From Paraburkholderia sp. NMBU_R16 (lineage in GTDB: Bacteria; Pseudomonadota; Gammaproteobacteria; Burkholderiales; Burkholderiaceae): a DNA stretch of 64,000 nucleotides. The notes under the pieces were generated by a model that saw nothing but the letters and a program-made list of their open reading frames with translations, made no database searches and had not been told where the DNA came from. The translations under genes were made by a program, and so were the position numbers. Below are positions 1 to 64,000 of the stretch, one piece after another. Position 1 is the stretch's first letter; each line of letters begins with the position of its first letter. Location: contig NZ_JAAAYE010000011.1 in the NCBI RefSeq assembly GCF_013282575.1, forward strand, positions 1 through 64,000, in the 5' to 3' direction.

Positions 1-275
1 TGCAACATGCGCCGCGCGTCAATCAACAAACGCTTGTCAGCGTCAATCAACATCGGCATCATCAACCTCGCCGCGACATTCTCATCTTGTTTGTCGCGCG
101 TCTCTCATCCAGATTGTCGCGCCACACGAATGGGCGTTTTGGCATCAGCGAAGGCTGCATCACGATTCTGTCGCAGACTCAATTCGACAAGCTGCGCCAG
201 TTCCTCCTGGCGCAAGAGACGAAGGTGATTCCCGGCACGAACATCAAGTACTACGGAACGGTGGAGGTGAGATGA
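1..275 (+). CDS. 3' fragment of a DUF2778/Tlde1-like L,D-transpeptidase-related protein
   Basis: The frame is open from the window edge and stops at 273-275, so only the C-terminal part is visible. The readable C-terminus has SEGCITI, followed by PGTNIKYYGTVEV. This resembles the end of DUF2778 proteins, the Tlde1 family of type VI secretion effectors, in which a Cys in an S-x-G-C motif and an upstream His are catalytic; a His lies ten residues before the Cys here. The sequence before about base 110 looks unlike the family and contains a 13-base direct repeat (16-28 and 40-52), so the gene may be frameshifted or recombined upstream. It overlaps the next gene by four bases. The family call rests on a short stretch and is moderate; a role as effector is inference. 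Confidence 0.5.
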   Translation, partial: QHAPRVNQQTLVSVNQHRHHQPRRDILILFVARLSSRLSRHTNGRFGISEGCITILSQTQFDKLRQFLLAQETKVIPGTNIKYYGTVEVR

Positions 276-544
276 GGCGATTGCTGAGCGCGCTGCTGGC
301 CGTCGTGCTAACGCTGCCGGTGTTTCTCGTTCTAACGCGAATCGATGCTATCCCCGGGTGGCTATACAGTGAACGGGGCTACGCTGTGCTCGATCCGCTG
401 TTTCGCATGTTCGGCGCAGTGGGAGTCGAGGGCCACGAGGATGTCGTTGCTGGCGTTTTGTTGGTTGCCAGCTTCGTTGTCGCCGCGTTGATCGTATGGG
501 GAGGCTCGGTCGTGTGGCGAATCGCTCGCCGTTCGAGCCAGTAG
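272..544 (+). CDS. small two-helix membrane protein, candidate immunity partner
   Basis: This 90-residue protein has a hydrophobic N-terminal segment (about residues 4-22), a polar middle of about 40 residues with RID, ERGY and EGHED, and a second hydrophobic segment (about 59-82) ending in basic residues. The middle is probably periplasmic if both segments span the membrane. The ATG overlaps the stop of the preceding DUF2778/Tlde1-like gene (ATGA), indicating translational coupling. Tlde1 effectors are normally followed by a small membrane or periplasmic immunity protein, so this is the natural candidate. I recognise no family for it; the immunity role comes only from context. Confidence 0.5.
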   Translation: MRRLLSALLAVVLTLPVFLVLTRIDAIPGWLYSERGYAVLDPLFRMFGAVGVEGHEDVVAGVLLVASFVVAALIVWGGSVVWRIARRSSQ

Positions 545-840
545 CCGGGGCCGGACGTTTAGCGGTTGTCGATGGCTCGTTCGTTTGCAACCGTCTGGTT
601 GGCGCCATCCCGTCCGCAACCGTGCGTTTCGCACCTTGGGTGCATGGTTATTGACTGCAGCCGGCCGTTGCCAAACAGGGTAGCTGCATGCAATTGGCTG
701 ACGGACAGGCCGCGCGCTTCTTGACTTGCTTTCTCGCGTCACGCCATGGTACGACCCATCGGGGCCTTTGTTTTTGTAGAACGCGCGATCGGATTGTAGA
801 TGCGGAAAGGGCCGCGCAACGCGCAGCCCTTTGATTTTCT
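545..840. other. gene-free interval beside the tRNA-Lys 3' end
   Basis: No convincing gene, terminator or repeat was seen here. The stretch lies directly on the 3' side of the minus-strand tRNA-Lys, a usual place for island integration, but no copy of the tRNA 3' end was found within it. Confidence 0.4.
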
Positions 841-916
841 TGGTAGGCCGTACTGGATTCGAACCAGTGACCAACGGATTAAAAGTCCGCTGCTCTACCA
901 GCTGAGCTAACGACCC
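841..916 (-). tRNA. tRNA-Lys(UUU)
   Basis: The reverse complement folds as a complete 76-nt cloverleaf starting GGGTCGT with an encoded CCA end (841-843). The anticodon loop is CTTTTAA, giving anticodon TTT (bases 881-883 on the plus strand). The D-arm AGCTCAGCTGG and T-arm GGTTCGAATCC are canonical. The acceptor stem has a G-U pair at its first position. It lies 84 bases downstream of cpoB on the same strand and could be cotranscribed with the tol operon or have its own promoter. Confidence 0.97.
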
Positions 917-1000
917 GAAAGACGAAAAATTATAGAGGGGGGAGGGCAGATCGTCAAGCTTGGGCTCGCGCCGTCTTGCCATCCCGCCCGGCCCGCCTCC

Positions 1001-1750
1001 CTATTTGATCTGCCCCAGCTTGGTCTGCGCCGATTGCGCCACTTCCGAGCCGGCATACTGCGACACGATCTGCTGCAGCGTCTTGCGGGCCTGCGCCTTC
1101 TGACCTTGTTCCAGCTGATTGTTCGCGATTGCCAGCAACGCCTCGGGCGCGCGCGGATGCTGCGGGTAGTTCTTGACGATGTTTTGCCAGATCGCGGTCG
1201 AACCTTTGTAGTCCCGCTGCGCATAAAGCGCATTGCCGAGCCAGTACTGCGCCGTCGGCTGATAGGGGCTTTGCGGGTACTTCGCGATGAAGTCGCGAAA
1301 CGATGCCGCGGCCGTCTTGAAGTCGCCCGCCCGGAATTCCTGCGACGCCTTGTTGAAAGCATCCGTTTCGCCCGGCTGCACCGTGCCCTGCACACCATCG
1401 ACAGTCTGCTGCTGCGGCTCGAACTTCTTGAGCCGCCCGTCGAGATCGGTGTAGTAATCCTTTTGCTGCTTTTGCAGGGTGGTCAGCTGGTTGGCCATGT
1501 CCTCGTTTTGCCCGCGCAACGTCGCGACCTGCTGATTGAGCTGATCGATGCGATTGGACTGGTCGAGGAGCGCCCGCTGGGCCGCCGACAACTGGCTCGC
1601 GAGATTGTCGGTCTTGCTGCGCAAGTCGAGAATCGCCTGACGAGCCTGGTCGTCGTCGAATATGCCGGCGTGAGCAGGCAGCGCGACAAGCGCCGAGGCA
1701 GTCATGCCGGCGGCTGCGACGCCGCGCAGCCAGGAAAAACGGTGCTTCAT
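1001..1750 (-). CDS. cpoB: Cell division coordinator CpoB (YbgF)
   Basis: This 249-residue periplasmic protein links the Tol-Pal machine to peptidoglycan synthesis by PBP1B during cell constriction. A signal peptide ends at about residue 28 (ALPAHA-G). It is followed by a heptad-rich trimerisation coiled coil (about 40-95, rich in Q, L and N) and a C-terminal TPR domain (about 130-249) with typical FRDFIAKYPQSPY and YWLGNALYAQRDY repeat helices. It is the last gene of the tol-pal operon, 18 bases after pal. Length and domain order match the family. Confidence 0.95.
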   Translation of the reverse strand: MKHRFSWLRGVAAAGMTASALVALPAHAGIFDDDQARQAILDLRSKTDNLASQLSAAQRALLDQSNRIDQLNQQVATLRGQNEDMANQLTTLQKQQKDYYTDLDGRLKKFEPQQQTVDGVQGTVQPGETDAFNKASQEFRAGDFKTAAASFRDFIAKYPQSPYQPTAQYWLGNALYAQRDYKGSTAIWQNIVKNYPQHPRAPEALLAIANNQLEQGQKAQARKTLQQIVSQYAGSEVAQSAQTKLGQIK

Positions 1751-1768
1751 ATACGTCGCCTGTTACCT

Positions 1769-2272
1769 TTATTGATAGAGGATGTCCGCGCGGCGGTTTT
1801 GCGCCCACGACGCCTCGTCATGACCGGGGGCCAAAGGCTTTTCCTTGCCCAGGCTCACGGCTTCCATTTGCGAATCGGGCACGCCGAGTGTGCGCAGCGC
1901 GCTGCGCACGGCTTCGGCACGCTTTTGACCCAGCGCGAGGTTGTATTCGCTCGTGCCGCGCTCGTCGGTGTTGCCCTGAATCAGAATATGGCGGTCCGGG
2001 TGGCTCTTCATGTATTGCGCATGGGCCTGCAGCAGCGACTGGTATTCGTCCTTGACCGAATAGCTGTCGAAGTCGAAGTACACGCTGCGCTTGGCGAGCG
2101 GGCTGTTCGGATTGTTCAGCTCGTCGACGGTGACGGGCGCCACTGCGTTCGGATTCGGCTGTTGGCCGACCGTGCCAGTGGTCCCTTTGTCGTTGAGCTT
2201 CACACCCGAATGGCAGGCTGCCAACGCGCCCACGAGCAACGCTGCAAACACCATACGAAGTTTCGACATCAT
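1769..2272 (-). CDS. pal: Peptidoglycan-associated lipoprotein Pal
   Basis: This 167-residue outer-membrane lipoprotein binds peptidoglycan and TolB. The N-terminus has a lipobox ending LAAC (Cys at about residue 19). The C-terminal OmpA-like domain shows VYFDFDSYSVKDEY and the diaminopimelate-binding NTDERGTSEYNLALGQKRA region. An AAGGAG ribosome site precedes the tandem ATGATG start, so initiation could be at 2272 or 2269. It sits 19 bases after tolB and before cpoB, the usual order. Confidence 0.97.
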   Translation of the reverse strand: MMSKLRMVFAALLVGALAACHSGVKLNDKGTTGTVGQQPNPNAVAPVTVDELNNPNSPLAKRSVYFDFDSYSVKDEYQSLLQAHAQYMKSHPDRHILIQGNTDERGTSEYNLALGQKRAEAVRSALRTLGVPDSQMEAVSLGKEKPLAPGHDEASWAQNRRADILYQ

Positions 2273-2291
2273 TTCTTACTCTCCTTGTGTG

Positions 2292-3584
2292 TCATTGCAT
2301 AAACGGACCCCAGGACGGCTCGCGTACGCTGCCGCCCGGAACGGACAGGATTTGCCGCGTCCGACCGTCCGTCGAGACTGCGGCCAGCACGCCACGGCCG
2401 TTCACCTGAGTGGCGTAAAGAATGTACTGACCGTTCGCCGCGAAGCTCGGCGATTCGTCATGTGTCGTATCGGTAAGCGCCGTTGCCACGCCGCTTTGCA
2501 AATCCTGCACGTAGAGCTTGAATGCACCGCCGACGCGCGAAATATACGCGAGTTGCTTGCCGTCCGGACTCACGCGTGGGCTTGTGTTGTAACTACCGGT
2601 AAAAGTCACGCGCTGCGCCGCGCCCGCTTGCTCGCCTTGCGCGGGCATCCGGTAGATCTGCGGTTGGCCGCCTCGGTCGCTCGTGAAGTAGATCCATTGC
2701 CCATCGGGCGAGTAGGTCGGTTCGGTATCGATCGAGCTGCTCTGCGAAAGGCGCCGCAAGCCGCCGCCGTCAGCGTTGACCGCGAAGATCTGCGTGTTGC
2801 CGGTGCGCGAGAGCGCGACCGCCAGCGTGCGGCCATCCGGCGACCACGCGGGCGCACTGTTGTTGCCCTTCTGGTCCGAGATGATGACGCGTCTGCCCGT
2901 CGGCAAATCGTGGACATACACGATCGGCTTACGCTTTTCGAACGATACGTAGGCCACCTTCGCGCCGTCAGGCGACCACGCCGGCGAGATGATCGGTTCA
3001 GGGCTCGACAGCGCGACATGCACGTCTTGGCCGTCGGAATCCGAGACCTGCAACAAGTAGCGGTTGCCGCTCTTGACGACATACGACAGCCGCGTCGCAA
3101 ACACGCCGCGCGTGCCGAGCAGCTTCTGATAGATGTAATCGGCGATTTTGTGCGCGGTCATGCGCAGACCGCTTTCCGGCGTGGTCAGCGACAGGCCGCC
3201 GAGGTTTTGCTGCTTGACGGTATCGTAAAGCTTGAAACGCACCTCGTACGTGCCGTTCGCGGCGCGCGTCACGCTGCCCGCGACGAACGCATCGGCGCCT
3301 TTTGCCTTCCAACCGCCGAGGTCGACGGAATCGGTCTCGGAGACCGGCGCGCTGCCTGCATCGATATTCGTGAATTTGCCGCTGCGTTTCAGATCCTCGC
3401 GCACGATCGCGCTGATCTGCTGCGGGGCGCTGGTTTCATTCGCGAAATTCGCCGTTGCGATCGGAAGTTGCGCCGAACCGGTGCCCGTCACGACGACGGT
3501 CAGCTCCGCGTTCGCGGCGCCACATGCAGCGATCAGGCACGACGCCACCCATGTTCTCAAGCCTAGCTTCGTCATCAAACTCAT
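2292..3584 (-). CDS. tolB: Tol-Pal system periplasmic protein TolB
   Basis: This 430-residue periplasmic protein couples TolA to Pal. A signal peptide ends near AANA-E (about residue 26). An N-terminal domain is followed by a beta-propeller with repeated motifs such as [44 protein letters not shown] and [14 protein letters not shown]. The open frame continues much further upstream but that part is antisense-like shadow of tolA. The ATG at 3584 gives the family length and a proper signal peptide; an ATG at 3575 is the alternative. The 110-base gap from tolA is the largest within this part of the operon. Confidence 0.96.
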
Positions 3585-3694
3585 GCGAGAAATCCCAAAA
3601 AACAAGTTGTCACAACTGCAAAGAGACCGTCGAGTGCATCTTTCGTTCCCGCTTGCGGTCCGTCGCGTCGACTTTGCGACGCCCGCCGCGTTCG

Positions 3695-4708
3695 TTACTG
3701 CGGTGGCCTTACCTTGATGGAAAAGCTCGCCGGTGCCTGCCCGTTGGTATCGAGCGGCATTGGATCGGACTCCCGTACCGCACGCAGCGCAGCTTCGTCG
3801 AATGCCGGGTTGCCGCTGCTGTGCTGGATCGTTGCCGACAGCAGGGTGCCCGTCGGCGCGCAACGCACGGCGATCAGCGTTTCGAGCGAATTGTCCGGCG
3901 GCCAATGAACATTCGGGGCCACGCGCCTGCGCACTTTGTCCGCGTATCCGGGCGAGGCGGCCGTGCCGCCCGAGCCCGTTCCGGTGCCGCCCTTGGCGAG
4001 CCCGTTGCCGCTCGAGCTGTCGCCGGCGAGGCCTTGCAACTGCGCGAGGCGCGCGCGGCGCTCCTGGTCGAGCTGCTGCTGTTTTTGTTTCGCCTGCTGC
4101 TGCGCCAGGGCCTTGGCCTTTGCCGCTTTCTCGGCCTCCGCCTTCTTTTGCGCTTCGAGCTGCTGCTGCTTGAGTTCCTCTTCCTTCTGTTGCTTGAGCT
4201 GCTCCTGCTTTTGCTCCTGCTTTTGCTGTTCGGCCAACTGCTGCTGGCGAAGCTTCTCCGCCTGCTGCTTTTTGAGTTTGTCGGCCGCGGCCTTCTGCGC
4301 GGCCAGCTCGGCCTGCTGCTGAAGCTCGCGCTGCCGTTTCGCCTGCGCCTCTTGCTCGGCGAGTTGCCGCTGACGTTCCTGCTGCTCGAGCAACGCCGCT
4401 CGCGCGGCGGCTTCCTGCTGCTGGCGTTTTTTCTCCTGCAGCGCGATGTCGGCCTGCTCGTCCGGCGCCGGCGGAGCAGGCGGCGCTACACGCACGGGCG
4501 GGGCCGGCGGGGGCGGCGTCTGCTGCTGCGGAATATCGGTCCACAACTCGGCTTCAGCCCCCGCGGGCGTGCTGTTTTGCCAATGAATGCCGTGATAGAG
4601 GAACAACCCGAGCAACACGTGCATCAACAGCGCGAGCGTGAACGCGCGCGTCGTCCCGCGTTCGCGGGGCGGTTGCGGGGGGAAGGAATCCGACTTGCCG
4701 GGTTTCAT
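3695..4708 (-). CDS. tolA: Cell envelope integrity protein TolA
   Basis: This 337-residue inner-membrane protein spans the periplasm and transmits TolQR energy to TolB-Pal. It has one N-terminal transmembrane helix (about residues 22-42), a Pro-rich segment ([18 protein letters not shown]), a long helical Q/K/A/E-rich domain II (about 90-225), and a C-terminal TonB-like domain with NVHWPPDNS and [20 protein letters not shown]. The start overlaps the tolR stop by four bases (ATGA). The GCx-rich repeat composition of domain II produces long false frames on the opposite strand. Confidence 0.96.
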
Positions 4709-5154
4709 TGCGATTTAACGAGCAGCCCGACGCGCTTGACGCCGCGCGCCTTCAAATCCGACATGACCTGCATCACGGCTTCGTACTTGACCGTCTTGTC
4801 AGCCGCGATGACCACTGGCTGATCGGGATGCGAGGCTTCGCGGTCGGTCACGAAGCCGTTCAGCTCCGCACGGGTCATTTGTTCCTGTTGCGTCGCGCCC
4901 GCGTCGTCCTTGTAACGAACGCTCATCTTGCCGTCCGCGCCAATATTCACCACGACGGGCGGTGTTTGCTGTTGCGGCGCGGCGCCGCCCACCGTCGGCA
5001 GATTCACGATCGACGGTGCGACGAGCGGCGCCGTGACCATGAAGATCACGAGCAGCACGAGCATCACGTCGATGTAAGGGACGACGTTGATGTCAGACAT
5101 CGCGCGGCGGGAGCGGCTGCCGCGCATGGACGAACGATTGGTCGAGCCGGCCAT
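4705..5154 (-). CDS. tolR: Tol-Pal system protein TolR (ExbD family)
   Basis: This 149-residue stator protein uses proton-motive force with TolQ. A single transmembrane helix contains the conserved Asp in INVVPYIDVMLVLLVIFMV, and a periplasmic ExbD domain follows. The frame is open to 5229, but the ATG at 5154 has an AAGGAG site at the right spacing and gives the family length. It starts 10 bases after tolQ and overlaps tolA. Confidence 0.96.
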   Translation of the reverse strand: MAGSTNRSSMRGSRSRRAMSDINVVPYIDVMLVLLVIFMVTAPLVAPSIVNLPTVGGAAPQQQTPPVVVNIGADGKMSVRYKDDAGATQQEQMTRAELNGFVTDREASHPDQPVVIAADKTVKYEAVMQVMSDLKARGVKRVGLLVKSQ

Positions 5155-5164
5155 CGCGTACTCC

Positions 5165-5842
5165 TTAATGCGCCTGGCGCTGCAAGATATTCGAGAATTC
5201 TTCGATGAACGTTTCGAAGCGGATCGCAAGGCGATCGATGTCGTGCGCGTAACGGTTGTATGCCACCACGGCCGGGATCGCGGCGAAAAGGCCGATCGCC
5301 GTCGCGGTCAGCGCTTCCGCGATCCCTGGCGCGACGTTCGCGAGCGTTGCCTGCTGCACGTTCGCGAGACCGCGGAAGGCGTTCATGATCCCCCATACGG
5401 TACCGAACAAACCGATATACGGGCTCACCGAGCCAACCGATGCCAGAAACGCGAGGTTGGCTTCGAGTGCGTCCATTTCGCGCTGAAACGCTGCGCGCAT
5501 GGCACGCCTCGCGCCATCCAGGATCGCGCCTGGATCGTTCAGGCGCTTTTCCTTGCCTTTCAAGAATTCACGCATGCCCGATTCGAAAATTCTCTCGAGC
5601 GCGCCGATCGTATGGCGGTTGTTCGCCGCGCTCTGATAGAGCGCTTGCAGATCGCCGCCCGACCAGAAGTCGCGTTCGAACTGCTCAGTTTGCGCGCGGG
5701 CGCGCCGAATGGCAAACCACTTGCGGAAGATAAACGTCCATGACATCAGGGACAGCAGCAGCAAGAGCCCCATGACAGCCTGCGCGAGCACGCTCGCGTT
5801 GAGGACAAGAGAAATAATCGACAGATCTTGTGCGTTGTTCAT
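5165..5842 (-). CDS. tolQ: Tol-Pal system protein TolQ (MotA/ExbB family)
   Basis: This 225-residue inner-membrane proton-channel subunit has three transmembrane segments: an N-terminal one (about 13-35) and a pair near 135-190 with SVSPYIGLFGTVWGIMNAF and ALTATAIGLFAAIPAVVAYN, both hallmarks of ExbB/TolQ. No strong ribosome site precedes the ATG. It is separated from ybgC by 159 bases without a gene. It starts the tolQRAB-pal-cpoB block on this strand. Confidence 0.96.
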   Translation of the reverse strand: MNNAQDLSIISLVLNASVLAQAVMGLLLLLSLMSWTFIFRKWFAIRRARAQTEQFERDFWSGGDLQALYQSAANNRHTIGALERIFESGMREFLKGKEKRLNDPGAILDGARRAMRAAFQREMDALEANLAFLASVGSVSPYIGLFGTVWGIMNAFRGLANVQQATLANVAPGIAEALTATAIGLFAAIPAVVAYNRYAHDIDRLAIRFETFIEEFSNILQRQAH

Positions 5843-6001
5843 AGATATTTTGCTTTTGGATCCGAAGGGCGGCCTTCACGGGCGGTAAGCCGCCGAAGCA
5901 GCTCCCAGTCGGCAATCTGAAAGCTCGGCGGCACGCGCAGCCGGGCTCCGATGGGTAACGATGCGGACAATACAAGGCCACTGACGAACTCTCAACGGTG
6001 T

Positions 6002-6472
6002 TCATGCATCGGCCGTTGACATTCCGGCGTGCACGACGCCGGGGCCTCGCCGCAGCGCTGCGAGTACCTCGGGTGGAATGGGCGCGGGTTTGAACGTGGC
6101 GCGCTCGACGCAGGCGACGCGAATCTCGCCGGTGGCAAGCAGGCGAGATTCGCACCACGCGTGTTGCACGAAATCGACACTCGCGCGACCGAGCCGCTCG
6201 ATGTGGCTCTCGATCGTCAGCAGATCGTCCAGACGCGCGGGCGCTCGATAGTCGAGCGACGTGCCGCGTACGACGAAGACGATCCCGATCTCCCGATCGA
6301 GGCGGCCCTGTTCGATGCCGCACGCGCGGAGCCATTCGGTTCTCGCGCGTTCGAAGAACTTCAGGTAGTTCGCGTAAAAGACGATGCCGCCCGCATCCGT
6401 ATCTTCGTAATACACGCGCAGCGGCCATAAGAAGCCGCGGCCCGTTGCTGGGCGACTGCTAGGCATATTCAT
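6002..6472 (-). CDS. ybgC: Tol-Pal-associated acyl-CoA thioesterase YbgC
   Basis: This 156-residue hot-dog-fold thioesterase hydrolyses short or acyl-carrier-bound acyl thioesters and is routinely the first gene of the tol-pal operon. The signature YYEDTDAGGIVFYANYLKFF, with the catalytic Asp, lies at about residues 21-40. An alternative start two codons inside (Met3) exists. It lies upstream of tolQ on the same strand. Confidence 0.94.
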   Translation of the reverse strand: MNMPSSRPATGRGFLWPLRVYYEDTDAGGIVFYANYLKFFERARTEWLRACGIEQGRLDREIGIVFVVRGTSLDYRAPARLDDLLTIESHIERLGRASVDFVQHAWCESRLLATGEIRVACVERATFKPAPIPPEVLAALRRGPGVVHAGMSTADA

Positions 6473-6597
6473 GGGCGCATTTTACCGGAACCGGTACGAC
6501 CATCTCGAAATTACATGGCGAGCGCAGGGCGCAGAGCGCCTGACAAGGTCGTCCGGCCATGCCTTCGAGCTCGGAGCATGGGCGCTGCCGGGCGGTT

Positions 6598-7344
6598 TCA
6601 GCCACGATGGATCGACAGGCCCGCGAACGATTGCGCCACCGGCATCAACTCGATCGTATTCACGTTCATGTGGGCGGGAAGCGTGGCGATCCAGTAGATC
6701 GAATCGGCGATGTCTTGCGGCGAAAGCGGCGTCACATCGCGGTAGACGCCGGCTGCCTTGGTGTCGTCTCCCTTGAAACGCACGTTCGAAAACTCCGTGC
6801 CGCCGCAGAGCCCCGGTTCCACGCAGGTGACGCGCACGGCCGTACCCGCGAGGTCGGCGCGCAGGTTCAGGCTGAACTGATGCACGAAGGCCTTCGTTGC
6901 TCCGTAGACGTTGCCGCCCGAATACGGGTAGCTGCCCGCCGTCGAGCCGAGGTTGAATATATGGCCCCGATCGCGCTCGACCATTCCTGGCAGCAGAGCA
7001 TGGGTGACGGCGGCAAGGCCGGTGCAGTTCGTCTCGATCATCCGGTACCAATCGTCGAGATCGGCGCGCTGCGCGGGCTCCACTCCAAGGGCGAGTCCTG
7101 CATTGTTGACGAGCACGTCCACGGACGCGAAGGCCTCGGGCAGCCGCCCCGGCAACGCTTGTACGGCGGCGCGGTCGCGCACGTCGAGCTCGAGCGGCAA
7201 AAGTGCCGGTCCAAGCTCCTTGGCGAGCGCCTCCAGGCGATCGAGGCGGCGAGCGGTGGCGATCACGCGGTGGCCGCCATTGACGAAAATGCGAGCGATG
7301 GCCGCGCCGAAGCCGGCGGAGGCGCCCGTGACTAAAACGATCAT
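6598..7344 (-). CDS. YdfG-like NADP-dependent 3-hydroxy acid dehydrogenase (SDR)
   Basis: This 248-residue short-chain dehydrogenase has the cofactor motif TGASAGFG at residues 6-13, the NNAG motif, and the catalytic Ser, Tyr and Lys in LGSTAGSYPY and NVYGATKAF. The C-terminal MPVAQSFAG region matches the YdfG group, which oxidises L-allo-threonine and 3-hydroxy acids. The ATG at 7344 has AGGAG eight bases upstream. The frame stays open on this strand far beyond, opposite glyA, but that part is shadow. Its promoter region is shared with the divergent glyA. Confidence 0.9.
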   Translation of the reverse strand: MIVLVTGASAGFGAAIARIFVNGGHRVIATARRLDRLEALAKELGPALLPLELDVRDRAAVQALPGRLPEAFASVDVLVNNAGLALGVEPAQRADLDDWYRMIETNCTGLAAVTHALLPGMVERDRGHIFNLGSTAGSYPYSGGNVYGATKAFVHQFSLNLRADLAGTAVRVTCVEPGLCGGTEFSNVRFKGDDTKAAGVYRDVTPLSPQDIADSIYWIATLPAHMNVNTIELMPVAQSFAGLSIHRG

Positions 7345-7609
7345 TGCTGCTCCTGACTGGTCGAACCCGACAGGCCTCGTGGCCTTGCCGGAATAAGCAA
7401 GAACTACCGAAGGCGAAAAACGGAACGGGCCGATGATACCCGCCGTATCCCGGTCGCGGTATGAAGGTTCCCGATTCTTTCGAAATGCTTTCGAGTGGGC
7501 GGCGGGCGCGAGGCGGGGGCTGCGGGTACCTTTTGCGGCGGGGTCGGCGCGGGAAACGGTGCGCGCAAGCCCGCCGCGATGCGGTCGTGCCGGCACTGTG
7601 GCCGGCCAA
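7345..7609. other. divergent intergenic region between the SDR gene and the glyA promoter
   Basis: This is the first part of a 573-base gap. It is very GC-rich and holds no supported gene. It presumably carries the promoter of the minus-strand SDR gene, which I could not place. The right part of the gap is explained by the glyA promoter and riboswitch. Confidence 0.4.
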
Positions 7610-7638
7610 TTGCCTATTGGTTGCGCTGCCAGTACACT
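7610..7638 (+). promoter_or_regulatory. sigma70-type promoter of glyA
   Basis: A TTGCCT -35 box (7610-7615) and TACACT -10 box (7633-7638) are separated by 17 bases. Transcription would start near 7645, just before the first helix of the ZTP riboswitch at 7651. Confidence 0.6.
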
Positions 7639-7649
7639 AACGCGCTCAA

Positions 7650-7742
7650 CCCTTGCGTAACTGGCGATAACACCCTCCGGGGTCAAGGTGGAGCGACCCA
7701 CCGTGAAGCGCAAGGTGCCGTTTTGCCGTTCGCCTGGGCAGC
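7650..7742 (+). ncRNA. ZTP (pfl) riboswitch upstream of glyA
   Basis: The RNA senses ZTP/ZMP, the AICAR nucleotides that rise when 10-formyl-tetrahydrofolate is short, and controls one-carbon genes. Visible elements: a perfect 7-bp P1 (7651-7657 with 7709-7715), the conserved TAACTGGCG right after it, a P2 helix GGTGG/CCACC (7687-7691 with 7698-7702), and the invariant 3' core CGCCTGGGCA at 7731-7740 that forms the pseudoknot. The glyA start is about 175 bases further on. glyA is a known target of this class in Burkholderiales. The expression platform was not resolved. Confidence 0.88.
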
Positions 7743-7917
7743 CGAAAACCGCGCGCGTTCGCTTGCGCTGCGGCGGTTGCCCCGCGGGTGTAACGGAGCT
7801 TCGACCATTCGAATTTTCCGCCACGCCAGTGCCGGCCCCTCCGCCATCCAGTGCAAGCGTACGATCGTATGCATTCCGCGCATTTCGGCCAACCTGTAAA
7901 CCTTCAACGGAATCCGT

Positions 7918-9165
7918 ATGTTTGACAGAGCCCAAAGCACCATTGCCGCCATCGATCCCGAGATCTGGCAGGCGATCGAACAGGAAAACCGCCGTCAGGA
8001 AGAACACATCGAACTGATCGCATCGGAAAACTACACGAGCCCGGCCGTGATGGCCGCTCAGGGCTCGCAGCTCACCAACAAATACGCCGAAGGCTATCCC
8101 GGCAAGCGCTATTACGGTGGCTGCGAATACGTCGACATCGTCGAGCGACTGGCGATCGAGCGCGTGAAGACGATCTTCGGCGCCGAGGCCGCGAACGTGC
8201 AGCCGAACTCCGGCTCGCAGGCGAATCAGGGCGTCTTTTTCGCGATGCTCAAGCCGGGCGATACGATCATGGGTATGAGCCTCGCCGAAGGCGGTCACCT
8301 GACGCACGGCTCGCCGGTCAACATGTCGGGCAAGTGGTTCAACGTGGTCAGCTACGGCTTGAACGAGGCGGAAGACATCGACTACGACGCCGCGGCCAAG
8401 CTTGCCGAGGAGCACAAGCCGAAGCTGATCGTCGCCGGCGCATCGGCGTTCGCGCTGAAGATCGACTTCGAGCGCCTCGCGAAAATCGCGAAATCGGTCG
8501 GCGCGTATTTGATGGTGGATATGGCGCACTATGCGGGACTCATCGCCGCCGGTGTGTATCCCAATCCGGTTCCCCACGCCGATTTCGTCACGACGACGAC
8601 CCACAAGAGCCTGCGCGGCCCGCGCGGCGGCGTGATCCTGATGAAGGCCGAATACGAGAAGCAGATCAATTCGGCCATCTTCCCCGGCATTCAGGGCGGC
8701 CCGCTCATGCATGTGATCGCCGCGAAGGCTGTCGCATTCAAAGAGGCGCTCTCTCCTGAGTTCAAGGCTTACCAGCAGCGGGTGGTCGACAATGCGCGCG
8801 TGCTGGCCGAGACGCTCGTCAAGCGCGGCTTGCGCATCGTGTCGGGTCGTACGGAAAGCCACGTGATGCTGGTCGACCTGCGCGCGAAGAACATCACCGG
8901 CAAGGCGGCCGAAGCCGCGCTGGGCGCGGCGCATATCACCGTCAACAAGAACGCGATTCCGAACGATCCGGAAAAGCCGTTCGTCACGAGCGGGATCCGC
9001 CTCGGTTCGCCCGCCATGACGACGCGTGGCTTCGGTGCGCAAGAAGCGGAGCAGGTGGGGAATCTGATCGCCGACGTGCTCGAGAACCCGGAAGACGCGG
9101 GGACGATCGAGCGCGTGCGCGCGCAGGTTGCCGAGCTCACCAAGCGCTTCCCGGTTTATCGCTGA
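7918..9165 (+). CDS. glyA: Serine hydroxymethyltransferase
   Basis: This 415-residue PLP enzyme interconverts serine and glycine while loading tetrahydrofolate with a one-carbon unit in the cytosol. The PLP-binding lysine is in [15 protein letters not shown], about residue 229. [15 protein letters not shown] near the N-terminus and the C-terminal [12 protein letters not shown] are also typical. Length matches the family. It lies behind the ZTP riboswitch and forms an operon with nrdR six bases downstream. Confidence 0.98.
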
Positions 9166-9171
9166 GCCATC

Positions 9172-9651
9172 ATGCGCTGCCCCTTTTGCCGGCACGAGGA
9201 TACTCAGGTCGTCGATTCGCGCGTATCCGAGGACGGCGCCGCGATTCGGCGCCGCCGCCGGTGTCCGGCCTGCGACAAGCGTTTCACGACGTACGAGCGA
9301 GTCGAGCTCATGTTGCCGGCGGTGGTGAAAAAGGATGGCAGCCGCACCGAATTCGATCGCCGCAAGATCGTCGCGAGCATGCAACTGGCGCTTAGAAAGC
9401 GCCCCGTTGCGGCGGACGCGATCGACGCGGCGGTTGCCCGCATCGAGTATCAATTGCTGGGCAGCGGCGAACGCGAAGTGCGCAGCGAGCGCCTCGGCGA
9501 GCTCGTGATGAACGAACTGCGTCAGCTCGATACCATCGCCTACGTTCGCTTCGCATCGGTCTACCGGCGCTTCGAGGATGTATCCGAATTCGAGGACGTC
9601 ATCGAAGAGTTTCGTCGCGCCGCTCCCGCCAAACCGTCGCGCAAGCGTTGA
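9172..9651 (+). CDS. nrdR: Transcriptional repressor NrdR
   Basis: This 159-residue repressor of ribonucleotide reductase genes has an N-terminal zinc ribbon ([17 protein letters not shown] and [14 protein letters not shown], four Cys) and an ATP-cone domain (about 49-139) that senses ATP/dATP. The basic C-terminal tail is slightly longer than usual. It starts six bases after glyA, so the two are probably one transcript; glyA-nrdR is a common Burkholderiales pairing. Confidence 0.97.
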
Positions 9652-9698
9652 TCGGTCTCGTCGTTTCATCGTTTTTTCATTCCCTCGCACATTGACGT

Positions 9699-9720
9699 GA
9701 CGCGCCATTGTCGGCGCGTC
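9699..9720. terminator. 8-bp perfect inverted repeat after nrdR
   Basis: GACGCGCC (9699-9706) and GGCGCGTC (9713-9720) form an 8-bp stem with a six-base ATTGTC loop, about 50 bases after nrdR and 95 before the pilin operon. No T-run follows, so it may be a weak terminator of glyA-nrdR or a protein-binding site. Confidence 0.35.
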
Positions 9721-9815
9721 GATACTCGCTCGCCAGTCGGCCGAACGGACGATGGTGCTGTACGTGCACGTCCGCTAGATTGATCGAAATCGAACAACGG
9801 ACAACGGAGCGGGGG

Positions 9816-10403
9816 ATGCGGTTCGGTGCAAGTGGGGCAGGCATTGAGCGCCGACGTGCGCGGCATGCGGGTGGATTCACATTCGTCGAAACGCTGATCG
9901 TCTGCACTGTGATGCTATTGCTCGCGACGCTGGCGATACCGTCGTTTGCGACCTGGCAGCAACGCCAGCGCGTCGAAGCCAGCATGCGTATGCTGCTGGC
10001 GAGCATGTCGTACGCGCGCAGCGAAGCGGTTCGCATCGGTTTGCCGGTCGTGATTTGCCGCAGCGATGGGGATGGACGATGCGTCCATAACGGCAGATAT
10101 GACTTCGGTCGGGACCGTGTCCCAGTCGATTGGGCGACGGGATGGGTCGTCGCGCTTGAAACCGGTTACGGACAACGGGTATTGCGCACGCATGTTCCGG
10201 CGCCCGGCGTGCGGATCAGCGGCGCGGCGCATGCAATCCGGTTCCGCCCGCCTTCCGGGCAGGTGATCGGCGGGTTCCGCAGCTTCGAAGTTTCGCCGAC
10301 AGGCGTTCGTCACGGCGCGTCTGCGCGAGCCGCGAGCCGCTGCGTTTCGATCGCTGCCGGCGGCAGGGCGAGGGTGAGCGCCGGGTGCGGGCGGCACGTA
10401 TGA
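9816..10403 (+). CDS. Type IV pilus minor pilin FimT/GspH family
   Basis: This 195-residue minor pilin helps prime pilus assembly. A class III leader ends in G before FTFVETLIV (cleavage after about Gly28, Glu at +5), followed by the hydrophobic helix. The downstream part fits the GspH domain (ARSEAVRIGLPVVICRS). The frame is open from 9708, but the ATG at 9816 directly follows a GGAGCGGGGG ribosome site. It is the first of five overlapping genes; its stop overlaps the next start (ATGA). Confidence 0.85.
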   Translation: MRFGASGAGIERRRARHAGGFTFVETLIVCTVMLLLATLAIPSFATWQQRQRVEASMRMLLASMSYARSEAVRIGLPVVICRSDGDGRCVHNGRYDFGRDRVPVDWATGWVVALETGYGQRVLRTHVPAPGVRISGAAHAIRFRPPSGQVIGGFRSFEVSPTGVRHGASARAASRCVSIAAGGRARVSAGCGRHV

Positions 10404-10873
10404 GTGCCTCGCCGCGAGTCCCGAGCCGGCAAACCGGAGGATCGCTGCTCGAGGTTGCGATCGCACTGGGCATCGCCGCGTTGTCTCTTGCTGGCACGAT
10501 CTCGAGCCAGCTCGTGGCAGTGCGTACCGAAAAGAGTTCAGCGCAGCGCGAGGTGGCATCGCTGATCGCGGCTTCGGCCGCCGATGCGCTGCGCGAACGA
10601 TCCGCGGCGGCGGGTGGGATCGAATACTGGCGTGCCCAGGCCATGCGGGCATTGCCGCGGGGCGACATCGTCGTACGCGATGCGGGTGGCGGTGCCGCAT
10701 TCGTCGCGGTGCGCTGGGCGAGTTCGCAAGCGAGTGGGCACGCGCTTGGGCGAGCGGGTGGGCAAGCGAGTGGGCGAGCGCGCCCGACACGTTTCGACGG
10801 ATGTCCGCCCGAGTTCGCCGCCCCCGAGGTTTATTGCAGCGTAGCGCCTCTGTTTCTGGGGGCGAGGCCATGA
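10400..10873 (+). CDS. pilV: Type IV pilus minor pilin PilV-like
   Basis: This 157-residue protein has the prepilin motif G-GSLLEVAIALG at about residues 14-24, with Glu at +5 and a hydrophobic helix with AALSLAG typical of PilV. A repetitive stretch rich in Ser, Gly, Arg and Ala (about residues 111-128) interrupts the globular part. An upstream GTG at 10385 is possible, but the ATG at 10400 overlaps the previous stop by four bases, the same coupling as in the following genes. The PilV assignment comes from operon position and the leader. Confidence 0.75.
   Translation: MSASPRVPSRQTGGSLLEVAIALGIAALSLAGTISSQLVAVRTEKSSAQREVASLIAASAADALRERSAAAGGIEYWRAQAMRALPRGDIVVRDAGGGAAFVAVRWASSQASGHALGRAGGQASGRARPTRFDGCPPEFAAPEVYCSVAPLFLGARP
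10728..10783 (+). repeat. short imperfect tandem repeat inside the PilV-like gene
   Basis: The unit resembles GCAAGCGAGTGG with variants (GCACGCGCTTGG, GCGAGCGGGTGG), repeated about four to five times in frame. It encodes a Ser/Ala/Gly/Arg-rich stretch and looks like a slippage-prone insertion. Confidence 0.65.
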
Positions 10874-11706
10874 GGCCGGGCGCCGCGCGCGGGGCGAAAT
10901 CGATGAGGCGCGGCTCAGTGGGAAGGCGCTGCAGCGGGCATACGCTCATCGAGTTGATGGTTGCAACGGCATTGGGGCTCGTTGTTGTGACGATGATCGC
11001 GTCGCTCTTCCATGCGGTGCGTCAGTTTCATGCCGCGTCTGCCGATACGGCGCTGATGCGCGAAGCCGGTATGACAGCCCTGTTGCTCATGAGCGAGCAG
11101 ATCCAGATGGCGGGGTTCGTGCCGCCAGGGTTACCGGCGCTGTCGGGAGACGTCGCGCCGGGACTATTCGGCTGTGCGTCGGGATATCCGATCGAAACGG
11201 CGAGCGGGCTTCGTTGCGAGCGCGATGCGAGCGGCTCCGACGGCATCGTGATCCGCTATGTCGACGATGCCGTGGCGACGTGGCCCACTGAAGCGGGGCA
11301 AACGACGGACTGTCTGGGGCAAGGTATCGGCCGAGCCGGAGAGTCGGTCGTCGTGTCCAATCGTTTTTTCGTGGGAACGTCGCGGGAAGGGGGCACCCCC
11401 GAGCTTTATTGCGAAGGCAACGGCGGTCTTGCCCGGCAACCGGCTGTTGCCGGTGTCGAACGGCTGGCTTTCGGGTATTGGATACGCGGGGCGGCCCGAG
11501 CCGTTCGTGCCGACGCCGTCGCGCCGAACGATTGGCAGCATGTCACTGCCGTGGAGATTTGTGTGCGTGTCCGCGGAAGGCGGGCGGCCGCACGCGGTCA
11601 GCACGTCGATTGCGACCCGATGGCGACGAGGTATTTCGACGGTCACGCTCGGCACGTATTCCGGCGCCGCGTTGCGATCCGGAATCACGAGCAGGCGGGC
11701 CGATGA
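10870..11706 (+). CDS. pilW: Type IV pilus minor pilin PilW-like
   Basis: This 278-residue protein has the leader cleavage site G-HTLIELMVATALG (Glu at +5) near residue 26 and the LMSEQIQMAGF motif seen in PilW proteins. Several Cys residues suggest a disulfide-stabilised globular domain. The start used (10870) overlaps the pilV stop (ATGA); the frame is open further upstream to 10801, but that part overlaps pilV. Part of the minor pilin priming complex. Confidence 0.82.
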   Translation: MRPGAARGAKSMRRGSVGRRCSGHTLIELMVATALGLVVVTMIASLFHAVRQFHAASADTALMREAGMTALLLMSEQIQMAGFVPPGLPALSGDVAPGLFGCASGYPIETASGLRCERDASGSDGIVIRYVDDAVATWPTEAGQTTDCLGQGIGRAGESVVVSNRFFVGTSREGGTPELYCEGNGGLARQPAVAGVERLAFGYWIRGAARAVRADAVAPNDWQHVTAVEICVRVRGRRAAARGQHVDCDPMATRYFDGHARHVFRRRVAIRNHEQAGR

Positions 11707-12245
11707 GCAATGCGTCGGCAAGCGCTCCGGTGCCACGGACCGGTCGCGCCCGCTGTCTCGCCCGGCACGCATCCGGGGCGGCGTTGCCGGTTGCGCTCAT
11801 GCTGACGTCGATGGTATCGGCGGCGGCCATCGCCTCGTTCGACGCGGCCATCATGGGTGCGCGGCGCGCATCGAACTTCGAGGAAGCGCTGCACAGCATG
11901 CAGGCGGCCCATGTCGCGCTCGAGCTTTGCCTCCAGGAGCACGAGGCCGGCCGCGCGCCGCTGCTGCTGCCGAGCCGCGCGGGGGCGATGCGTTGGCAAG
12001 AGCGCGATCCGTTCGCCGATGCCGCTGCATTTGCGCCGCTACCGAACTGGCCCGGTGGTCGCAGGCCGCCTCAGTGTCTGATCGAAGGGCTGCGTATTGC
12101 GCGGCGGCCGCTCGCGCGGGGATATGTCGTCACGGCGAGAGGCTTTGGCGCAAGTGTGGATGCGCAAGCGTGGGCACAGGTCTTCGTGGTTCGCGAAGCG
12201 GGTACGGAATCGCGCCACTGGCGCCGCATCGCGAGGAGACGGTAA
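11703..12245 (+). CDS. pilX: PilX-like minor pilin lacking the +5 glutamate
   Basis: This 180-residue protein begins with a basic leader, then HASGAALPVALMLTSMVSAA, a hydrophobic helix placed like that of PilX. Cleavage after Gly would leave Val at +5, where most pilins have Glu, as in GspK/PilX-type tip subunits. The start overlaps the pilW stop (ATGA). The gene position between pilW and pilE supports the call; sequence similarity of the C-terminal part is too weak to judge by eye. Confidence 0.7.
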   Translation: MSNASASAPVPRTGRARCLARHASGAALPVALMLTSMVSAAAIASFDAAIMGARRASNFEEALHSMQAAHVALELCLQEHEAGRAPLLLPSRAGAMRWQERDPFADAAAFAPLPNWPGGRRPPQCLIEGLRIARRPLARGYVVTARGFGASVDAQAWAQVFVVREAGTESRHWRRIARRR

Positions 12246-12710
12246 TTGAACGCCAGGGACGCTACACGCACGCCGACTCGCTGGGCCGCGGCATTCTCCC
12301 TGATCGAGTTGGTGGTTGCGCTGGCGATCGTCGCTGCGTTGGCCGCTTACGCGCTGCCGAGTTACCGCGAGCATGTGGCGCGCGCCCATCGCGCCGATGC
12401 AGCGATGGCGCTCTATCGCGCGGCGCAGTATCTGGAAGCGGGCTCGGACTCGCATACGAGCGGGGCGGCCGTCTTGCCGGCTGGACTCGATCAGGCGCCG
12501 CCTGTCGGCGCACCAGTCTATCGGCTCCATGTGGTCGATGGCGAGCGCGCGAGCGGATACTACGCGTTGGAGGCGCGGCCTGTCGATGCCGGCCCGATGG
12601 CGGGCGATGCATGTGGGACATTCATTCTGGATGTGCTCGGCGAGCGTATGAATCGGCGAGCTGGCTCGCGCGGCACCATGGACCCAGGCTGCTGGCTTGC
12701 CCGCCGATAG
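12246..12710 (+). CDS. pilE: PilE-like type IV minor pilin
   Basis: This 154-residue pilin-like protein has the helix motif AAA-FSLIELVVALAIVAALAAYALP at about residues 14-40. The residue before the cleavage site is Ala rather than Gly. The C-terminal part contains the two Cys expected for a disulfide loop (CGTF near 120 and CW near 151). It uses a TTG start directly after the pilX stop, with GAGGAG seven bases further upstream. It ends the operon; no pilY1 tip adhesin gene follows here. Confidence 0.8.
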   Translation: MNARDATRTPTRWAAAFSLIELVVALAIVAALAAYALPSYREHVARAHRADAAMALYRAAQYLEAGSDSHTSGAAVLPAGLDQAPPVGAPVYRLHVVDGERASGYYALEARPVDAGPMAGDACGTFILDVLGERMNRRAGSRGTMDPGCWLARR

Positions 12711-12814
12711 CGGCAACCGCGGACATCAACCGCGGACATGAACCTCGGAAGTCGAACCGATTCGACTCGACTCTCGGAGATAAGCGTACTCAGCGGTGCA
12801 CCGCTGCAAGCGCG

Positions 12815-13276
12815 TTACGGCGCATCGCCCGTCTGCGTGGCGGACCGCTCGTGCTCGCGGTGGATTGCTTGCGCGAGAAAGCGATACCCCGCCCATGCGG
12901 CCGCGGCGAGGGAGCCCCACTTGATGAGCGGCTTGGTCCCGGCGGCCAGCGTCGCGCGAAGCGGCTTGGCCAGTATCAACGACGCGAGCGAGCTCACCAG
13001 CGGGTGGCCGGAGAACCAATCGGTCAGCGAGGCGTTGATGCTCTTGCCGCCCGCCCTCGGCCGACGGCTGGAAAAACCCGGGACGAACAGCTTCAGCCAG
13101 CCGAAGCTCGACAGACTATGATGAAGCTCCATACGCGCGTGCACGAACTCGGAACGCTCGACCTCGGCGCGCAACAGCAGCAGCTCCTTGCGGACCGTGC
13201 GCAATTGCGGCGAACTCAGGTCCTTGACGGGGCCGTGCGCGCGGGCACGTTCGTGATGTTCGGTAGTCTGGCTCAT
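12815..13276 (-). CDS. hypothetical protein in the YqjK position (DUF3318-like)
   Basis: This 153-residue protein has a charged N-terminal helix with RTVRKELLLLRAEVERSEF and one probable transmembrane or amphipathic helix near residues 115-135. It follows YqjE-like and YqjD-like genes on the same strand, the place of yqjK in enterobacteria. I recognise it only as the kind of Burkholderiales protein annotated DUF3318. It may associate with the membrane with its neighbours. Function unknown. Confidence 0.6.
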   Translation of the reverse strand: MSQTTEHHERARAHGPVKDLSSPQLRTVRKELLLLRAEVERSEFVHARMELHHSLSSFGWLKLFVPGFSSRRPRAGGKSINASLTDWFSGHPLVSSLASLILAKPLRATLAAGTKPLIKWGSLAAAAWAGYRFLAQAIHREHERSATQTGDAP

Positions 13277-13349
13277 GGCGGGCAGTGAATCTCGGTTCGA
13301 TTGGGGCGTTCAACGGCAATCAACGGCAACCAACAGCAACGACCGCCAA

Positions 13350-13748
13350 TTAAGGCTGACGGAACATCTCGCGATCTTTCTCGAACTCGTTGAGCGTCGA
13401 TTGAAAAACGATGGGCGCGTCGTGCAAACCGCTGCGTGCCTTGAGCGCGCACAAAAGTGCGCCGATTCCATAGACGCCGGTAATGCCCGCAAGAACTTGC
13501 CACCGATAGGTGTCCCAGAATGCCACGGCAATCAGGGCTGTCAGGCTGATGAGCGCCATCATCGCGAACATGACGGCGATGAGGCCGAGAAACAGTACGG
13601 CCAGAATGCGCTCGCGCTCTTCCGCGAGCTCGATGCCGATGAGTTCGAGCCGCGTTTGCAACAGCGCGTACAGCGAACTGAGCATCCGTCGCAGCGGTCC
13701 GTGCTGGTTGGCGGATGAATGCGGCGATGGGTTGTCGTCGTTTGGCAT
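13350..13748 (-). CDS. YqjE/holin superfamily III-like membrane protein
   Basis: This 132-residue protein has an N-terminal amphipathic region (LYALLQTRLELIGIELAEERERI), two adjacent transmembrane segments (about 50-73 and 82-104) and a charged C-terminal helix. This layout is that of YqjE (phage holin family), an inner-membrane protein often made with the ribosome-anchoring YqjD under stress or stationary phase. It lies between the YqjD-like and YqjK-position genes on the same strand. Confidence 0.85.
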   Translation of the reverse strand: MPNDDNPSPHSSANQHGPLRRMLSSLYALLQTRLELIGIELAEERERILAVLFLGLIAVMFAMMALISLTALIAVAFWDTYRWQVLAGITGVYGIGALLCALKARSGLHDAPIVFQSTLNEFEKDREMFRQP

Positions 13749-13880
13749 GAAGGTCGGACGGATTAGCGCATAACCCGCGCGGGCAGACGGCGCCGGCGAT
13801 TTGCCGTACAGGCTCGCGGCCGACCGGGCCAGCTCGGCGGCAGCCTGACGGGTACCGGCGCGCCGGCCGGCGCACCCGGA

Positions 13881-14156
13881 TTACTTGCGGTTGATGAGAA
13901 GGCCGAGCACCACGCCGAGCCCGGCTGCAACGCCAATAGCCGTCCACGGGTGTTCATGCACATAGTCGTCCGTCGCGCGCGCAGCCTTTTTGCCTTTCTC
14001 CACGACGACGACCTGGACGTCGGCCGCTTTTTCCTTGGCTTGCTTGAGCCGGGAGAGCGCGGTTTCGCGCAATTCCGAGGCGCGTTCGCCTGTGGCATTC
14101 GCGGCTTGCTTCAAGAGGTCCTCGGCATCCGCGAGGACGGTTCTGATATCGGACAT
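13881..14156 (-). CDS. YqjD/ElaB family ribosome-hibernation membrane anchor (DUF883)
   Basis: This 91-residue protein has a long helical, Ala/Glu/Lys-rich segment and a C-terminal transmembrane anchor with GVAAGLGVVLGLLINRK. In E. coli members of the family bind ribosomes and tether them to the inner membrane in stationary phase. The frame is open nine codons further, but the ATG at 14156 has AAGGAGAG at optimal spacing, so I use it. First gene of the YqjD-YqjE-YqjK-like set. Confidence 0.88.
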   Translation of the reverse strand: MSDIRTVLADAEDLLKQAANATGERASELRETALSRLKQAKEKAADVQVVVVEKGKKAARATDDYVHEHPWTAIGVAAGLGVVLGLLINRK

Positions 14157-14380
14157 CAATCTCTCCTTGTTAACTTCAGCCATTCGAATCCCCTAGTTTC
14201 CATCCACGCGTGCATCGTACCAAAGATAGGACAGCCGGCGGGCATATGCCACACCGCGATGCGCATGCAGAATCCATTCCCGGCCCGATTCGCATAAACG
14301 ATGCGCCTCACCGGACGGCTTTATCGCAGACTGTGCGCGTCTTGAAGAAGTTTCGTCGGCGCGACGCCGAATTTACACAG

Positions 14381-14406
14381 GCACCGGCCGATATACGGAC
14401 CGGTGC
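14381..14406 (-). terminator. hairpin downstream of gcdH
   Basis: GCACCGG (14381-14387) and CCGGTGC (14400-14406) form a strong stem eight bases after the gcdH stop. It lacks a clear T-run on the minus strand, so termination may be partial or Rho-assisted. Confidence 0.5.
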
Positions 14407-14413
14407 CATGCGC

Positions 14414-15604
14414 TCAGAAGAATGCTTGAATGCCCGTCTGGGCCCGTCCGAGGATGAGGGCGTGGATGTCGTGTGTGCCTTCGTAGGTATTGACGACTTC
14501 AAGATTGACGAGATGGCGCGCAACGCCGAATTCGTCCGAGATGCCGTTGCCGCCAAGCATATCGCGGGCAAGACGGGCAATGTCCAATGCCTTGCCGCAC
14601 GAGTTGCGCTTCATGATCGACGTGATTTCGGACGCTGCGATGCCTTCATCCTTCATGCGGCCGAGGCGCAAGACGCCTTGCAAGCCGAGCGTGATTTCGG
14701 TTTGCATGTCGGCGAGCTTCTTTTGCACGAGCTGATTGGCCGCGAGCGGGCGACCGAACTGCTTGCGCTCGAGCACGTACTGACGCGCCGTGTGCCAGCA
14801 TGATTCCGCTGCCCCGAGCGCGCCCCAGGCAATGCCGTAGCGTGCGGAATTCAAGCAGGTGAACGGTCCGCGCAAGCCGCTTACATTGGGCAGCATGTTC
14901 TCGCGCGGCACCAGGACATCGTCGAGTACGATTTCGCCGGTGATCGACGCGCGAAGTCCGACCTTGCCGTGGATGGCCGGGGCACTGAGGCCTTTCATGC
15001 CTTTTTCGAGGATGAAGCCGCGGATGGTGTCGTTGCCGTCTTCGTCGAGCTTGGCCCAGACGACGAACACATCGGCGATCGGCGAATTGGTGATCCACAT
15101 CTTGGCGCCCGTCAGCACGTAGCCGTCTTCGACCTTGCGTGCGCGCGTGACCATGCTGCCCGGATCGGAGCCGTGATCGGGTTCCGTGAGCCCGAAGCAG
15201 CCAATCCATTCGCCGGTGGCGAGTTTCGGCAGATAGCGCGCCTTGTGCGCATCCGAGCCGAACTCGTAGATCGGCACCATCACGAGCGACGACTGCACCG
15301 ACATCATCGAGCGGTAGCCCGAGTCGACCCGCTCGACTTCGCGTGCGATCAGGCCGTAGCTGACGTAATTGAGACCGGGCCCGCCGTATTCGTCGGGAAT
15401 GGTCGGGCCGAGCAGACCGATGGCGCCCATCTCGCGGAAGACCTCGATATCGGTGCGCTCGTGGCGAAACGCTTCAGTGACGCGCGGCAGCAGTTTGTCC
15501 TGCGCATAGGCGTGTGCCGCGTCGCGCACCATGCGTTCCTCTTCGGTCAACTGCGCGTTGAGCAGCAGCGGATCGTCCCAGTGAAACCGGGCAGGCTCGG
15601 CCAT
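14414..15604 (-). CDS. gcdH: Glutaryl-CoA dehydrogenase
   Basis: This 396-residue FAD enzyme of the acyl-CoA dehydrogenase superfamily oxidises and decarboxylates glutaryl-CoA to crotonyl-CoA in lysine and tryptophan breakdown. FAD and substrate motifs are seen in [14 protein letters not shown] and [20 protein letters not shown]. The catalytic Glu lies in [20 protein letters not shown] near residue 370. Length matches the family. The gene stands alone apart from the EAL-like gene 75 bases upstream on the same strand; a hairpin follows its stop. Confidence 0.95.
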
Positions 15605-15679
15605 CGTGATCTCCTTTCAGGTCTGTTGTCGCGAAAGCATCGCACCACCGCGCGAAGCGCTGGAGCGGGATGCCCCGCG

Positions 15680-16495
15680 TTAGCGGATCCGCGCGTGCGG
15701 CTCGAACAGCGGCCCTTGCACGAAGCGCGCGCCGAACTGCTGGAGCGCATCGAATTGCGCTTCCGTCGCCACTCGATCGAAGATCAGCGGAATGTGCAAC
15801 CGGTTGGCGTAGGCGATGAGCGGCTTGGTCATGGCATCTCTCAAGACGGCTGCCCCGTCGATCTTCAGAAAGTCGAGCCGCGCCATGTCCGATACCGACA
15901 TGATGTGTCCGGCATTCGGCAGATTACCCGCCACTTTGAACCCGAAGCGCTGGTAACTCTTCGTCAGATAGCCGAGAAACGTGCGATGGGCGACCGCGAT
16001 ACCGGGCAGTTCGATCACGATACGTGCGGGGTTGAGGCCGAGCGAGACGAGCACCGTGGAGAAGTGCTGGCCGTGATCGTACTTGACGCTCTTGAGCAGA
16101 CGCTCATGCACGCGCAGAAAAAGCAGCCCGTGCTGTTGCGAGCCGAAAAAGTTGATTGCATGCAGCGTGCGCGCGAGGCGATCGCGCGCGACGAGTTCCC
16201 GATCGTCCTCGACGCCTTCGCAAGGATCGAACGGCGTGCCGCCGGGCGCGAGCGTCAGCGCCTGAAAGCCCAGCTCGTCGCCGAAACGGTCTGCACTGTC
16301 GGGCGCGGACCAGAGCGTTTGTATACCGTTCATGCTCACGTCGAAGATGGGCTGATAGCCGCTTTCGAGGCGCAAGCCGTCCAGATGAGCATAAGCAAAG
16401 CTCGGCGGCGTGTCGCCGCCGGGCGACAAGTGCTCGCGCAAGAAAGGATGAGCGGCAGCGTGTTCGAGGAGCGCGGGAATGGTCGGGGGGATCAT
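15680..16495 (-). CDS. Degenerate EAL-domain protein
   Basis: This 271-residue cytosolic protein fits the EAL (c-di-GMP phosphodiesterase) fold in outline: SGYQPIFDVS at about residue 45-54, a VIELPG strand at about 160 and LDFLKIDGAAV at about 208. The catalytic signature is eroded: the EAL itself reads QAL, and the Glu/Asn metal ligands after it are not evident. It is therefore probably a c-di-GMP sensor or protein-interaction domain rather than an enzyme. No GGDEF or sensor domain is attached. It lies upstream of gcdH, on the same strand. Confidence 0.75.
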   Translation of the reverse strand: MIPPTIPALLEHAAAHPFLREHLSPGGDTPPSFAYAHLDGLRLESGYQPIFDVSMNGIQTLWSAPDSADRFGDELGFQALTLAPGGTPFDPCEGVEDDRELVARDRLARTLHAINFFGSQQHGLLFLRVHERLLKSVKYDHGQHFSTVLVSLGLNPARIVIELPGIAVAHRTFLGYLTKSYQRFGFKVAGNLPNAGHIMSVSDMARLDFLKIDGAAVLRDAMTKPLIAYANRLHIPLIFDRVATEAQFDALQQFGARFVQGPLFEPHARIR

Positions 16496-16680
16496 GGGCA
16501 GGCGTGGGAGGGGTGCTGTGTCGATGGTAGCAGCACCCTGGCCGGCAGCATCGTTTCGTTACTTCGTCGTTACTTATATCGATATTGTCGGGTACTGCTC
16601 TATCAGGGTTTACGTTGAATCAACAATGAGTAATTGGTTTTACCATGCGTAAATCCAGAAGCACCACGGAGATAGGATTC

Positions 16681-18024
16681 ATGCACTCAGCCTCTCCCCA
16701 CAGCGGGCCTGACGGCTATCAGTCGGGTTTTGCCAACGAGTTCGCCACCGAAGCGCTACCCGGCGCGCTGCCCGTCGGCCGTAATTCCCCGCAGCGCGCC
16801 CCGTACGGGCTGTACGCCGAGCAACTGTCGGGGACCGCGTTCACGGCACCGCGCGCGCATAACCGCCGCTCGTGGCTTTACCGAATCCGCCCGGCGGCCG
16901 TCCACCAGCCTTTCGAGCGCATGGCGGCGGAAGACCCTGGCGGGGCCTCGCCGCGACTCGTCGCGAACTTCGCTCAAGTTCCGCCCACGCCGCCGAATCA
17001 GCTTCGATGGGATCCGCTGCCGCTGCCCGATGCGCCGACCGATTTCGTCGAAGGGCTCGTCACGATGGCCGGCAACGGCAGTGCCGCGGCGATGTCGGGT
17101 TGCGCGATCCATCTCTATGCGGCCAATCGCTCGATGCATGACCGCTTCTTCTATAGCGCGGACGGCGAACTGCTGATCGTGCCGCAAGCGGGGCGATTGG
17201 CGATTGCCACGGAGATGGGACGGATCGACGTCGAACCGTCGGAGATCGCCGTCATTCCGCGCGGCGTGCGATTTTCGGTGGCGCTGCCGGACGCAAGCGC
17301 CCGCGGTTACGTCTGCGAGAACTTCGGTGCACTGTTGCGCCTGCCCGATCTCGGACCGATCGGCTCGAACGGGCTCGCGAATCCACGCGACTTCCTTACG
17401 CCGCATGCCGCATACGAAGACCGGGAGGGTGCCTTCGAGCTGGTGGCAAAGCTCGACGGTTTGCTCTGGCGCGCCGATATCGGACACTCGCCGCTCGACG
17501 TCGTGGCATGGCACGGCAATTACGCGCCTTATAAGTACGATTTGCGCCGCTTCAACGCGATCGGCTCGATCAGCTTCGATCATCCGGACCCGTCGATCTT
17601 CCTCGTGCTGCAATCGCCAAGCGATACGCCGGGTGTCGATTCGCTCGACTTCGTGATTTTCCCGCCGCGTTGGCTTGCGGGCGAAGATACCTTCCGACCG
17701 CCCTGGTTTCATCGCAATGTCGCCAGCGAGTTCATGGGGCTCGTCCACGGCGTCTACGATGCAAAAGAGGAAGGCTTCATGCCGGGCGGTGCGAGCTTGC
17801 ACAACTGCATGGCCGGACACGGCCCCGATGCGGCCACGTTCGAAAGGGCGTCGACGATGGATACGAGCAAGCCGCAAAAGGTGGCCGACACGCTCGCTTT
17901 CATGTTCGAGACGCGCACGTTATTGCGGCCAACGCGTTTCGCGCTCGAAGGCGCTCAGTTGCAGGCGCGCTACTTCGAGTGTTGGCAGGGGCTGCGCAAA
18001 CGCTTCGACGCTGCCCGCCGATGA
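16681..18024 (+). CDS. hmgA: Homogentisate 1,2-dioxygenase
   Basis: This 447-residue Fe(II) enzyme opens the homogentisate ring to maleylacetoacetate in tyrosine and phenylalanine breakdown. Conserved family segments are [19 protein letters not shown] near the N-terminus and the iron-binding region [18 protein letters not shown] followed by [16 protein letters not shown]. The frame is open to 16645, but the ATG at 16681 has GGAGATAGG just upstream and gives the family start. The fumarylacetoacetase gene that usually accompanies hmgA is not next to it. Confidence 0.97.
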
Positions 18025-18233
18025 CGAGGTTCGAAGAAGACATCGGATCGGCTTCCAAACGCCCGGGCACGGGGGTTGCGGCCCGCACAGTGTCCGTGCG
18101 GCAAAAATCGGACGTAAAAGCGGACTTGTCATGTTTCTGTCATGGCGTTGCGACAAGCTTTCGCGCTTTCGTCACTGCCCGGCGCCGCGCGGTAGGTCAG
18201 CTTACGCGGTGCATTATCGATCCGAAGTCCCTC

Positions 18234-18737
18234 ATGTCTACGCCCGCCTTGCGTCGTGCGGCCCCGATCGTGGCCACGGCCGGCTCCGAGCCGGTCTGGA
18301 TCGTGCCTCTCGGCGACCATGCCCACTATGACCATGTCCGCTTGAAACGCGTGTTCGGCGACGCGGACGATACGCACCACTGTGTCGTGATGGTCGACGC
18401 GCGCAAGTTGCTCGAATGCGCCGATCGCGACGACACCGACTACGTACTGCCTCCTGTCGGCGACTGGCACAACGGCAAGATTCGCGGCATTCGCGAGTTT
18501 CTCGATCCGCGCAACCCCCAAATTCCCTCGATGCCCTACGTGACGATCGCCGCGCGCCGCTCGCGGACCTGGCTGGGTCTATTCGGCCTCGAGCGGGAGG
18601 GTGTGGTCGGATTCCGCAACGGGCAGCACCGGGCGCGCTATCTCGCGCATGCGGGTGCCGAAGCGTTTCCCGTCGAAGTTCACGAGCGCGAGGCTCGCCT
18701 GCTGACACTGTTCTGCGGCGCGACGGTGGCGGCGTGA
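18234..18737 (+). CDS. small conserved protein resembling plasmid fertility inhibition factor (FiwA-like)
   Basis: This 167-residue protein shows PVWIVPLGDHAHYDHVRLKR near residue 20 and a C-terminal VGFRNGQHRARYLAHAGAEA, followed by FPVEVHEREARLL. The NGQHRARYLA-type segment recalls ParB/Srx-like folds and the Burkholderia proteins labelled plasmid fertility inhibition factor family. The name does not prove function. The ATG at 18234 was chosen because the open frame upstream overlaps hmgA. It is monocistronic or weakly linked to hmgA, 209 bases apart. Confidence 0.6.
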   Translation: MSTPALRRAAPIVATAGSEPVWIVPLGDHAHYDHVRLKRVFGDADDTHHCVVMVDARKLLECADRDDTDYVLPPVGDWHNGKIRGIREFLDPRNPQIPSMPYVTIAARRSRTWLGLFGLEREGVVGFRNGQHRARYLAHAGAEAFPVEVHEREARLLTLFCGATVAA

Positions 18738-18756
18738 ACGCGCGCAGGACCCGGTT

Positions 18757-19410
18757 TCAGCCGAACGCCATCAGGAACGTACCGGCCGCGACGAGCGCGG
18801 CCGACCAGAGCCAGTCGAAGTTGATCCAGCCGCGCCGCAAGACGCCGAGCCCCACATACCGATAGGCAACGAACGCGAGGATCCCGCTGGTCGCGGTTGC
18901 CACGGCCGTATGCAGCAGCGTGGCCGCGGCGGCAGGACCGAGCGGGCCGCCCGGCGGTCCGAAGGCGCCGCTCGTGCAAAGCGGCATCAGCGCCGGAACC
19001 AGCATGAGCCCGGCGCCATGCAGCGTGGCCGTTGCGGCGGACCACAAGGCCAGCCCCGCAAATCCGGCCGTCATACCGACTGCGATGCGGTGGCGATGCC
19101 CGTAGAGATGGTGATAGATGCCCCATGCGATCAGCATAGCCCCGAGCGCGAGCTGCATATGCAACGTACGCGCGAGCACGCCGAACGCGAGCGCCGAACT
19201 CGTCACGGCGAATACCGACACGGCGTGTCCGAGCGCAAGCGGCGGCAGCGCGGCCCAAAGCGCCTGGCGACTGCCGCGCTGCAGCCCGAGCGCAGTCGCG
19301 AAGAGCCATCCCATGGCCGGATTGACGCCGTGAAAGACGCCGCTGCCGGCGATGGCCATCCAGCTCATCGCGGCGTTGGCGGCGCTTGCCGCGCTCAGTG
19401 TCGCACTCAT
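18757..19410 (-). CDS. polytopic membrane protein paired with the SBP56-like gene
   Basis: This 217-residue protein has about six hydrophobic helices. Notable motifs are GSGVFHGVNPAMGWLFATAL near the N-terminus and LALGHAVSVFAV, in which His and Gly sit inside membrane helices as in metal or small-molecule permeases. I do not recognise a named family; a transport or export role is inference. It starts 25 bases after the SBP56-like gene, so the two are probably cotranscribed. Confidence 0.7.
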   Translation of the reverse strand: MSATLSAASAANAAMSWMAIAGSGVFHGVNPAMGWLFATALGLQRGSRQALWAALPPLALGHAVSVFAVTSSALAFGVLARTLHMQLALGAMLIAWGIYHHLYGHRHRIAVGMTAGFAGLALWSAATATLHGAGLMLVPALMPLCTSGAFGPPGGPLGPAAAATLLHTAVATATSGILAFVAYRYVGLGVLRRGWINFDWLWSAALVAAGTFLMAFG

Positions 19411-19435
19411 ACGGACCCCACGCCTGCGCGATGTC

Positions 19436-20830
19436 TCACGGGTAGCAGTACGAATCCGACGACGCATCGCCGCCTTCGAGCCGGATCTGATGCGGCCGAT
19501 GCGTGTCATGCCACGGCAGATAGAACTCCCGGTCGAACTCGAGGCCGCTGCCGGCGGGCGCATCGAGCTTGACCATCCAGCCGGCGATGCCGTCGGGATA
19601 GAACTGTTCGTCGATCGCACCGTAAAGCGAGTTCGTGAAGTAGACGCGTTTGCCGTCACGGCTGACTTCGACCATTTGCGGTCCCCCGTTGAGCGGACGG
19701 CCGTCGGCGCACGGATGCGTGGCGCGCGAGGCGATGCCGCCCACGCGCACCGTGCCCGTCAACTCCGGATGAAACGGATCGGAAACGTCGTAGCGGCGCA
19801 TGTCGCCGGTGCCCCAGCAGGCGACGAACAGCGACTTGTCGTCGAGCGAAAGCGCGATATCGGTGACGAGCGGCGGGACGGCGGAAAACCCCTTGAGCAT
19901 CGGCGGCAGGATCGCCGGGTCCGCCGGTTCGGCCGGAATTTCGATGATTTTGCGCGCGGCCCAGCGGTTGCCGTCTCGATACCAGGTCCAGATCGATGCC
20001 GACAGGTCCTTCAAACTGATGACCGAATTGACGAAGCCGTAGGCCTGGGTCGGATCGTGCGCCGGCCGCAACTCGAAGACGAGTTGATTTTCCGCACCAA
20101 AGTCGACCGTTTGCTGGTGTTTGCGTGTGTTGAGATCCCAGAAGTGCAGCCGATGGCCATACTTCCCGCCGAGCAGTACTTCGGGCACGAGGCCGTTTTC
20201 GAACGTGGCCGGCAGCCCCCATTCGCTGGACACGAGCGTGTCGAAGCCGAGATGCCACCAGGCATCGTAGGCGAGCTCTTGCGGTCCGCGCTCGATTTCC
20301 CAGCGGCCGCGGACGTCGAACGTCTCATGATCGATGAGCATGACACCGCCGGGCGCTTCGCCCTCGGCATTCGCGAGCGCGGTCACGTAGATTCCCTGCG
20401 GGCCGCAATGGACGGTATGCGGGCGCGTATAGCCCGCTTTGCGTTTGAGCTCCTCGGGCTCGATCACGCGTACGATGGCCGGGCGGCGTGGGTCGGGCTT
20501 CGTATCGAGGATGTGGATGCGCGACGAGCGCAGCCCCGGTACGACGAGATAGCGGCGCTCGGAGTGCGGGTGGGGTGCGTTCGGACACAGGCACGAACTG
20601 CAGGCGTTCCAGCCGAAGTGATGCAGCTCGTCGCCGGTATTTGGCATGGCGACGCGGTGAACGATGGTGCCGTAGCTCGGCGACTTCGCATCGAGATCGA
20701 CGACGGCGATTTCATCGGGCGTTGCGCGCTTCGGGTCGAAGCTCGCAACATAGGCCAGCGTTTCCGGGGGAGCGTCTGCGGCGAGCCTGGCAGACGGGTA
20801 GAACGTCGGATCGGGTTTCCAGGACGGCAT
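19436..20830 (-). CDS. Selenium-binding protein 56 family, probable methanethiol oxidase
   Basis: This 464-residue protein belongs to the SBP56 family, whose bacterial members (MtoX) oxidise methanethiol to formaldehyde, hydrogen sulfide and hydrogen peroxide using copper. The family hallmark HHFGWNACSSCLCPN is at about residues 70-84; metal-ligand His clusters such as RPHTVHCGPQG follow. MtoX enzymes are periplasmic with a signal peptide; none is evident here, so a cytosolic SBP56 is possible. The ATG at 20830 follows GGAGAGG; a TTG at 20842 is an alternative. SenC/MauG partners seen in mto operons are absent. Confidence 0.9.
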   Translation of the reverse strand: MPSWKPDPTFYPSARLAADAPPETLAYVASFDPKRATPDEIAVVDLDAKSPSYGTIVHRVAMPNTGDELHHFGWNACSSCLCPNAPHPHSERRYLVVPGLRSSRIHILDTKPDPRRPAIVRVIEPEELKRKAGYTRPHTVHCGPQGIYVTALANAEGEAPGGVMLIDHETFDVRGRWEIERGPQELAYDAWWHLGFDTLVSSEWGLPATFENGLVPEVLLGGKYGHRLHFWDLNTRKHQQTVDFGAENQLVFELRPAHDPTQAYGFVNSVISLKDLSASIWTWYRDGNRWAARKIIEIPAEPADPAILPPMLKGFSAVPPLVTDIALSLDDKSLFVACWGTGDMRRYDVSDPFHPELTGTVRVGGIASRATHPCADGRPLNGGPQMVEVSRDGKRVYFTNSLYGAIDEQFYPDGIAGWMVKLDAPAGSGLEFDREFYLPWHDTHRPHQIRLEGGDASSDSYCYP

Positions 20831-20934
20831 GAGCCTCTCCAAGAGAGGGGGGGAGGCTCACTATCGTAGGTGGCCGTCGTATGGAAAATCAAGGAACCGT
20901 TTGGAATAAGGTAAGGCCCGGTCAGGTGGGACCC

Positions 20935-21216
20935 TCATCTCGGCCGCGCCGGGTTACGAAGGGCGAGCACTCCGTCGCGCTGATCCAATAGGTAGCGCGC
21001 GTGTTCGATGCCCGCCCGTTGCGCTTCTTCCCGGGTGCTCCAGAACGGTACGACGGTCTCGGGTACCTGCAATTGCACGGGTTGTCCGTCGCGTTCGACA
21101 GCGATGACGGCGTGCCAGCTGTTGCGCTCGTTGCGCTGCGTATGCACGGTCACGCTATAGCCGCGATACACGAAGCGCTCGGGTGGAAACTCGTCGCAAT
21201 CGGATGGGAAGGACAT
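20935..21216 (-). CDS. hypothetical protein, 93 aa
   Basis: This small soluble protein has the pattern YRGYSVTVHTQ near residue 18, WHAVIAVERDGQPV in the middle and TREEAQRAGIEHARYLLD near the C-terminus, suggesting a beta-rich N-terminus and a final helix. Similar short proteins are common in Burkholderiales. No function can be assigned. It lies between the SBP56-like and hemerythrin-like genes on the same strand. Confidence 0.6.
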   Translation of the reverse strand: MSFPSDCDEFPPERFVYRGYSVTVHTQRNERNSWHAVIAVERDGQPVQLQVPETVVPFWSTREEAQRAGIEHARYLLDQRDGVLALRNPARPR

Positions 21217-21258
21217 AAGCGGGTGCCCGTGTCGGACAATGCGCGGCGGCGCTGCGGC

Positions 21259-21828
21259 TCATGCCGCGCGCGCGTGTCGATTGCCCCTGACGAGCCGCGC
21301 CACGCCGCAGGCGAGCACGGTCGCCACGACGGCTGTGGCGACAGGGAATGTACCGGCCGTGTTGACTACCACCTCCAGGGGATGTTCTCCCAGCAGTTGC
21401 ATTCGCCGGCGCGTCATCTGCGCGCCCAGCGTGCGCAATTCGGGACCGAGTGCGCGCTCCGCGAGAGGTAGCAGCCTCGTTTCCTCATCGGCGACATGGT
21501 GCAGGGTATCGCGCATCAACTCCATGAAGAGCGAGTCGTATGCGGCGTTCTCCGGCCCCATGCCGCGCAGTTTCGCGATGATTTCGCGCAGTTGGTCATG
21601 CTCCGACTGGCTCTTCTTCAGCGTTTCGTCAGTCGGTGCGATGCGCGCAAGGGCAGGGTAGAAGATTTCTTCTTCGAGCTGTGCATGTATTTCAAGCGCT
21701 CGGCAGACGGAGGTGACGATCGCGCGTTTGCGCCACCATGCGGTTTCGCTACCGTAGCGATGAAATGCGGCTACGGCGTGGGAGTGATCGAGACGAATCA
21801 TCGTCGTGATGGTGGGCACGTAGGGCAT
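21259..21828 (-). CDS. Hemerythrin HHE domain protein with C-terminal membrane helix
   Basis: This 189-residue protein has a four-helix hemerythrin-like domain (about 10-135) with candidate di-iron ligands in LDHSHAVAAFH, HAQLEEEIFYP, SEHDQLREII and DTLHHVADEETRLLP. A hydrophobic helix follows at about 158-176. Such proteins bind oxygen or nitric oxide, or buffer iron. The membrane helix suggests tethering to the inner membrane. It lies 104 bases downstream of the ydeP-like oxidoreductase on the same strand. Confidence 0.85.
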   Translation of the reverse strand: MPYVPTITTMIRLDHSHAVAAFHRYGSETAWWRKRAIVTSVCRALEIHAQLEEEIFYPALARIAPTDETLKKSQSEHDQLREIIAKLRGMGPENAAYDSLFMELMRDTLHHVADEETRLLPLAERALGPELRTLGAQMTRRRMQLLGEHPLEVVVNTAGTFPVATAVVATVLACGVARLVRGNRHARAA

Positions 21829-21932
21829 GGTATGGACCTCTCAGGGTGAGACGCGGCAAGGAGCCGTTCGCGTTCCGCCGAGCATGCTTCGTTCCCGCGC
21901 GGCACCGTCACGGTAAGGCAGTCGCGCGCGTA

Positions 21933-24212
21933 CTAGACGATCCGCACCGGGATCGACTTCGCACCCGGGACCTTGCTTTCCTTAGCGTAGTGCCAAAGCG
22001 GGAGCAACACGTTGCATTCCGGGTAGTAGCCGCCGATACAACCCTCGGGTATCGCATACGCTTTGATCTCGAGCCCTTCGAGGCGCCGGTCGATTCCGTC
22101 GTCGGCGATCGTCTGCAGCGTCACTTTCTGGCCTTCGTGCAAATGACGTTTTTCGATATCCGCTTTATTCATCAGAATGACCATGCGCGTATTCTTCACG
22201 CCGCGAAAACGGTCTCCGATGTTGTAGATCGTCGTATTGAACTGGCTGTCGCTGCGCAATGTCATGAGACGCAGCGCCTCAGGTACTTTCTCCGGCATGT
22301 CGGGGTCTTCGCCCAGCGAGTTGGGCGTGAGGAACTCGGCCTTGCCGGATTGGGTTTTCCACTGGCGATGACGGGCGGCAATCGGCCGGTGGGAGCCGCC
22401 CGGCTGCCACATGCGCGCGTTGAAGTCGTGGAAGATGTCGGGATAGGTCTTCGCAATTTCGTCGCGCACGAGCGAGTAGTCGTCGCGCCAGGCGTCCCAG
22501 TCGACGGTGGAATGCTCACCCAGCGTTGCTTTGGCGATGCCCGCCACGATGTATTGTTCCGGCCGGGCTTTTTCGCTGGCGGGTTCCGTGACGCCCTTCG
22601 AGCCATGCATGCAGCCCGTGCTGTCTTCCATCGAAACGGCTTGTTCGCCTAGTGGCGTACGGTGAATTTCGATTCGGCTCAGGCACGGAAGGACGTACGA
22701 GACTTCGCCGTGCACGAGGTGGCTGCGATTGAGCTTCGTCGCCACACTGACCGTCAGTCGCAGACGTGTCCATGCCGGCTCTGTCCGCAGCCGATCCGGT
22801 ACCGAGCGTACGAGATTGCCGCCCAGATTGACGACGGCTTTCACCTCACCTTTCAGCATTGCTTCGAACGCTTCGACTGTATTGAGCCCTTTGCTCCTCG
22901 GGGGCTCGAACGAGAACTGCGTCGCGAGCTGATCGAGCGGTGCCAGTTCCGGCTTCTCGGTGATGCCCACCGTGCGCTGGCCCTGCACGTTGGAGTGTCC
23001 GCGCACCGGCGACGGGCCGGCGCCCGGCTTGCCGATGTTCCCGCGCAACAGCAAAAGGTTGGTGAGCATACGGACGTTCTGCACGCCGAGCCGATGCTGC
23101 GTCAAACCCATCCCATAGTGCGCCATTACCGCGTTGGCCCGCATGTATTCGCCGGCCGTATCGAGCAGCGCAGCACGCGTGAGGCCGCTTACACCTTCGA
23201 TCTCGCTCCAGTCGGTTGCCCGCGCATAGGCAGCGAACTCGTCGAAGCCGATCGTGTGTTCGTCGATAAAGGCGACATCGATGACGCGAGGCAAGCCCTG
23301 CGCTTTGGCCTGATCGTCCGCTTCGATGACCGCCTTGCAGATGCCGAGGATCGCGGCCGTGTCGCCGCCCGTCTTGACCTGATGGTACTGGGTGCTGACC
23401 TGTGTCTGCGCGGGTGTCAACATCTGCACGGGCGACTGCGGGTTCGCGAACGAAACGAGGCCCGGCTCGACCAGGGGATTGAACGTAATGATAGGGACGC
23501 CGCGTTTGCGTGCTTCCTGCAGCTGGTGGAGCATTCGGGGACTGTTGGTGCCGACGTTCTGTCCGAAGAAAAACATCAGGTCGGTTTTTTCGAAGTCTTC
23601 GAGCGTGATCGTGCCGACTCCGACTCCAATGGCTTCCTTCAGTCCGACGCTGGTGCTCTCGTGACACATGTTCGAGCTGTCGGGAAGGTTGTTGCAGCCA
23701 TACATCCGCACGAAAAGCTGATACATGTATGACGTTTCGAGGGATGCCCGTCCCGACGTGTAGAAGACGACGCTCTTGGGATCGAGCGCGGCCAGTTCCC
23801 GGCCGATCTCGCGAAAGGCGTCGTCCCAGCTGACTTCGACGTATCGATCGGTAGCAGCGTCGTACCTCATTGGCGCGGTGAGTCTTCCGGCCTCCTCGAG
23901 GTCGTGGTCGTGCCAGTGCAGCAGCGAGCTCACCGTGTTGAGTTCGAAGAACTCGGGTGTCATGCGCTTCGCAGTGAGATCCCACGCGGTCGCTTTTGCT
24001 CCGCTTTCGCAGAACTCGAACGTGTGAGGATCGGCCGGCTTTGCCCAAGAACAGCTGACGCACATGAATCCGTCGGGCTTGTTCTGCTTGAGCAGAACCG
24101 CACTGTCTTTTAGCGAGACCTTTTCTTGCGCGAGGATGTTCGTGACCGCTTTCAGCGATCCCCAACCGCCCGACGCGAACGGATAGGATGGGCTCTTGTT
24201 TGCCTTGCTCAT
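21933..24212 (-). CDS. FdhF/YdeP family molybdopterin oxidoreductase
   Basis: This 759-residue protein belongs to the DMSO-reductase superfamily, YdeP group (formate dehydrogenase alpha-like, linked to acid resistance in E. coli). A Cys cluster CVSCSWAKPADPHTFEFC lies at about residues 50-70. Molybdopterin-binding regions include ARASLETSYMYQLFVR and FFFGQNVGTNSPRM, and a C-terminal domain with GDRFRGVKNTRMVILMN and GGYYPECNVLLPLW. The ATG at 24212 gives the family length; the long open frame beyond belongs to another gene's shadow. The natural substrate is unknown. Confidence 0.93.
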   Translation of the reverse strand: MSKANKSPSYPFASGGWGSLKAVTNILAQEKVSLKDSAVLLKQNKPDGFMCVSCSWAKPADPHTFEFCESGAKATAWDLTAKRMTPEFFELNTVSSLLHWHDHDLEEAGRLTAPMRYDAATDRYVEVSWDDAFREIGRELAALDPKSVVFYTSGRASLETSYMYQLFVRMYGCNNLPDSSNMCHESTSVGLKEAIGVGVGTITLEDFEKTDLMFFFGQNVGTNSPRMLHQLQEARKRGVPIITFNPLVEPGLVSFANPQSPVQMLTPAQTQVSTQYHQVKTGGDTAAILGICKAVIEADDQAKAQGLPRVIDVAFIDEHTIGFDEFAAYARATDWSEIEGVSGLTRAALLDTAGEYMRANAVMAHYGMGLTQHRLGVQNVRMLTNLLLLRGNIGKPGAGPSPVRGHSNVQGQRTVGITEKPELAPLDQLATQFSFEPPRSKGLNTVEAFEAMLKGEVKAVVNLGGNLVRSVPDRLRTEPAWTRLRLTVSVATKLNRSHLVHGEVSYVLPCLSRIEIHRTPLGEQAVSMEDSTGCMHGSKGVTEPASEKARPEQYIVAGIAKATLGEHSTVDWDAWRDDYSLVRDEIAKTYPDIFHDFNARMWQPGGSHRPIAARHRQWKTQSGKAEFLTPNSLGEDPDMPEKVPEALRLMTLRSDSQFNTTIYNIGDRFRGVKNTRMVILMNKADIEKRHLHEGQKVTLQTIADDGIDRRLEGLEIKAYAIPEGCIGGYYPECNVLLPLWHYAKESKVPGAKSIPVRIV

Positions 24213-24283
24213 GGCGGGATGCTCCGGAGAAACTGCGCTACGCTTCGTCGCGAGCAATCTCCATTCCATCCCGCCCCGAGGGC

Positions 24284-26272
24284 TCAGCGTTTGTCGACGA
24301 TCGTCGTATTGACGGTCTGGCCAGCGATGACCGTATTCGAGAGCGTGATCGCGTTCACGTTGTAGGCATAGACCGGCCCGGGCGACGTGACCGTGGCAGG
24401 ACCTGCCGCGACCGGCGTGCCGAAGTCGCAGTTGCTGATCGAGACGCCCGAAATCGGCGCGACGGCCGGCGCGGGTGTGGGCCCGTTGTAGTCGAATGCG
24501 ACGGGACCTTGCGCGACGATCGCCTGAAAACAGGAGCCGGTTACGCCGTTCAACGTCACGTTGCTCGCCTTGACGTCCGATATCGTGACGTTCTGCACGA
24601 CGGGCGGCCGCGTTCTGACGGCATCGTTGGCGGGCTGGTAGTCGCAGTCGAATGTGACGATTCCGCCTTGGGCCGCCGCCGGATTGCCGGCCGCCGGCGT
24701 GACGACGCCCAGCGGCACGCTCGCGTTGATCGGACTGCCGGCGAGAAACGCGCTGCCGTAGCCACCGCCTTTGAGACTGACGCCGTTCGGCAGCGTCACG
24801 CCTTTGACGTGGAAGTCCTTCACGTAGCCGCCGCGATTCATGTTCGTTTTCACGCGAATGGCGATATTGAGCGGATTGGTTTGCCAGTTTGCGTTGAGCA
24901 TCGACAGGTTCGTCGCGAAGATCTGCTCGACGCCGCCGCCCATCTCGCTGCCGAGCGTGATGCCGCCATGACCGCTGTTCATCGTGCAATCGCGAATCAA
25001 ATGGCGTTTGGCCGGGCCGTATTCGGTGTCGAGGTTCTTGCCCGATTTGATGGCGATGCAATCGTCGCCGGTATTGAACGTGCAGTTTTCCACGAGGACG
25101 TTGGTGCACGCCTCGGGATCGAACCCGTCGTTGTTGGGACCGATGCTGTCTGTCGTCACGCCGCGAAACACGACGTTCATGCAGGCCGTGGGATGGTGCT
25201 GCCAGAACGGCGTGTTTTGCGTCTGGTAGTTTTCCATCAGCACGTTCTTGCAGTTGATGAATTCCACAAGGCAGGGGCGCAGATAATGGCCGAGCCCGAA
25301 GATGCGTTTTTCGACGGGCACGCCGGCTTCGGAGAGCGCCGGCAAGTAGTTCTGGTCCTGTTGCCAGGGGGTGCTGGGCGAGGTCAGCAGCGCATAGAGC
25401 GCGTCGGAGATACCGGGCGCCACGAGGCGCAAATCGACGTTGTTCGGGTTGGGATACGTCTGGCTCGGCACCGATGCGCCCGCTCCGTAGGCGCCCGACG
25501 AGCCCTTGTACGTCCACCAGCAGACGCTGTTGTTGCCGCTGCCTGAGAACGGCGTCATGGCTTGGCCATTGAGCACGGAACTCGGACCTTCGCCCGTCAG
25601 TGCGATGTTGATGGCGTTGCGCGCATAGACCGGAGCGCCGAAATTCAGGCAGTCGTCGGCCTGCCAGCGGCTGTAGTAGAGCCGGCCGTTGGCGCCGCAA
25701 TCCACGGGGCCGTCCTTCGCATAGTCGGCAGGGTTCGGGCTGAAATAGATCGTGCAGTTCGCGCTCAGGTGAAAGCGGACGTTGCTTTGCAGGACGATCG
25801 GTCCGGCGCAGTACCAATTGCCGGGCGGGACGACGACACGACCGCCGCCTTCGCGGTGGCAGGCGTCGATGGCGGCGAGGAAGGCCGGGCGCGAGTCGAA
25901 TGCATTGGGAGCGGGCGTCTTGTCGGAGCCTGGGCTGACAGGCGACTTGGCCAGATTCGTGTAGGGCGAGGTGGCCGCCACCACGCTCACGGATTGAGCG
26001 CCGTAAGCCGTCACGTCGTAATCGCGCGGACGAAAGAGCGTCTTCGAAACATGGGCCACCATCGCCGCGATCCTCGCGGCCGCGCCGTGTTCGCCCCAAA
26101 TGAGATCGACCTGGGCAATGTTGGGTGCCGCAGCGAACGCGCGCACGGCGCTCAGCGGTCCCAGCGTCCCGGCAAGTGCCGCACCGCCGAGGCCGACGAA
26201 TGCGCGGCGCGTGAGGCGGACGTTCGATAAGGCGGAAATCGACGATGCACGACGACGGCTTTTTGCTGTCAT
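24284..26272 (-). CDS. Tat-exported GH28 family glycoside hydrolase (polygalacturonase-like)
   Basis: This 662-residue protein has a twin-arginine signal, TRRAFVGLGG at about residues 21-30, followed by a hydrophobic stretch and AFAA. The beta-helix domain carries the GH28 active-site set: PNNDGFDPEAC (~378), GDDCIAIKSG (~401), NSGHGGITLGSEMGGG (~432) and IRVKTN (~472). GH28 enzymes hydrolyse alpha-galacturonic links in pectin and related polymers. The ATG at 26272 has AGGAGG nine bases upstream. It stands alone without pectate-uptake genes, although an MFS gene lies next to it on the same strand. Confidence 0.92.
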   Translation of the reverse strand: MTAKSRRRASSISALSNVRLTRRAFVGLGGAALAGTLGPLSAVRAFAAAPNIAQVDLIWGEHGAAARIAAMVAHVSKTLFRPRDYDVTAYGAQSVSVVAATSPYTNLAKSPVSPGSDKTPAPNAFDSRPAFLAAIDACHREGGGRVVVPPGNWYCAGPIVLQSNVRFHLSANCTIYFSPNPADYAKDGPVDCGANGRLYYSRWQADDCLNFGAPVYARNAINIALTGEGPSSVLNGQAMTPFSGSGNNSVCWWTYKGSSGAYGAGASVPSQTYPNPNNVDLRLVAPGISDALYALLTSPSTPWQQDQNYLPALSEAGVPVEKRIFGLGHYLRPCLVEFINCKNVLMENYQTQNTPFWQHHPTACMNVVFRGVTTDSIGPNNDGFDPEACTNVLVENCTFNTGDDCIAIKSGKNLDTEYGPAKRHLIRDCTMNSGHGGITLGSEMGGGVEQIFATNLSMLNANWQTNPLNIAIRVKTNMNRGGYVKDFHVKGVTLPNGVSLKGGGYGSAFLAGSPINASVPLGVVTPAAGNPAAAQGGIVTFDCDYQPANDAVRTRPPVVQNVTISDVKASNVTLNGVTGSCFQAIVAQGPVAFDYNGPTPAPAVAPISGVSISNCDFGTPVAAGPATVTSPGPVYAYNVNAITLSNTVIAGQTVNTTIVDKR

Positions 26273-26518
26273 TTGGAACGCCTCCTGGATAGGATCGGCG
26301 AGCGGCAAGGGACGCGCGGCCCGCGCGAAGTCTTATGTTGTCGTACTACGTCGAGCAGTTTAGTTCCGAACCGTTCGGGCTGAGAGACCTCGTAAACCCG
26401 CGGAAGTAGTGCGATTGATTGCAGTGAGACGTGCCGCAATGTCATCAGTCATCGTATGAGACGCGTGCCGTGGTGGGCGTATGTCCGGCGGCCAACCGCC
26501 GGATTCGAACGACGCGGC

Positions 26519-27742
26519 CTAGAACGCCGGGGCGGCGCCGTTGCGCACGTAGCGTACGTAGAGGCTCGCGCTCAGCGCTGCCGCAGCCGCGGCGGCGAGT
26601 GCAGCCATGAGGAACACCGAGGCATAACCGAAAGCGCCTGCGACATAGCCCGCCAGGGGCCCCATGATGCCGAGCGAGAGGTCGAAGAACACGGAGTACG
26701 CCGACAGCGCCGCGCCACGGCTCGCGGGTGGCACGAGTTCCACGGCCTCGACGCCGAGTGCAGGGAATACGAGCGCGAAGCCGAAGCCGGTCAGCGCTGC
26801 CCCGGCCAGCGCGGCATGCGGGGTGCCGGCCAGCCAGAGCAGAATCAGGCCCGCGCATTCGAACGAGAACGACGCGATGGCAATGCGCAACCCGCCATAT
26901 GTTTTGATGGCATTGGCGAATGCGAGGCGGGCGCCGACGAACAGCATCCCGAATACGCTCAGTGCGAGCGCCGGATGTTGCCAGCCGCGCGCGGTGTAGT
27001 AGAGCGCGATGAATGTCGCGATGGCGCCGAAGCCCGCGGTGCCGAGCGCGAGGCCAAGGCCATGGGGCAGGACACGCATGAAGACGCTCGCATACGACAT
27101 CCGTTCGCCGTGGACAGGCGGGACCGGCGCGACCCGGCGCGCGAACGCGTAGCCGAGCGCCGCGAGGACCATCGTGACGGCGCCGAGCGCCCACGGGCCG
27201 CCGAGCGCATGGGCAAGCGCGGCGCCGGCCGGCGCGCCGACGGCAATGGCGCCGTAGGTGGCGACGCCGTTCCACGAAATCACGCGCGCGCTGTGATGCG
27301 CGCCGACGCGTCCGATGCCCCACAGAATCGCGCCCGTGCCGACGAAGCTCTCGCCGAAGCCGAGAACGAGCCGCGAAAGCAAGAGGACGCCAAGGCTTGC
27401 AATGCGCCACTCGGTCAACATGCTGGCGACGAGCAGCAGCGCGCCGCTCGCACCGCATGCGGCAAGGCCGGTGAGCACGGTGCGCCGGGCGCCCCGTGCG
27501 TCGGCGCTGCGACCGGCGTGCGGCCGCGAAGCGAGTGTCGCCGCGTATTGGACGCTGACGGCCGCGCCGGCCAGGACCGAACCGAAGCCGAGTTCGCCGT
27601 TGACGAAGCCCGGCAAGACGGGCAGCGGGATGCCGATCGTCAAATAGCAGAGGAATGTGAAACAGACGACGCCGACGATGCGCGCGGTCGCCATGCGATC
27701 GGACAACGCGGGTTGAGATGCGGAGGCGGACTCGGCGGACAT
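26519..27742 (-). CDS. MFS transporter (YhhS-like)
   Basis: This 407-residue inner-membrane carrier has about 12 hydrophobic segments. [18 protein letters not shown] after helix 2 is the typical MFS loop motif. Overall pattern ([24 protein letters not shown]) matches the YhhS/arabinose-efflux type. The frame is open to 27841; the ATG at 27742 starts a short Ser/Ala-rich leader directly before helix 1. Substrate unknown. It lies upstream of the GH28 gene, with a 246-base gap. Confidence 0.85.
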
Positions 27743-28021
27743 GGACTCGGCGGCGGGACTGGGCAAGACGTAAAACCGGCAACAAAGATATGCGGCACGC
27801 CGGCTGACGGGGCGCGCCCGTGAAACGGGCGCCGTTCCCATGCGGCTCGCCGCAAAGCGGAGATTGTCTCATGGAACCGGTTTCTTTGCGTCGCAGCAAA
27901 GGATGCGGCCAAGCGGCGAACGGCATGCGCGACGGCGCGATTCCTGTACCATCGGCGGGCGCCGCGGTCCAAGACACGGCGGCGCGATGTTCACAGTTCC
28001 GACGCGTCCGATCCACTATCG

Positions 28022-29587
28022 ATGAAACCGACTTCCGACCGCCCGCGCCGCGCCCCGCGCCTCGTCGCGCGTTTCGTAGCCATTTCCTGGCGCGATCTCG
28101 CGGTCTCGTTCGGCCCGATCCTGCTTGTGTCGGCGGCCGCCATCTGGGGTGCCATCCGTCTCATTCAGCCTGCGCCGCCGACGACGCTCACCATCACCGC
28201 GGGCCCGCCGGGCAGCTCGTTCTGGAACGCCGCCATCGGCTATCGGCGCATTCTGGCGCGCAACGGCATCAAGCTGATCGTGCTGAGTTCCGAAGGATCG
28301 CAGGAGAACCTGGAGCGGCTGTCCAATGTGCGCTCGGGTGTCGATGTCGGTTTCGTGCAAAGCGGACTCGTGGCGCCGCCGGCTGACTCCTCGGCGGCGA
28401 GCGCGTCGGCGCCTTCGTCGGCTTCATCGGTATCGTCCGCCTCCCAGCCGGTCGCGGCCTCCCTATCCGCCGCGCCGGCTTCCACGGTGTCGCCCTCCGC
28501 CTCGACATTGGCGCTGGCGCTGGCCGCATCGGATGGCTCGCCACCGTCGGCTGCATCCGACGCCGCCTCGGCGTCCGACGGCGGCGCGGTACCGCGGCCA
28601 GTGCCGAAAGGGCTCGTGTCGCTCGGCAGCGTCGCCTACGTGCCGCTCGCCGTGTTCTATAACGGACACGCCCGATACACGAGGCTCTCGGCGTTCGCCG
28701 GCAAGCGCCTTGCAATCGGGCCCGAAGGCAGCGGCGCACGCGCCTTGGCGCTCACGCTGCTGAAGGCCAACGGGATCGCGCCGGGCGGCAGTACCACATT
28801 GCTGCCATTTACCGGCGAACAAGCGGCCGATGCGTTGACGCACGGAAGCATCGACGCCGCGTTCTTTTCCGGCGATTCCGCGCAAGTCCCCGTGATGGCC
28901 CGGCTCACGCGCACGCCAGGCGTGCGGCTCTTCTCGTTTTCCCAGGCGGATGCGTACACGCGGCGCTTTCCGTATCTGACCGATATCGTCTTGCCGATGG
29001 GCGCGTTCGACCTCGGCAAGAACGAGCCTCCGCGCACGGTCCACACGCTCGCGCCGACGGTCGAGCTGATCGCTCGCGATTCGCTGCACCCCGCGCTGTC
29101 GGACCTCCTGATCGAGGCCGCGCGCGCGGTCAACGGCCGGCCGAACCTGCTGCAGCGCGCAGGCGAGTTTCCGGCGCCGATCGCGCACGATTTTCCGATC
29201 AGCGATGACGCCGCGCGCTACTACAAGTCGGGCAAGAGTTTTCTCTATCGGCTGATGCCGTTCTGGTTGGCCAGCCTTGCCGACCGGCTCATCGTGTTGA
29301 TCGTGCCGATCGTCGTCGTGCTGATCCCGGGGCTGCGTCTCGTGCCTTCACTCTATTCGTGGCGTGTGAAGTCACGCATTTATCGCTGGTACGGTTCGCT
29401 GATCGCGCTCGAGCGCGCTTCGCTCAGCGACACGTCCGAAAGCGAGCGTTCGGCGCTCGTCGACCGCCTCGACGAAATCGAGGCATCGGTCAACCGGCTC
29501 AAGATGCCGCTTGCCTACGCGGACCAGTTTTACGTGCTGCGAGAGCACATCGGGTTTGTCCGGGAGCGGCTCGCGAAAAAGACCTGA
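28022..29587 (+). CDS. TAXI family TRAP-type solute-binding protein with a Ser/Ala-rich insert
   Basis: This 521-residue protein has an N-terminal membrane helix (about 28-48), a periplasmic binding domain starting TLTITAGPPGSSFWNAAIGY, and a second membrane helix near residues 420-440 followed by a helical tail. TAXI proteins capture dicarboxylates or other anions for TRAP transporters. Residues about 119-195 form an inserted low-complexity stretch of Ser, Ala and Pro within the binding domain. No TRAP membrane subunits are nearby, so it may work with a distant transporter or act as a membrane-bound sensor. Confidence 0.88.
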   Translation: MKPTSDRPRRAPRLVARFVAISWRDLAVSFGPILLVSAAAIWGAIRLIQPAPPTTLTITAGPPGSSFWNAAIGYRRILARNGIKLIVLSSEGSQENLERLSNVRSGVDVGFVQSGLVAPPADSSAASASAPSSASSVSSASQPVAASLSAAPASTVSPSASTLALALAASDGSPPSAASDAASASDGGAVPRPVPKGLVSLGSVAYVPLAVFYNGHARYTRLSAFAGKRLAIGPEGSGARALALTLLKANGIAPGGSTTLLPFTGEQAADALTHGSIDAAFFSGDSAQVPVMARLTRTPGVRLFSFSQADAYTRRFPYLTDIVLPMGAFDLGKNEPPRTVHTLAPTVELIARDSLHPALSDLLIEAARAVNGRPNLLQRAGEFPAPIAHDFPISDDAARYYKSGKSFLYRLMPFWLASLADRLIVLIVPIVVVLIPGLRLVPSLYSWRVKSRIYRWYGSLIALERASLSDTSESERSALVDRLDEIEASVNRLKMPLAYADQFYVLREHIGFVRERLAKKT

Positions 29588-29702
29588 GGGGGCGCGCACG
29601 CCGCAAGGCAGCGCGCGTAAGATTCAAGAAACGCGCGGCGTGGCCGGTGCTGCGGTGGCGTAGCACGGCTCGAGGCAGTCCAGGGTGCAACGGGAGACAA
29701 CA

Positions 29703-30344
29703 ATGACGCACAGCATCGATGCGGCCATGCCGCTGTGGTTCTACGACTTCGTGTCGCCGTTCTCGTATCTCCTGCTCGAGCAGCACGACAAATGGCCCAG
29801 CATGCCGTTCGCGCTCGTGCCCGTTTCGGTCCATGCGCTCTATCGCCACTGGGGGCAGCGACCGGCGAGCGAAGTGCCGCCGAAACGGGCGTTCACCTAT
29901 CGTCACGCGCTGTTTCGTGCCGAGCAACTCGGCATTCCGTTCAAGATGCCGCCGGTGCATCCGTTCGATTCGACGAAGGCACTGCTGCTCGCGGCGGCCA
30001 TCGACGCCGATCTGCCCACCGTTTGCACGATGTTTCGTTTCATTTGGCGCGATGGCCGCGATCCGTCGACGCCCGACGGTTTCGCGGATCTATGCAGCGC
30101 GATCGGCATGCCGCATGGCGAGCGGCTCGTCGAACACGAGGAGACGAAGTCGCGGCTGCAGCGCAATCTCGACGATGCGATCGCGCTCGACGTATTCGGC
30201 GTGCCGACGTTCCGGCTCAATCGCCAGCTCTTTTGGGGCGAAGATGCTTTGCCGATGTTGCTGTATTGCGCGCGCTCGCCGGGCTGGCTCGAGTCGCCCG
30301 AAGTGCGGCGCCTCGGCGATTTGCCGAACGGGATCGCCTCGTAG
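29703..30344 (+). CDS. 2-hydroxychromene-2-carboxylate isomerase-like DsbA-family protein
   Basis: This 213-residue protein has the thioredoxin-fold HCCA isomerase/GST-kappa pattern: WFYDFVSPFSYLLLEQ at about residues 12-27, HPFDSTKALLLAAAI near 84, and DVFGVPTFRLNRQLFWGED near 170. Known members use glutathione to isomerise 2-hydroxychromene-2-carboxylate in naphthalene breakdown; no other aromatic genes are next to it, so the substrate is uncertain. The ATG at 29703 has GGGAGA upstream; an in-frame start at 29685 is less likely. Confidence 0.88.
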   Translation: MTHSIDAAMPLWFYDFVSPFSYLLLEQHDKWPSMPFALVPVSVHALYRHWGQRPASEVPPKRAFTYRHALFRAEQLGIPFKMPPVHPFDSTKALLLAAAIDADLPTVCTMFRFIWRDGRDPSTPDGFADLCSAIGMPHGERLVEHEETKSRLQRNLDDAIALDVFGVPTFRLNRQLFWGEDALPMLLYCARSPGWLESPEVRRLGDLPNGIAS

Positions 30345-30378
30345 TCGATAGACCGCGTTGCGCCAGTTGCCAGCTACC

Positions 30379-31518
30379 CTAGCCGCGCTGACTCGTGCGC
30401 CGGCGTTCGGCGATCCGGTATTCGGTCGGTGAGATCGCGAGCCGCTTGCGGAAGATCTTCGCGAGCCCGTCGCCGCTGCTCACCCCGCAACGGCGGGCGA
30501 TCTTGTCCACCGGCAGATCGGTTGCGACCAGCAGCAGACAACTGGCGTCGAGCCTCGCACGCAGCAGATATTCCGACGGTGTGAGACCCATTTGCGATTT
30601 GAAGCGGCGCAAGAAACTGCGCTCGCTCATCGCGGCGACCTGCGCGGCCTTGGCGACCGAGATCGGGCGGCCGTAATTTTCGCGCATCCATCGTGCCGCG
30701 GCGTTGATCTTCTCGCGAGCGCCGCCTTCATCGAGCTCGCCGAGCACGGCGCCGAGACGCCGCCACGCGCCCGGCACCGAGCGTTCGGAAATCTCGCGCG
30801 CGGCATCGGCGCCGCGATCGCGCTTGACGATCGACAGCGCGGCAGCGATCGGGCCGAGGGGATCGTCGAGCGCGACGGGCTGCTCGATCAACGGTGGACT
30901 TCCCGCCGCGGCGCCGATCGCGAGCGGTACGCTGGGCACGGGCGATCCCGCTTCCGGGTGTTGGCTCACGGCATGTGCGGCGGCCAGGATGGCGAATCCC
31001 TCGCCGATAGCCTTCACGATGCGGGTCTTCTCGAGCACTGCACGTAGATGGCGCAGAAATGTTTCGTCGGTCTTCGCGCGAGCGGCGCCCGGGCCGCCGG
31101 CGATGAAGAGCACATCGAAACCGCGCGCGCCGTCGTCTTCGAGCCGCTCCGACCAGACGCGCATGGCGCCGCTGCTCGCAATACTGCCGCCGACGTCCGA
31201 CACGACGACGAGTTCGTAGGGTTCGGGCGGCTCGTGTGCTTCGGGCATGCCTTGCGGCTCGACGTGAGTCTGTACCCGCGGCTCGGCGCGCGGCGGCGGA
31301 TTCGCGCGCGACGATGGCGGCGGGGGCTCCCCTGCGTGCGTCGCGCCCGCGCCGGGGGCCGAGCCTATGCCCGTGCCCGTCGGCGCGCCCGAGTGCTCCT
31401 GCGCTGCGACTTCGCGTTCGAGTTCGATCTCGTCGGCGAGCCGGAACACCTCGGCGACCGAGCTCACTTCGACGAGTGAAAACGCGTCGAAGATCAAAAT
31501 AGCGATGCGTTTGGTCAT
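30379..31518 (-). CDS. GlxA family AraC-type regulator with Pro-rich insert
   Basis: This 379-residue regulator has an N-terminal DJ-1/PfpI-like domain (IAILIFDAFSLVEVSSVAEVF; later DVLFIAGGPGAA) and a C-terminal AraC DNA-binding domain (about 275-379) with AAMSERSFLRRFKSQMGLTPSEYL and KIARRCGVSSGDGLAKIFRKR. Residues about 39-99 are a Pro/Gly/Ala-rich insert between the first two strands, which the paralogue at 37285 lacks. The frame continues upstream; the ATG at 31518 starts the domain. It lies downstream of the glycosidase pair on the same strand and may control it or the nearby polysaccharide genes. Confidence 0.9.
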   Translation of the reverse strand: MTKRIAILIFDAFSLVEVSSVAEVFRLADEIELEREVAAQEHSGAPTGTGIGSAPGAGATHAGEPPPPSSRANPPPRAEPRVQTHVEPQGMPEAHEPPEPYELVVVSDVGGSIASSGAMRVWSERLEDDGARGFDVLFIAGGPGAARAKTDETFLRHLRAVLEKTRIVKAIGEGFAILAAAHAVSQHPEAGSPVPSVPLAIGAAAGSPPLIEQPVALDDPLGPIAAALSIVKRDRGADAAREISERSVPGAWRRLGAVLGELDEGGAREKINAAARWMRENYGRPISVAKAAQVAAMSERSFLRRFKSQMGLTPSEYLLRARLDASCLLLVATDLPVDKIARRCGVSSGDGLAKIFRKRLAISPTEYRIAERRRTSQRG

Positions 31519-31820
31519 GAGAGCAATATCGTCGCGACGACATCGGCGCCGCTCGCGGACATTCGCCTTGCGGCGTTCGTGGCAGCCAGCCCGGGTTCCC
31601 GGCGTCATGGTTCGACGGCGAAAAAGAATCGTGCACGGGGTGAAAGCTAATGGACTGGCTGCGTCGCATCATATGCGGCGCCGCATGAGACGCCTCTCGC
31701 AGCGTCGGAAAAGCGCGAGATGTTGTCAGATGGTCTCGATACTTTCGCGCTGCACGGCGAGGCTCCGGCCGCGATATGCGAGCCGGCGTACCTTCGCATG
31801 GCGGTGCGCACCGACCGAGG
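31519..31820. other. gap between glycosidase 1 and the GlxA regulator
   Basis: No gene was seen in these 302 bases. The stretch contains the palindrome at 31661-31693 listed separately. Confidence 0.5.
31661..31693. promoter_or_regulatory. long palindrome upstream of the GlxA regulator
   Basis: An inner perfect palindrome ATGCGGC/GCCGCAT (31673-31686) is enclosed by GCGTC (31661-31665) and GACGC (31689-31693). It lies about 145 bases before the regulator start and 130 after the glycosidase stop, so it may be an operator (autoregulation) or the terminator of the glycosidase gene. Confidence 0.45.
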
Positions 31821-33827
31821 TCACTGCCCGGTGTAGCCCGCGGGAACGGTAACGTGGGACATCATGGCGTTGCGGTTCGACGAGACGACGTAGATGGGCG
31901 ATTCGCTGAGCGGCAACACGATGCGGCCGTTGCTGTAGGCCATGGACGCGGCGTTGCCCATGACATCGAGCACGGTGACATTGCCGGAGGTGCCGTCGTC
32001 GTCGACCTTCAGCGAGTAGGGCACGGTGTAGGTGGCACTGAAGCCGGTGGCGGCGCTCCACACGGCATTGTTGTGCGCCCACAAGGCGGTGACGATCTTG
32101 CCGCCGTTCAAGCGTTGGAACGCATAACCGTAGACGCCCGAGGGGGTGTCCTTGAGATAGCCGAGCGTAGTGGTGCCGTCGACGATGCGCGTCATCGCAG
32201 CCATAGCCATCGCGGCGGGTTTCGGGCTGATGTCGTTCGAGCCGTAGCTGCCTTTCGGGTTGGACAAATCGAAGAACAGTCCGTAGCCGGGCGGCGAGTC
32301 GGGCGTGTCCGACGAATAGAACACGTAGGTCATGTCCGCACCCTCGCCGAGCAGAATCAAATGCGTGCGAGCAACGACGGCGCCCTGGGCAAACAGCACG
32401 TTCTGCGTAGGGTAGTTGGCGCCGTAGGCGGTACCGATGTCATAACTGATACCGGTTTCGGTCGCGAAAAGCTTGGCTCCGGGTTTCAGATACTGAACCA
32501 TCGCGCGACGCAGCTCGCGCATCGAAGCGGGCAGCGCATTCGCCGCGCGGGCGGCATCCGCACTGGTTGCGAGCCGTTCGGGCGGGTGCGACGGCGAGCA
32601 GCCGACATCGTAATAGCCGTGAATCGCAAGGCCGTCGAGATAGTGCGCGAGACCCAATGGCGCGAGGCGCTTGAGCCAGCGCGTGTTTTCGCGTACCGAT
32701 GCATTCGCGGTGCCCATGACGACGGCGTGCGGATCGGTCGCATGAATCGACTCGTAGGTCGCGCGATAAAGCGCGACGAAGTGCGCATCGGTATCGCGCC
32801 AGGGCAGTCCGCCGTCGTAGTCGGGCTCCCAGGTCGTTTGATAGTAATTGTTCGATTGATTCGGAAAGTAGCGCGCTCGAATGGCCGCGGAGTCCTGGCC
32901 GACCCGGCGCATGTAGCTGCGATAGGCGGCCTCGGACGACGGCGCATAGCTGTGCGTGCGCTGGCCGGTGGGACTGGCCCAGCCGGGAATGCCATCGAGC
33001 TGGATGAGCCGCATGATGTCGCCCTGTCTGAAGTAGCGCGCGAGCGTCTCGGTACCGGGCTTGAACGTATCGGCCTTTTCCTCCTCTTTCATGTACCAGT
33101 TGCGATTGTCGTTGGCCCACGAGAAGCCGAGCGTCGGGTAGAGCGGCCGATAGCCGTCCCCATCGCAGCAGGTTTCACCGGGCGCGAGGTAGTTGGTCCC
33201 CTGTCCGCCGAAACGATGCTGATCTTCATGTGAATAGCTCGGCCCCGGCAGCACGCGGGCCACATCGGGCAGCACACCGAATGTGGCGATGCCCGCGGGG
33301 CGGGTGCCACGGGCCGGCAAGGCATCCCCTGCGTCCGCGAGCCGCGCCGAGACCGCAAAATAGCCGGCCAGCGGAGAACGGCAGCGCAGCGTGGTCGTGC
33401 GTGCACCGGCGGGTATGCGCAGACGGCCGCTTGAGCGTACGGCATCGCGCGCGTCGTGGATTTGCCAGACGACGGTGTCGTCGTGTTCGATGTGCGTCGT
33501 GAACGCGATCGTGAAGTCGCGCTCCACGTTGAACGTGCGCGTGCCGTTGCTGCCCGGCGTATCGGCTTCGAGTGCGTCGCCTTTTTCGCGCGCCGCGTGC
33601 GTGCTCGCGCCGGGCTCGCACGCGATCGATCCGCTCACGCTGAACGGCATTGCCTTGGCCGTGGCGGCCGCGGCGCGCGTGGGTTGCGCTTGTGCTGCGT
33701 CGGCGCGGCCGCGTTCGCAGGCCGCGAGCGCACATGCCAGCGAGAGCAGGACGGGCGTCGCGAACAATGCGAGCCGGCTCAGGCGCGGGCGCCGATGCGC
33801 CTCGCGATCGGGGAGGGCTGCGGGCAT
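31821..33827 (-). CDS. glycosidase-like lipoprotein, paralogue 1
   Basis: This 668-residue protein has a lipoprotein signal ending LAAC (Cys37), a beta-rich N-terminal domain (about 80-190) and a probable (beta/alpha)8 glycosidase domain. Candidate catalytic residues are Glu334 in TTWEPDYDG (acid/base) and Glu457 in FATETGIS (nucleophile), spaced as in clan GH-A. DGIPGWASPTG and AIHGYYDVG fit barrel strands, and a C-terminal beta domain follows. Family number is uncertain (GH39-like by eye). It is closely related to the gene at 33947-35983, and the 3' ends are nearly identical in DNA. Likely outer-membrane anchored; possible polysaccharide turnover. Confidence 0.72.
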   Translation of the reverse strand: MPAALPDREAHRRPRLSRLALFATPVLLSLACALAACERGRADAAQAQPTRAAAATAKAMPFSVSGSIACEPGASTHAAREKGDALEADTPGSNGTRTFNVERDFTIAFTTHIEHDDTVVWQIHDARDAVRSSGRLRIPAGARTTTLRCRSPLAGYFAVSARLADAGDALPARGTRPAGIATFGVLPDVARVLPGPSYSHEDQHRFGGQGTNYLAPGETCCDGDGYRPLYPTLGFSWANDNRNWYMKEEEKADTFKPGTETLARYFRQGDIMRLIQLDGIPGWASPTGQRTHSYAPSSEAAYRSYMRRVGQDSAAIRARYFPNQSNNYYQTTWEPDYDGGLPWRDTDAHFVALYRATYESIHATDPHAVVMGTANASVRENTRWLKRLAPLGLAHYLDGLAIHGYYDVGCSPSHPPERLATSADAARAANALPASMRELRRAMVQYLKPGAKLFATETGISYDIGTAYGANYPTQNVLFAQGAVVARTHLILLGEGADMTYVFYSSDTPDSPPGYGLFFDLSNPKGSYGSNDISPKPAAMAMAAMTRIVDGTTTLGYLKDTPSGVYGYAFQRLNGGKIVTALWAHNNAVWSAATGFSATYTVPYSLKVDDDGTSGNVTVLDVMGNAASMAYSNGRIVLPLSESPIYVVSSNRNAMMSHVTVPAGYTGQ

Positions 33828-33946
33828 GAAACGAACGCGCTCCTGAAAGACGGATTCTCGAGTTCAGCACAGTGTTCGCGCAGGGACCGTGCCCTGGCGA
33901 ACATTTCGTGTGAACGATCCGCGCTAGTCGGAGCGCGCCCGCCCCA

Positions 33947-35983
33947 TCACTGCGCCACGTAACCGGCGGGAACCGTGACGTGGGACATCATGGCGTTGCG
34001 GTTCGACGAGACGACGTAGATGGGCGATTCGCCGAGCGGCAGCGTAATGCGGCCGTTGCTGTAGGCCATGGACGTGGCGTTGCCCATGACATCGAGCACG
34101 GTGACATTGCCGGAGGTGCCGTCGTCGTCGACCTTCAGCGAGTAGGGCACGGTGTAGGTGGCACTGAAGCCGGTGGCGGCGCTCCACACGGCATTGTTGT
34201 GCGTCCACAAGGCGGTGACGATCTTGCCGCCGTTCAAGCGTTGGAACGCATAGCCGTAGACGCCCGAGGGGACATCGTTGAGATAGCCGAGCGTGGTGGT
34301 GCCGTCGACGATACGCGTCATCGCGGCCACAGCCATCGCGGCGGGCTTGGGGCTGATGTCGTTCGAGCCGTAGCTGCCGTTGGCATTGGACAAATCGAAG
34401 AAGAGTCCGTAACCGGGCCCGTCGGGCGTATCGGACGAATAGAAGACGTAGGTCATGTCCGCACCCTCGCCGAGCAGAATCAAGTGTGTGCGCGTAACGA
34501 CGGCGCCATGCGCGAAGAGCACATTCTGCGTGGGGTAGTTGGCGCCGTAGGACGTCCCCATGTCGTAGCTGATGCCGGCTTCCGTCGAAAACAGTTTGGC
34601 GCCAGGCTTCAGATACTGCGCCATCGCCTGGCGCAACTCGCGCATCGAGGCGGGCAGCGCGTTCGCCGCATCGGCCGGATTGGGATCGGTTGCGTGCCGC
34701 TCAGGCGGATGTGACGGCGAATTGCCCACGTCGTAGTAGCCGTGAATCGACAGCCCGTCCAGATACTGAGCGAGGCCCAGCGGCGCGAGGCGAGCGAGCC
34801 ACTCCGAATTCGTGCGCACGAGCGCGGCCGTCACACCCATGACCACGGCATTGGGATCGGTCGAATGCAGACCCGTGTAGGCAGCGCGGTACATCGCAAC
34901 CAGGTTGGCGTCGCTATCGGACCACTTCGTCGGGCCGCCGCCGTCGGGCTCCCACGTGATCTGGTAGTAGTTGTTGGCCGCTTTCGGGAAGTAGGCCGCG
35001 TGGATCATCGCGGAATCGGTGCCTACCCGGCTCGCGTAATCCTGAAACGCCGACTCCGAGGACGGCGCATAACCTTCGGTCTGCCCGCCGGTCGGACTCG
35101 CCCAGGCGGGAATGCCGTCGAGCTGGATCAGCCGCATGATGTCGCCCCCGCGGAAGTACGGTGCAAGCGTTCCCGTACCCGGCGCAAAGGTGTTGGGACC
35201 GTTCGGTTCTTCCATGTACCAGTTGCGGTTGTCGTTGACCCACGCGAGACCGAGGTCGGTGTAAAGCGGGCGATAGCCGTCGCCGCTGCAGCAGGTGGTG
35301 CCCGCCACCAGATAGTTCGCGCCCTGGCCGCCGAAGCGGTGCTGGTCTTCGCGCGCGAAGACGGGGGCGGGTAGCGTGGCCGACAAGTCGGGCAGCACAC
35401 CGAACGTCGCGATACCGGCCGGACGGGTGCCGCGCGATTGCAACTGCGCCCCGTTCGATGTCAGCGATGCCGTGACGGCGAAATAGCCGGCGAGCGTCGA
35501 GGAGCAATCGAGGGTCACGGTATTCGCGCCGCTTTGCACGGGAAAGCTGCCGCTTGCGCGTACGACGTTCCAGTCGTCGCGGATCTGCCAGCTCAGCGTA
35601 TCGGCTTGCGCCGCGCGTGTGGTGAAGGCGAGCTTGAAGCGGCTGCCCGACGCGAACATGCGCGAGCCGTCGCTGCCCGGCGTGTCGGCTTCGATTGCGT
35701 CGCCGCTTGAGGACGCCGCGCTCGTCGGGCTCGACACCGATCCGCAGGTCAGCGCCTGAGCGCCGGCCGCAACGATGGGCGCGGCTGTGTTGGCTTGATT
35801 GGCACCCGCGGAGCCCGAGCCGGCGCCGCCACCCCCTCCGCCGCACGCGGCGAGCGCGAGAACCGCACACGCGACTGCGGCCGGCAAGGCGACGTAGGGT
35901 GGGGGAAAACTGGAACGCTCGGTAAGCAGGGAGGGAAGCAAGCGGGGGGCGCGCTTGGACAGCGCATTTGTTTTCGTCTTCAT
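33947..35983 (-). CDS. glycosidase-like lipoprotein, paralogue 2
   Basis: This 678-residue lipoprotein (LAAC, Cys47, followed by a run of six Gly) has the same layout as its neighbour: N-terminal beta domain, glycosidase-like domain with Glu345 in ITWEPDGGG and Glu468 in FSTEAGIS, and a C-terminal beta domain. The ATG at 35983 is chosen over an upstream in-frame start at 36040, since it places a basic N-terminus before the signal helix. It starts 119 bases before paralogue 1 on the same strand, so both may be one transcript. The 1.3 kb upstream region with operator-like repeats probably controls it. Confidence 0.72.
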   Translation of the reverse strand: MKTKTNALSKRAPRLLPSLLTERSSFPPPYVALPAAVACAVLALAACGGGGGGAGSGSAGANQANTAAPIVAAGAQALTCGSVSSPTSAASSSGDAIEADTPGSDGSRMFASGSRFKLAFTTRAAQADTLSWQIRDDWNVVRASGSFPVQSGANTVTLDCSSTLAGYFAVTASLTSNGAQLQSRGTRPAGIATFGVLPDLSATLPAPVFAREDQHRFGGQGANYLVAGTTCCSGDGYRPLYTDLGLAWVNDNRNWYMEEPNGPNTFAPGTGTLAPYFRGGDIMRLIQLDGIPAWASPTGGQTEGYAPSSESAFQDYASRVGTDSAMIHAAYFPKAANNYYQITWEPDGGGPTKWSDSDANLVAMYRAAYTGLHSTDPNAVVMGVTAALVRTNSEWLARLAPLGLAQYLDGLSIHGYYDVGNSPSHPPERHATDPNPADAANALPASMRELRQAMAQYLKPGAKLFSTEAGISYDMGTSYGANYPTQNVLFAHGAVVTRTHLILLGEGADMTYVFYSSDTPDGPGYGLFFDLSNANGSYGSNDISPKPAAMAVAAMTRIVDGTTTLGYLNDVPSGVYGYAFQRLNGGKIVTALWTHNNAVWSAATGFSATYTVPYSLKVDDDGTSGNVTVLDVMGNATSMAYSNGRITLPLGESPIYVVSSNRNAMMSHVTVPAGYVAQ

Positions 35984-36220
35984 TCGTACGGTATGAAAAA
36001 AGCCGCGCCGTAAAAAGTGACGAGCGCAGGCATCCCGCATCGCAAGAGCGATGAACGGGGGCCACCAAAAGGCGGCGCAACCAAGGGAATGACGCGGTGT
36101 GTCGATTCGGCACGAAGAGGCGCAACCCGCTCAGGGCGGGGCCCTCGACCGCAAGACGCGGCCTTGCCGGAACGGCTCGTGACGCCAGGCGTATGAGGAA
36201 TCGGGCGCGACGGCGATGTA

Positions 36221-36230
36221 CAAACGTTTG
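36221..36230. promoter_or_regulatory. operator-like palindrome CAAACGTTTG
   Basis: A perfect 10-base palindrome in the context TACAAACGTTTGCGT, 238 bases upstream of the paralogue 2 glycosidase start. The core resembles LacI/PurR-family operators (central CG, AAACGTTT). Two related sites follow at 36395 and 36443. Confidence 0.5.
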
Positions 36231-36394
36231 CGTCTGACGAAACCGTACTGGCCGGCGATTCAGTGGACGAAAGACTAACCCGATTCGGTAATTATCGGGA
36301 GTGAAACATCTAGCTTATTTGCGCAACGGCAAGTGGCGGATCGGTGCTGGTCCTGGCGTCTGTGGCAACCCCGGGTCGCGGCATCGGACAGTAC

Positions 36395-36453
36395 GCAAAC
36401 GTTGCAGAGATGAATCGATTCGTTTTCGCTGCGGCGACACGGCGCAACGTTTG
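36395..36453. promoter_or_regulatory. inverted pair of operator-like sites GCAAACGTTGC / GCAACGTTTGC
   Basis: GCAAACGTTGC at 36395-36405 and its exact reverse complement GCAACGTTTGC at 36443-36453, 37 bases apart. Both share the AACGTT core with the perfect palindrome at 36221, consistent with several binding sites for one LacI-family-like regulator. Confidence 0.5.
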
Positions 36454-36713
36454 CCGGTCGCGGATCGGCTGTCCGCATCTTTCGTGCCGCGGTGCAGGGA
36501 GTTGCGCGCAAAGCCCGACACATGGGCTCGAATGAGCGGGAACGCGCGGGGAGGACCCGTGTCGCCTTTCGCCAAGCCGCGGCAAGCGGCTTTACTCGGT
36601 AGATCAATAAGCGAACTTATGACATGCCAATAAAAGTGGTCAATACCGCAAATAGTGGTATATCCCGATCCCCATTAAATGAGTCATAAATGAAACATGA
36701 AAGCGACAGCGCT

Positions 36714-36739
36714 CCTATCGTTTTGTATTACAAAATAGG
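36714..36739. repeat. AT-rich inverted repeat in the regulatory region
   Basis: TTTTGTA (36721-36727) and TACAAAA (36729-36735) are perfect arms around a single T, extended by CCTA (36714-36717) and TAGG (36736-36739). It could be a regulator site or a hairpin; it lies in the lowest-GC part of the gap. Confidence 0.5.
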
Positions 36740-37284
36740 AAAGCCAGAACCGTGGCGCCCTAAATCGACCGCTTCCATCGTTAGTCGTTATGCGCCAGTG
36801 TGGCTTGAGCCACAGATGCCCGGCGCGACTCCGACTATCTTCCTATCGTGCGTTTGATCGGAAGTGTCTTCGAGATCTGCTTCGAGAGTTTGCGGAGCAG
36901 TTCCGGCAAGTTCTCATTGCCGTGAAGGCATGACCGTCCCCGCGCTCGGTTCCATCGGCTCGAACGAGGCCGAATCCAGCAGTTCATTTCAGCCACATAA
37001 GGAGACCGGGTTCGCTCGACGCGGAGCGGGCCTGGCGTCGGCAGCGTTGGCCGGCGCGCGCAGGCGTTCTTTAGCTAAATGATGTGCAAAGGGTTCGGAA
37101 GTTAATCGGATTTGTCTGGTTAGGGCAGGAGTATTTCGGCAATGGCAGAGATGGGCAGAGGAATTCGAAGACACGCGACGGAGCAATGCCGCCAAGATGC
37201 CGTTCGGTTACGTCACGTAATCCGCCATATGGATACGTGCTGCCTATGATGCACTGCAAATTGCCGAAAAGAGGGGCTGCCGAT

Positions 37285-38316
37285 ATGCAGGCAACGAATA
37301 TTGAGGGAAATACCATGCCTTACGCGAGTATCGAACCCGCTGTGATGGGTTGGTTGCGTGCGTCGCAAACGAGCGCCGCGCGCACCGCCACGCGCCGTAT
37401 CGCGATCGTTTTGTTCGACGGTTTTTCGCTCCTCGGCACAGGCCTCGTTGCCGAAGTCTTCCATGTGGCCAATGAGATCGTCAGTACGCGCTCCAGCGAC
37501 GAGTGGGTCTACGACGTGACCTTCCTCTCCGCGGGCGGCGGCAATGTGACGTGCTCGTCGTCGGTGCGCGTGTGGACCGATGGGCTCGACGCGCGTCACT
37601 TCAGTGGCTTCGATGCGCTCTTCGTTGCAGGCGGCAGAGGGGCGACAGCCGCGGCGCATGACGAGCGGCTGATCGGTTGGCTGCGCCGCGTGCAGGTCAA
37701 GACCGCCAATGTGCGCTCCATCGACGAAGGCCACTTGCTGCTCGAAGCGGCCGGGATCGGCAATCGCGACAGCGAGTATCAGTTCAACTCCTATCTGAAG
37801 CAGGCCGGCCGCGATGCCCCCATCGCGGACACGGGCGACCGGCTCGCGCCGATGAAAGGCGCGCTGACGATGGTCAAGCGCGACCTGGGCCTCGACATCG
37901 CGCGCAGCGTCGCCGAGCGGCTGATGCCGGGCTCCAGCGCCCGCTTCGTGCCGATTCTCGGAGACGCGGGTGCCGCCAGCGCAGGCGACAAGATCCGTGC
38001 GGCGGCGCGTTGGCTCCAGGACAACTGCGAACGGCCGATCTCGATCGCCGATGCTGCGCAGGTTGCCGCCATGAGCGAGCGCAACTTTTTGCGCCGCTTC
38101 AAGCTCGAGCTGGGCATGACGCCGTCCGATTATCTGCTGCAGGCCCGCCTGGCGATCACCTGCAGCTTGCTGATCGACTCCGAGCTGCCTGTCGACAAGA
38201 TCGCCCGCCGCAGCGGCATGGGCAACGGCGATCGGCTCGCGAAGATTTTCCGCAAGCGCATGATGATTTCGCCGACCGAGTTCCGCATGCAAAGCCGCCG
38301 CGACGTGGGCGGTTAA
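37285..38316 (+). CDS. GlxA family AraC-type regulator next to the polysaccharide operon
   Basis: This 343-residue regulator has a DJ-1/PfpI-like domain (RRIAIVLFDGFSLLGTGLVAEV; FDALFVAGGRGAT) and a C-terminal AraC domain with AAMSERNFLRRFKLELGMTPSDYL and KIARRSGMGNGDRLAKIFRKR. It is clearly a paralogue of the regulator at 30379. Two starts have good ribosome sites, 37285 (GAGGGG) and 37315 (GAGGG); the GTG at 37084 gives an unlikely N-terminal extension. It ends 12 bases before manC, so it is probably cotranscribed with, or controls, the exopolysaccharide operon. Confidence 0.9.
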   Translation: MQATNIEGNTMPYASIEPAVMGWLRASQTSAARTATRRIAIVLFDGFSLLGTGLVAEVFHVANEIVSTRSSDEWVYDVTFLSAGGGNVTCSSSVRVWTDGLDARHFSGFDALFVAGGRGATAAAHDERLIGWLRRVQVKTANVRSIDEGHLLLEAAGIGNRDSEYQFNSYLKQAGRDAPIADTGDRLAPMKGALTMVKRDLGLDIARSVAERLMPGSSARFVPILGDAGAASAGDKIRAAARWLQDNCERPISIADAAQVAAMSERNFLRRFKLELGMTPSDYLLQARLAITCSLLIDSELPVDKIARRSGMGNGDRLAKIFRKRMMISPTEFRMQSRRDVGG

Positions 38317-38328
38317 CGGGAGCATGGC

Positions 38329-40104
38329 ATGAGAACTCACGAACAACGATATGGCAGTGGGGTTGCTGGGTTGTCCACTCCTGGACCGATTGGCGCGCTC
38401 GGCGCCCAACTCGCGCGCGAAAGGACGCCGTGCCGGCGGATCGTCCCCGTCGTGCTCGCCGGTGGCTCGGGCACGCGATTGTGGCCGATGTCGCGTGAGC
38501 ACTTTCCGAAGCAACTGATCGACGTCGTCGGTGCCGATACGCTGTTGCAGTCGACGGTACGACGGCTCGACGGTTTTCCGGAGGAGTGGGAACTGGCCGA
38601 AGCGCCCATCGTGGTCTGCGGCGGCGAACACTGCTTCATCATCGACGAGCAACTGCGCGAGAGCGGCGTCACCCCGCAGCTCATCGTCGAGCCGGCGCGC
38701 CGCGATACCGCGCCCGCGCTGACGATGGCCGCCGCGCTCACGTGCGCCCACGGGCACGACGCGATTCTCGTGGTGATGCCGTCGGATCATGCGATCACGG
38801 ACGTGGCCGCGCTGCAATCTTCGATCGAGCTCGCCGCGCGCTACGCGCAGCGCGGCGCGATCGCGACGCTCGGAGTGCCGCCGACGCGGCCCGATACGGG
38901 CTTCGGCTACATCCGCATCGGCGACGCGTTGGGCGACGGCGCACATCGGATTGGCGGCTTCGTCGAGAAGCCGGCGGCGGAGCTCGCCGCGCAGTATCTC
39001 GCCGCGGGCACCTACTGGTGGAACAGCGGCATCTTCGTCATGCGTGCGTCGGTATGGCTTGCGACGCTGCGCGCGCTGCAGCCCGCGATGCATGACGCGT
39101 GTCTCGCCGCGTTCGCGAGCGGCACGACGCAGGACACGCGCTTCACACCGGGCGCGCAAGCGTTCGCGCAGACACCGGCCGATTCGATCGACTATGCGGT
39201 GATGGAGCGGCTCGGCGGCGCCGATGCGCCGTGCGAGGGCGTAGTCGTGCCCCTCAACGCGGGCTGGTCGGACCTCGGCTCGTGGGATGCCGTCTGGGAT
39301 GCGCTCGAGAAGGACGGGCAAGGCAACGTGGCACGCGGCCGCGTCGTCTTCGAAGGAGCGACATCGACCTATGCGCATTCGCAGGGCCGGCTCGTGGCAT
39401 GTGTCGGGACGACCAACATCGTCGTCGTGGAGACGCCCGACGCCGTGCTCGTCGCCGACCGGTCGCACGTGCAGCGCGTCAAAGGGCTCGTCGCCCGCAT
39501 CAAGGCCGATCATGCGCCGGAGGCCGATGCGCACCGCTTGGTACGGCGTCCGTGGGGCTTTTACGACTCCATCGATCATGGCGACCGCTTCCAGGTCAAG
39601 CGCATCGTCGTCTCGCCTGGCGCGCGGCTATCGCTGCAGATGCATCACCACCGCGCGGAGCATTGGATCGTCGTGCGCGGCACCGCGCTCGTGACGCGCG
39701 GCGAAGAGCAGTTCCTGTTGAGCGAAAACGAGTCGACGTTCATTCCGCTCGGCGTGCTCCACCGTCTCGACAACCCCGGCAAGATGCCGCTCGAAATCAT
39801 CGAAGTGCAATCGGGCGCCTACCTCGGCGAAGACGACATCGTGCGTTTCGACGACCAGTACGGCCGATGCGCACCAGCCGCTGCCGAGGAAAAACACCCG
39901 AGCAATGCGAGCGGCAACGGCAATGGCGCCGGCGCGAGCCACGGCAGTGGAAACGGCAATGGCGCCACTAATGGCGCCACCAACGGCAACGGCAGTGTCC
40001 ATGCCGCCAGCAATGGCAACGGCAATGGACATACGGGCGACCACCACGGCAGCGACCGCCCCGGTAACGATCAGCGCCGCAACGGCAAGGGTCTGGCGTC
40101 CTGA
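38329..40104 (+). CDS. manC: Mannose-1-phosphate guanylyltransferase / mannose-6-phosphate isomerase with Asn/Gly-rich tail
   Basis: This 591-residue bifunctional enzyme makes GDP-mannose for the polysaccharide. The nucleotidyltransferase domain (about 37-390) has VVLAGGSGTRLWPMSRE and FVEKPAAE. The type II isomerase cupin domain (about 400-515) has RPWGFYDSIDHGDRFQVKRI and GARLSLQMHHHRAEHWIVV. After residue ~520 the protein carries an unusual low-complexity tail of about 70 residues rich in Asn, Gly, Ser, Ala and His. First structural gene of the operon, just after the GlxA regulator. Equivalent to bceA of the Burkholderia cepacian locus. Confidence 0.95.
   Translation: MRTHEQRYGSGVAGLSTPGPIGALGAQLARERTPCRRIVPVVLAGGSGTRLWPMSREHFPKQLIDVVGADTLLQSTVRRLDGFPEEWELAEAPIVVCGGEHCFIIDEQLRESGVTPQLIVEPARRDTAPALTMAAALTCAHGHDAILVVMPSDHAITDVAALQSSIELAARYAQRGAIATLGVPPTRPDTGFGYIRIGDALGDGAHRIGGFVEKPAAELAAQYLAAGTYWWNSGIFVMRASVWLATLRALQPAMHDACLAAFASGTTQDTRFTPGAQAFAQTPADSIDYAVMERLGGADAPCEGVVVPLNAGWSDLGSWDAVWDALEKDGQGNVARGRVVFEGATSTYAHSQGRLVACVGTTNIVVVETPDAVLVADRSHVQRVKGLVARIKADHAPEADAHRLVRRPWGFYDSIDHGDRFQVKRIVVSPGARLSLQMHHHRAEHWIVVRGTALVTRGEEQFLLSENESTFIPLGVLHRLDNPGKMPLEIIEVQSGAYLGEDDIVRFDDQYGRCAPAAAEEKHPSNASGNGNGAGASHGSGNGNGATNGATNGNGSVHAASNGNGNGHTGDHHGSDRPGNDQRRNGKGLAS
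39898..40080 (+). repeat. low-complexity GGCAAYGGC repeats encoding the ManC tail
   Basis: Degenerate repeats of GGCAACGGCAATGGC and GGCGCCACTAAT units encode Asn-Gly and Ala-Thr-Asn-Gly runs. The copies are imperfect. Such arrays can expand or contract by slippage without leaving the frame when units are multiples of three. Confidence 0.7.
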
Positions 40105-40132
40105 GCCGCCCAATGCTCGCGGAGATACGAAC

Positions 40133-41536
40133 ATGCGTGACTTTCAAGGCCTCTTTGCACGATTGTGCGACGTCGCGCTCATTTTCGCGGCGGCGGTCCT
40201 GGCGTCGCATCTACGGTTCGAGGACTCGGCGCAAGACGGTTTTTCGGATGCGTTTGCGCTTTACACCGCCGCCTTCGCGCTCATGCTGTTCCCGGTGTTC
40301 GGTGTCTACGAGTCGTGGCGCGGCCGATCCAAGCGCGTGTTGGCGGGCCAGGTCGCGCTCGCATGGATCGTCGTGCAGGCTTGCGCGTTGATGGTCATGT
40401 TCTCGCTGCGCCAGATCGATTTCATCTCGCGCCTGTGGTTCGCTTACTGGAGTGCATTGGCCGCCGGGTCGCTGATCGCCTATCGCCTCGTCGCGCATGC
40501 CGTGTTGGCGCGGCTGCGCCATGCCGGCCTGAATCTGCATCAAGTCGCAATCGTCGGATGCGGTACGCACTGCGAGGGCATCCTGCGGCGGATCGAAGCG
40601 GCACCGGCGACCGGTTTCCGTGCAACGGCCGTCTATCTGCCGAACGGCGATCCGCGGCACGAACTGGCCACGCTCGATCATACCGAGCCGAAGGTGGACC
40701 GTTTCGACGATTTCGATGCCTTCGTCAAGTACGTGCGTGCGAGCGATCTGCACGAACTCTGGCTCGTTTTGCCGCTATCCGAGGAGCGCACGATTTTGCG
40801 CGTGGTGCGCGAGTTCCACGAAGACCTGATCAACATTCGCTTCATGCCCGATATCCGCGCGCTCGCTCTTTTCGACACGAGCGGCATCATCGATCTGCTC
40901 GGCGTGCCCGCGATCAATTTGATGGCCTCGCCGCTCTCGCCGAGCGCCATGTTGAAAAAGGAGATCTTCGATCGCGTGTTCGCGCTGTGCGCGCTGATCG
41001 GTCTCGCCCCGCTGCTGCTCGTCATTGCGATCGCGGTGAAGATTTCGTCGCCGGGCCCGGTGTTCTTCCGGCAAAAGCGCAAAGGCGCCGACGGGCGCGT
41101 GTTCACGATCTACAAATTCCGCTCGATGCGGCTGCACGATGAGAAACTCGGCGTGGTCAAGCAAGCGGTGCGTCACGATCCGCGCGTGACGCGCGTCGGC
41201 GCCTTCTTGCGCCGCACGAGCCTGGACGAGCTGCCGCAGTTTTTCAATGTGTTGAAAGGCGACATGTCTGTCGTCGGACCGCGTCCGCATGCGCTCGAAC
41301 ACGACGACCTCTATCAGAAGGTTGTCGCGGGCTACATCCATCGCTATCGGATCAAGCCCGGAATCACCGGCTGGGCGCAAATCAACGGTTATCGGGGCGA
41401 GACGGACCGCATCGAAAAAATGGAGCGGCGCGTCGCGCACGATTTGTATTACCTCGGCAACTGGTCGTTCGCACTGGACATGCGAATCATCGCCGCGACC
41501 GTCGTGAAGGGGCTCACGCATACCAACGCATATTGA
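40133..41536 (+). CDS. Undecaprenyl-phosphate glucose phosphotransferase (WcaJ-like)
   Basis: This 467-residue inner-membrane enzyme transfers the first sugar phosphate, probably glucose-1-phosphate, from UDP-sugar to undecaprenyl phosphate. It has four or five N-terminal membrane helices (to about residue 125), a CoA-binding-like domain ([14 protein letters not shown]), another membrane segment near 280-310, and the C-terminal PHPT catalytic domain with [39 protein letters not shown] and [14 protein letters not shown] precedes the ATG at 40133. The open frame upstream overlaps manC. Comparable to bceB/wcaJ. Confidence 0.94.
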
Positions 41537-41616
41537 CGGTCGATCAAGAGCGGCGTCTGCACCGGCACGTTGCGGGCGGGCGCCAAAACCAATAACCGGC
41601 ACGGGAGGGAAGGGTC

Positions 41617-42768
41617 ATGTGCTATTCGGTCGAGCGCGTTCGCGCATACGTAATGGTTGGATTCATCGCGCTGGCAGGCACGCTCGGGGCGTGTTCCATC
41701 GTGCCTGGTCAGCGCATGGATACGCCGGCGACCGTCGACGAGACCGGCGGCGAGTACAGCAAGGAGCCGGTGCAAAAGACGCAGATTCCGATCACCGACA
41801 TCAACCTCGCGTTGATCCGGCAAATAGGCACGCAGGCGGGCCAGCCCAAGCTTTCGCCGGAGATCCTGAGCTTGTTCGGCAAGCCCGGCGCGTACACCGT
41901 CGGCCCCGGCGACGTGCTGCAGATCACAGTCTGGGATCACCCCGAGCTTGCGGCCGCGCTCGGTCAGCCCGCGGCGACGACGCGCGACGCGGACGCGGCA
42001 CCGGGCTTCGTCGTCGACGAAGCGGGCAACATCCAGTTCCCGTATGCGGGCGTCGTGCATGTGGCCGGCGACAGCACCGAAACCATCCGGCGCAAGATCG
42101 TGTCGCGTATCAGCCGGGTCTACAAGAGCCCGGAAGTGACGGTACGTATCACCTCGTACCGCGCGTCGCAGATCTACGTCGACGGCGAAGTCGGCAAGCC
42201 GGGCGCCCAGCAGATCAACGACATCGGCATGACGCTCACGCAAGCCATCGGCCGCGCCGGCGGGTTCACGGGAGCCGCCGATCAGGGCGAAGTCACGCTC
42301 GTGCGCGGCGGCACCAGCTATCCGATCAATTTCAACGAGATCGTGAAGAGCGGACACAACCCCAACGATCTGGTTTTGAAGCCCGGCGACATGCTGCGGG
42401 TCGGTTCGCGTGACGAGCACGGTGTCTATGTAATGGGCGAGGTCAACAAGCCGGCGACCGTCCTGCCGATGCGCAACGGCAGGCTCTCGCTCGCGCAGGC
42501 GATCTCGGAGGCCGGCAGCATCAACCCGAACACTGCCAAGGCCAAGGAGCTCTTCGTCATTCGCACATCGACGACGGGCAACCAGCCGCAGATCTACCAC
42601 CTCGATGCCACGTCGCCCGTTTCGATGGTGCTCGCGAATCAGTTCGCGTTGGAGCCGAAGGACGTCGTGTATGTCGATAACGGTGGGCTCGTCAAGTTCA
42701 ACCGCGTGCTGAATCTGCTCTTGCCGGCAATCAACGCGGGGCTGACGGCGGCCATCGTGACCAAATAG
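41617..42768 (+). CDS. wza: Polysaccharide export lipoprotein Wza
   Basis: This 383-residue outer-membrane lipoprotein forms the octameric export channel. A signal with lipobox LAGTLGAC (Cys26) is followed by the polysaccharide-export domain (YTVGPGDVLQITVWDHPEL at about 91) and two SLBB domains (YRASQIYVDGEVGKPG; HGVYVMGEVNKPATV). The C-terminal amphipathic helix for membrane insertion (LNLLLPAINAGLTAAIVTK) is intact. A GGAGGG site precedes the start. Works with the Wzc kinase encoded next. Confidence 0.96.
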   Translation: MCYSVERVRAYVMVGFIALAGTLGACSIVPGQRMDTPATVDETGGEYSKEPVQKTQIPITDINLALIRQIGTQAGQPKLSPEILSLFGKPGAYTVGPGDVLQITVWDHPELAAALGQPAATTRDADAAPGFVVDEAGNIQFPYAGVVHVAGDSTETIRRKIVSRISRVYKSPEVTVRITSYRASQIYVDGEVGKPGAQQINDIGMTLTQAIGRAGGFTGAADQGEVTLVRGGTSYPINFNEIVKSGHNPNDLVLKPGDMLRVGSRDEHGVYVMGEVNKPATVLPMRNGRLSLAQAISEAGSINPNTAKAKELFVIRTSTTGNQPQIYHLDATSPVSMVLANQFALEPKDVVYVDNGGLVKFNRVLNLLLPAINAGLTAAIVTK

Positions 42769-42834
42769 TGCAACCCAATCGTCCCGCCGTGCGCGGCGCG
42801 GCATGACGGGACGGTTAGCAACGGGGCAACGGAT

Positions 42835-45078
42835 ATGGCTATGAATTTCGAAAACCGCTACACCGACGTGACGGCAGCCGACGAATTGCGCCTGACGGAC
42901 TATCTTCAGGCGATCGTCGGCAACTGGCGCCTGATCGCGACGATCACGCTGGCCGTGACGCTGGTTTCAGTGGGCTACGCGTTTCTGACGCGGCCCGTAT
43001 ACAAGGCCGATGCAGTCATCCAGGTCGAGGATGTCCAGAATGGCGAGAACGGAGGCGGCGGCAATCAGCAGCAACAGATCGAGCCGCTCTCGCGGATGTT
43101 CACGCGCAAGGCGACGACCGCAGCCGAAATCGAACTGCTGAAGTCGCGCCTCGTCACCGAGGCGACGGTGCGCGATCTGCATCTCGATACGACTGTCGAA
43201 CCGCGGACCGTCCCGGTCATCGGCTCGATCCTCGCTGCGCTGACGACGGGCAAGTGGGGTTTCAAGGTCGATCCTTTCATGAACCTCGGCGGCTTCGCCT
43301 GGGGCAACGAGAAGATCGGCGTGGCCCGCTTCGATACGCCGAAAGCGCTTTACGGCAAGCAGTTTACGCTCGTCGCCGGACCGTCGGGCACCTTCACGCT
43401 CGAAGATGGCGATGGCATTGCCCTTGCCAGCGGCCGGTTGGGCGAAGACGTGAAAGCCGCGACCGCGGCCGGCACCGTGCTGTTGCATGTCGATCAACTC
43501 GTGGCTCGCCCGGGTACGCAGTTTCATCTGACGCGGGCATCGACGCTCGACACCGTCGAGCACTTGCAAAAAGCGTTGCGCGTGGCCGAGACGGGACTGC
43601 AATCGGGTGTGATCAACGTGACGCTGCAAGGCGAGCACGCCCAACTGACGGCCGATATCGTCAACGGTGTCGCGCGCCAGTTCATCAAGCAGGACGCGGA
43701 TCGCCGCTCCGCCGAAGCGGAGCACACGCTCGCCTTTCTCGATGAGCAACTGCCGCAGTTGCGCCACGAACTCGATGCGGCGGAGCAGCGCTACAACAAT
43801 TTCCGGAACACGCATGGCACGGTCGACCTGAGCGAAGAAAGCCGGTTGCTGCTGCAGCAGATCGTCGACAACAAGACGAAGCTCGCGGACTTGCAGCGCC
43901 AGCGCGCCGATCTGTCGCAGCGTTTCACGGCCAACCATCCGGCCGTGGCCGCGCTCGATGCGCAGATCGCGCAACTGCAAGGATCGCAGGGACAGATGTC
44001 CAAGAACGTCGCGCAACTGCCCGATACCGAGCAGACGGCGTTGCGTCTGTTGCGCGATGTGCGGGTCGACACGGAGCTCTATACGAATCTGCTGAACAGC
44101 GCTCAGCAACTGCGGGTCGTGAAGGCGGGGCAGGTCGGTAACGTGCGGGTCGTCGATTTCGCCGAGACGCCCGATCAGCCGGTCTGGCCGAAACGCTACA
44201 TCGTGATTCTGATCGGCTTGGGCGGCGGACTCTTCCTCGGCATCGTGGCCGCGTTCGTGAAGAAGGCGCTTTACGGCGGCGTGGAGCGTGCCGACGAGAT
44301 CGAGAACGCGATCGGCGTGCCGGTTTTCGCGGTCGTGCCGCGAAGCGGCTTGCAATTGCGTCTGCAGCAAAACGTGATGATGCGCCGGCAGGGCTTGCAC
44401 GTGCTGGCCGCGCAATCGCCGCAGGACATCGCCGTCGAAGGCGTGCGCAGCCTGCGCACGACGCTGCAACTCTCGCTCGATCAAGCGCGCAACAACATCG
44501 TCATGCTGACGGGTTCCCGTCCCGACGCCGGCAAGTCGTTCCTGTCGGTCAACCTGGCTGCGCTCGTTGCGTCGGCCGGCAAGCGCGTGCTCGTGATCGA
44601 CGGCGACATGCGGCGCGGCGAAGTGCATTCGCACTTCGGCGTGCGCCATCAGCCGGGGCTCTCGGATGTGCTGCGCGGGGCCGAGCCGGCCTCCGTCATC
44701 CAGCGCGAAGTGCTGCCGGGTCTCGACGTGCTGACGAAAGGCACGCTGCCGAGCCACCCGTCCGAGTTGCTCATGAGCGAGCGTTTCCGCGATCTGCTCG
44801 ACGCGCTCTCGCGGCATTACGACCTGGTGATCATCGACACGCCGCCGGTGCTGGCGGTCACCGATTCGACGGTGATAGGCAAATACGCCGGCACGTCGTT
44901 GCTGGTCGTGCGTTATGGACGGCATCCGATCGCGGAGATCGTCGAGACGGCGAAACGCCTCGAGACCGGCGGCGTGAATCTGCAAGGCGTCTTGCTCACA
45001 GATGTGCCGCCGGCCGTGCCGATGCTGGGAGGCTCGTACAACGGGGGCTATTACGGTTACGAAAGCATCGCCGAGTGA
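42835..45078 (+). CDS. wzc: Polysaccharide co-polymerase and BY-kinase Wzc
   Basis: This 747-residue inner-membrane protein controls chain length and export with Wza. It has a Wzz-type N-terminus with a membrane helix near residue 33-53, a large periplasmic helical region, a second membrane helix near 455-478 (YIVILIGLGGGLFLGIVAAFV), and a cytosolic tyrosine-kinase domain with Walker A GSRPDAGKS (~559-567), the Walker A' segment VLVIDGDMRRGE, and IIDTPPV. The C-terminal tail SYNGGYYGYESIAE holds the Tyr cluster that is autophosphorylated. No Wzb-type phosphatase gene lies beside it. Start at 42835 or 42841. Confidence 0.96.
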   Translation: MAMNFENRYTDVTAADELRLTDYLQAIVGNWRLIATITLAVTLVSVGYAFLTRPVYKADAVIQVEDVQNGENGGGGNQQQQIEPLSRMFTRKATTAAEIELLKSRLVTEATVRDLHLDTTVEPRTVPVIGSILAALTTGKWGFKVDPFMNLGGFAWGNEKIGVARFDTPKALYGKQFTLVAGPSGTFTLEDGDGIALASGRLGEDVKAATAAGTVLLHVDQLVARPGTQFHLTRASTLDTVEHLQKALRVAETGLQSGVINVTLQGEHAQLTADIVNGVARQFIKQDADRRSAEAEHTLAFLDEQLPQLRHELDAAEQRYNNFRNTHGTVDLSEESRLLLQQIVDNKTKLADLQRQRADLSQRFTANHPAVAALDAQIAQLQGSQGQMSKNVAQLPDTEQTALRLLRDVRVDTELYTNLLNSAQQLRVVKAGQVGNVRVVDFAETPDQPVWPKRYIVILIGLGGGLFLGIVAAFVKKALYGGVERADEIENAIGVPVFAVVPRSGLQLRLQQNVMMRRQGLHVLAAQSPQDIAVEGVRSLRTTLQLSLDQARNNIVMLTGSRPDAGKSFLSVNLAALVASAGKRVLVIDGDMRRGEVHSHFGVRHQPGLSDVLRGAEPASVIQREVLPGLDVLTKGTLPSHPSELLMSERFRDLLDALSRHYDLVIIDTPPVLAVTDSTVIGKYAGTSLLVVRYGRHPIAEIVETAKRLETGGVNLQGVLLTDVPPAVPMLGGSYNGGYYGYESIAE

Positions 45079-45147
45079 GATCGGCGATGCAAACTCACCG
45101 CGCCGGATTCGAAGCGGCGCGGCCACACCACAAAGAGGATATTGGCG

Positions 45148-46266
45148 ATGAACCAAAAGGTCGCGTTGATTACCGGGATCACCGGGCAGGACGGTTCCTA
45201 TCTGGCGGAGCTGCTGCTGGACAAAGGCTATGTCGTGCATGGTCTGAAGCGCCGCACTTCACTGTTCAATACGGACCGCATCGACCATCTGTATCGCGAT
45301 CCGCATGAAAGCGGCGAGCGGCTCACGCTGCATCATGGCGACCTGACCGATTCGGCGAGTCTGCTGCGCGTGATTCAAGCCATCGAGCCTGACGAGATCT
45401 ACAACCTGGCGGCGCAAAGCCACGTGCACGTGTCGTTCGACGAGCCCGAGTACACGGCGAACGCCGATGGCCTCGGTGCGCTTCGTATCCTCGAGGCCAT
45501 CCGTATCCTCGGCATGGAAAAGAAGGCGCGTTTTTATCAAGCGTCCACCTCCGAGCTATACGGTCTCGTGCAAGAAGTGCCGCAACGCGAGACGACACCG
45601 TTTTACCCGCGCAGTCCGTATGCGGTAGCGAAGCTCTTCGCGTACTGGACGACGGTGAACTACCGGGAGGCGTACGGCATCTATGCGTGCAACGGCATCC
45701 TGTTCAATCACGAATCGCCCGTGCGCGGCGAGACGTTCGTCACGCGCAAGATCACGCGCGCGCTTGCCCGCATCGCGGTGGGCATGCAAACGGAGCTGTA
45801 TCTGGGCAACCTCTCGGCGCTGCGCGATTGGGGTCATGCACGCGATTACGTCGAAATGCAGTGGATGATGCTGCAGCAGGAAGAGCCCGAGGATTTCGTC
45901 ATCGCGACGGGAGAGCAATACAGCGTGCGCGAGTTCGTCGAGCGTGCCGCGGCCGAGCTCGGCGTGACGATTCGCTTCGAAGGGAGCGGCGTGGATGAGG
46001 TGGGTATCGTCGAACAGGTGGCGAACCGCGAAATACGCGTGACGCCGGGCGACGTGATCGTCCGCGTCGATCCACGCTACTTCCGTCCGACCGAGGTCGA
46101 GACATTGCTCGGCGATCCGTCCAAGGCTCACGAAAAGCTCGGCTGGAAGCCGCGCACGTCGTTCGAGGCGCTGGTGAAGGAAATGGTCCGCGCCGATTAC
46201 CAGCTCGCGCGGCGCGATGCGCTCGTGACGCTGGCGGGCTTCACGGCGCTCGAACACCACGAGTGA
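45148..46266 (+). CDS. gmd: GDP-mannose 4,6-dehydratase
   Basis: This 372-residue SDR enzyme converts GDP-mannose to GDP-4-keto-6-deoxymannose. The NADP motif [12 protein letters not shown] is at residues 10-21, [18 protein letters not shown] at about 88, and the catalytic Thr/Ser-Tyr-Lys region in STSELYG and [10 protein letters not shown]. Its substrate comes from ManC and its product goes to Fcl, the next gene 13 bases downstream. Start ATG at 45148 is preferred over the TTG at 45142. Confidence 0.97.
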
Positions 46267-46279
46267 GGAGACCTGATCG

Positions 46280-47233
46280 ATGGACAAGGAAGCACGCATC
46301 TATGTGGCCGGCCATCGAGGTATGGTCGGCTCCGCACTCGTGCGCGAGCTCGATGCGCACGGTTATCGAAACATCATCACGCGCACGCACGCCGACCTGG
46401 ACCTGACGGATCAGCACGCCGTCAACGCGTTTTTTCACGATGCACGTGTGGACGTCGTGCTGCTCGCGGCGGCGCGCGTGGGCGGCATCCTCGCCAATGC
46501 CACGCAGCCGGCGCGCTTTCTCTACGAGAATCTCGCCATCGAGACCAACGTGATTCATGCGGCGTATCGCGCGCAGGTGGCGCGGCTCGTCTTTTTCGGC
46601 TCGTCATGCATCTACCCGAAGCTCTGTCCGCAGCCGATTCGCGAGGAGTACCTGCTCAGCTCGGCGCTCGAGCCGACCAACGATGCCTATGCGATCGCCA
46701 AGATCGCCGGTCTCAAGATGTGCAACGCCTACAACAGCGAATACGGCACGCATTACGTCTCGCTGATGCCGACCAATCTCTACGGTCCCAACGACAACTA
46801 CGATCCGCGCGGCTCGCACGTGCTGCCGGCGCTGATCCGCAAGGCACACGAGGCGAAGCTTGCGCATGCACCCCAACTGACTGTCTGGGGAACGGGCACG
46901 CCGAGGCGAGAATTTCTGCACGTCGACGATCTTGCCGCGGCTACGCGCTTCTTGCTCGAGGGCGACGTAGGGGAGGGGGTCTACAACGTGGGCGTGGGCG
47001 AAGACCTGTCTATCCGCGAGTTGGCCGAGTGCGTCGCGCGCATCGTCGGCTACGACGGCGAGCTGGTATTCGATGCGACGAAGCCCGACGGCACGCCGCA
47101 AAAGCTGCTCGACGTCTCCCGCCTCGCGCAGATGGGCTGGCGGGCGCGCATCGGCCTCGAAGAAGGCATCGCGCGGACTTACGAGGACTTTTGCTCGCAC
47201 CATTGCGAACTTGAAACGGCTTCGAACGGATGA
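46280..47233 (+). CDS. fcl: GDP-L-fucose synthase
   Basis: This 317-residue NADPH enzyme epimerises and reduces GDP-4-keto-6-deoxymannose to GDP-L-fucose. The N-terminal [16 protein letters not shown], the [15 protein letters not shown] segment and the catalytic Tyr-Lys in [15 protein letters not shown] are diagnostic of Fcl/WcaG. Together with gmd it indicates that the polymer contains fucose. The stop overlaps the next glycosyltransferase start (ATGA). Confidence 0.97.
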
Positions 47234-48429
47234 ATCGAAAAATGACAGCAACCGTGACGATCTTTCACAACGTAGTGTGGTCGCGCCACAAGGGCGTTGT
47301 GTTCTCAGCGCTGCACTCTTTGTCGACGAGCGGAGCCATCCGATACTCGATGGTCCAGATCGCCGATACCGAAACGGATCGTGTCGGCTTTTCGGACGTC
47401 GACTACTCGTTTCACCGGTACCCGATGCAAAAGCTCTTCGACGGGTGCTATGAAGATGTGCCGGCCTGGAAGATGATCGGGCGGTTGACATGGGAGGTCG
47501 TGAAGGCGAAGTCGGACCTGATCGTGCTGCCGGGCTACCACCGGCCCGAGTATTGGGCGATGCTGGCTGCCTGTATCGTCACGCGCAAGCGGCGCGCCGT
47601 GTTTTGCGATTCGACCGGGCGCGACAAGCCTCGCCGATTGGCCACGTCGATTCCGAAGCGAATCTTCTTCTCGCTTTGCGACGGTTACTTCGGTTTCGGC
47701 GAGCGCTCGCGCGAATACCTCGTCTCGCTCGGGGCGAAAGCGAACCGCATCTTCGTGCCTTGTCAGGCCGCGGCCTTGCCGCGCTCCTATTCGAGCGAGC
47801 ATGCACTCGATGCGCGTATCGACAAGCGCGCGAACGGCGAGCCGGTTTTTCTCTACGTCGGCCGGCTGTCAGAGGAAAAGAGCATCGATACGCTGATACG
47901 CGCATTCGCGCAGGTACGGATGAGCGTACCGTCGGCGACGCTGCGAATCGTCGGCACCGGACCGATGCTCGATCCGTTGAAGGCGCTCGTCGATTCGCTC
48001 GGCGTGCGCGGCACCGTGCATTTCGTCGGCAGTCTGCAAGACGAGCCGCTGTCGAACGAGTACTTCGGCGCGACGTGCCTCGTGCTGCCGAGCACGAGCG
48101 AGCCTTGGGGCCTCGTCGTCAACGAGGCGCTGAGCCACGGCTGTCCGGCGGTAGTCAGCGACCAGTGCGGCTGCGTGCCCGAGCTCGTCGTAAGGGGCGA
48201 AACAGGCTATGCGTTCGAAGCGGGCAACATCGCCGCGCTGCGCGACACGCTGTTGATGGCGATGGAGCGGTTCGCCGATACGCGCGCGACGGCTAAGCGG
48301 TGCCTCGAACGCATCGCGCGGTTCGATCCGCGCTCCGCGGCGGCCAATATCGCGCGCGGCTGCGCGACGATGCTCGTCGACAAGAGCGGCGATCAACCGG
48401 CGGCCGGCGCGGAGCGATTGCGGCAATGA
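47230..48429 (+). CDS. GT4 family glycosyltransferase
   Basis: This 399-residue cytosolic GT-B enzyme has the C-terminal nucleotide-sugar domain of GT4: [21 protein letters not shown] near residue 205, [10 protein letters not shown], and the E-x7-E type motif [22 protein letters not shown]. It presumably adds one sugar of the repeat unit; donor and acceptor are unknown. It overlaps both neighbours by four bases (ATGA on both sides), so the three genes are translationally coupled. Confidence 0.92.
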
Positions 48430-49682
48430 GGCTGCTCGTCTATGGTCTGAACTATGCGCCCGAGTTGACCGGCACTGGCAAGTACACGGCGGAGATGGCC
48501 GAGGCACTGGCCGTGCGCGGCCATGATGTGCGCGTCGTGACCGCGCCCCCGTACTACCCCGAGTGGCGCGTGGCCGAGGGGTGGCACGCCTGGCGTTACC
48601 GGCGCGAAACGCGGGCGGGCGTAACCGTCTGGCGGGCGCCGTTATGGGTGCCGGCGCGCCCCAGTGGCGCGACGCGTCTCGTGCACTTGGCTTCGTTCGC
48701 GCTGAGTTCGGCCGTGCCGATGGCGCGTCAGTTGCGCTGGCGGCCCGATGTCGTCATGGCTGTCGCGCCGACGCTGCTGTGCGCTCCTGCCGCGCTGGCG
48801 GTGGCGCGCATGACGGGTGCGCGCTCGTGGCTGCATGTGCAGGACTTCGAAGTGGATGCGGCGTTTGGCCTGGGCATGCTTCAGAGCCCTCGCGCGGCCA
48901 GGCTCGCGCGTGGCGTCGAGCGGTCGCTGCTCACGCGCTTCGATGTCGTCTCGTCGATCTCGGCGAAGATGGTCGAGCGGCTTTCGCGTCTCGGCGTCGA
49001 CGCATCGAAAGCGTTTTGCGCACCGAACTGGGTCGATGTCGAAGGGATCCGTCCGCTCGATCGCCCGAGCGGGTATCGGCGAACGCTTGCGATCCGCGAT
49101 GACGCGAAAGTGGTGCTGTACGCGGGCAACATGGGAACGAAGCAGGGGCTCGAGCATCTCGTCCATGCGGCTATCCTGCTCGCACATCGTAGCGACATCT
49201 GCTTCGTCTTTTGCGGCGAAGGTCCGACAAAGGCCCGTATCGCCGAGCGGTGCGCGGGTCTCCCGAACTGCCGCGTGCTGGGCCTGCAGCCTGCCGAACG
49301 TCTGAACGAGCTGCTCAATCTCGCCGATATCCATGCGCTGCCGCAGCGCGCCGATGCGGCCGATCTGGTGATGCCTTCGAAGCTCACGGGCATGATGGCC
49401 AGCGCGCGCGCCATTGTGGCGATGGCGCGTTGCGGGACGGAACTTCATGACGCGGTCGCCCCGCGCGGGATCGTCGTCGAACCCGACGATGCGCGCGCGT
49501 TTGCGGAGGCGATCGTGAATCTTGCCGACGATCCGGCACGTCGCGCGAGGCTCGGCGCGGCGGCGCGGCGCTTCGCCTGCGAGACGCTGTCCACGGCATC
49601 GGTGTTGGCGCGCTTGGAGGCGCGGCTCGTCGAATGCGCCCGGCGAGCCAGGCCGGCGATCGAATCCCGGCGGGCCGGGTGA
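48426..49682 (+). CDS. WcaI-like GT4 glycosyltransferase
   Basis: This 418-residue GT4 enzyme starts with [21 protein letters not shown] and continues VVTAPPYYPEW, the pattern of colanic acid WcaI proteins, proposed fucosyltransferases. The C-terminal half has VVLYAGNMGTKQGLEHLV and LPQRADAADLVMPSKLTGMMAS. In this GDP-fucose-making operon, fucose transfer is a reasonable inference. Start overlaps the previous stop (ATGA). Last gene of this part of the operon; a 425-base gap follows. Confidence 0.9.
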   Translation: MRLLVYGLNYAPELTGTGKYTAEMAEALAVRGHDVRVVTAPPYYPEWRVAEGWHAWRYRRETRAGVTVWRAPLWVPARPSGATRLVHLASFALSSAVPMARQLRWRPDVVMAVAPTLLCAPAALAVARMTGARSWLHVQDFEVDAAFGLGMLQSPRAARLARGVERSLLTRFDVVSSISAKMVERLSRLGVDASKAFCAPNWVDVEGIRPLDRPSGYRRTLAIRDDAKVVLYAGNMGTKQGLEHLVHAAILLAHRSDICFVFCGEGPTKARIAERCAGLPNCRVLGLQPAERLNELLNLADIHALPQRADAADLVMPSKLTGMMASARAIVAMARCGTELHDAVAPRGIVVEPDDARAFAEAIVNLADDPARRARLGAAARRFACETLSTASVLARLEARLVECARRARPAIESRRAG

Positions 49683-50107
49683 CCCGCGGGGCTTGGGTGC
49701 CCCGTGCCGGTGCGGCACAACCTTCACTGATGCCCCATTGAAGTGCGCGAGCATTGGCAGCCCTGCCGGGTCCGCCGATAAAACCCGTCACTGATCCCCC
49801 TAGCTCAAGCCTGGCTTGCATCGGCACGCTAATTGCGTTGATGCGTTCCAACGTCCGGTTGCCTGCCGAACGGCCGGCGCTGCGGGTTTTCCCCGTATCG
49901 CGCTCGGCCCCGCAGCCGGCTACCGTGGCGTTGAGCACCGGCGAAGCGAGATCGACCGGGCTTTCGAGTGCGGCCGCCGCGTGCGGCCGCCTCCATCGAA
50001 GAATGCTTGATACCGAACGACTGCGTCCCGATGAGGACGATAGTCGGGCTCGACGGGGCCATGCTGTGAGCGCCAACGGCCCCGAATAACGGACGGGAAT
50101 ATCGGCC
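49683..50107. other. gap between the polysaccharide operon and the ATP-grasp cluster
   Basis: No gene was supported. The gap contains the sigma54-type element at 49821-49837 and, upstream of it, an inverted repeat GTGCC-N5-GGCAC (49704-49708 and 49714-49718) that could be an enhancer site or end of the previous transcript. About 270 bases of possible leader lie between the sigma54 element and the first gene. Confidence 0.5.
49821..49837 (+). promoter_or_regulatory. sigma54 (-24/-12) promoter element
   Basis: TCGGCACGCTAATTGCG has GG at 49823-49824, exactly ten bases, then GC at 49835-49836. It matches the TGGCACG-N4-TTGC consensus except for C in place of the first T. It points towards the ATP-grasp/alpha-E/transglutaminase genes. 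Sigma54 use implies an activator ATPase; none is encoded in the window. Confidence 0.65.
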
Positions 50108-51580
50108 ATGACGCAAGCCTTCTTCAGCGAGATGTTCGAGCGCGATGGGCCCGCTATCGCGGGCGTGCCGCCAGCCGAGTTTCCGGGCTGCGGCGAGACA
50201 CGCGCGCACTACCGTGAATTCCACGGGTGGATGTGCGCGCAAAGCGAGCAGCAAATTGCGAACAAACGCGCCGAGGCGGATCTGAACTTCCGCCGCGTGG
50301 GCATTACGTTCGCCGTCTATGGCGCAAAGGACGAGACCGGGGTCGGCACCGAGCGTACGATTCCGTTCGACGTCATTCCGCGCATCTTTCCGGCACACGA
50401 GTGGGCGGCCCTCGAGCGGGGCCTGCGCCAGCGCGTTTGCGCGCTGAACCGCTTCATTCACGACGTCTATCACGATCAGGCGATCATGCGCGCGGGCGTC
50501 ATTCCCGCGGAGCAGATCCTCGCCAACGGGCAGTACCGTCCGCAGATGCAAGGCGTGGATGTGGCGCGCGATATCTACGCGCACATCGCCGGCATCGACA
50601 TCGTGCGTGCGGGTGCCGGCGAGTTCTACGTACTCGAGGACAACCTGCGGGTCCCCTCCGGCGTGTCGTACATGCTCGAGAACCGCAAAATGATGATGCG
50701 GCTCTTCCCCGATCTCTTTGCGCGCAATCGCGTCGCGCCGGTCGCGCATTATCCCGACCTGCTGCTCGATACACTGCGCTCGGCGGCACCGCACGGCGCG
50801 GCCGACCCGACGATCGTCGTGCTCACCCCGGGCATGTACAACTCGGCGTATTTCGAGCATGCGTTTCTCGCACAGCAAATGGGCGTCGAGCTGGTCGAGG
50901 GGCAGGATCTGTTCGTCGAGGGCGGCTTTGTCTATATGCGGACCACGCAGGGGCCGCAGCGCGTCGACGTGATCTACCGGCGGGTCGACGACGACTTTCT
51001 CGACCCGGAGGTGTTCCGACCGGATTCGACGCTCGGCGCGGCCGGTTTGCTCGCGGCCTACCGCGCTGGCAACGTGACGTTGGCCAATGCGGTGGGCACC
51101 GGTGTCGCCGACGACAAGTCGATCTATCCGTACGTGCCGGACATGGTGCGGTTCTATCTCGGCGAGGAGCCGATCCTCAACAACGTGCCGACGTGGATGT
51201 GCCGCAAGCCGGACGACCTGCGCTACGTGCTCGATCATCTGTCGGAACTCGTCGTCAAGGAAACGCACGGCGCGGGCGGCTACGGGATGCTCGTCGGTCC
51301 CGCGTCGAGCGCGGCCGAGATCGAAGCGTTTCGCGCCGCGTTGATTGCGCAGCCCGACAAGTACATCGCGCAGCCGACACTGGCGCTCTCGACCTGCCCG
51401 ACCTATGTCGAGGCAGGCATTGCCCCGCGCCACATCGATTTGCGGCCGTTCGTGCTCTCGGGCAGCGAAGTGCGGATGGTGCCCGGAGGCCTCACGCGCG
51501 TTGCGTTGCGCGAGGGCTCGCTCGTCGTCAATTCTTCGCAAGGGGGCGGCACCAAGGACACCTGGGTGCTCGAACAGTAG
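50108..51580 (+). CDS. Circularly permuted ATP-grasp type 2 protein
   Basis: This 490-residue protein belongs to the family with fused DUF404/DUF407 regions, a circularly permuted ATP-grasp fold predicted to form amide or peptide bonds. Typical segments are FDVIPRIFPAHEWAALERGL (~88), YVLEDNLRVPSGVSYMLENR (~177), TPGMYNSAYFEHAFLAQQMG (~240), VVKETHGAGGYGMLVGP (~381) and the C-terminal GGLTRVALREGSLVVNSSQGGGTKDTWVL. First gene of a cluster with alpha-E and transglutaminase genes, the usual association. Its substrate is unknown to me. Confidence 0.93.
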   Translation: MTQAFFSEMFERDGPAIAGVPPAEFPGCGETRAHYREFHGWMCAQSEQQIANKRAEADLNFRRVGITFAVYGAKDETGVGTERTIPFDVIPRIFPAHEWAALERGLRQRVCALNRFIHDVYHDQAIMRAGVIPAEQILANGQYRPQMQGVDVARDIYAHIAGIDIVRAGAGEFYVLEDNLRVPSGVSYMLENRKMMMRLFPDLFARNRVAPVAHYPDLLLDTLRSAAPHGAADPTIVVLTPGMYNSAYFEHAFLAQQMGVELVEGQDLFVEGGFVYMRTTQGPQRVDVIYRRVDDDFLDPEVFRPDSTLGAAGLLAAYRAGNVTLANAVGTGVADDKSIYPYVPDMVRFYLGEEPILNNVPTWMCRKPDDLRYVLDHLSELVVKETHGAGGYGMLVGPASSAAEIEAFRAALIAQPDKYIAQPTLALSTCPTYVEAGIAPRHIDLRPFVLSGSEVRMVPGGLTRVALREGSLVVNSSQGGGTKDTWVLEQ

Positions 51581-51647
51581 GTCGCGCGGTACCGCCGCAT
51601 TTTCGCTCTTGCCACCGAACGCATCGCCACGAAGGCATCGAGACTGT

Positions 51648-52700
51648 ATGTTAAGCCGCACCGCCGACCATCTCTTCTGGATGGCTCGCTATACCGAGCG
51701 GGCCGAGAACACGGCTCGCATGCTCGATGCGAACTATCAAATGGCGCTGTTGCCGCAATCGGACGAGTACGCGGCGCTGGGCTGGCGCGCCATGCTGTCC
51801 ATTTCCGAGCTCGCGGACATCTACACGGCCACGCATCCGAGCATGACGAGCCGCGATGTGATCGCCTTCATGTCGAGCGATCGCGACAACCTCTCGTCGA
51901 TCGTCAACTGCTTGCGTGCCGCGCGGGAAAACGCACGCGCCGTGCGCGGCGCGATCACGACCGATCTTTGGGAAACGCTCAACACGACGTGGCTCGAGTC
52001 GCAGCGCATGCTAGCCGACGGCGTTCTCGATCGCGATCCGGGCCAGTTCTTCGAGTGGGTCAAATACCGCTCGCATCTATCGCGCGGCGTGCAACTCGGC
52101 ACCATGGTCAAGGACGAGGCGTTTTACTTCATGCGCCTGGGCACGTTCATCGAGCGGGCCGACAACACCGCGCGCATTCTCGACGTCAAGTACGAGATGC
52201 TCGAGCAACGCGGCGGCATGCTGACCCAGCCGCTCGCGCAGTCGCTCGATTACTATCACTGGGCGGCAGTGCTGCGCTCGGTGTCGGGCTTCGAGGTCTA
52301 TCGCAAGGTCTACCGCGATGTGATCACGCCGGAGCGCGTCGCCGACTTGTTGATCCTCTTCGCGGACTGGCCGCGCTCGCTGGCGGCAAGCCTCGACGAA
52401 GTTCGCCAGATCATCGCGCGTGTGCGTAACGCGCGCTCCGCGCACGCCGAGGCGATGGCCGTGCAGCTTCATGCCGATGTGCGCGCCGCGTCGATCGGCG
52501 ACATCCTGAGCGGGGGCCTGCATGCCTGGCTGACCGATTTCCTCGTGCGGATCAACGAACTCGGCAGCCGTGTCAGCCGCGATTTTCTCGTGCCGCTCGC
52601 GCCGGAACCCGAGGCTGCCGTCGTTCAAACAGCATCTCAGTCCCAGTCGCAATCATCGCAGTCGCAATCGCAGTCCCAGTCTCAGCCGCACGCGGCATGA
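51648..52700 (+). CDS. alpha-E domain protein
   Basis: This 350-residue all-helical protein starts MLSRTADHLFWMARYTERAE, the alpha-E signature, and repeats a related helix pattern at FMRLGTFIERADNTARIL. Alpha-E proteins almost always accompany circularly permuted ATP-grasp proteins and are predicted to work with them, possibly as a carrier or catalytic helper. The C-terminal 20 residues are a Ser-Gln repeat tail. It starts 67 bases after the ATP-grasp gene. Confidence 0.92.
   Translation: MLSRTADHLFWMARYTERAENTARMLDANYQMALLPQSDEYAALGWRAMLSISELADIYTATHPSMTSRDVIAFMSSDRDNLSSIVNCLRAARENARAVRGAITTDLWETLNTTWLESQRMLADGVLDRDPGQFFEWVKYRSHLSRGVQLGTMVKDEAFYFMRLGTFIERADNTARILDVKYEMLEQRGGMLTQPLAQSLDYYHWAAVLRSVSGFEVYRKVYRDVITPERVADLLILFADWPRSLAASLDEVRQIIARVRNARSAHAEAMAVQLHADVRAASIGDILSGGLHAWLTDFLVRINELGSRVSRDFLVPLAPEPEAAVVQTASQSQSQSSQSQSQSQSQPHAA
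52636..52688 (+). repeat. CAGTCN hexamer repeats encoding a Ser-Gln tail
   Basis: Successive CAGTCC/CAGTCG/CAATCG units encode alternating Gln and Ser at the end of the alpha-E protein. The array is imperfect and in frame, so unit gain or loss would change only tail length. Confidence 0.7.
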
Positions 52701-52746
52701 GCGCCGCGGCCGAAACGTTTCCCGCTTACCGCTTCGAGGTACTCAC

Positions 52747-55700
52747 GTGTCGATTCGCGTCGCGTTAAATCATGTCACGCAGTACCGCTACGACCGCCTG
52801 GTCACGCTCGGACCTCAAGTCGTCCGGCTGCGACCGGCGCCGCATTGCCGCACGCCCATCCTCGGGTATTCGATGCGCGTCGAGCCGGCGGACCATTTCG
52901 TCAATTGGCAGCAGGATGCCTTTGCGAACTACCAGGCGCGCCTCGTCTTTCCCGAGCCCACGCGCGAATTCCAGGTCACGGTCGATCTCGTGGCCGAAAT
53001 GTCCGTCTACAACCCGTTCGATTTCTTCCTCGAACCGGAGGCGGAGAAATTTCCGTTCACTTACGCGAGCGCGCTTGCCGCCGAACTGGCGCCGTATCTC
53101 GTGCGCGCGGCCGAGCCGACGCCGCGGTTCGCCGCTTTCGTCGAAAGCATCGACCGCACGCCGTGCGGCACGGTCGATTTTCTCGTTGCGATCAACCAGC
53201 GTCTCGCGGACGAAATCGGCTATTTGATCCGCATGGAGCCCGGCGTGCAAACGCCGGAAGAAACACTCGAAAAAGGCTCGGGCTCGTGCCGCGACACCGG
53301 TTGGCTGCTCGTCGAAACGCTGCGCCATCTCGGCTTTGCCGCGCGCTTCGTCTCGGGCTATTTGCTGCAGCTCGCCCCCGATGAGAAAGCGCTCGATGGT
53401 CCGAGCGGAACGGAGGTCGACTTCACCGACCTGCACGCGTGGTGCGAGGTCTATCTGCCGGGCGCCGGTTGGATCGGCTTCGATCCCACATCGGGGCTGC
53501 TCGCCGGCGAAGGGCATATTCCGGTCGCGTGCACGCCGCAGCCCGGCAGCGCGGCGCCGGTAGCGGGCGCACTCGACGAATGCGAGGTCGAGTTTTCGCA
53601 CAGCATGTCGATCACGCGCGTGCTCGAGACGCCGCGCGTGACGAAGCCTTACGACGAAGCGCTCTGGCAGGACATCGAGCGCGTCGGCGCGCACGTGGAC
53701 GCCGATCTTGCGTCGATGGACGTGCGCCTCACGATGGGCGGCGAGCCGACGTTCGTCTCGGTGCGCGAGCGCGATGCCGCCGAGTGGAACACCGATGCGC
53801 TCGGGCCGACCAAGCGTGGCTATGCGGTCTCGCTGATGGACAAGCTGCGAGACCGATACGGCGCGAACGGCTTTTTGCACGTGGGGCAGGGCAAGTGGTA
53901 TCCGGGTGAGCAACTACCGCGCTGGGCGCTGTCGCTCTTCTGGCGCGCGGATGGCGAGCCGTGCTGGCAGGATCCGACGCGCTTCGCCGACGAACGCGAG
54001 ACGATGCACTACACGGCCGACGACGCAGGCCGGTTCATCCGCCGTCTGGCGGACAAGCTCGCGCTCGACGACACGCATATCCAGCCCGGCTACGAGGATG
54101 TCTGGTATTACCTATGGCGCGAGCGACGCTTGCCGGTGAACGTCGATCCGTTCGATTCACGTCTCGACGACGAGCTCGAACGCCTGCGGCTGCGGCGGAT
54201 CTTCGATGCGGGCCTGGCAGCCGTGACCGGTTACGCACTGCCGCTTGCGCGTGAACGGGACACGGCGGCAACACTCGCAGGCCCGCGCTGGATCACGGGA
54301 CCTTGGTTCTTTCGCGACGAGCGTATGTACCTGATCCCGGGCGACTCGCCGATGGGCTATCGGTTGCCGCTCGATTCACTGCCCTGGGTCGGTGCGGCGG
54401 ACCATCCCCGGCTGCACGAGCACGATCCGTTCGGGCCGCCGGCCGCGTTGCGCAGCGCCACGCAATTGCGTGCGCAGTATGCGTCGCCGCAAAACGCGGC
54501 AGACGACGTTGCGAAGCCCATCCGGGCCGCTGGTGACGCCGGCGCATCGCGAGCGGAAGGCAGCGGTGCTGCCGCGGCCGATGAGCGGATGCCGGAGCAC
54601 GGCGAGTCGGCGGCATGGCTGCATCGCACGGCGCTTTGCGTCGAAGCGCGCGATCCGACGCGCGCGGCCGGGCCGCAGGCCGAAGCCGACGCCGCCGCGG
54701 CGGGCCGCAAAGGCGGCGCGCTTTATGTCTTCATGCCGCCGCTGGCCGCGCTCGACGACTATCTCGATCTGCTGGCGGCCGTCGAGGCGACGGCTGCGGA
54801 CCTGCAGGTCAAGATCGTGATCGAAGGATATCCGCCGCCGCGCGATGCGCGCCTGAAGCTGCTGCAGGTGACGCCCGATCCCGGCGTCATCGAAGTCAAC
54901 ATCCACCCGGCCGCGACGTGGAGCGAGCTCGTCGACAACACCGCATTCCTTTACCGCGCCGCGCACGAATCGTATCTGGGCCCCGAAAAGTTCATGCTCG
55001 ACGGACGCCATACGGGTACGGGCGGCGGCAATCACATGGTGCTGGGCGCCGCGACGCCGGCCGACAGCCCATTTCTGCGCCGCCCCGATCTGCTCGCAAG
55101 CCTCATCGGCTATTGGCACAACCATCCTTCGCTGTCGTACCTGTTCTCCGGGCTCTTCATCGGTCCGACGAGCCAGGCGCCGCGCGTCGACGAGGCCCGC
55201 AACGATCAGCTCTACGAGCTCGAGATCGCGTTTCGCGAGCTGCAGCGTCAGCTCGACGGACTCGCGGCGCTCGGCGAGGGCGAAGAGTCGGTGCCGCCCT
55301 GGCTCATCGATCGCGCCTTGCGCAACATCCTCATCGACGTCACGGGCAACACGCACCGCGCCGAATTCTGCATCGACAAGCTCTATTCGCCGGACGGTCC
55401 CACGGGCCGGCTGGGCTTGCTCGAGCTGCGCGGCTTCGAGATGCCGCCGCATGCGCGCATGAGCCTCGCGCAGCAGCTCCTGCTGCGTGCGCTCGTCGCG
55501 CGTTTTTGGCGCACGCCGAACACGACGCGTCTCACGCGTTGGGGCACGGAATTGCACGATCGGTTCATGTTGAGCACCTTCGTGCAGATGGATTTCGACG
55601 ATGTGCTCGCCGATCTTCGCGCGGCCGGCTACGCGTTCGATCGTGCCTGGTTCGCGCCGCATTTCGAGTTCCGCTTTCCGCTCGTCGGCGAGTTCGATGC

Positions 55701-56226
55701 GAGCGGCGTCGCGCTGACGCTGCGCCATGCGCTCGAGCCCTGGCACGTCATGGGCGAGGAGGGAGGGCCGGGCGGCACCGTGCGCTTCGTCGATTCTTCG
55801 CTCGAGCGCATCGAGGTGCGCGCGCTCGGCCTCAACGAAAACCGCCATACCGTAACGGTCAACGGCGTGCCGCTGCCGCTGCAGCCCACGGGCCGTGCGA
55901 GCGAGTACGTGGCGGGGGTGCGCTTTCGCGCATGGCAGGCGACATCGTCGCTCCACCCGACCATCGGCGTGCATGCGCCGCTCACGTTCGATCTCGTCGA
56001 CAACTGGGCCGAGCGCTCGCTCGGCGGATGCCAGTATCATGTCGCACATCCGGGTGGACGCAATTATCAGACGTTTCCCGTCAATGCCTACGAAGCCGAG
56101 AGCCGGCGGCGTGCGCGCTTCTTTACGATCGGTCACACGCCCGGGCCGATGTCCGTAAAGGCGCGCGAGCGCAGCCTCGAGATGCCTTTTACACTCGATC
56201 TGCGGCGTGTCGGCGGCGACGACTGA
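52747..56226 (+). CDS. Large transglutaminase-like protein with DUF2126
   Basis: This 1159-residue protein has an N-terminal bacterial transglutaminase-like domain (about 1-300) with a complete Cys-His-Asp set: Cys181 in GSGSCRDTGWL, His230 in DLHAWCEVYL and Asp246 in IGFDPTSG. The rest is the long DUF2126 region (about 320-1155) with LTMGGEPTFVS, LHVGQGKWYPGE, GTGGGNHMVLGA and a C-terminal LVDNWAERSLGGCQYHV. The family is thought to act as protease or amide-cleaving/transferring partner for products of the ATP-grasp enzymes. It uses a GTG start at 52747; the open frame upstream overlaps the alpha-E gene. Confidence 0.93.
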   Translation: MSIRVALNHVTQYRYDRLVTLGPQVVRLRPAPHCRTPILGYSMRVEPADHFVNWQQDAFANYQARLVFPEPTREFQVTVDLVAEMSVYNPFDFFLEPEAEKFPFTYASALAAELAPYLVRAAEPTPRFAAFVESIDRTPCGTVDFLVAINQRLADEIGYLIRMEPGVQTPEETLEKGSGSCRDTGWLLVETLRHLGFAARFVSGYLLQLAPDEKALDGPSGTEVDFTDLHAWCEVYLPGAGWIGFDPTSGLLAGEGHIPVACTPQPGSAAPVAGALDECEVEFSHSMSITRVLETPRVTKPYDEALWQDIERVGAHVDADLASMDVRLTMGGEPTFVSVRERDAAEWNTDALGPTKRGYAVSLMDKLRDRYGANGFLHVGQGKWYPGEQLPRWALSLFWRADGEPCWQDPTRFADERETMHYTADDAGRFIRRLADKLALDDTHIQPGYEDVWYYLWRERRLPVNVDPFDSRLDDELERLRLRRIFDAGLAAVTGYALPLARERDTAATLAGPRWITGPWFFRDERMYLIPGDSPMGYRLPLDSLPWVGAADHPRLHEHDPFGPPAALRSATQLRAQYASPQNAADDVAKPIRAAGDAGASRAEGSGAAAADERMPEHGESAAWLHRTALCVEARDPTRAAGPQAEADAAAAGRKGGALYVFMPPLAALDDYLDLLAAVEATAADLQVKIVIEGYPPPRDARLKLLQVTPDPGVIEVNIHPAATWSELVDNTAFLYRAAHESYLGPEKFMLDGRHTGTGGGNHMVLGAATPADSPFLRRPDLLASLIGYWHNHPSLSYLFSGLFIGPTSQAPRVDEARNDQLYELEIAFRELQRQLDGLAALGEGEESVPPWLIDRALRNILIDVTGNTHRAEFCIDKLYSPDGPTGRLGLLELRGFEMPPHARMSLAQQLLLRALVARFWRTPNTTRLTRWGTELHDRFMLSTFVQMDFDDVLADLRAAGYAFDRAWFAPHFEFRFPLVGEFDASGVALTLRHALEPWHVMGEEGGPGGTVRFVDSSLERIEVRALGLNENRHTVTVNGVPLPLQPTGRASEYVAGVRFRAWQATSSLHPTIGVHAPLTFDLVDNWAERSLGGCQYHVAHPGGRNYQTFPVNAYEAESRRRARFFTIGHTPGPMSVKARERSLEMPFTLDLRRVGGDD

Positions 56227-56244
56227 CCGAAGCCAGAGAGCCTT

Positions 56245-58884
56245 TTGCCTTTTCAATCGACCCTGCCGTTCGATGCCGCGGCCGATGTCGCCGATGCGCT
56301 CGCGCGATTGCTCGACGTTCCGGCGCGCGCCGGCCATTGGGACGAGCTGCGCGATGCCACGGGCGCGTTGCGCACGCCGTGGCGGCGTTTTTTCGGCCTG
56401 CTGGGCGTGGACGGCGTCGCGGGCCTCGAGCATGCGGCCGCCGCTATCGCGCGGCAGATCCGTGACAACGACATCACCTATAACGTCTATGCCGACAACG
56501 GCGAGCCGCGGCCCTGGGCGCTCGATCTGCTCCCGTTCATCGTCGACGAGAACGAATGGGCGACGATCGAGCGCGGCGTCGCGCAGCGCGCGCGGCTGCT
56601 GGAGGCGCTCATCGCCGATATCTATGGAGCGCAGACAGTGCTGGCGCGCGGCTTGTTGCCGCCGGCGCTCGTATTCGGGCATCCGGGCTATCTGCGGCCG
56701 ATGAAGGGATGCGTGCCGCCGGGCGGCCGATATCTGCAGATCGTGGCCGTCGATCTGGCCCGCGGGCCCGGTGGCGAATGGACCGTCATGGGCCACCGCA
56801 CGCAGGCGCCGTCGGGGCTCGGCTACGCACTGGAGAACCGGCTCATCGTGTCGAGCCTGTTCGCTCAGCCGTTTCGCGCGCTCGGCGTGCAACGGCTCGC
56901 CCCGTCGTACTCGCAGTTGATCGCGACGCTCGCGCAGGCGGCGCGCGCGACGATGACCGACGACGAGCGGCAGGCCCGCGCCGGCTCGCCGCATATCGCG
57001 CTGTTGAGCCCGGGGCCGTTCAGCGAGACCTATTTCGAGCATGCGTTCCTGTCGCGCTATCTCGGCCTCACGCTCGTCGAAGGCAGCGATCTCACGGTGC
57101 GCGGCGACAAACTCTATCTGAAGACGTTGGCGGGCCTCGAGCGCGTGCACGGCCTGCTGCGCCGCCTCGACGACAGTTTTTGCGATCCGGTCGAACTGCG
57201 CGCCGACTCGAGCATCGGCGTGCCGGGCCTGCTGGAGGTCATGCGCGCCGGCAACGTCGTCGTATCCAACGCGCCGGGGGCCGGTGTGGTCGAGTCCGCG
57301 GCGCTGCACGGTTTCTTGCCCCGTATCGCCGAAGCGTTGTTCGGCGAGCCCCTCGCTTTGCCGAGCGTCGCCAGTTGGTGGTGCGGCGAAGCGGCCGTGC
57401 TCGAAGACGCATTCGGCCGGCTCTCCGATGCATGGCTCGCGCCGACCTGGGCAGGACTGCCGCATCCGGCCTCATCCGACATGCCGCCCGGGCTCGCGGC
57501 CGGACCGCAGCGTCTGGCCGACTGGCGCGCGCGCATCGAGCAGGCGCCCGATGCGTTCACGATACAGGCGCCGCTGCCGTATTCGTGCGCGCCGCGCTAT
57601 GAGGACGGCACGTTATCGCACCGGCCCTGCGCGCTGCGCGTGTATGCGATCGCAGGGGCGTCGGGCGGCTGGCAGGTGCTGCCGGGCGCTTTCACGCGCA
57701 TGGCGGGCGACCGGCAAACGAGCGTCTCGATGCAGTCCGGTGGCAGCAGCGTCGATACCTGGGTGCTGTCGAGCCGACCGGGCTCGACGTTTTCGCTGTT
57801 GCCCACTCCGATGAAGCCTGGCGATTTCGCGTATCGCCGCCGCACCGTATCGAGCCGCGCCGCCGAAAACCTGTTTTGGGCCGGGCGCTACAGCGAGCGC
57901 GCGGAAAACAGCGTGAGGCTCGCCCGCCTCATTCTCGGCTCGCTCGACGGCCACGATTCCGAGGAGATGCTGGGCACGCTCGTGGAGCTCGCCGCGCGCT
58001 TCGAGCTGATTGGACCTGCCGAACCGGCGGCCCAGACCACGCGCCATGCGTTCGAACGCGCGCTGGTGGCCAGTTTGCACGAGCACTCGGGCACGGCCAG
58101 CATCGGTCGCATCATCGCGAGCCAGGCACGAGCTTGCGGCGAAATCCGCGCGCGGCTCTCGAACGACCACTGGCGGACGATTCTCGCCGCGCGCAACGAT
58201 TTTCGCGATGCGCTGCATGCGCTGTCGCTCGTGCCGCCATCGAACACGCAGGACGAGGACGCGGGGCAGGGCGAGCGCTACGATTCGTACGATCGGGTCG
58301 CGCTGATGAACGCGCTGGAGACGCTCGCGATGCAGCTTTCGGCCATCAGCGGGGCGCAGGGCGATCGCATGGTCCGCGACGAAGCATGGCGGCTGCTCTT
58401 CGCGGGCCGGCACATCGAGCGCGTGATCGGGATGACGACGCTGTTGCGCGTCGTGGCCGACGCCGGCGTGTTGGCCACGCCTGCCGGCTTCGATCTGCTG
58501 CTGCAGCTTTTCGACAGCACGCTGACCTATCGCTCGCTCTATCCGGGGCGGCTCGAGGTGCCCGCATTGATCGATCTCGTCGTCGTGGACCCGACGAATC
58601 CGCGCGGGCTCTACGGAGTCTACGAGCGGCTCGCGAAGAAACTCGACGAGATCGCCGCGGCTGCGGGCGGCGCGGTGCGGCGTCCGTTCGGCGAGGCCAT
58701 GCCTCCCGTATCGTCGCTGCCGACGCTCGAGCGCCTTTGCAGTACCGACGCCGCGGGGCGCTATGCGACGCTCGCCGCGCTATGCGACGAACTGGCCTCC
58801 CACGTGGCCGCGGCGTCGAACGAGATCAGCAGCCGCTACTTCTCCCATGCGGACAACCCGCTGGCAGCGAGGCTATCGACATGA
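56245..58884 (+). CDS. Fusion of circularly permuted ATP-grasp and alpha-E domains
   Basis: This 879-residue protein joins in one chain what the first two genes of the cluster encode separately. Residues about 1-500 form the ATP-grasp part (YNVYADNGEPRPWALDLLPF, APSGLGYALENRLI, SPGPFSETYFEHAFLSRYLG, FTRMAGDRQTSVSMQSGG). From about 530, AAENLFWAGRYSERAENSVRL starts an alpha-E domain to the end. The start is TTG at 56245, 18 bases after the previous stop. The ATP-binding core deviates from the 490-residue copy, for example in the region matching its KETHGAGGYG, so the two may differ in activity. Confidence 0.9.
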   Translation: MPFQSTLPFDAAADVADALARLLDVPARAGHWDELRDATGALRTPWRRFFGLLGVDGVAGLEHAAAAIARQIRDNDITYNVYADNGEPRPWALDLLPFIVDENEWATIERGVAQRARLLEALIADIYGAQTVLARGLLPPALVFGHPGYLRPMKGCVPPGGRYLQIVAVDLARGPGGEWTVMGHRTQAPSGLGYALENRLIVSSLFAQPFRALGVQRLAPSYSQLIATLAQAARATMTDDERQARAGSPHIALLSPGPFSETYFEHAFLSRYLGLTLVEGSDLTVRGDKLYLKTLAGLERVHGLLRRLDDSFCDPVELRADSSIGVPGLLEVMRAGNVVVSNAPGAGVVESAALHGFLPRIAEALFGEPLALPSVASWWCGEAAVLEDAFGRLSDAWLAPTWAGLPHPASSDMPPGLAAGPQRLADWRARIEQAPDAFTIQAPLPYSCAPRYEDGTLSHRPCALRVYAIAGASGGWQVLPGAFTRMAGDRQTSVSMQSGGSSVDTWVLSSRPGSTFSLLPTPMKPGDFAYRRRTVSSRAAENLFWAGRYSERAENSVRLARLILGSLDGHDSEEMLGTLVELAARFELIGPAEPAAQTTRHAFERALVASLHEHSGTASIGRIIASQARACGEIRARLSNDHWRTILAARNDFRDALHALSLVPPSNTQDEDAGQGERYDSYDRVALMNALETLAMQLSAISGAQGDRMVRDEAWRLLFAGRHIERVIGMTTLLRVVADAGVLATPAGFDLLLQLFDSTLTYRSLYPGRLEVPALIDLVVVDPTNPRGLYGVYERLAKKLDEIAAAAGGAVRRPFGEAMPPVSSLPTLERLCSTDAAGRYATLAALCDELASHVAAASNEISSRYFSHADNPLAARLST

Positions 58885-59768
58885 GCGGCGAGCTGAAGTT
58901 ATCGGTTTCGCACGTCACGACCTATCGCTACACGATGCCGGTCGAGACGGCGCAGCATCTCGCCACACTCCGTCCGCTCGATTGCGCCTGGCAGCGTGTG
59001 GTCTCGCATCGTTTGAAGATCGACCCCGCGCCCGCTTACGAGAGCGCTCACATCGATGCGTTCGGTAACGAGGTGCGTTACTTTTCCTTCGAGGCCCCGC
59101 ACGACTACCTCGAAGTCACGAGCGAAACGACAGTCCAGTTGGCCGAGCGCTGGGCGGCGCTCGATGTGTGGGCGACACCGGCCTGGGACACTGTCGCCGC
59201 CGCCCTGCGGTATCGCGCCGGCGAACCCTATATGCCCGAGAGCGAATTCCTCTTCGCATCGCCGAACATCGCGCTCGCACCGGAGCTGCGGGCGTACGCC
59301 CAATCGAGCTTCGCGCCTGGCACACCGCTCGTCGTGGGGGCCACCGACCTCATGCATCGGATCCATGCCGATTTCGTCTACGCGCCGCAGGCCACCGAAT
59401 TCGATACGCCCGCGCTGCGCGCGTTTCATTTACGGCAGGGGGTCTGCCAGGACTACGCGCAAGTGATGATTGGATGCCTGCGTTCGATCGGCTTGGCGGC
59501 TCGCTACGTGAGCGGCTACTTGCGCACGGTGCCACCCGAGGGGACACCGCGGCTCATCGGCGCCGACGCTTCCCACGCGTGGGTATCGGTGTTTTGTCCC
59601 GGGATCGGCTGGGTCGATCTCGATCCCACCAACGATGTGCTGGCCGACCTCGATCACGTGACGCTCGGCTATGGGCGCGACTATACCGACGTATCGCTGC
59701 TGCGCGGCATCATCCTCGGCGGCGGGGAGCATACGGTCGAAGTCGCCGTCCATGTAGCCGCGCAGTAG
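58881..59768 (+). CDS. Small transglutaminase family protein
   Basis: This 295-residue cytosolic protein is a single transglutaminase-like domain with an N-terminal beta part (VSHVTTYRYTMPVETAQHL) and a complete Cys189-His232-Asp248 set in RQGVCQDYAQVM, DASHAWVSVF and WVDLDPTND. It is related to the N-terminal part of the 1159-residue protein. The start overlaps the stop of the ATP-grasp/alpha-E fusion (ATGA), so they are coupled. It ends the cluster and faces a convergent gene 15 bases away. Confidence 0.93.
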   Translation: MSGELKLSVSHVTTYRYTMPVETAQHLATLRPLDCAWQRVVSHRLKIDPAPAYESAHIDAFGNEVRYFSFEAPHDYLEVTSETTVQLAERWAALDVWATPAWDTVAAALRYRAGEPYMPESEFLFASPNIALAPELRAYAQSSFAPGTPLVVGATDLMHRIHADFVYAPQATEFDTPALRAFHLRQGVCQDYAQVMIGCLRSIGLAARYVSGYLRTVPPEGTPRLIGADASHAWVSVFCPGIGWVDLDPTNDVLADLDHVTLGYGRDYTDVSLLRGIILGGGEHTVEVAVHVAAQ

Positions 59769-59783
59769 TCGCGTCCTCGCGCG

Positions 59784-60359
59784 CTACCACGGCATCCGAT
59801 AGACGGCCTGTCCGTTTGCATTGCCGTTGGCCGGGCCCTTGAACGCGTCGCGATAGGCGGCTTGCGCGGCGGCTTGCGGCGTGCGTGCGGGCCCGTTGTC
59901 GGCCCCGGCTGCGCCCCCGTTCGCGGCATCCACCGGAGGCGGCCGGCGACGACCGCCCGGCGGCAGCGGATCGTAGCCGAAGCCAGGGCCGCCGCCTGTC
60001 GGCACGCGCTCGGCCTTCATCAATTCCGTTTGGCGCGTTTCGTCCGCGACGCCAGCTGCCTGATACGGATCGCGATAAGCGGAGGGCCCGCCCATGAGCG
60101 CTTCCTCGTTACCGACGCCGCGCAACTGATTGGCAGTGGTCCGTGCGGCTGCCGTCCGGTCCGCGGCCGTGGGGGGCGCGGCTTCCGGACCCGGCGCGGC
60201 AGCCGGGTTGTTGTTGCGGGCATTGCCGGCGCCGGGCGCAGCAGCGGGCGCCGCGTTGGGTGGCTGCGCGGCGAGGGGCGCAGCGGCGCAGAGCGCAACG
60301 CATGCTGCGGCAGATACCAACGCGGCATGTATGGCCTGCGCGAGTTTGCTTTCCGGCAC
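59784..60359 (-). CDS. exported Pro/Ala-rich hypothetical protein
   Basis: With a GTG start at 60359, preceded by GAGGGA, the 191-residue product has a signal peptide (about 1-31, VSAAACVALCAAAPLAAQ). The rest is disordered and rich in Ala, Pro, Asn, Gly and Arg, for example GGRRRPPPV and KGPANGNANGQAVYRMPW. The frame is open to 60767, but the upstream part is unlike a protein start. No family recognised. It faces the transglutaminase gene. Confidence 0.55.
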   Translation of the reverse strand: MPESKLAQAIHAALVSAAACVALCAAAPLAAQPPNAAPAAAPGAGNARNNNPAAAPGPEAAPPTAADRTAAARTTANQLRGVGNEEALMGGPSAYRDPYQAAGVADETRQTELMKAERVPTGGGPGFGYDPLPPGGRRRPPPVDAANGGAAGADNGPARTPQAAAQAAYRDAFKGPANGNANGQAVYRMPW

Positions 60360-60609
60360 GCCCGCCAGTCCCTCACGGTGCGCTTTCCCGCCTTGTCCAG
60401 GTTCGGCTCGAGATCGATGCTGCGAAAACAGTGTCACAAGAAAACCCCCTTGTGCAACTTCTGACACTTCCCATGCTCGCGCGGGCAGACCCTGCCGCGC
60501 CGCCAAAACACCGTGCCGGCCCGCCATCCGTGCGGCTGCCGACAAATCGTGGCATGTGGCGCGCTCGATAATCACCCCACGAGAGCAAGAACATTCGAGG
60601 GCATCGGCG

Positions 60610-61272
60610 ATGGAGCGCCATATCGACCACGACGAGGCCGCGCAAGCGCGCCTGGACAACGACGACCTGTCAGCGATGCGGGCCGGCAGCGCGGGCTTTG
60701 CGAGCGCACCTGGCGGCTCGGCCGCCGCGGGGCGCGTCATCGACTTGTCGCGGGCCGGCAAGGGCAATTACGTTGCACGCCGCAGCAGGCTGATCGAAGC
60801 GATCTGGTTCCTCATCGAAGCGTGCGTGATCAACAACAAGCTCCTGCCGATTTCCGCTGTCCGCGTTGCGCTGTTGCGGCTGTTTGGCGCGAAGATCGGC
60901 ACCGGCTGTCGTTTCGTGCATCCGCTGCGCGTGAAGGCGCCGTGGAATCTCGAAGTCGGCGATCACTGCTGGTTCGGCGTCGATGTCTGGATCTATAACC
61001 AAGCGCCCATTCGAATCGGCTCGCACGTTTGCATCTCGCAAGGCACGTTTCTGAGCGCGGGCTCGCATGACATGTCGACGACGATGGATTTGCACGTGGC
61101 ACCGATCGTCATTGAAGACGGCGTCTGGATCACCTCTAAATGCGTCGTGCAAATGGGCGTCACCATCGGGCGGTCCGCCGTGGTCACGCCGCTGTCGGTC
61201 GTGCATCGTTCGCTGGATGCGGAGGGCGTTTTCGGCGGCAATCCGTGCCGACTGCTGCGCAAGCGTTTCTGA
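60610..61272 (+). CDS. WcaF-like acetyltransferase of the polysaccharide locus
   Basis: This 220-residue protein has a left-handed beta-helix of hexapeptide repeats (about 90-200: LEVGDHCWFGVDVWIYNQAPIRIGSHVCISQGTFL, then IVIEDGVWITSKCVVQMGVTIGRSAVV) and the catalytic His region HDMSTTM. It ends FGGNPCRLLRKRF, as in putative colanic acid O-acetyltransferases WcaF/WcaB. It probably acetylates a sugar of the polymer using acetyl-CoA. The N-terminal 45 residues are low-complexity. Start at 60610 has GAGG upstream; the longer frame is shadow. Confidence 0.88.
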   Translation: MERHIDHDEAAQARLDNDDLSAMRAGSAGFASAPGGSAAAGRVIDLSRAGKGNYVARRSRLIEAIWFLIEACVINNKLLPISAVRVALLRLFGAKIGTGCRFVHPLRVKAPWNLEVGDHCWFGVDVWIYNQAPIRIGSHVCISQGTFLSAGSHDMSTTMDLHVAPIVIEDGVWITSKCVVQMGVTIGRSAVVTPLSVVHRSLDAEGVFGGNPCRLLRKRF

Positions 61273-61468
61273 TAATGCAGATTAAAGGAGCAAAGGTGAC
61301 GGTATTGCGTAATTCATCGGATCGTATGCGCAATGCTTTTTTGATTTTTAGCTTCGCTTTGCCGCTTATTAGTGATTGAACTGCAATTTCGTTGGCTGGA
61401 GGCGGCGCGAAATTGGCCGACGACGAAAATGCGCCGGCTCATTATTCCAATAAAACTGGGGAAAAAGA

Positions 61469-63190
61469 ATGTTTGTCGATACGCGGACTGTCGATGAGGG
61501 ATACATCGTCGAAGCTACGGTATGTATTGTCGGCGCGGGCGTGGCGGGGATTACGCTCGCACTTGAAATGAATCGGCTCGGCATCGATACATGCCTGCTC
61601 GAAAGCGGCGGATATAAGGCCGACGACGAAACGCGGGATTTGTATCGGGGAGAGAATGCCGGCCTGCCATACTCTTTCGCCGATGGCAGCCGCAGCCGTT
61701 TTCTCGGCGGGAGCAGCAATTGTTGGGGCGGCTGGTGCCGCCCGCTCGATCCATGGGACTTCGACAAGCGCGAGTGGGTGCCGCATAGCGGCTGGCCTTT
61801 CGGGCTCGACGAGCTGGCGCCCTACTATGCGCGCACGCATGCGTGGCTCAAGCTCGGCCCGAACAACTTCGATCCGGACTTCTGGGAGCGCGCGATCGGG
61901 CGGCCGGACGTGCGCCGCATTCCGCTCGTGACGGGCAAGGTGCGCGATACGGTCGCGCAGTTCAGCCCGCCCGCGCGCTTCGGCAAGCTCTATCGCAGCG
62001 CGCTCGAGCGTTCGGCATGCGTACGGGTTTTTCTGCATGCCAATGCGGTCGATATCGAGACCGACCGCACCGCCTCGCACGTGACGGGCATTGCAGTCGC
62101 CACGCTATCGGGCCGCCGCATCGCCGTGCGTGCGAAACAGTACGTGCTTGCCGCGGGCGGTATCGAGAACGCACGCATTCTGCTCGCTTCCAATCGCGTG
62201 CAGCCGGCGGGGCTCGGCAACGGCAACGATGTCGTCGGCCGGTTCTTCATGGACCATCCGCGCATCATGTCCGCGAGCGTCCGGTTCTCCGACGCGTGGG
62301 CGCGCAACAAGCTCTACGACATCAAGTTCCATTACCAGAACGCCGCCGTGGCCGCGTTGGGCACACCGATCTCGTCGCAGTTCGCGTTGACGCCCGACGT
62401 GCTGCAGCGCGAGCAACTGTTGAACTCGCGCGTCTGGTTCTTCTCCCTGTTCTACGGCGAGGGCAGCGCCGGCGCCGAGGCGCTGATCCGCTGCAAGCAG
62501 GCGCTGTTGAAGAAAGATCAACCGGGGTGGCGCTTGCGCGACGATGTGGCCACGATGGCCGCCCATCCCATCGATACGATCGGCTTTGGCTTGACGCGGC
62601 TTTTTCAGCCGCGTGCGCTGATCACCGATGTCAAACTGCAGGCGATCGTCGAGGCGGCGCCGAATCGCGATTCGCGCGTGACGTTGAGCGAATCGCGCGA
62701 CCGGCTCGGCATGCCACGCGTCAAGGTTGCATGGCGGCTCGATTCGCTCGTGCAGCGCACGTTCGACCGGACCTTCGCCTTGCTGGCCGAGGAACTGCGT
62801 GCGACGGGCGTCGCGCAAGTGCGGCTCGACGAGCCGCTCGAGGGCCGTGCGTGGCCGTCGTCGCTCGAAGGGACCTGGCATCACATGGGCACCACACGCA
62901 TGCACGATTCTCCGCGCGAAGGCGTGGTCGACCGGGACTGCAAAGTTCACGGCGTCGACAATCTGCACATTGCCGGCTCGTCCTTGTTCCCGAGCGTGGG
63001 CGCCAATTTTCCCACCATCACGATCACGGCCCTGGCGCTGCGGCTGGCCGAGCGACTGGCCTCTTCGCTCGGCAGGGTCGATGCATTCCCGGCGAGCAAC
63101 GATGCTTACGCGAACGCCGGCGGCAACAACGCGAAGGTCGATTCCCTGCCGTTCGCGGCCGCGACGCTCTCGCGCATTGCAAAGGAGTGA
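61469..63190 (+). CDS. GMC family FAD-dependent oxidoreductase
   Basis: This 573-residue flavoenzyme begins with an FAD motif VCIVGAGVAGITLALEMNRLG (about 18-38). Further FAD contacts are GGSSNCWGGWCRPL (~80) and AAGGIENARILL (~221). The C-terminal GMC region has TWHHMGTTRM (about 472) and NLHIAGSSLFPSVGANFPTITITALALRLAE. GMC enzymes oxidise alcohols or sugars. Standing between an acetyltransferase and a glycosyltransferase, it may oxidise a sugar or lipid part of the polymer, but this is inference. GGGGAAAAAG precedes the ATG. The 196-base upstream gap is AT-rich and likely holds its promoter. Confidence 0.9.
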   Translation: MFVDTRTVDEGYIVEATVCIVGAGVAGITLALEMNRLGIDTCLLESGGYKADDETRDLYRGENAGLPYSFADGSRSRFLGGSSNCWGGWCRPLDPWDFDKREWVPHSGWPFGLDELAPYYARTHAWLKLGPNNFDPDFWERAIGRPDVRRIPLVTGKVRDTVAQFSPPARFGKLYRSALERSACVRVFLHANAVDIETDRTASHVTGIAVATLSGRRIAVRAKQYVLAAGGIENARILLASNRVQPAGLGNGNDVVGRFFMDHPRIMSASVRFSDAWARNKLYDIKFHYQNAAVAALGTPISSQFALTPDVLQREQLLNSRVWFFSLFYGEGSAGAEALIRCKQALLKKDQPGWRLRDDVATMAAHPIDTIGFGLTRLFQPRALITDVKLQAIVEAAPNRDSRVTLSESRDRLGMPRVKVAWRLDSLVQRTFDRTFALLAEELRATGVAQVRLDEPLEGRAWPSSLEGTWHHMGTTRMHDSPREGVVDRDCKVHGVDNLHIAGSSLFPSVGANFPTITITALALRLAERLASSLGRVDAFPASNDAYANAGGNNAKVDSLPFAAATLSRIAKE

Positions 63191-63272
63191 AGAGCGGCCG
63201 CTGTGATGTCGCGCGATGTGCGGGCTGCCCGCGCGATCGCGCGGGCATTCGGCGGTTACGGGCGGACATCGT

Positions 63273-64000
63273 CTATGACGACGATAATCGCGCCGAACGC
63301 TCGAGCGGATAAGTCGGACGCGCCGCATCGGCCTCGAGCACGTCGATCAGCCGCCTGGCGTGCGCTTCGACAGTGAAGCGCTCGCGGAACGTCGCGGCAG
63401 CCTGCGTGCGCATGCGCGTGCGCGCTTGCTCGTCGAGTGCGAACCAGCGCCTCAAGTTGCGCTCCGTACCCGCCACGGTATCGGGGGCGACGAACCCCGC
63501 ACCATCGCCGGCCACTTCGCGCCAGATGTTGACCTTGTCCGAAATCAAGACGGGCACGCCGCACGCGAGCGCCTCCACGACGGCGATGCCGAAGTTTTCC
63601 TGATGCGATGGCAACACGAACGCATCGGCGGCATAAAAGGCGCCCCATTTGAGGTCGCCCGTGAGCATGCCGGCCCAGGTGACGCGTGCTTCGATGCCGG
63701 CGCGTCGTGCTTCGTCGCGCAGCGCGGCGAGTGTGTCGTCGCTGCCCGGGCCTGCCAGCACGAGATGCGCATCGCCCGCGAGCTGCGCGAGATTGGCGAA
63801 CGCGCGCAGCAGCAGGTCGCAGCCCTTTTTCGGGTGGATGCGGCCGAGAAAGAGAATGAGCCGCTTGCCCTCGAGCTCGGGCCGCGCCGCGAAGAACGCT
63901 GCGCGCAACGGGGCCGCGTGAGCGGGCGGTGCCGCCGTGCCATATGAAACCACCTGCTCGCGCGCGCGATACAGCCAGAACGATTGGCGTGCGAGTACGC
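63273..64000 (-). CDS. GT4 family glycosyltransferase, C-terminal part
   Basis: The frame is open through the right edge, so the gene starts outside the window. The visible 242 residues contain the GT4 donor-binding domain: LILFLGRIHPKKGCDLLLRAF, LVLAGPGSDD, and PSHQENFGIAVVEALACGVPVLIS with the E-x7-E motif. It probably adds a sugar in the same polysaccharide pathway. It runs convergently towards the GMC oxidoreductase, 82 bases between stops. Confidence 0.92.
   Translation of the reverse strand, partial: VLARQSFWLYRAREQVVSYGTAAPPAHAAPLRAAFFAARPELEGKRLILFLGRIHPKKGCDLLLRAFANLAQLAGDAHLVLAGPGSDDTLAALRDEARRAGIEARVTWAGMLTGDLKWGAFYAADAFVLPSHQENFGIAVVEALACGVPVLISDKVNIWREVAGDGAGFVAPDTVAGTERNLRRWFALDEQARTRMRTQAAATFRERFTVEAHARRLIDVLEADAARPTYPLERSARLSSS

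Follow-up and report, generated by a model that had tools for sequence, protein, structure and literature searches.

A five-gene ATP-grasp, alpha-E and transglutaminase cluster without Anbu in Paraburkholderia sp. NMBU_R16: a predicted amide-conjugation system with a probable pseudo-ATP-grasp and NtrC/sigma-54-like promoter elements

The domain set considered here is the one for which Iyer et al. (2009) predicted amidoligase-based peptide-modification systems, as summarised in parts of PMC3597751 and PMC5666114. The Anbu operon (e.g., PP_2685-2688 of P. putida) combines ATP-grasp, alpha-E and transglutaminase-like genes and is controlled by nitrogen limitation. In the excerpts on which we draw, nitrogen limitation raised PP_2686-2688 about 11- to 37-fold in three P. 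putida strains, with PP_2685 barely changed in two of them (1.12, 4.81 and 1.45; PMC7801951); nitrogen limitation also raised PP2685-2687 (PMC3325844), and nitrate raised PP_2685 and PP_2688 (PMC8050072). In Burkholderia cenocepacia H111, DUF404/407, DUF403, transglutaminase and large transglutaminase genes form one NtrC- and sigma-54-dependent cluster (I35_5080-83), whose genes fall 8.2-, 9.4-, 9.4- and 6.0-fold without ntrC and are named among the targets common to both regulators (PMC5491218). The ATP-grasp of the Yersinia bercovieri operon releases phosphate from ATP (PMC6376114), and in marine metagenomes the cluster domains correlate with urea-metabolism domains (PMC3597751). Nitrogen control of the relatives is therefore already known from these published responses. 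A term search of the main text of a Paraburkholderia phymatum nitrogen-starvation paper (PMC5748707) returned no mention of transglutaminase or ATP-grasp, and no functional study giving a product or substrate of such a system was found in the open-licence paper library searched.

In the window, i.e., the whole 64-kb stretch of DNA analysed here, five contiguous genes (A-B-C-D-E) lie on the plus strand:

Gene A, 50108-51580, plus strand: CP_ATPgrasp_2 (E = 3.4e-170), a glutathione/glutathionylspermidine-synthetase-like ATP-grasp with the motif residues kept
Gene B, 51648-52700, plus strand: Alpha-E (E = 7.8e-94), a helical protein
Gene C, 52747-56226, plus strand: Bact_transglu_N, Transglut_core and DUF2126; GTG start, frame open from 52570
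Gene D, 56245-58884, plus strand: CP_ATPgrasp_2 and Alpha-E in one frame; TTG start; probable pseudo-ATP-grasp
Gene E, 58881-59768, plus strand: Bact_transglu_N and Transglut_core, a second transglutaminase-like Cys hydrolase

The starts given are the likely ones; the end of D and the start of E overlap by 4 bp. All Pfam matches computed here clear the curated cut-offs by a wide margin, and relatives carry the genes together as well, so the cluster is not a chance arrangement but genuinely belongs to a predicted system that is widespread. This bears out the earlier note, made from the letters alone, both in its five contiguous plus-strand genes of named families and in its description of a predicted system of the amidoligase/peptidase type that has no Anbu and no known product. 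Compared with the Anbu operon, the window cluster has no Anbu and adds C (transglutaminase-DUF2126), D (a probable pseudo-ATP-grasp fused to alpha-E) and E. The cluster holds the only two alpha-E genes detected in the genome (6.28 Mb, 562 contigs, 99.99% complete). A hydropathy scan revealed no membrane stretch or N-terminal hydrophobic segment in any of the five proteins; the system is therefore most likely cytoplasmic as judged from its sequences, which disfavours the cell-surface conjugate considered earlier.

Such systems are common. Among 150 genomes of the order, alpha-E was found in 81, DUF2126 in 50 (all with alpha-E), the fused D type, called by alpha-E score and frame length, in 27, and Anbu in 75. 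Besides the fused gene, each of the 27 D genomes carries at least one further alpha-E match, of the split type, and 26 have DUF2126, the exception (G144) being 84% complete. The 30 best phylum-wide D loci, which have short flanks, show E as a neighbour in 30 and C as well in 25. Among 80 named D loci, the highest-ranking of at least 588 and a sample leaning towards close relatives, E was present in 78, C in 71 and all three in 69. The stretch is without C in nine of these 80; more than 5 kb precedes D in four of the nine (L107, L113, L117 and L118), and in L152 D lies directly behind T, a third transglutaminase-like gene. Therefore, C is not always beside D, and in these five loci it is either located elsewhere or lost. 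Gene order varies in relatives, the commonest block being C-D-E, and in some of them A, B and Anbu are adjacent. In the named Burkholderia loci L137, L142, L143 and L147 the genes run A B T C D E, whereas the window has no T between B and C. T adjoins B in relatives L037, L048, L053, L056, L137 and L142 and is absent from the window. The nearest named D relatives among the matches listed belong to Paraburkholderia, Caballeronia and Burkholderia (65-69% identity). D-type loci from a Bradyrhizobium MAG (L092) and an Akkermansia muciniphila MAG (L151) appear among the burkholderial matches and are possibly binning errors.

The earlier note had seen no Anbu gene; a search with a profile built from 17 Anbu proteins likewise found none within the 64-kb window and none in the rest of the genome at E <= 1; the single PF00227 match of the genome is HslV, adjoining HslU (two open frames read). 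The same profile detected Anbu in the 75 genomes of the order at E <= 1e-20, and Anbu occurred together with alpha-E in 74 of these 75 and in 74 of the 81 alpha-E genomes. Six of the seven alpha-E genomes without Anbu, the source genome included, carry C and D, and the seventh (G110) has a partial alpha-E match only. Excluding G110, Anbu is missing in 6/27 D carriers versus 0/53 others (Fisher 0.001; 0.005 with G110 counted), an association based on six genomes in which the Fisher values overstate independence because the genomes are related. Anbu may thus be dispensable where the C-D-E trio exists. Two Anbu genes lie in one locus in L050, L059 and L061, and two Anbu matches each were found in G023, G060, G090, G114, G115, G128, G131 and G144.

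Judging from its residues, gene A probably encodes a working ligase, an ATP-grasp of the glutathione/glutathionylspermidine-synthetase superfamily. It matches PDB 3n6x (phmmer E 1.3e-214) and has the CP_ATPgrasp family match, the Asp/Glu-x-Asn motif and the Gly-rich loop of a ligase; D164, E177 and N179 are kept in all 71 aligned A-type proteins, the window copy included, as is the GGYGM loop. By motif, we take E177/N179 to correspond to the Mg ligands E330/N332 of GspS and E144/N146 of human glutathione synthetase. In hhalign, neither E. coli glutathionylspermidine synthetase/amidase (the A profile against the single Gss sequence) nor YgiC/YjfC gave a significant sequence match. In B, the E-R pairs E17-R18 and E169-R170 are both present in 73/73 proteins.

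Gene D matches the same ATP-grasp family but lacks what marks an active core, the Glu-x-Asn pair and a conserved Gly-rich loop. The Glu/Asn pair present in the split-type copies (71/71) is absent from 101/101 fused-type copies and also from all 29 copies of a phylum-wide sample (29 of the 30 best loci, from 112 matching genomes of 200), and the Gly-rich loop of the D type is not conserved. It is therefore improbable that D acts as a further ligase of the conventional kind. The alpha-E part of D nearly always keeps the E-R pairs (97 to 101 of 101), but it does not conserve N81, R93, N95, E109, N112, D172, R176 and D179, polar residues that vary little or not at all among B proteins (31/101 D copies have Arg at position 93). 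These changes run in step with those in its ATP-grasp. For the A/D alignment, six A-type sequences (<440 aa) and one D-type sequence (<780 aa) were left out; the 71 A and 101 D sequences are all distinct, although named and unnamed loci may share organisms. Counts for positions 164, 177, 179, 181, 336, 337 and 384 come from an alignment with seven over-long D frames cut N-terminally, and the remaining counts from alignments with one bad row in 101 (L146, which has a long extension before D). The loss of catalytic residues does not prove the loss of all catalysis. D is probably a catalytically dead, long-conserved ATP-grasp with alpha-E attached, one that is retained beside E, and mostly C too, in the best phylum-wide matches. 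Lacking the metal-ligand pair, yet occurring only alongside split alpha-E, nearly always with E and mostly with C, D is probably a scaffold or substrate holder, most likely a non-catalytic partner that holds the substrate or assembles C and E.

Both transglutaminase-like proteins carry the triad of papain-like/transglutaminase Cys hydrolases, C181/H230/D246 in the N-terminus of C and C189/H232/D248 in E. The intact Cys-His-Asp set attributed earlier to the second transglutaminase is therefore found there, but not there alone. In E-type proteins the Cys and Asp align in 101/101 and the His in 99/101 (two gaps). The closest solved relative of the transglutaminase part of C, 3isr, is annotated as a putative cysteine protease. 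The DUF2126 part of C has the glutamine-synthetase (GS) catalytic fold, with Foldseek alone giving a weak match to glutamine synthetase (best E 0.013). Its residues E333, E716, N718, H763, R856, R859, E893 and R895, among them candidates for the metal-ligand Glu/His and phosphate Arg positions of GS, are invariant in 41/41 sequences. DUF2126, a putative GS-fold ligase, is a better candidate for the second ligase than D.

Upstream of the cluster, in the 425-bp intergenic region before A, there are two promoter-like elements:

NtrC-like site, 49731..49747, plus strand: TGCCCCATTGAAGTGCG, one mismatch from GCAC-N7-GTGC, approximately 74 bp before the -24/-12 element
Sigma-54 -24/-12 promoter-like element, 49821..49837, plus strand: TCGGCACGCTAATTGCG

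The GCAC-N7-GTGC pair is the arrangement of NtrC sites. Scored with a matrix written from the consensus, the -24/-12 element, of the type expected for the NtrC/sigma-54 regulon and 270 bp from the start codon of A, is the top-scoring of 43968 positions across the 22 kb around it and the third best in the whole window on both strands. Sites at window 5709 and 28698 score slightly higher. Across the loci, window included, a top-3 match of the locus lay <=400 bp upstream of 30/63 A genes and 51/70 C genes leading their unit, versus 1/8 and 0/34 behind another cluster gene; the corresponding counts were 2/13 and 1/87 for D, and 5/10 and 4/99 for E (the counts exclude genes whose start is incomplete or whose upstream sequence is short). 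When A and C genes first in their unit were pooled, the match had rank 1 in 42/133, rank <=3 in 81/133 and rank >3 in 52/133, while 60 column-shuffled matrices gave rank 1 in a mean of 1.3 (max 7) and rank <=3 in a mean of 3.9 (max 17) of 133. Exact GCAC-N7-GTGC pairs occurred 25 times upstream of A/C units (in 21/133 regions) versus 3.1 expected, the next best spacing, N5, giving nine versus 3.1. What is new here is the conservation of these promoter elements and their position before an Anbu-less variant; the earlier note did not contain the promoter. The cluster's own control is probably exerted by nitrogen starvation.

We lean towards the reading that the cluster encodes an NtrC/sigma-54-controlled cytoplasmic system of amide conjugation and deconjugation for times of nitrogen scarcity, in which A and DUF2126 would be the ligases, D a dead partner, and C and E the hydrolases. 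Families, folds, residue losses, gene order and promoter elements are results of the computation; for the window's own cluster, we infer the nitrogen control, the partner roles, the direction of reaction and the substrate. During nitrogen starvation, NtrC and sigma-54 would induce a pair of ATP-dependent ligases that differ in fold, namely A with the alpha-E protein B as its partner, and the GS-fold DUF2126 half of C, tethered to the Cys hydrolase half. The same switch would turn on two thiol hydrolases, the N-terminus of C and E; of these, E would act on the product, either as a second Cys hydrolase or as a transferase. The outcome might be a small peptide or peptide-amine, built stepwise and trimmed by the hydrolases. 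Three features hint at how the parts might work together: the fusion in D at a complex of A and B, the fusion in C at a coupling of ligation and hydrolysis, and the presence of a GS-fold ligase beside a glutathione-synthetase-like ATP-grasp, by analogy, at stepwise building. The analysis thus indicates when to look (under nitrogen starvation, with NtrC on) and which proteins are the probable catalysts (A and DUF2126, not D).

A tentative alternative, to which we give a limited but real chance, is protein tagging and turnover: the ligases would tag cellular proteins with amino acids or a short peptide, and these proteins would then be untagged or degraded by the Cys hydrolases, with Anbu where present, so that nitrogen is recycled. 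This would fit the close co-occurrence of alpha-E with Anbu, a proteasome relative, the nitrogen-starvation control of relatives together with the promoter elements, and the fold that DUF2126 shares with enzymes of the Pup pathway, but the Foldseek match to Dop behind this last point is weak (7oyh, E 0.11), no tag-protein gene was noticed in the cluster, and Anbu was not found in the genome. Moreover, the part of PMC6376114 used here describes Anbu as having no peptidase activity and no specific interaction with the other proteins of its operon.

Glutathione synthesis pairs a GS-fold glutamate-cysteine ligase with an ATP-grasp glutathione synthetase, a pairing that the cluster shares by analogy and not by membership; in contrast, the cluster has a fused hydrolase domain, alpha-E proteins and a probable pseudo-ATP-grasp, with no sign of glutathione as product. 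We regard as rather doubtful a glutathione-synthesis-like starvation pathway, in which the GS-fold half of C would form the first amide, A and B would add the second unit, D would be a dead ligase acting as the scaffold for C and E, and C-D-E would replace the step that needs Anbu in other bacteria, so that Anbu could be lost. The combination of ligase and thiol amidase likewise resembles glutathionylspermidine synthetase/amidase by analogy, not membership: the E. coli amidase domain is of a different type, CHAP, and we know of no GS-fold partner of the E. coli enzyme or of YgiC/YjfC.

It is quite improbable that the cluster serves nitrogen scavenging, in which transglutaminase-like domains would act on glutamine-like side chains or on conjugates to free ammonia or amines, the ligases re-using the carboxylates. 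NtrC control in relatives and the intact Cys-His-Asp triads would agree with this, and for the Anbu operon a connection between the transglutaminase and the release of ammonia has been suggested (PMC6376114), but scavenging needs no ATP-spending ligases, and 3isr is annotated as a protease, not an amidotransferase. Least probable, and hardly credible to us, is the earlier proposal that the same module is present twice, both copies catalytic, one making and the other editing a conjugate, since D has lost the Glu/Asn pair, its Gly-rich loop is not conserved and window D has Ala for the lysine at A position 384, even though that lysine is kept in 72/101 D copies and the overall fold, RRxDD, D-x-W near the end and many other residues are kept in both A and D. 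The earlier note had named a lack of ATP-binding residues in both cores as a point that would refute it; such a lack is seen in D and not in A.

Returning to the neighbourhood of the predicted conjugation system, a polysaccharide cluster lies directly upstream (window 38329-49682), with a ManC-type nucleotidyl transferase/mannose-phosphate isomerase, a sugar transferase, an SLBB export protein, a Wzc-like kinase, a GDP-mannose dehydratase, an epimerase and two glycosyltransferases. In B. cenocepacia, exopolysaccharide synthesis is reported to be under NtrC control (title of PMC5491218). After the cluster, window 61469-63190 encodes a protein with matches to a GMC oxidoreductase C-terminal domain and to FAD-binding domains.
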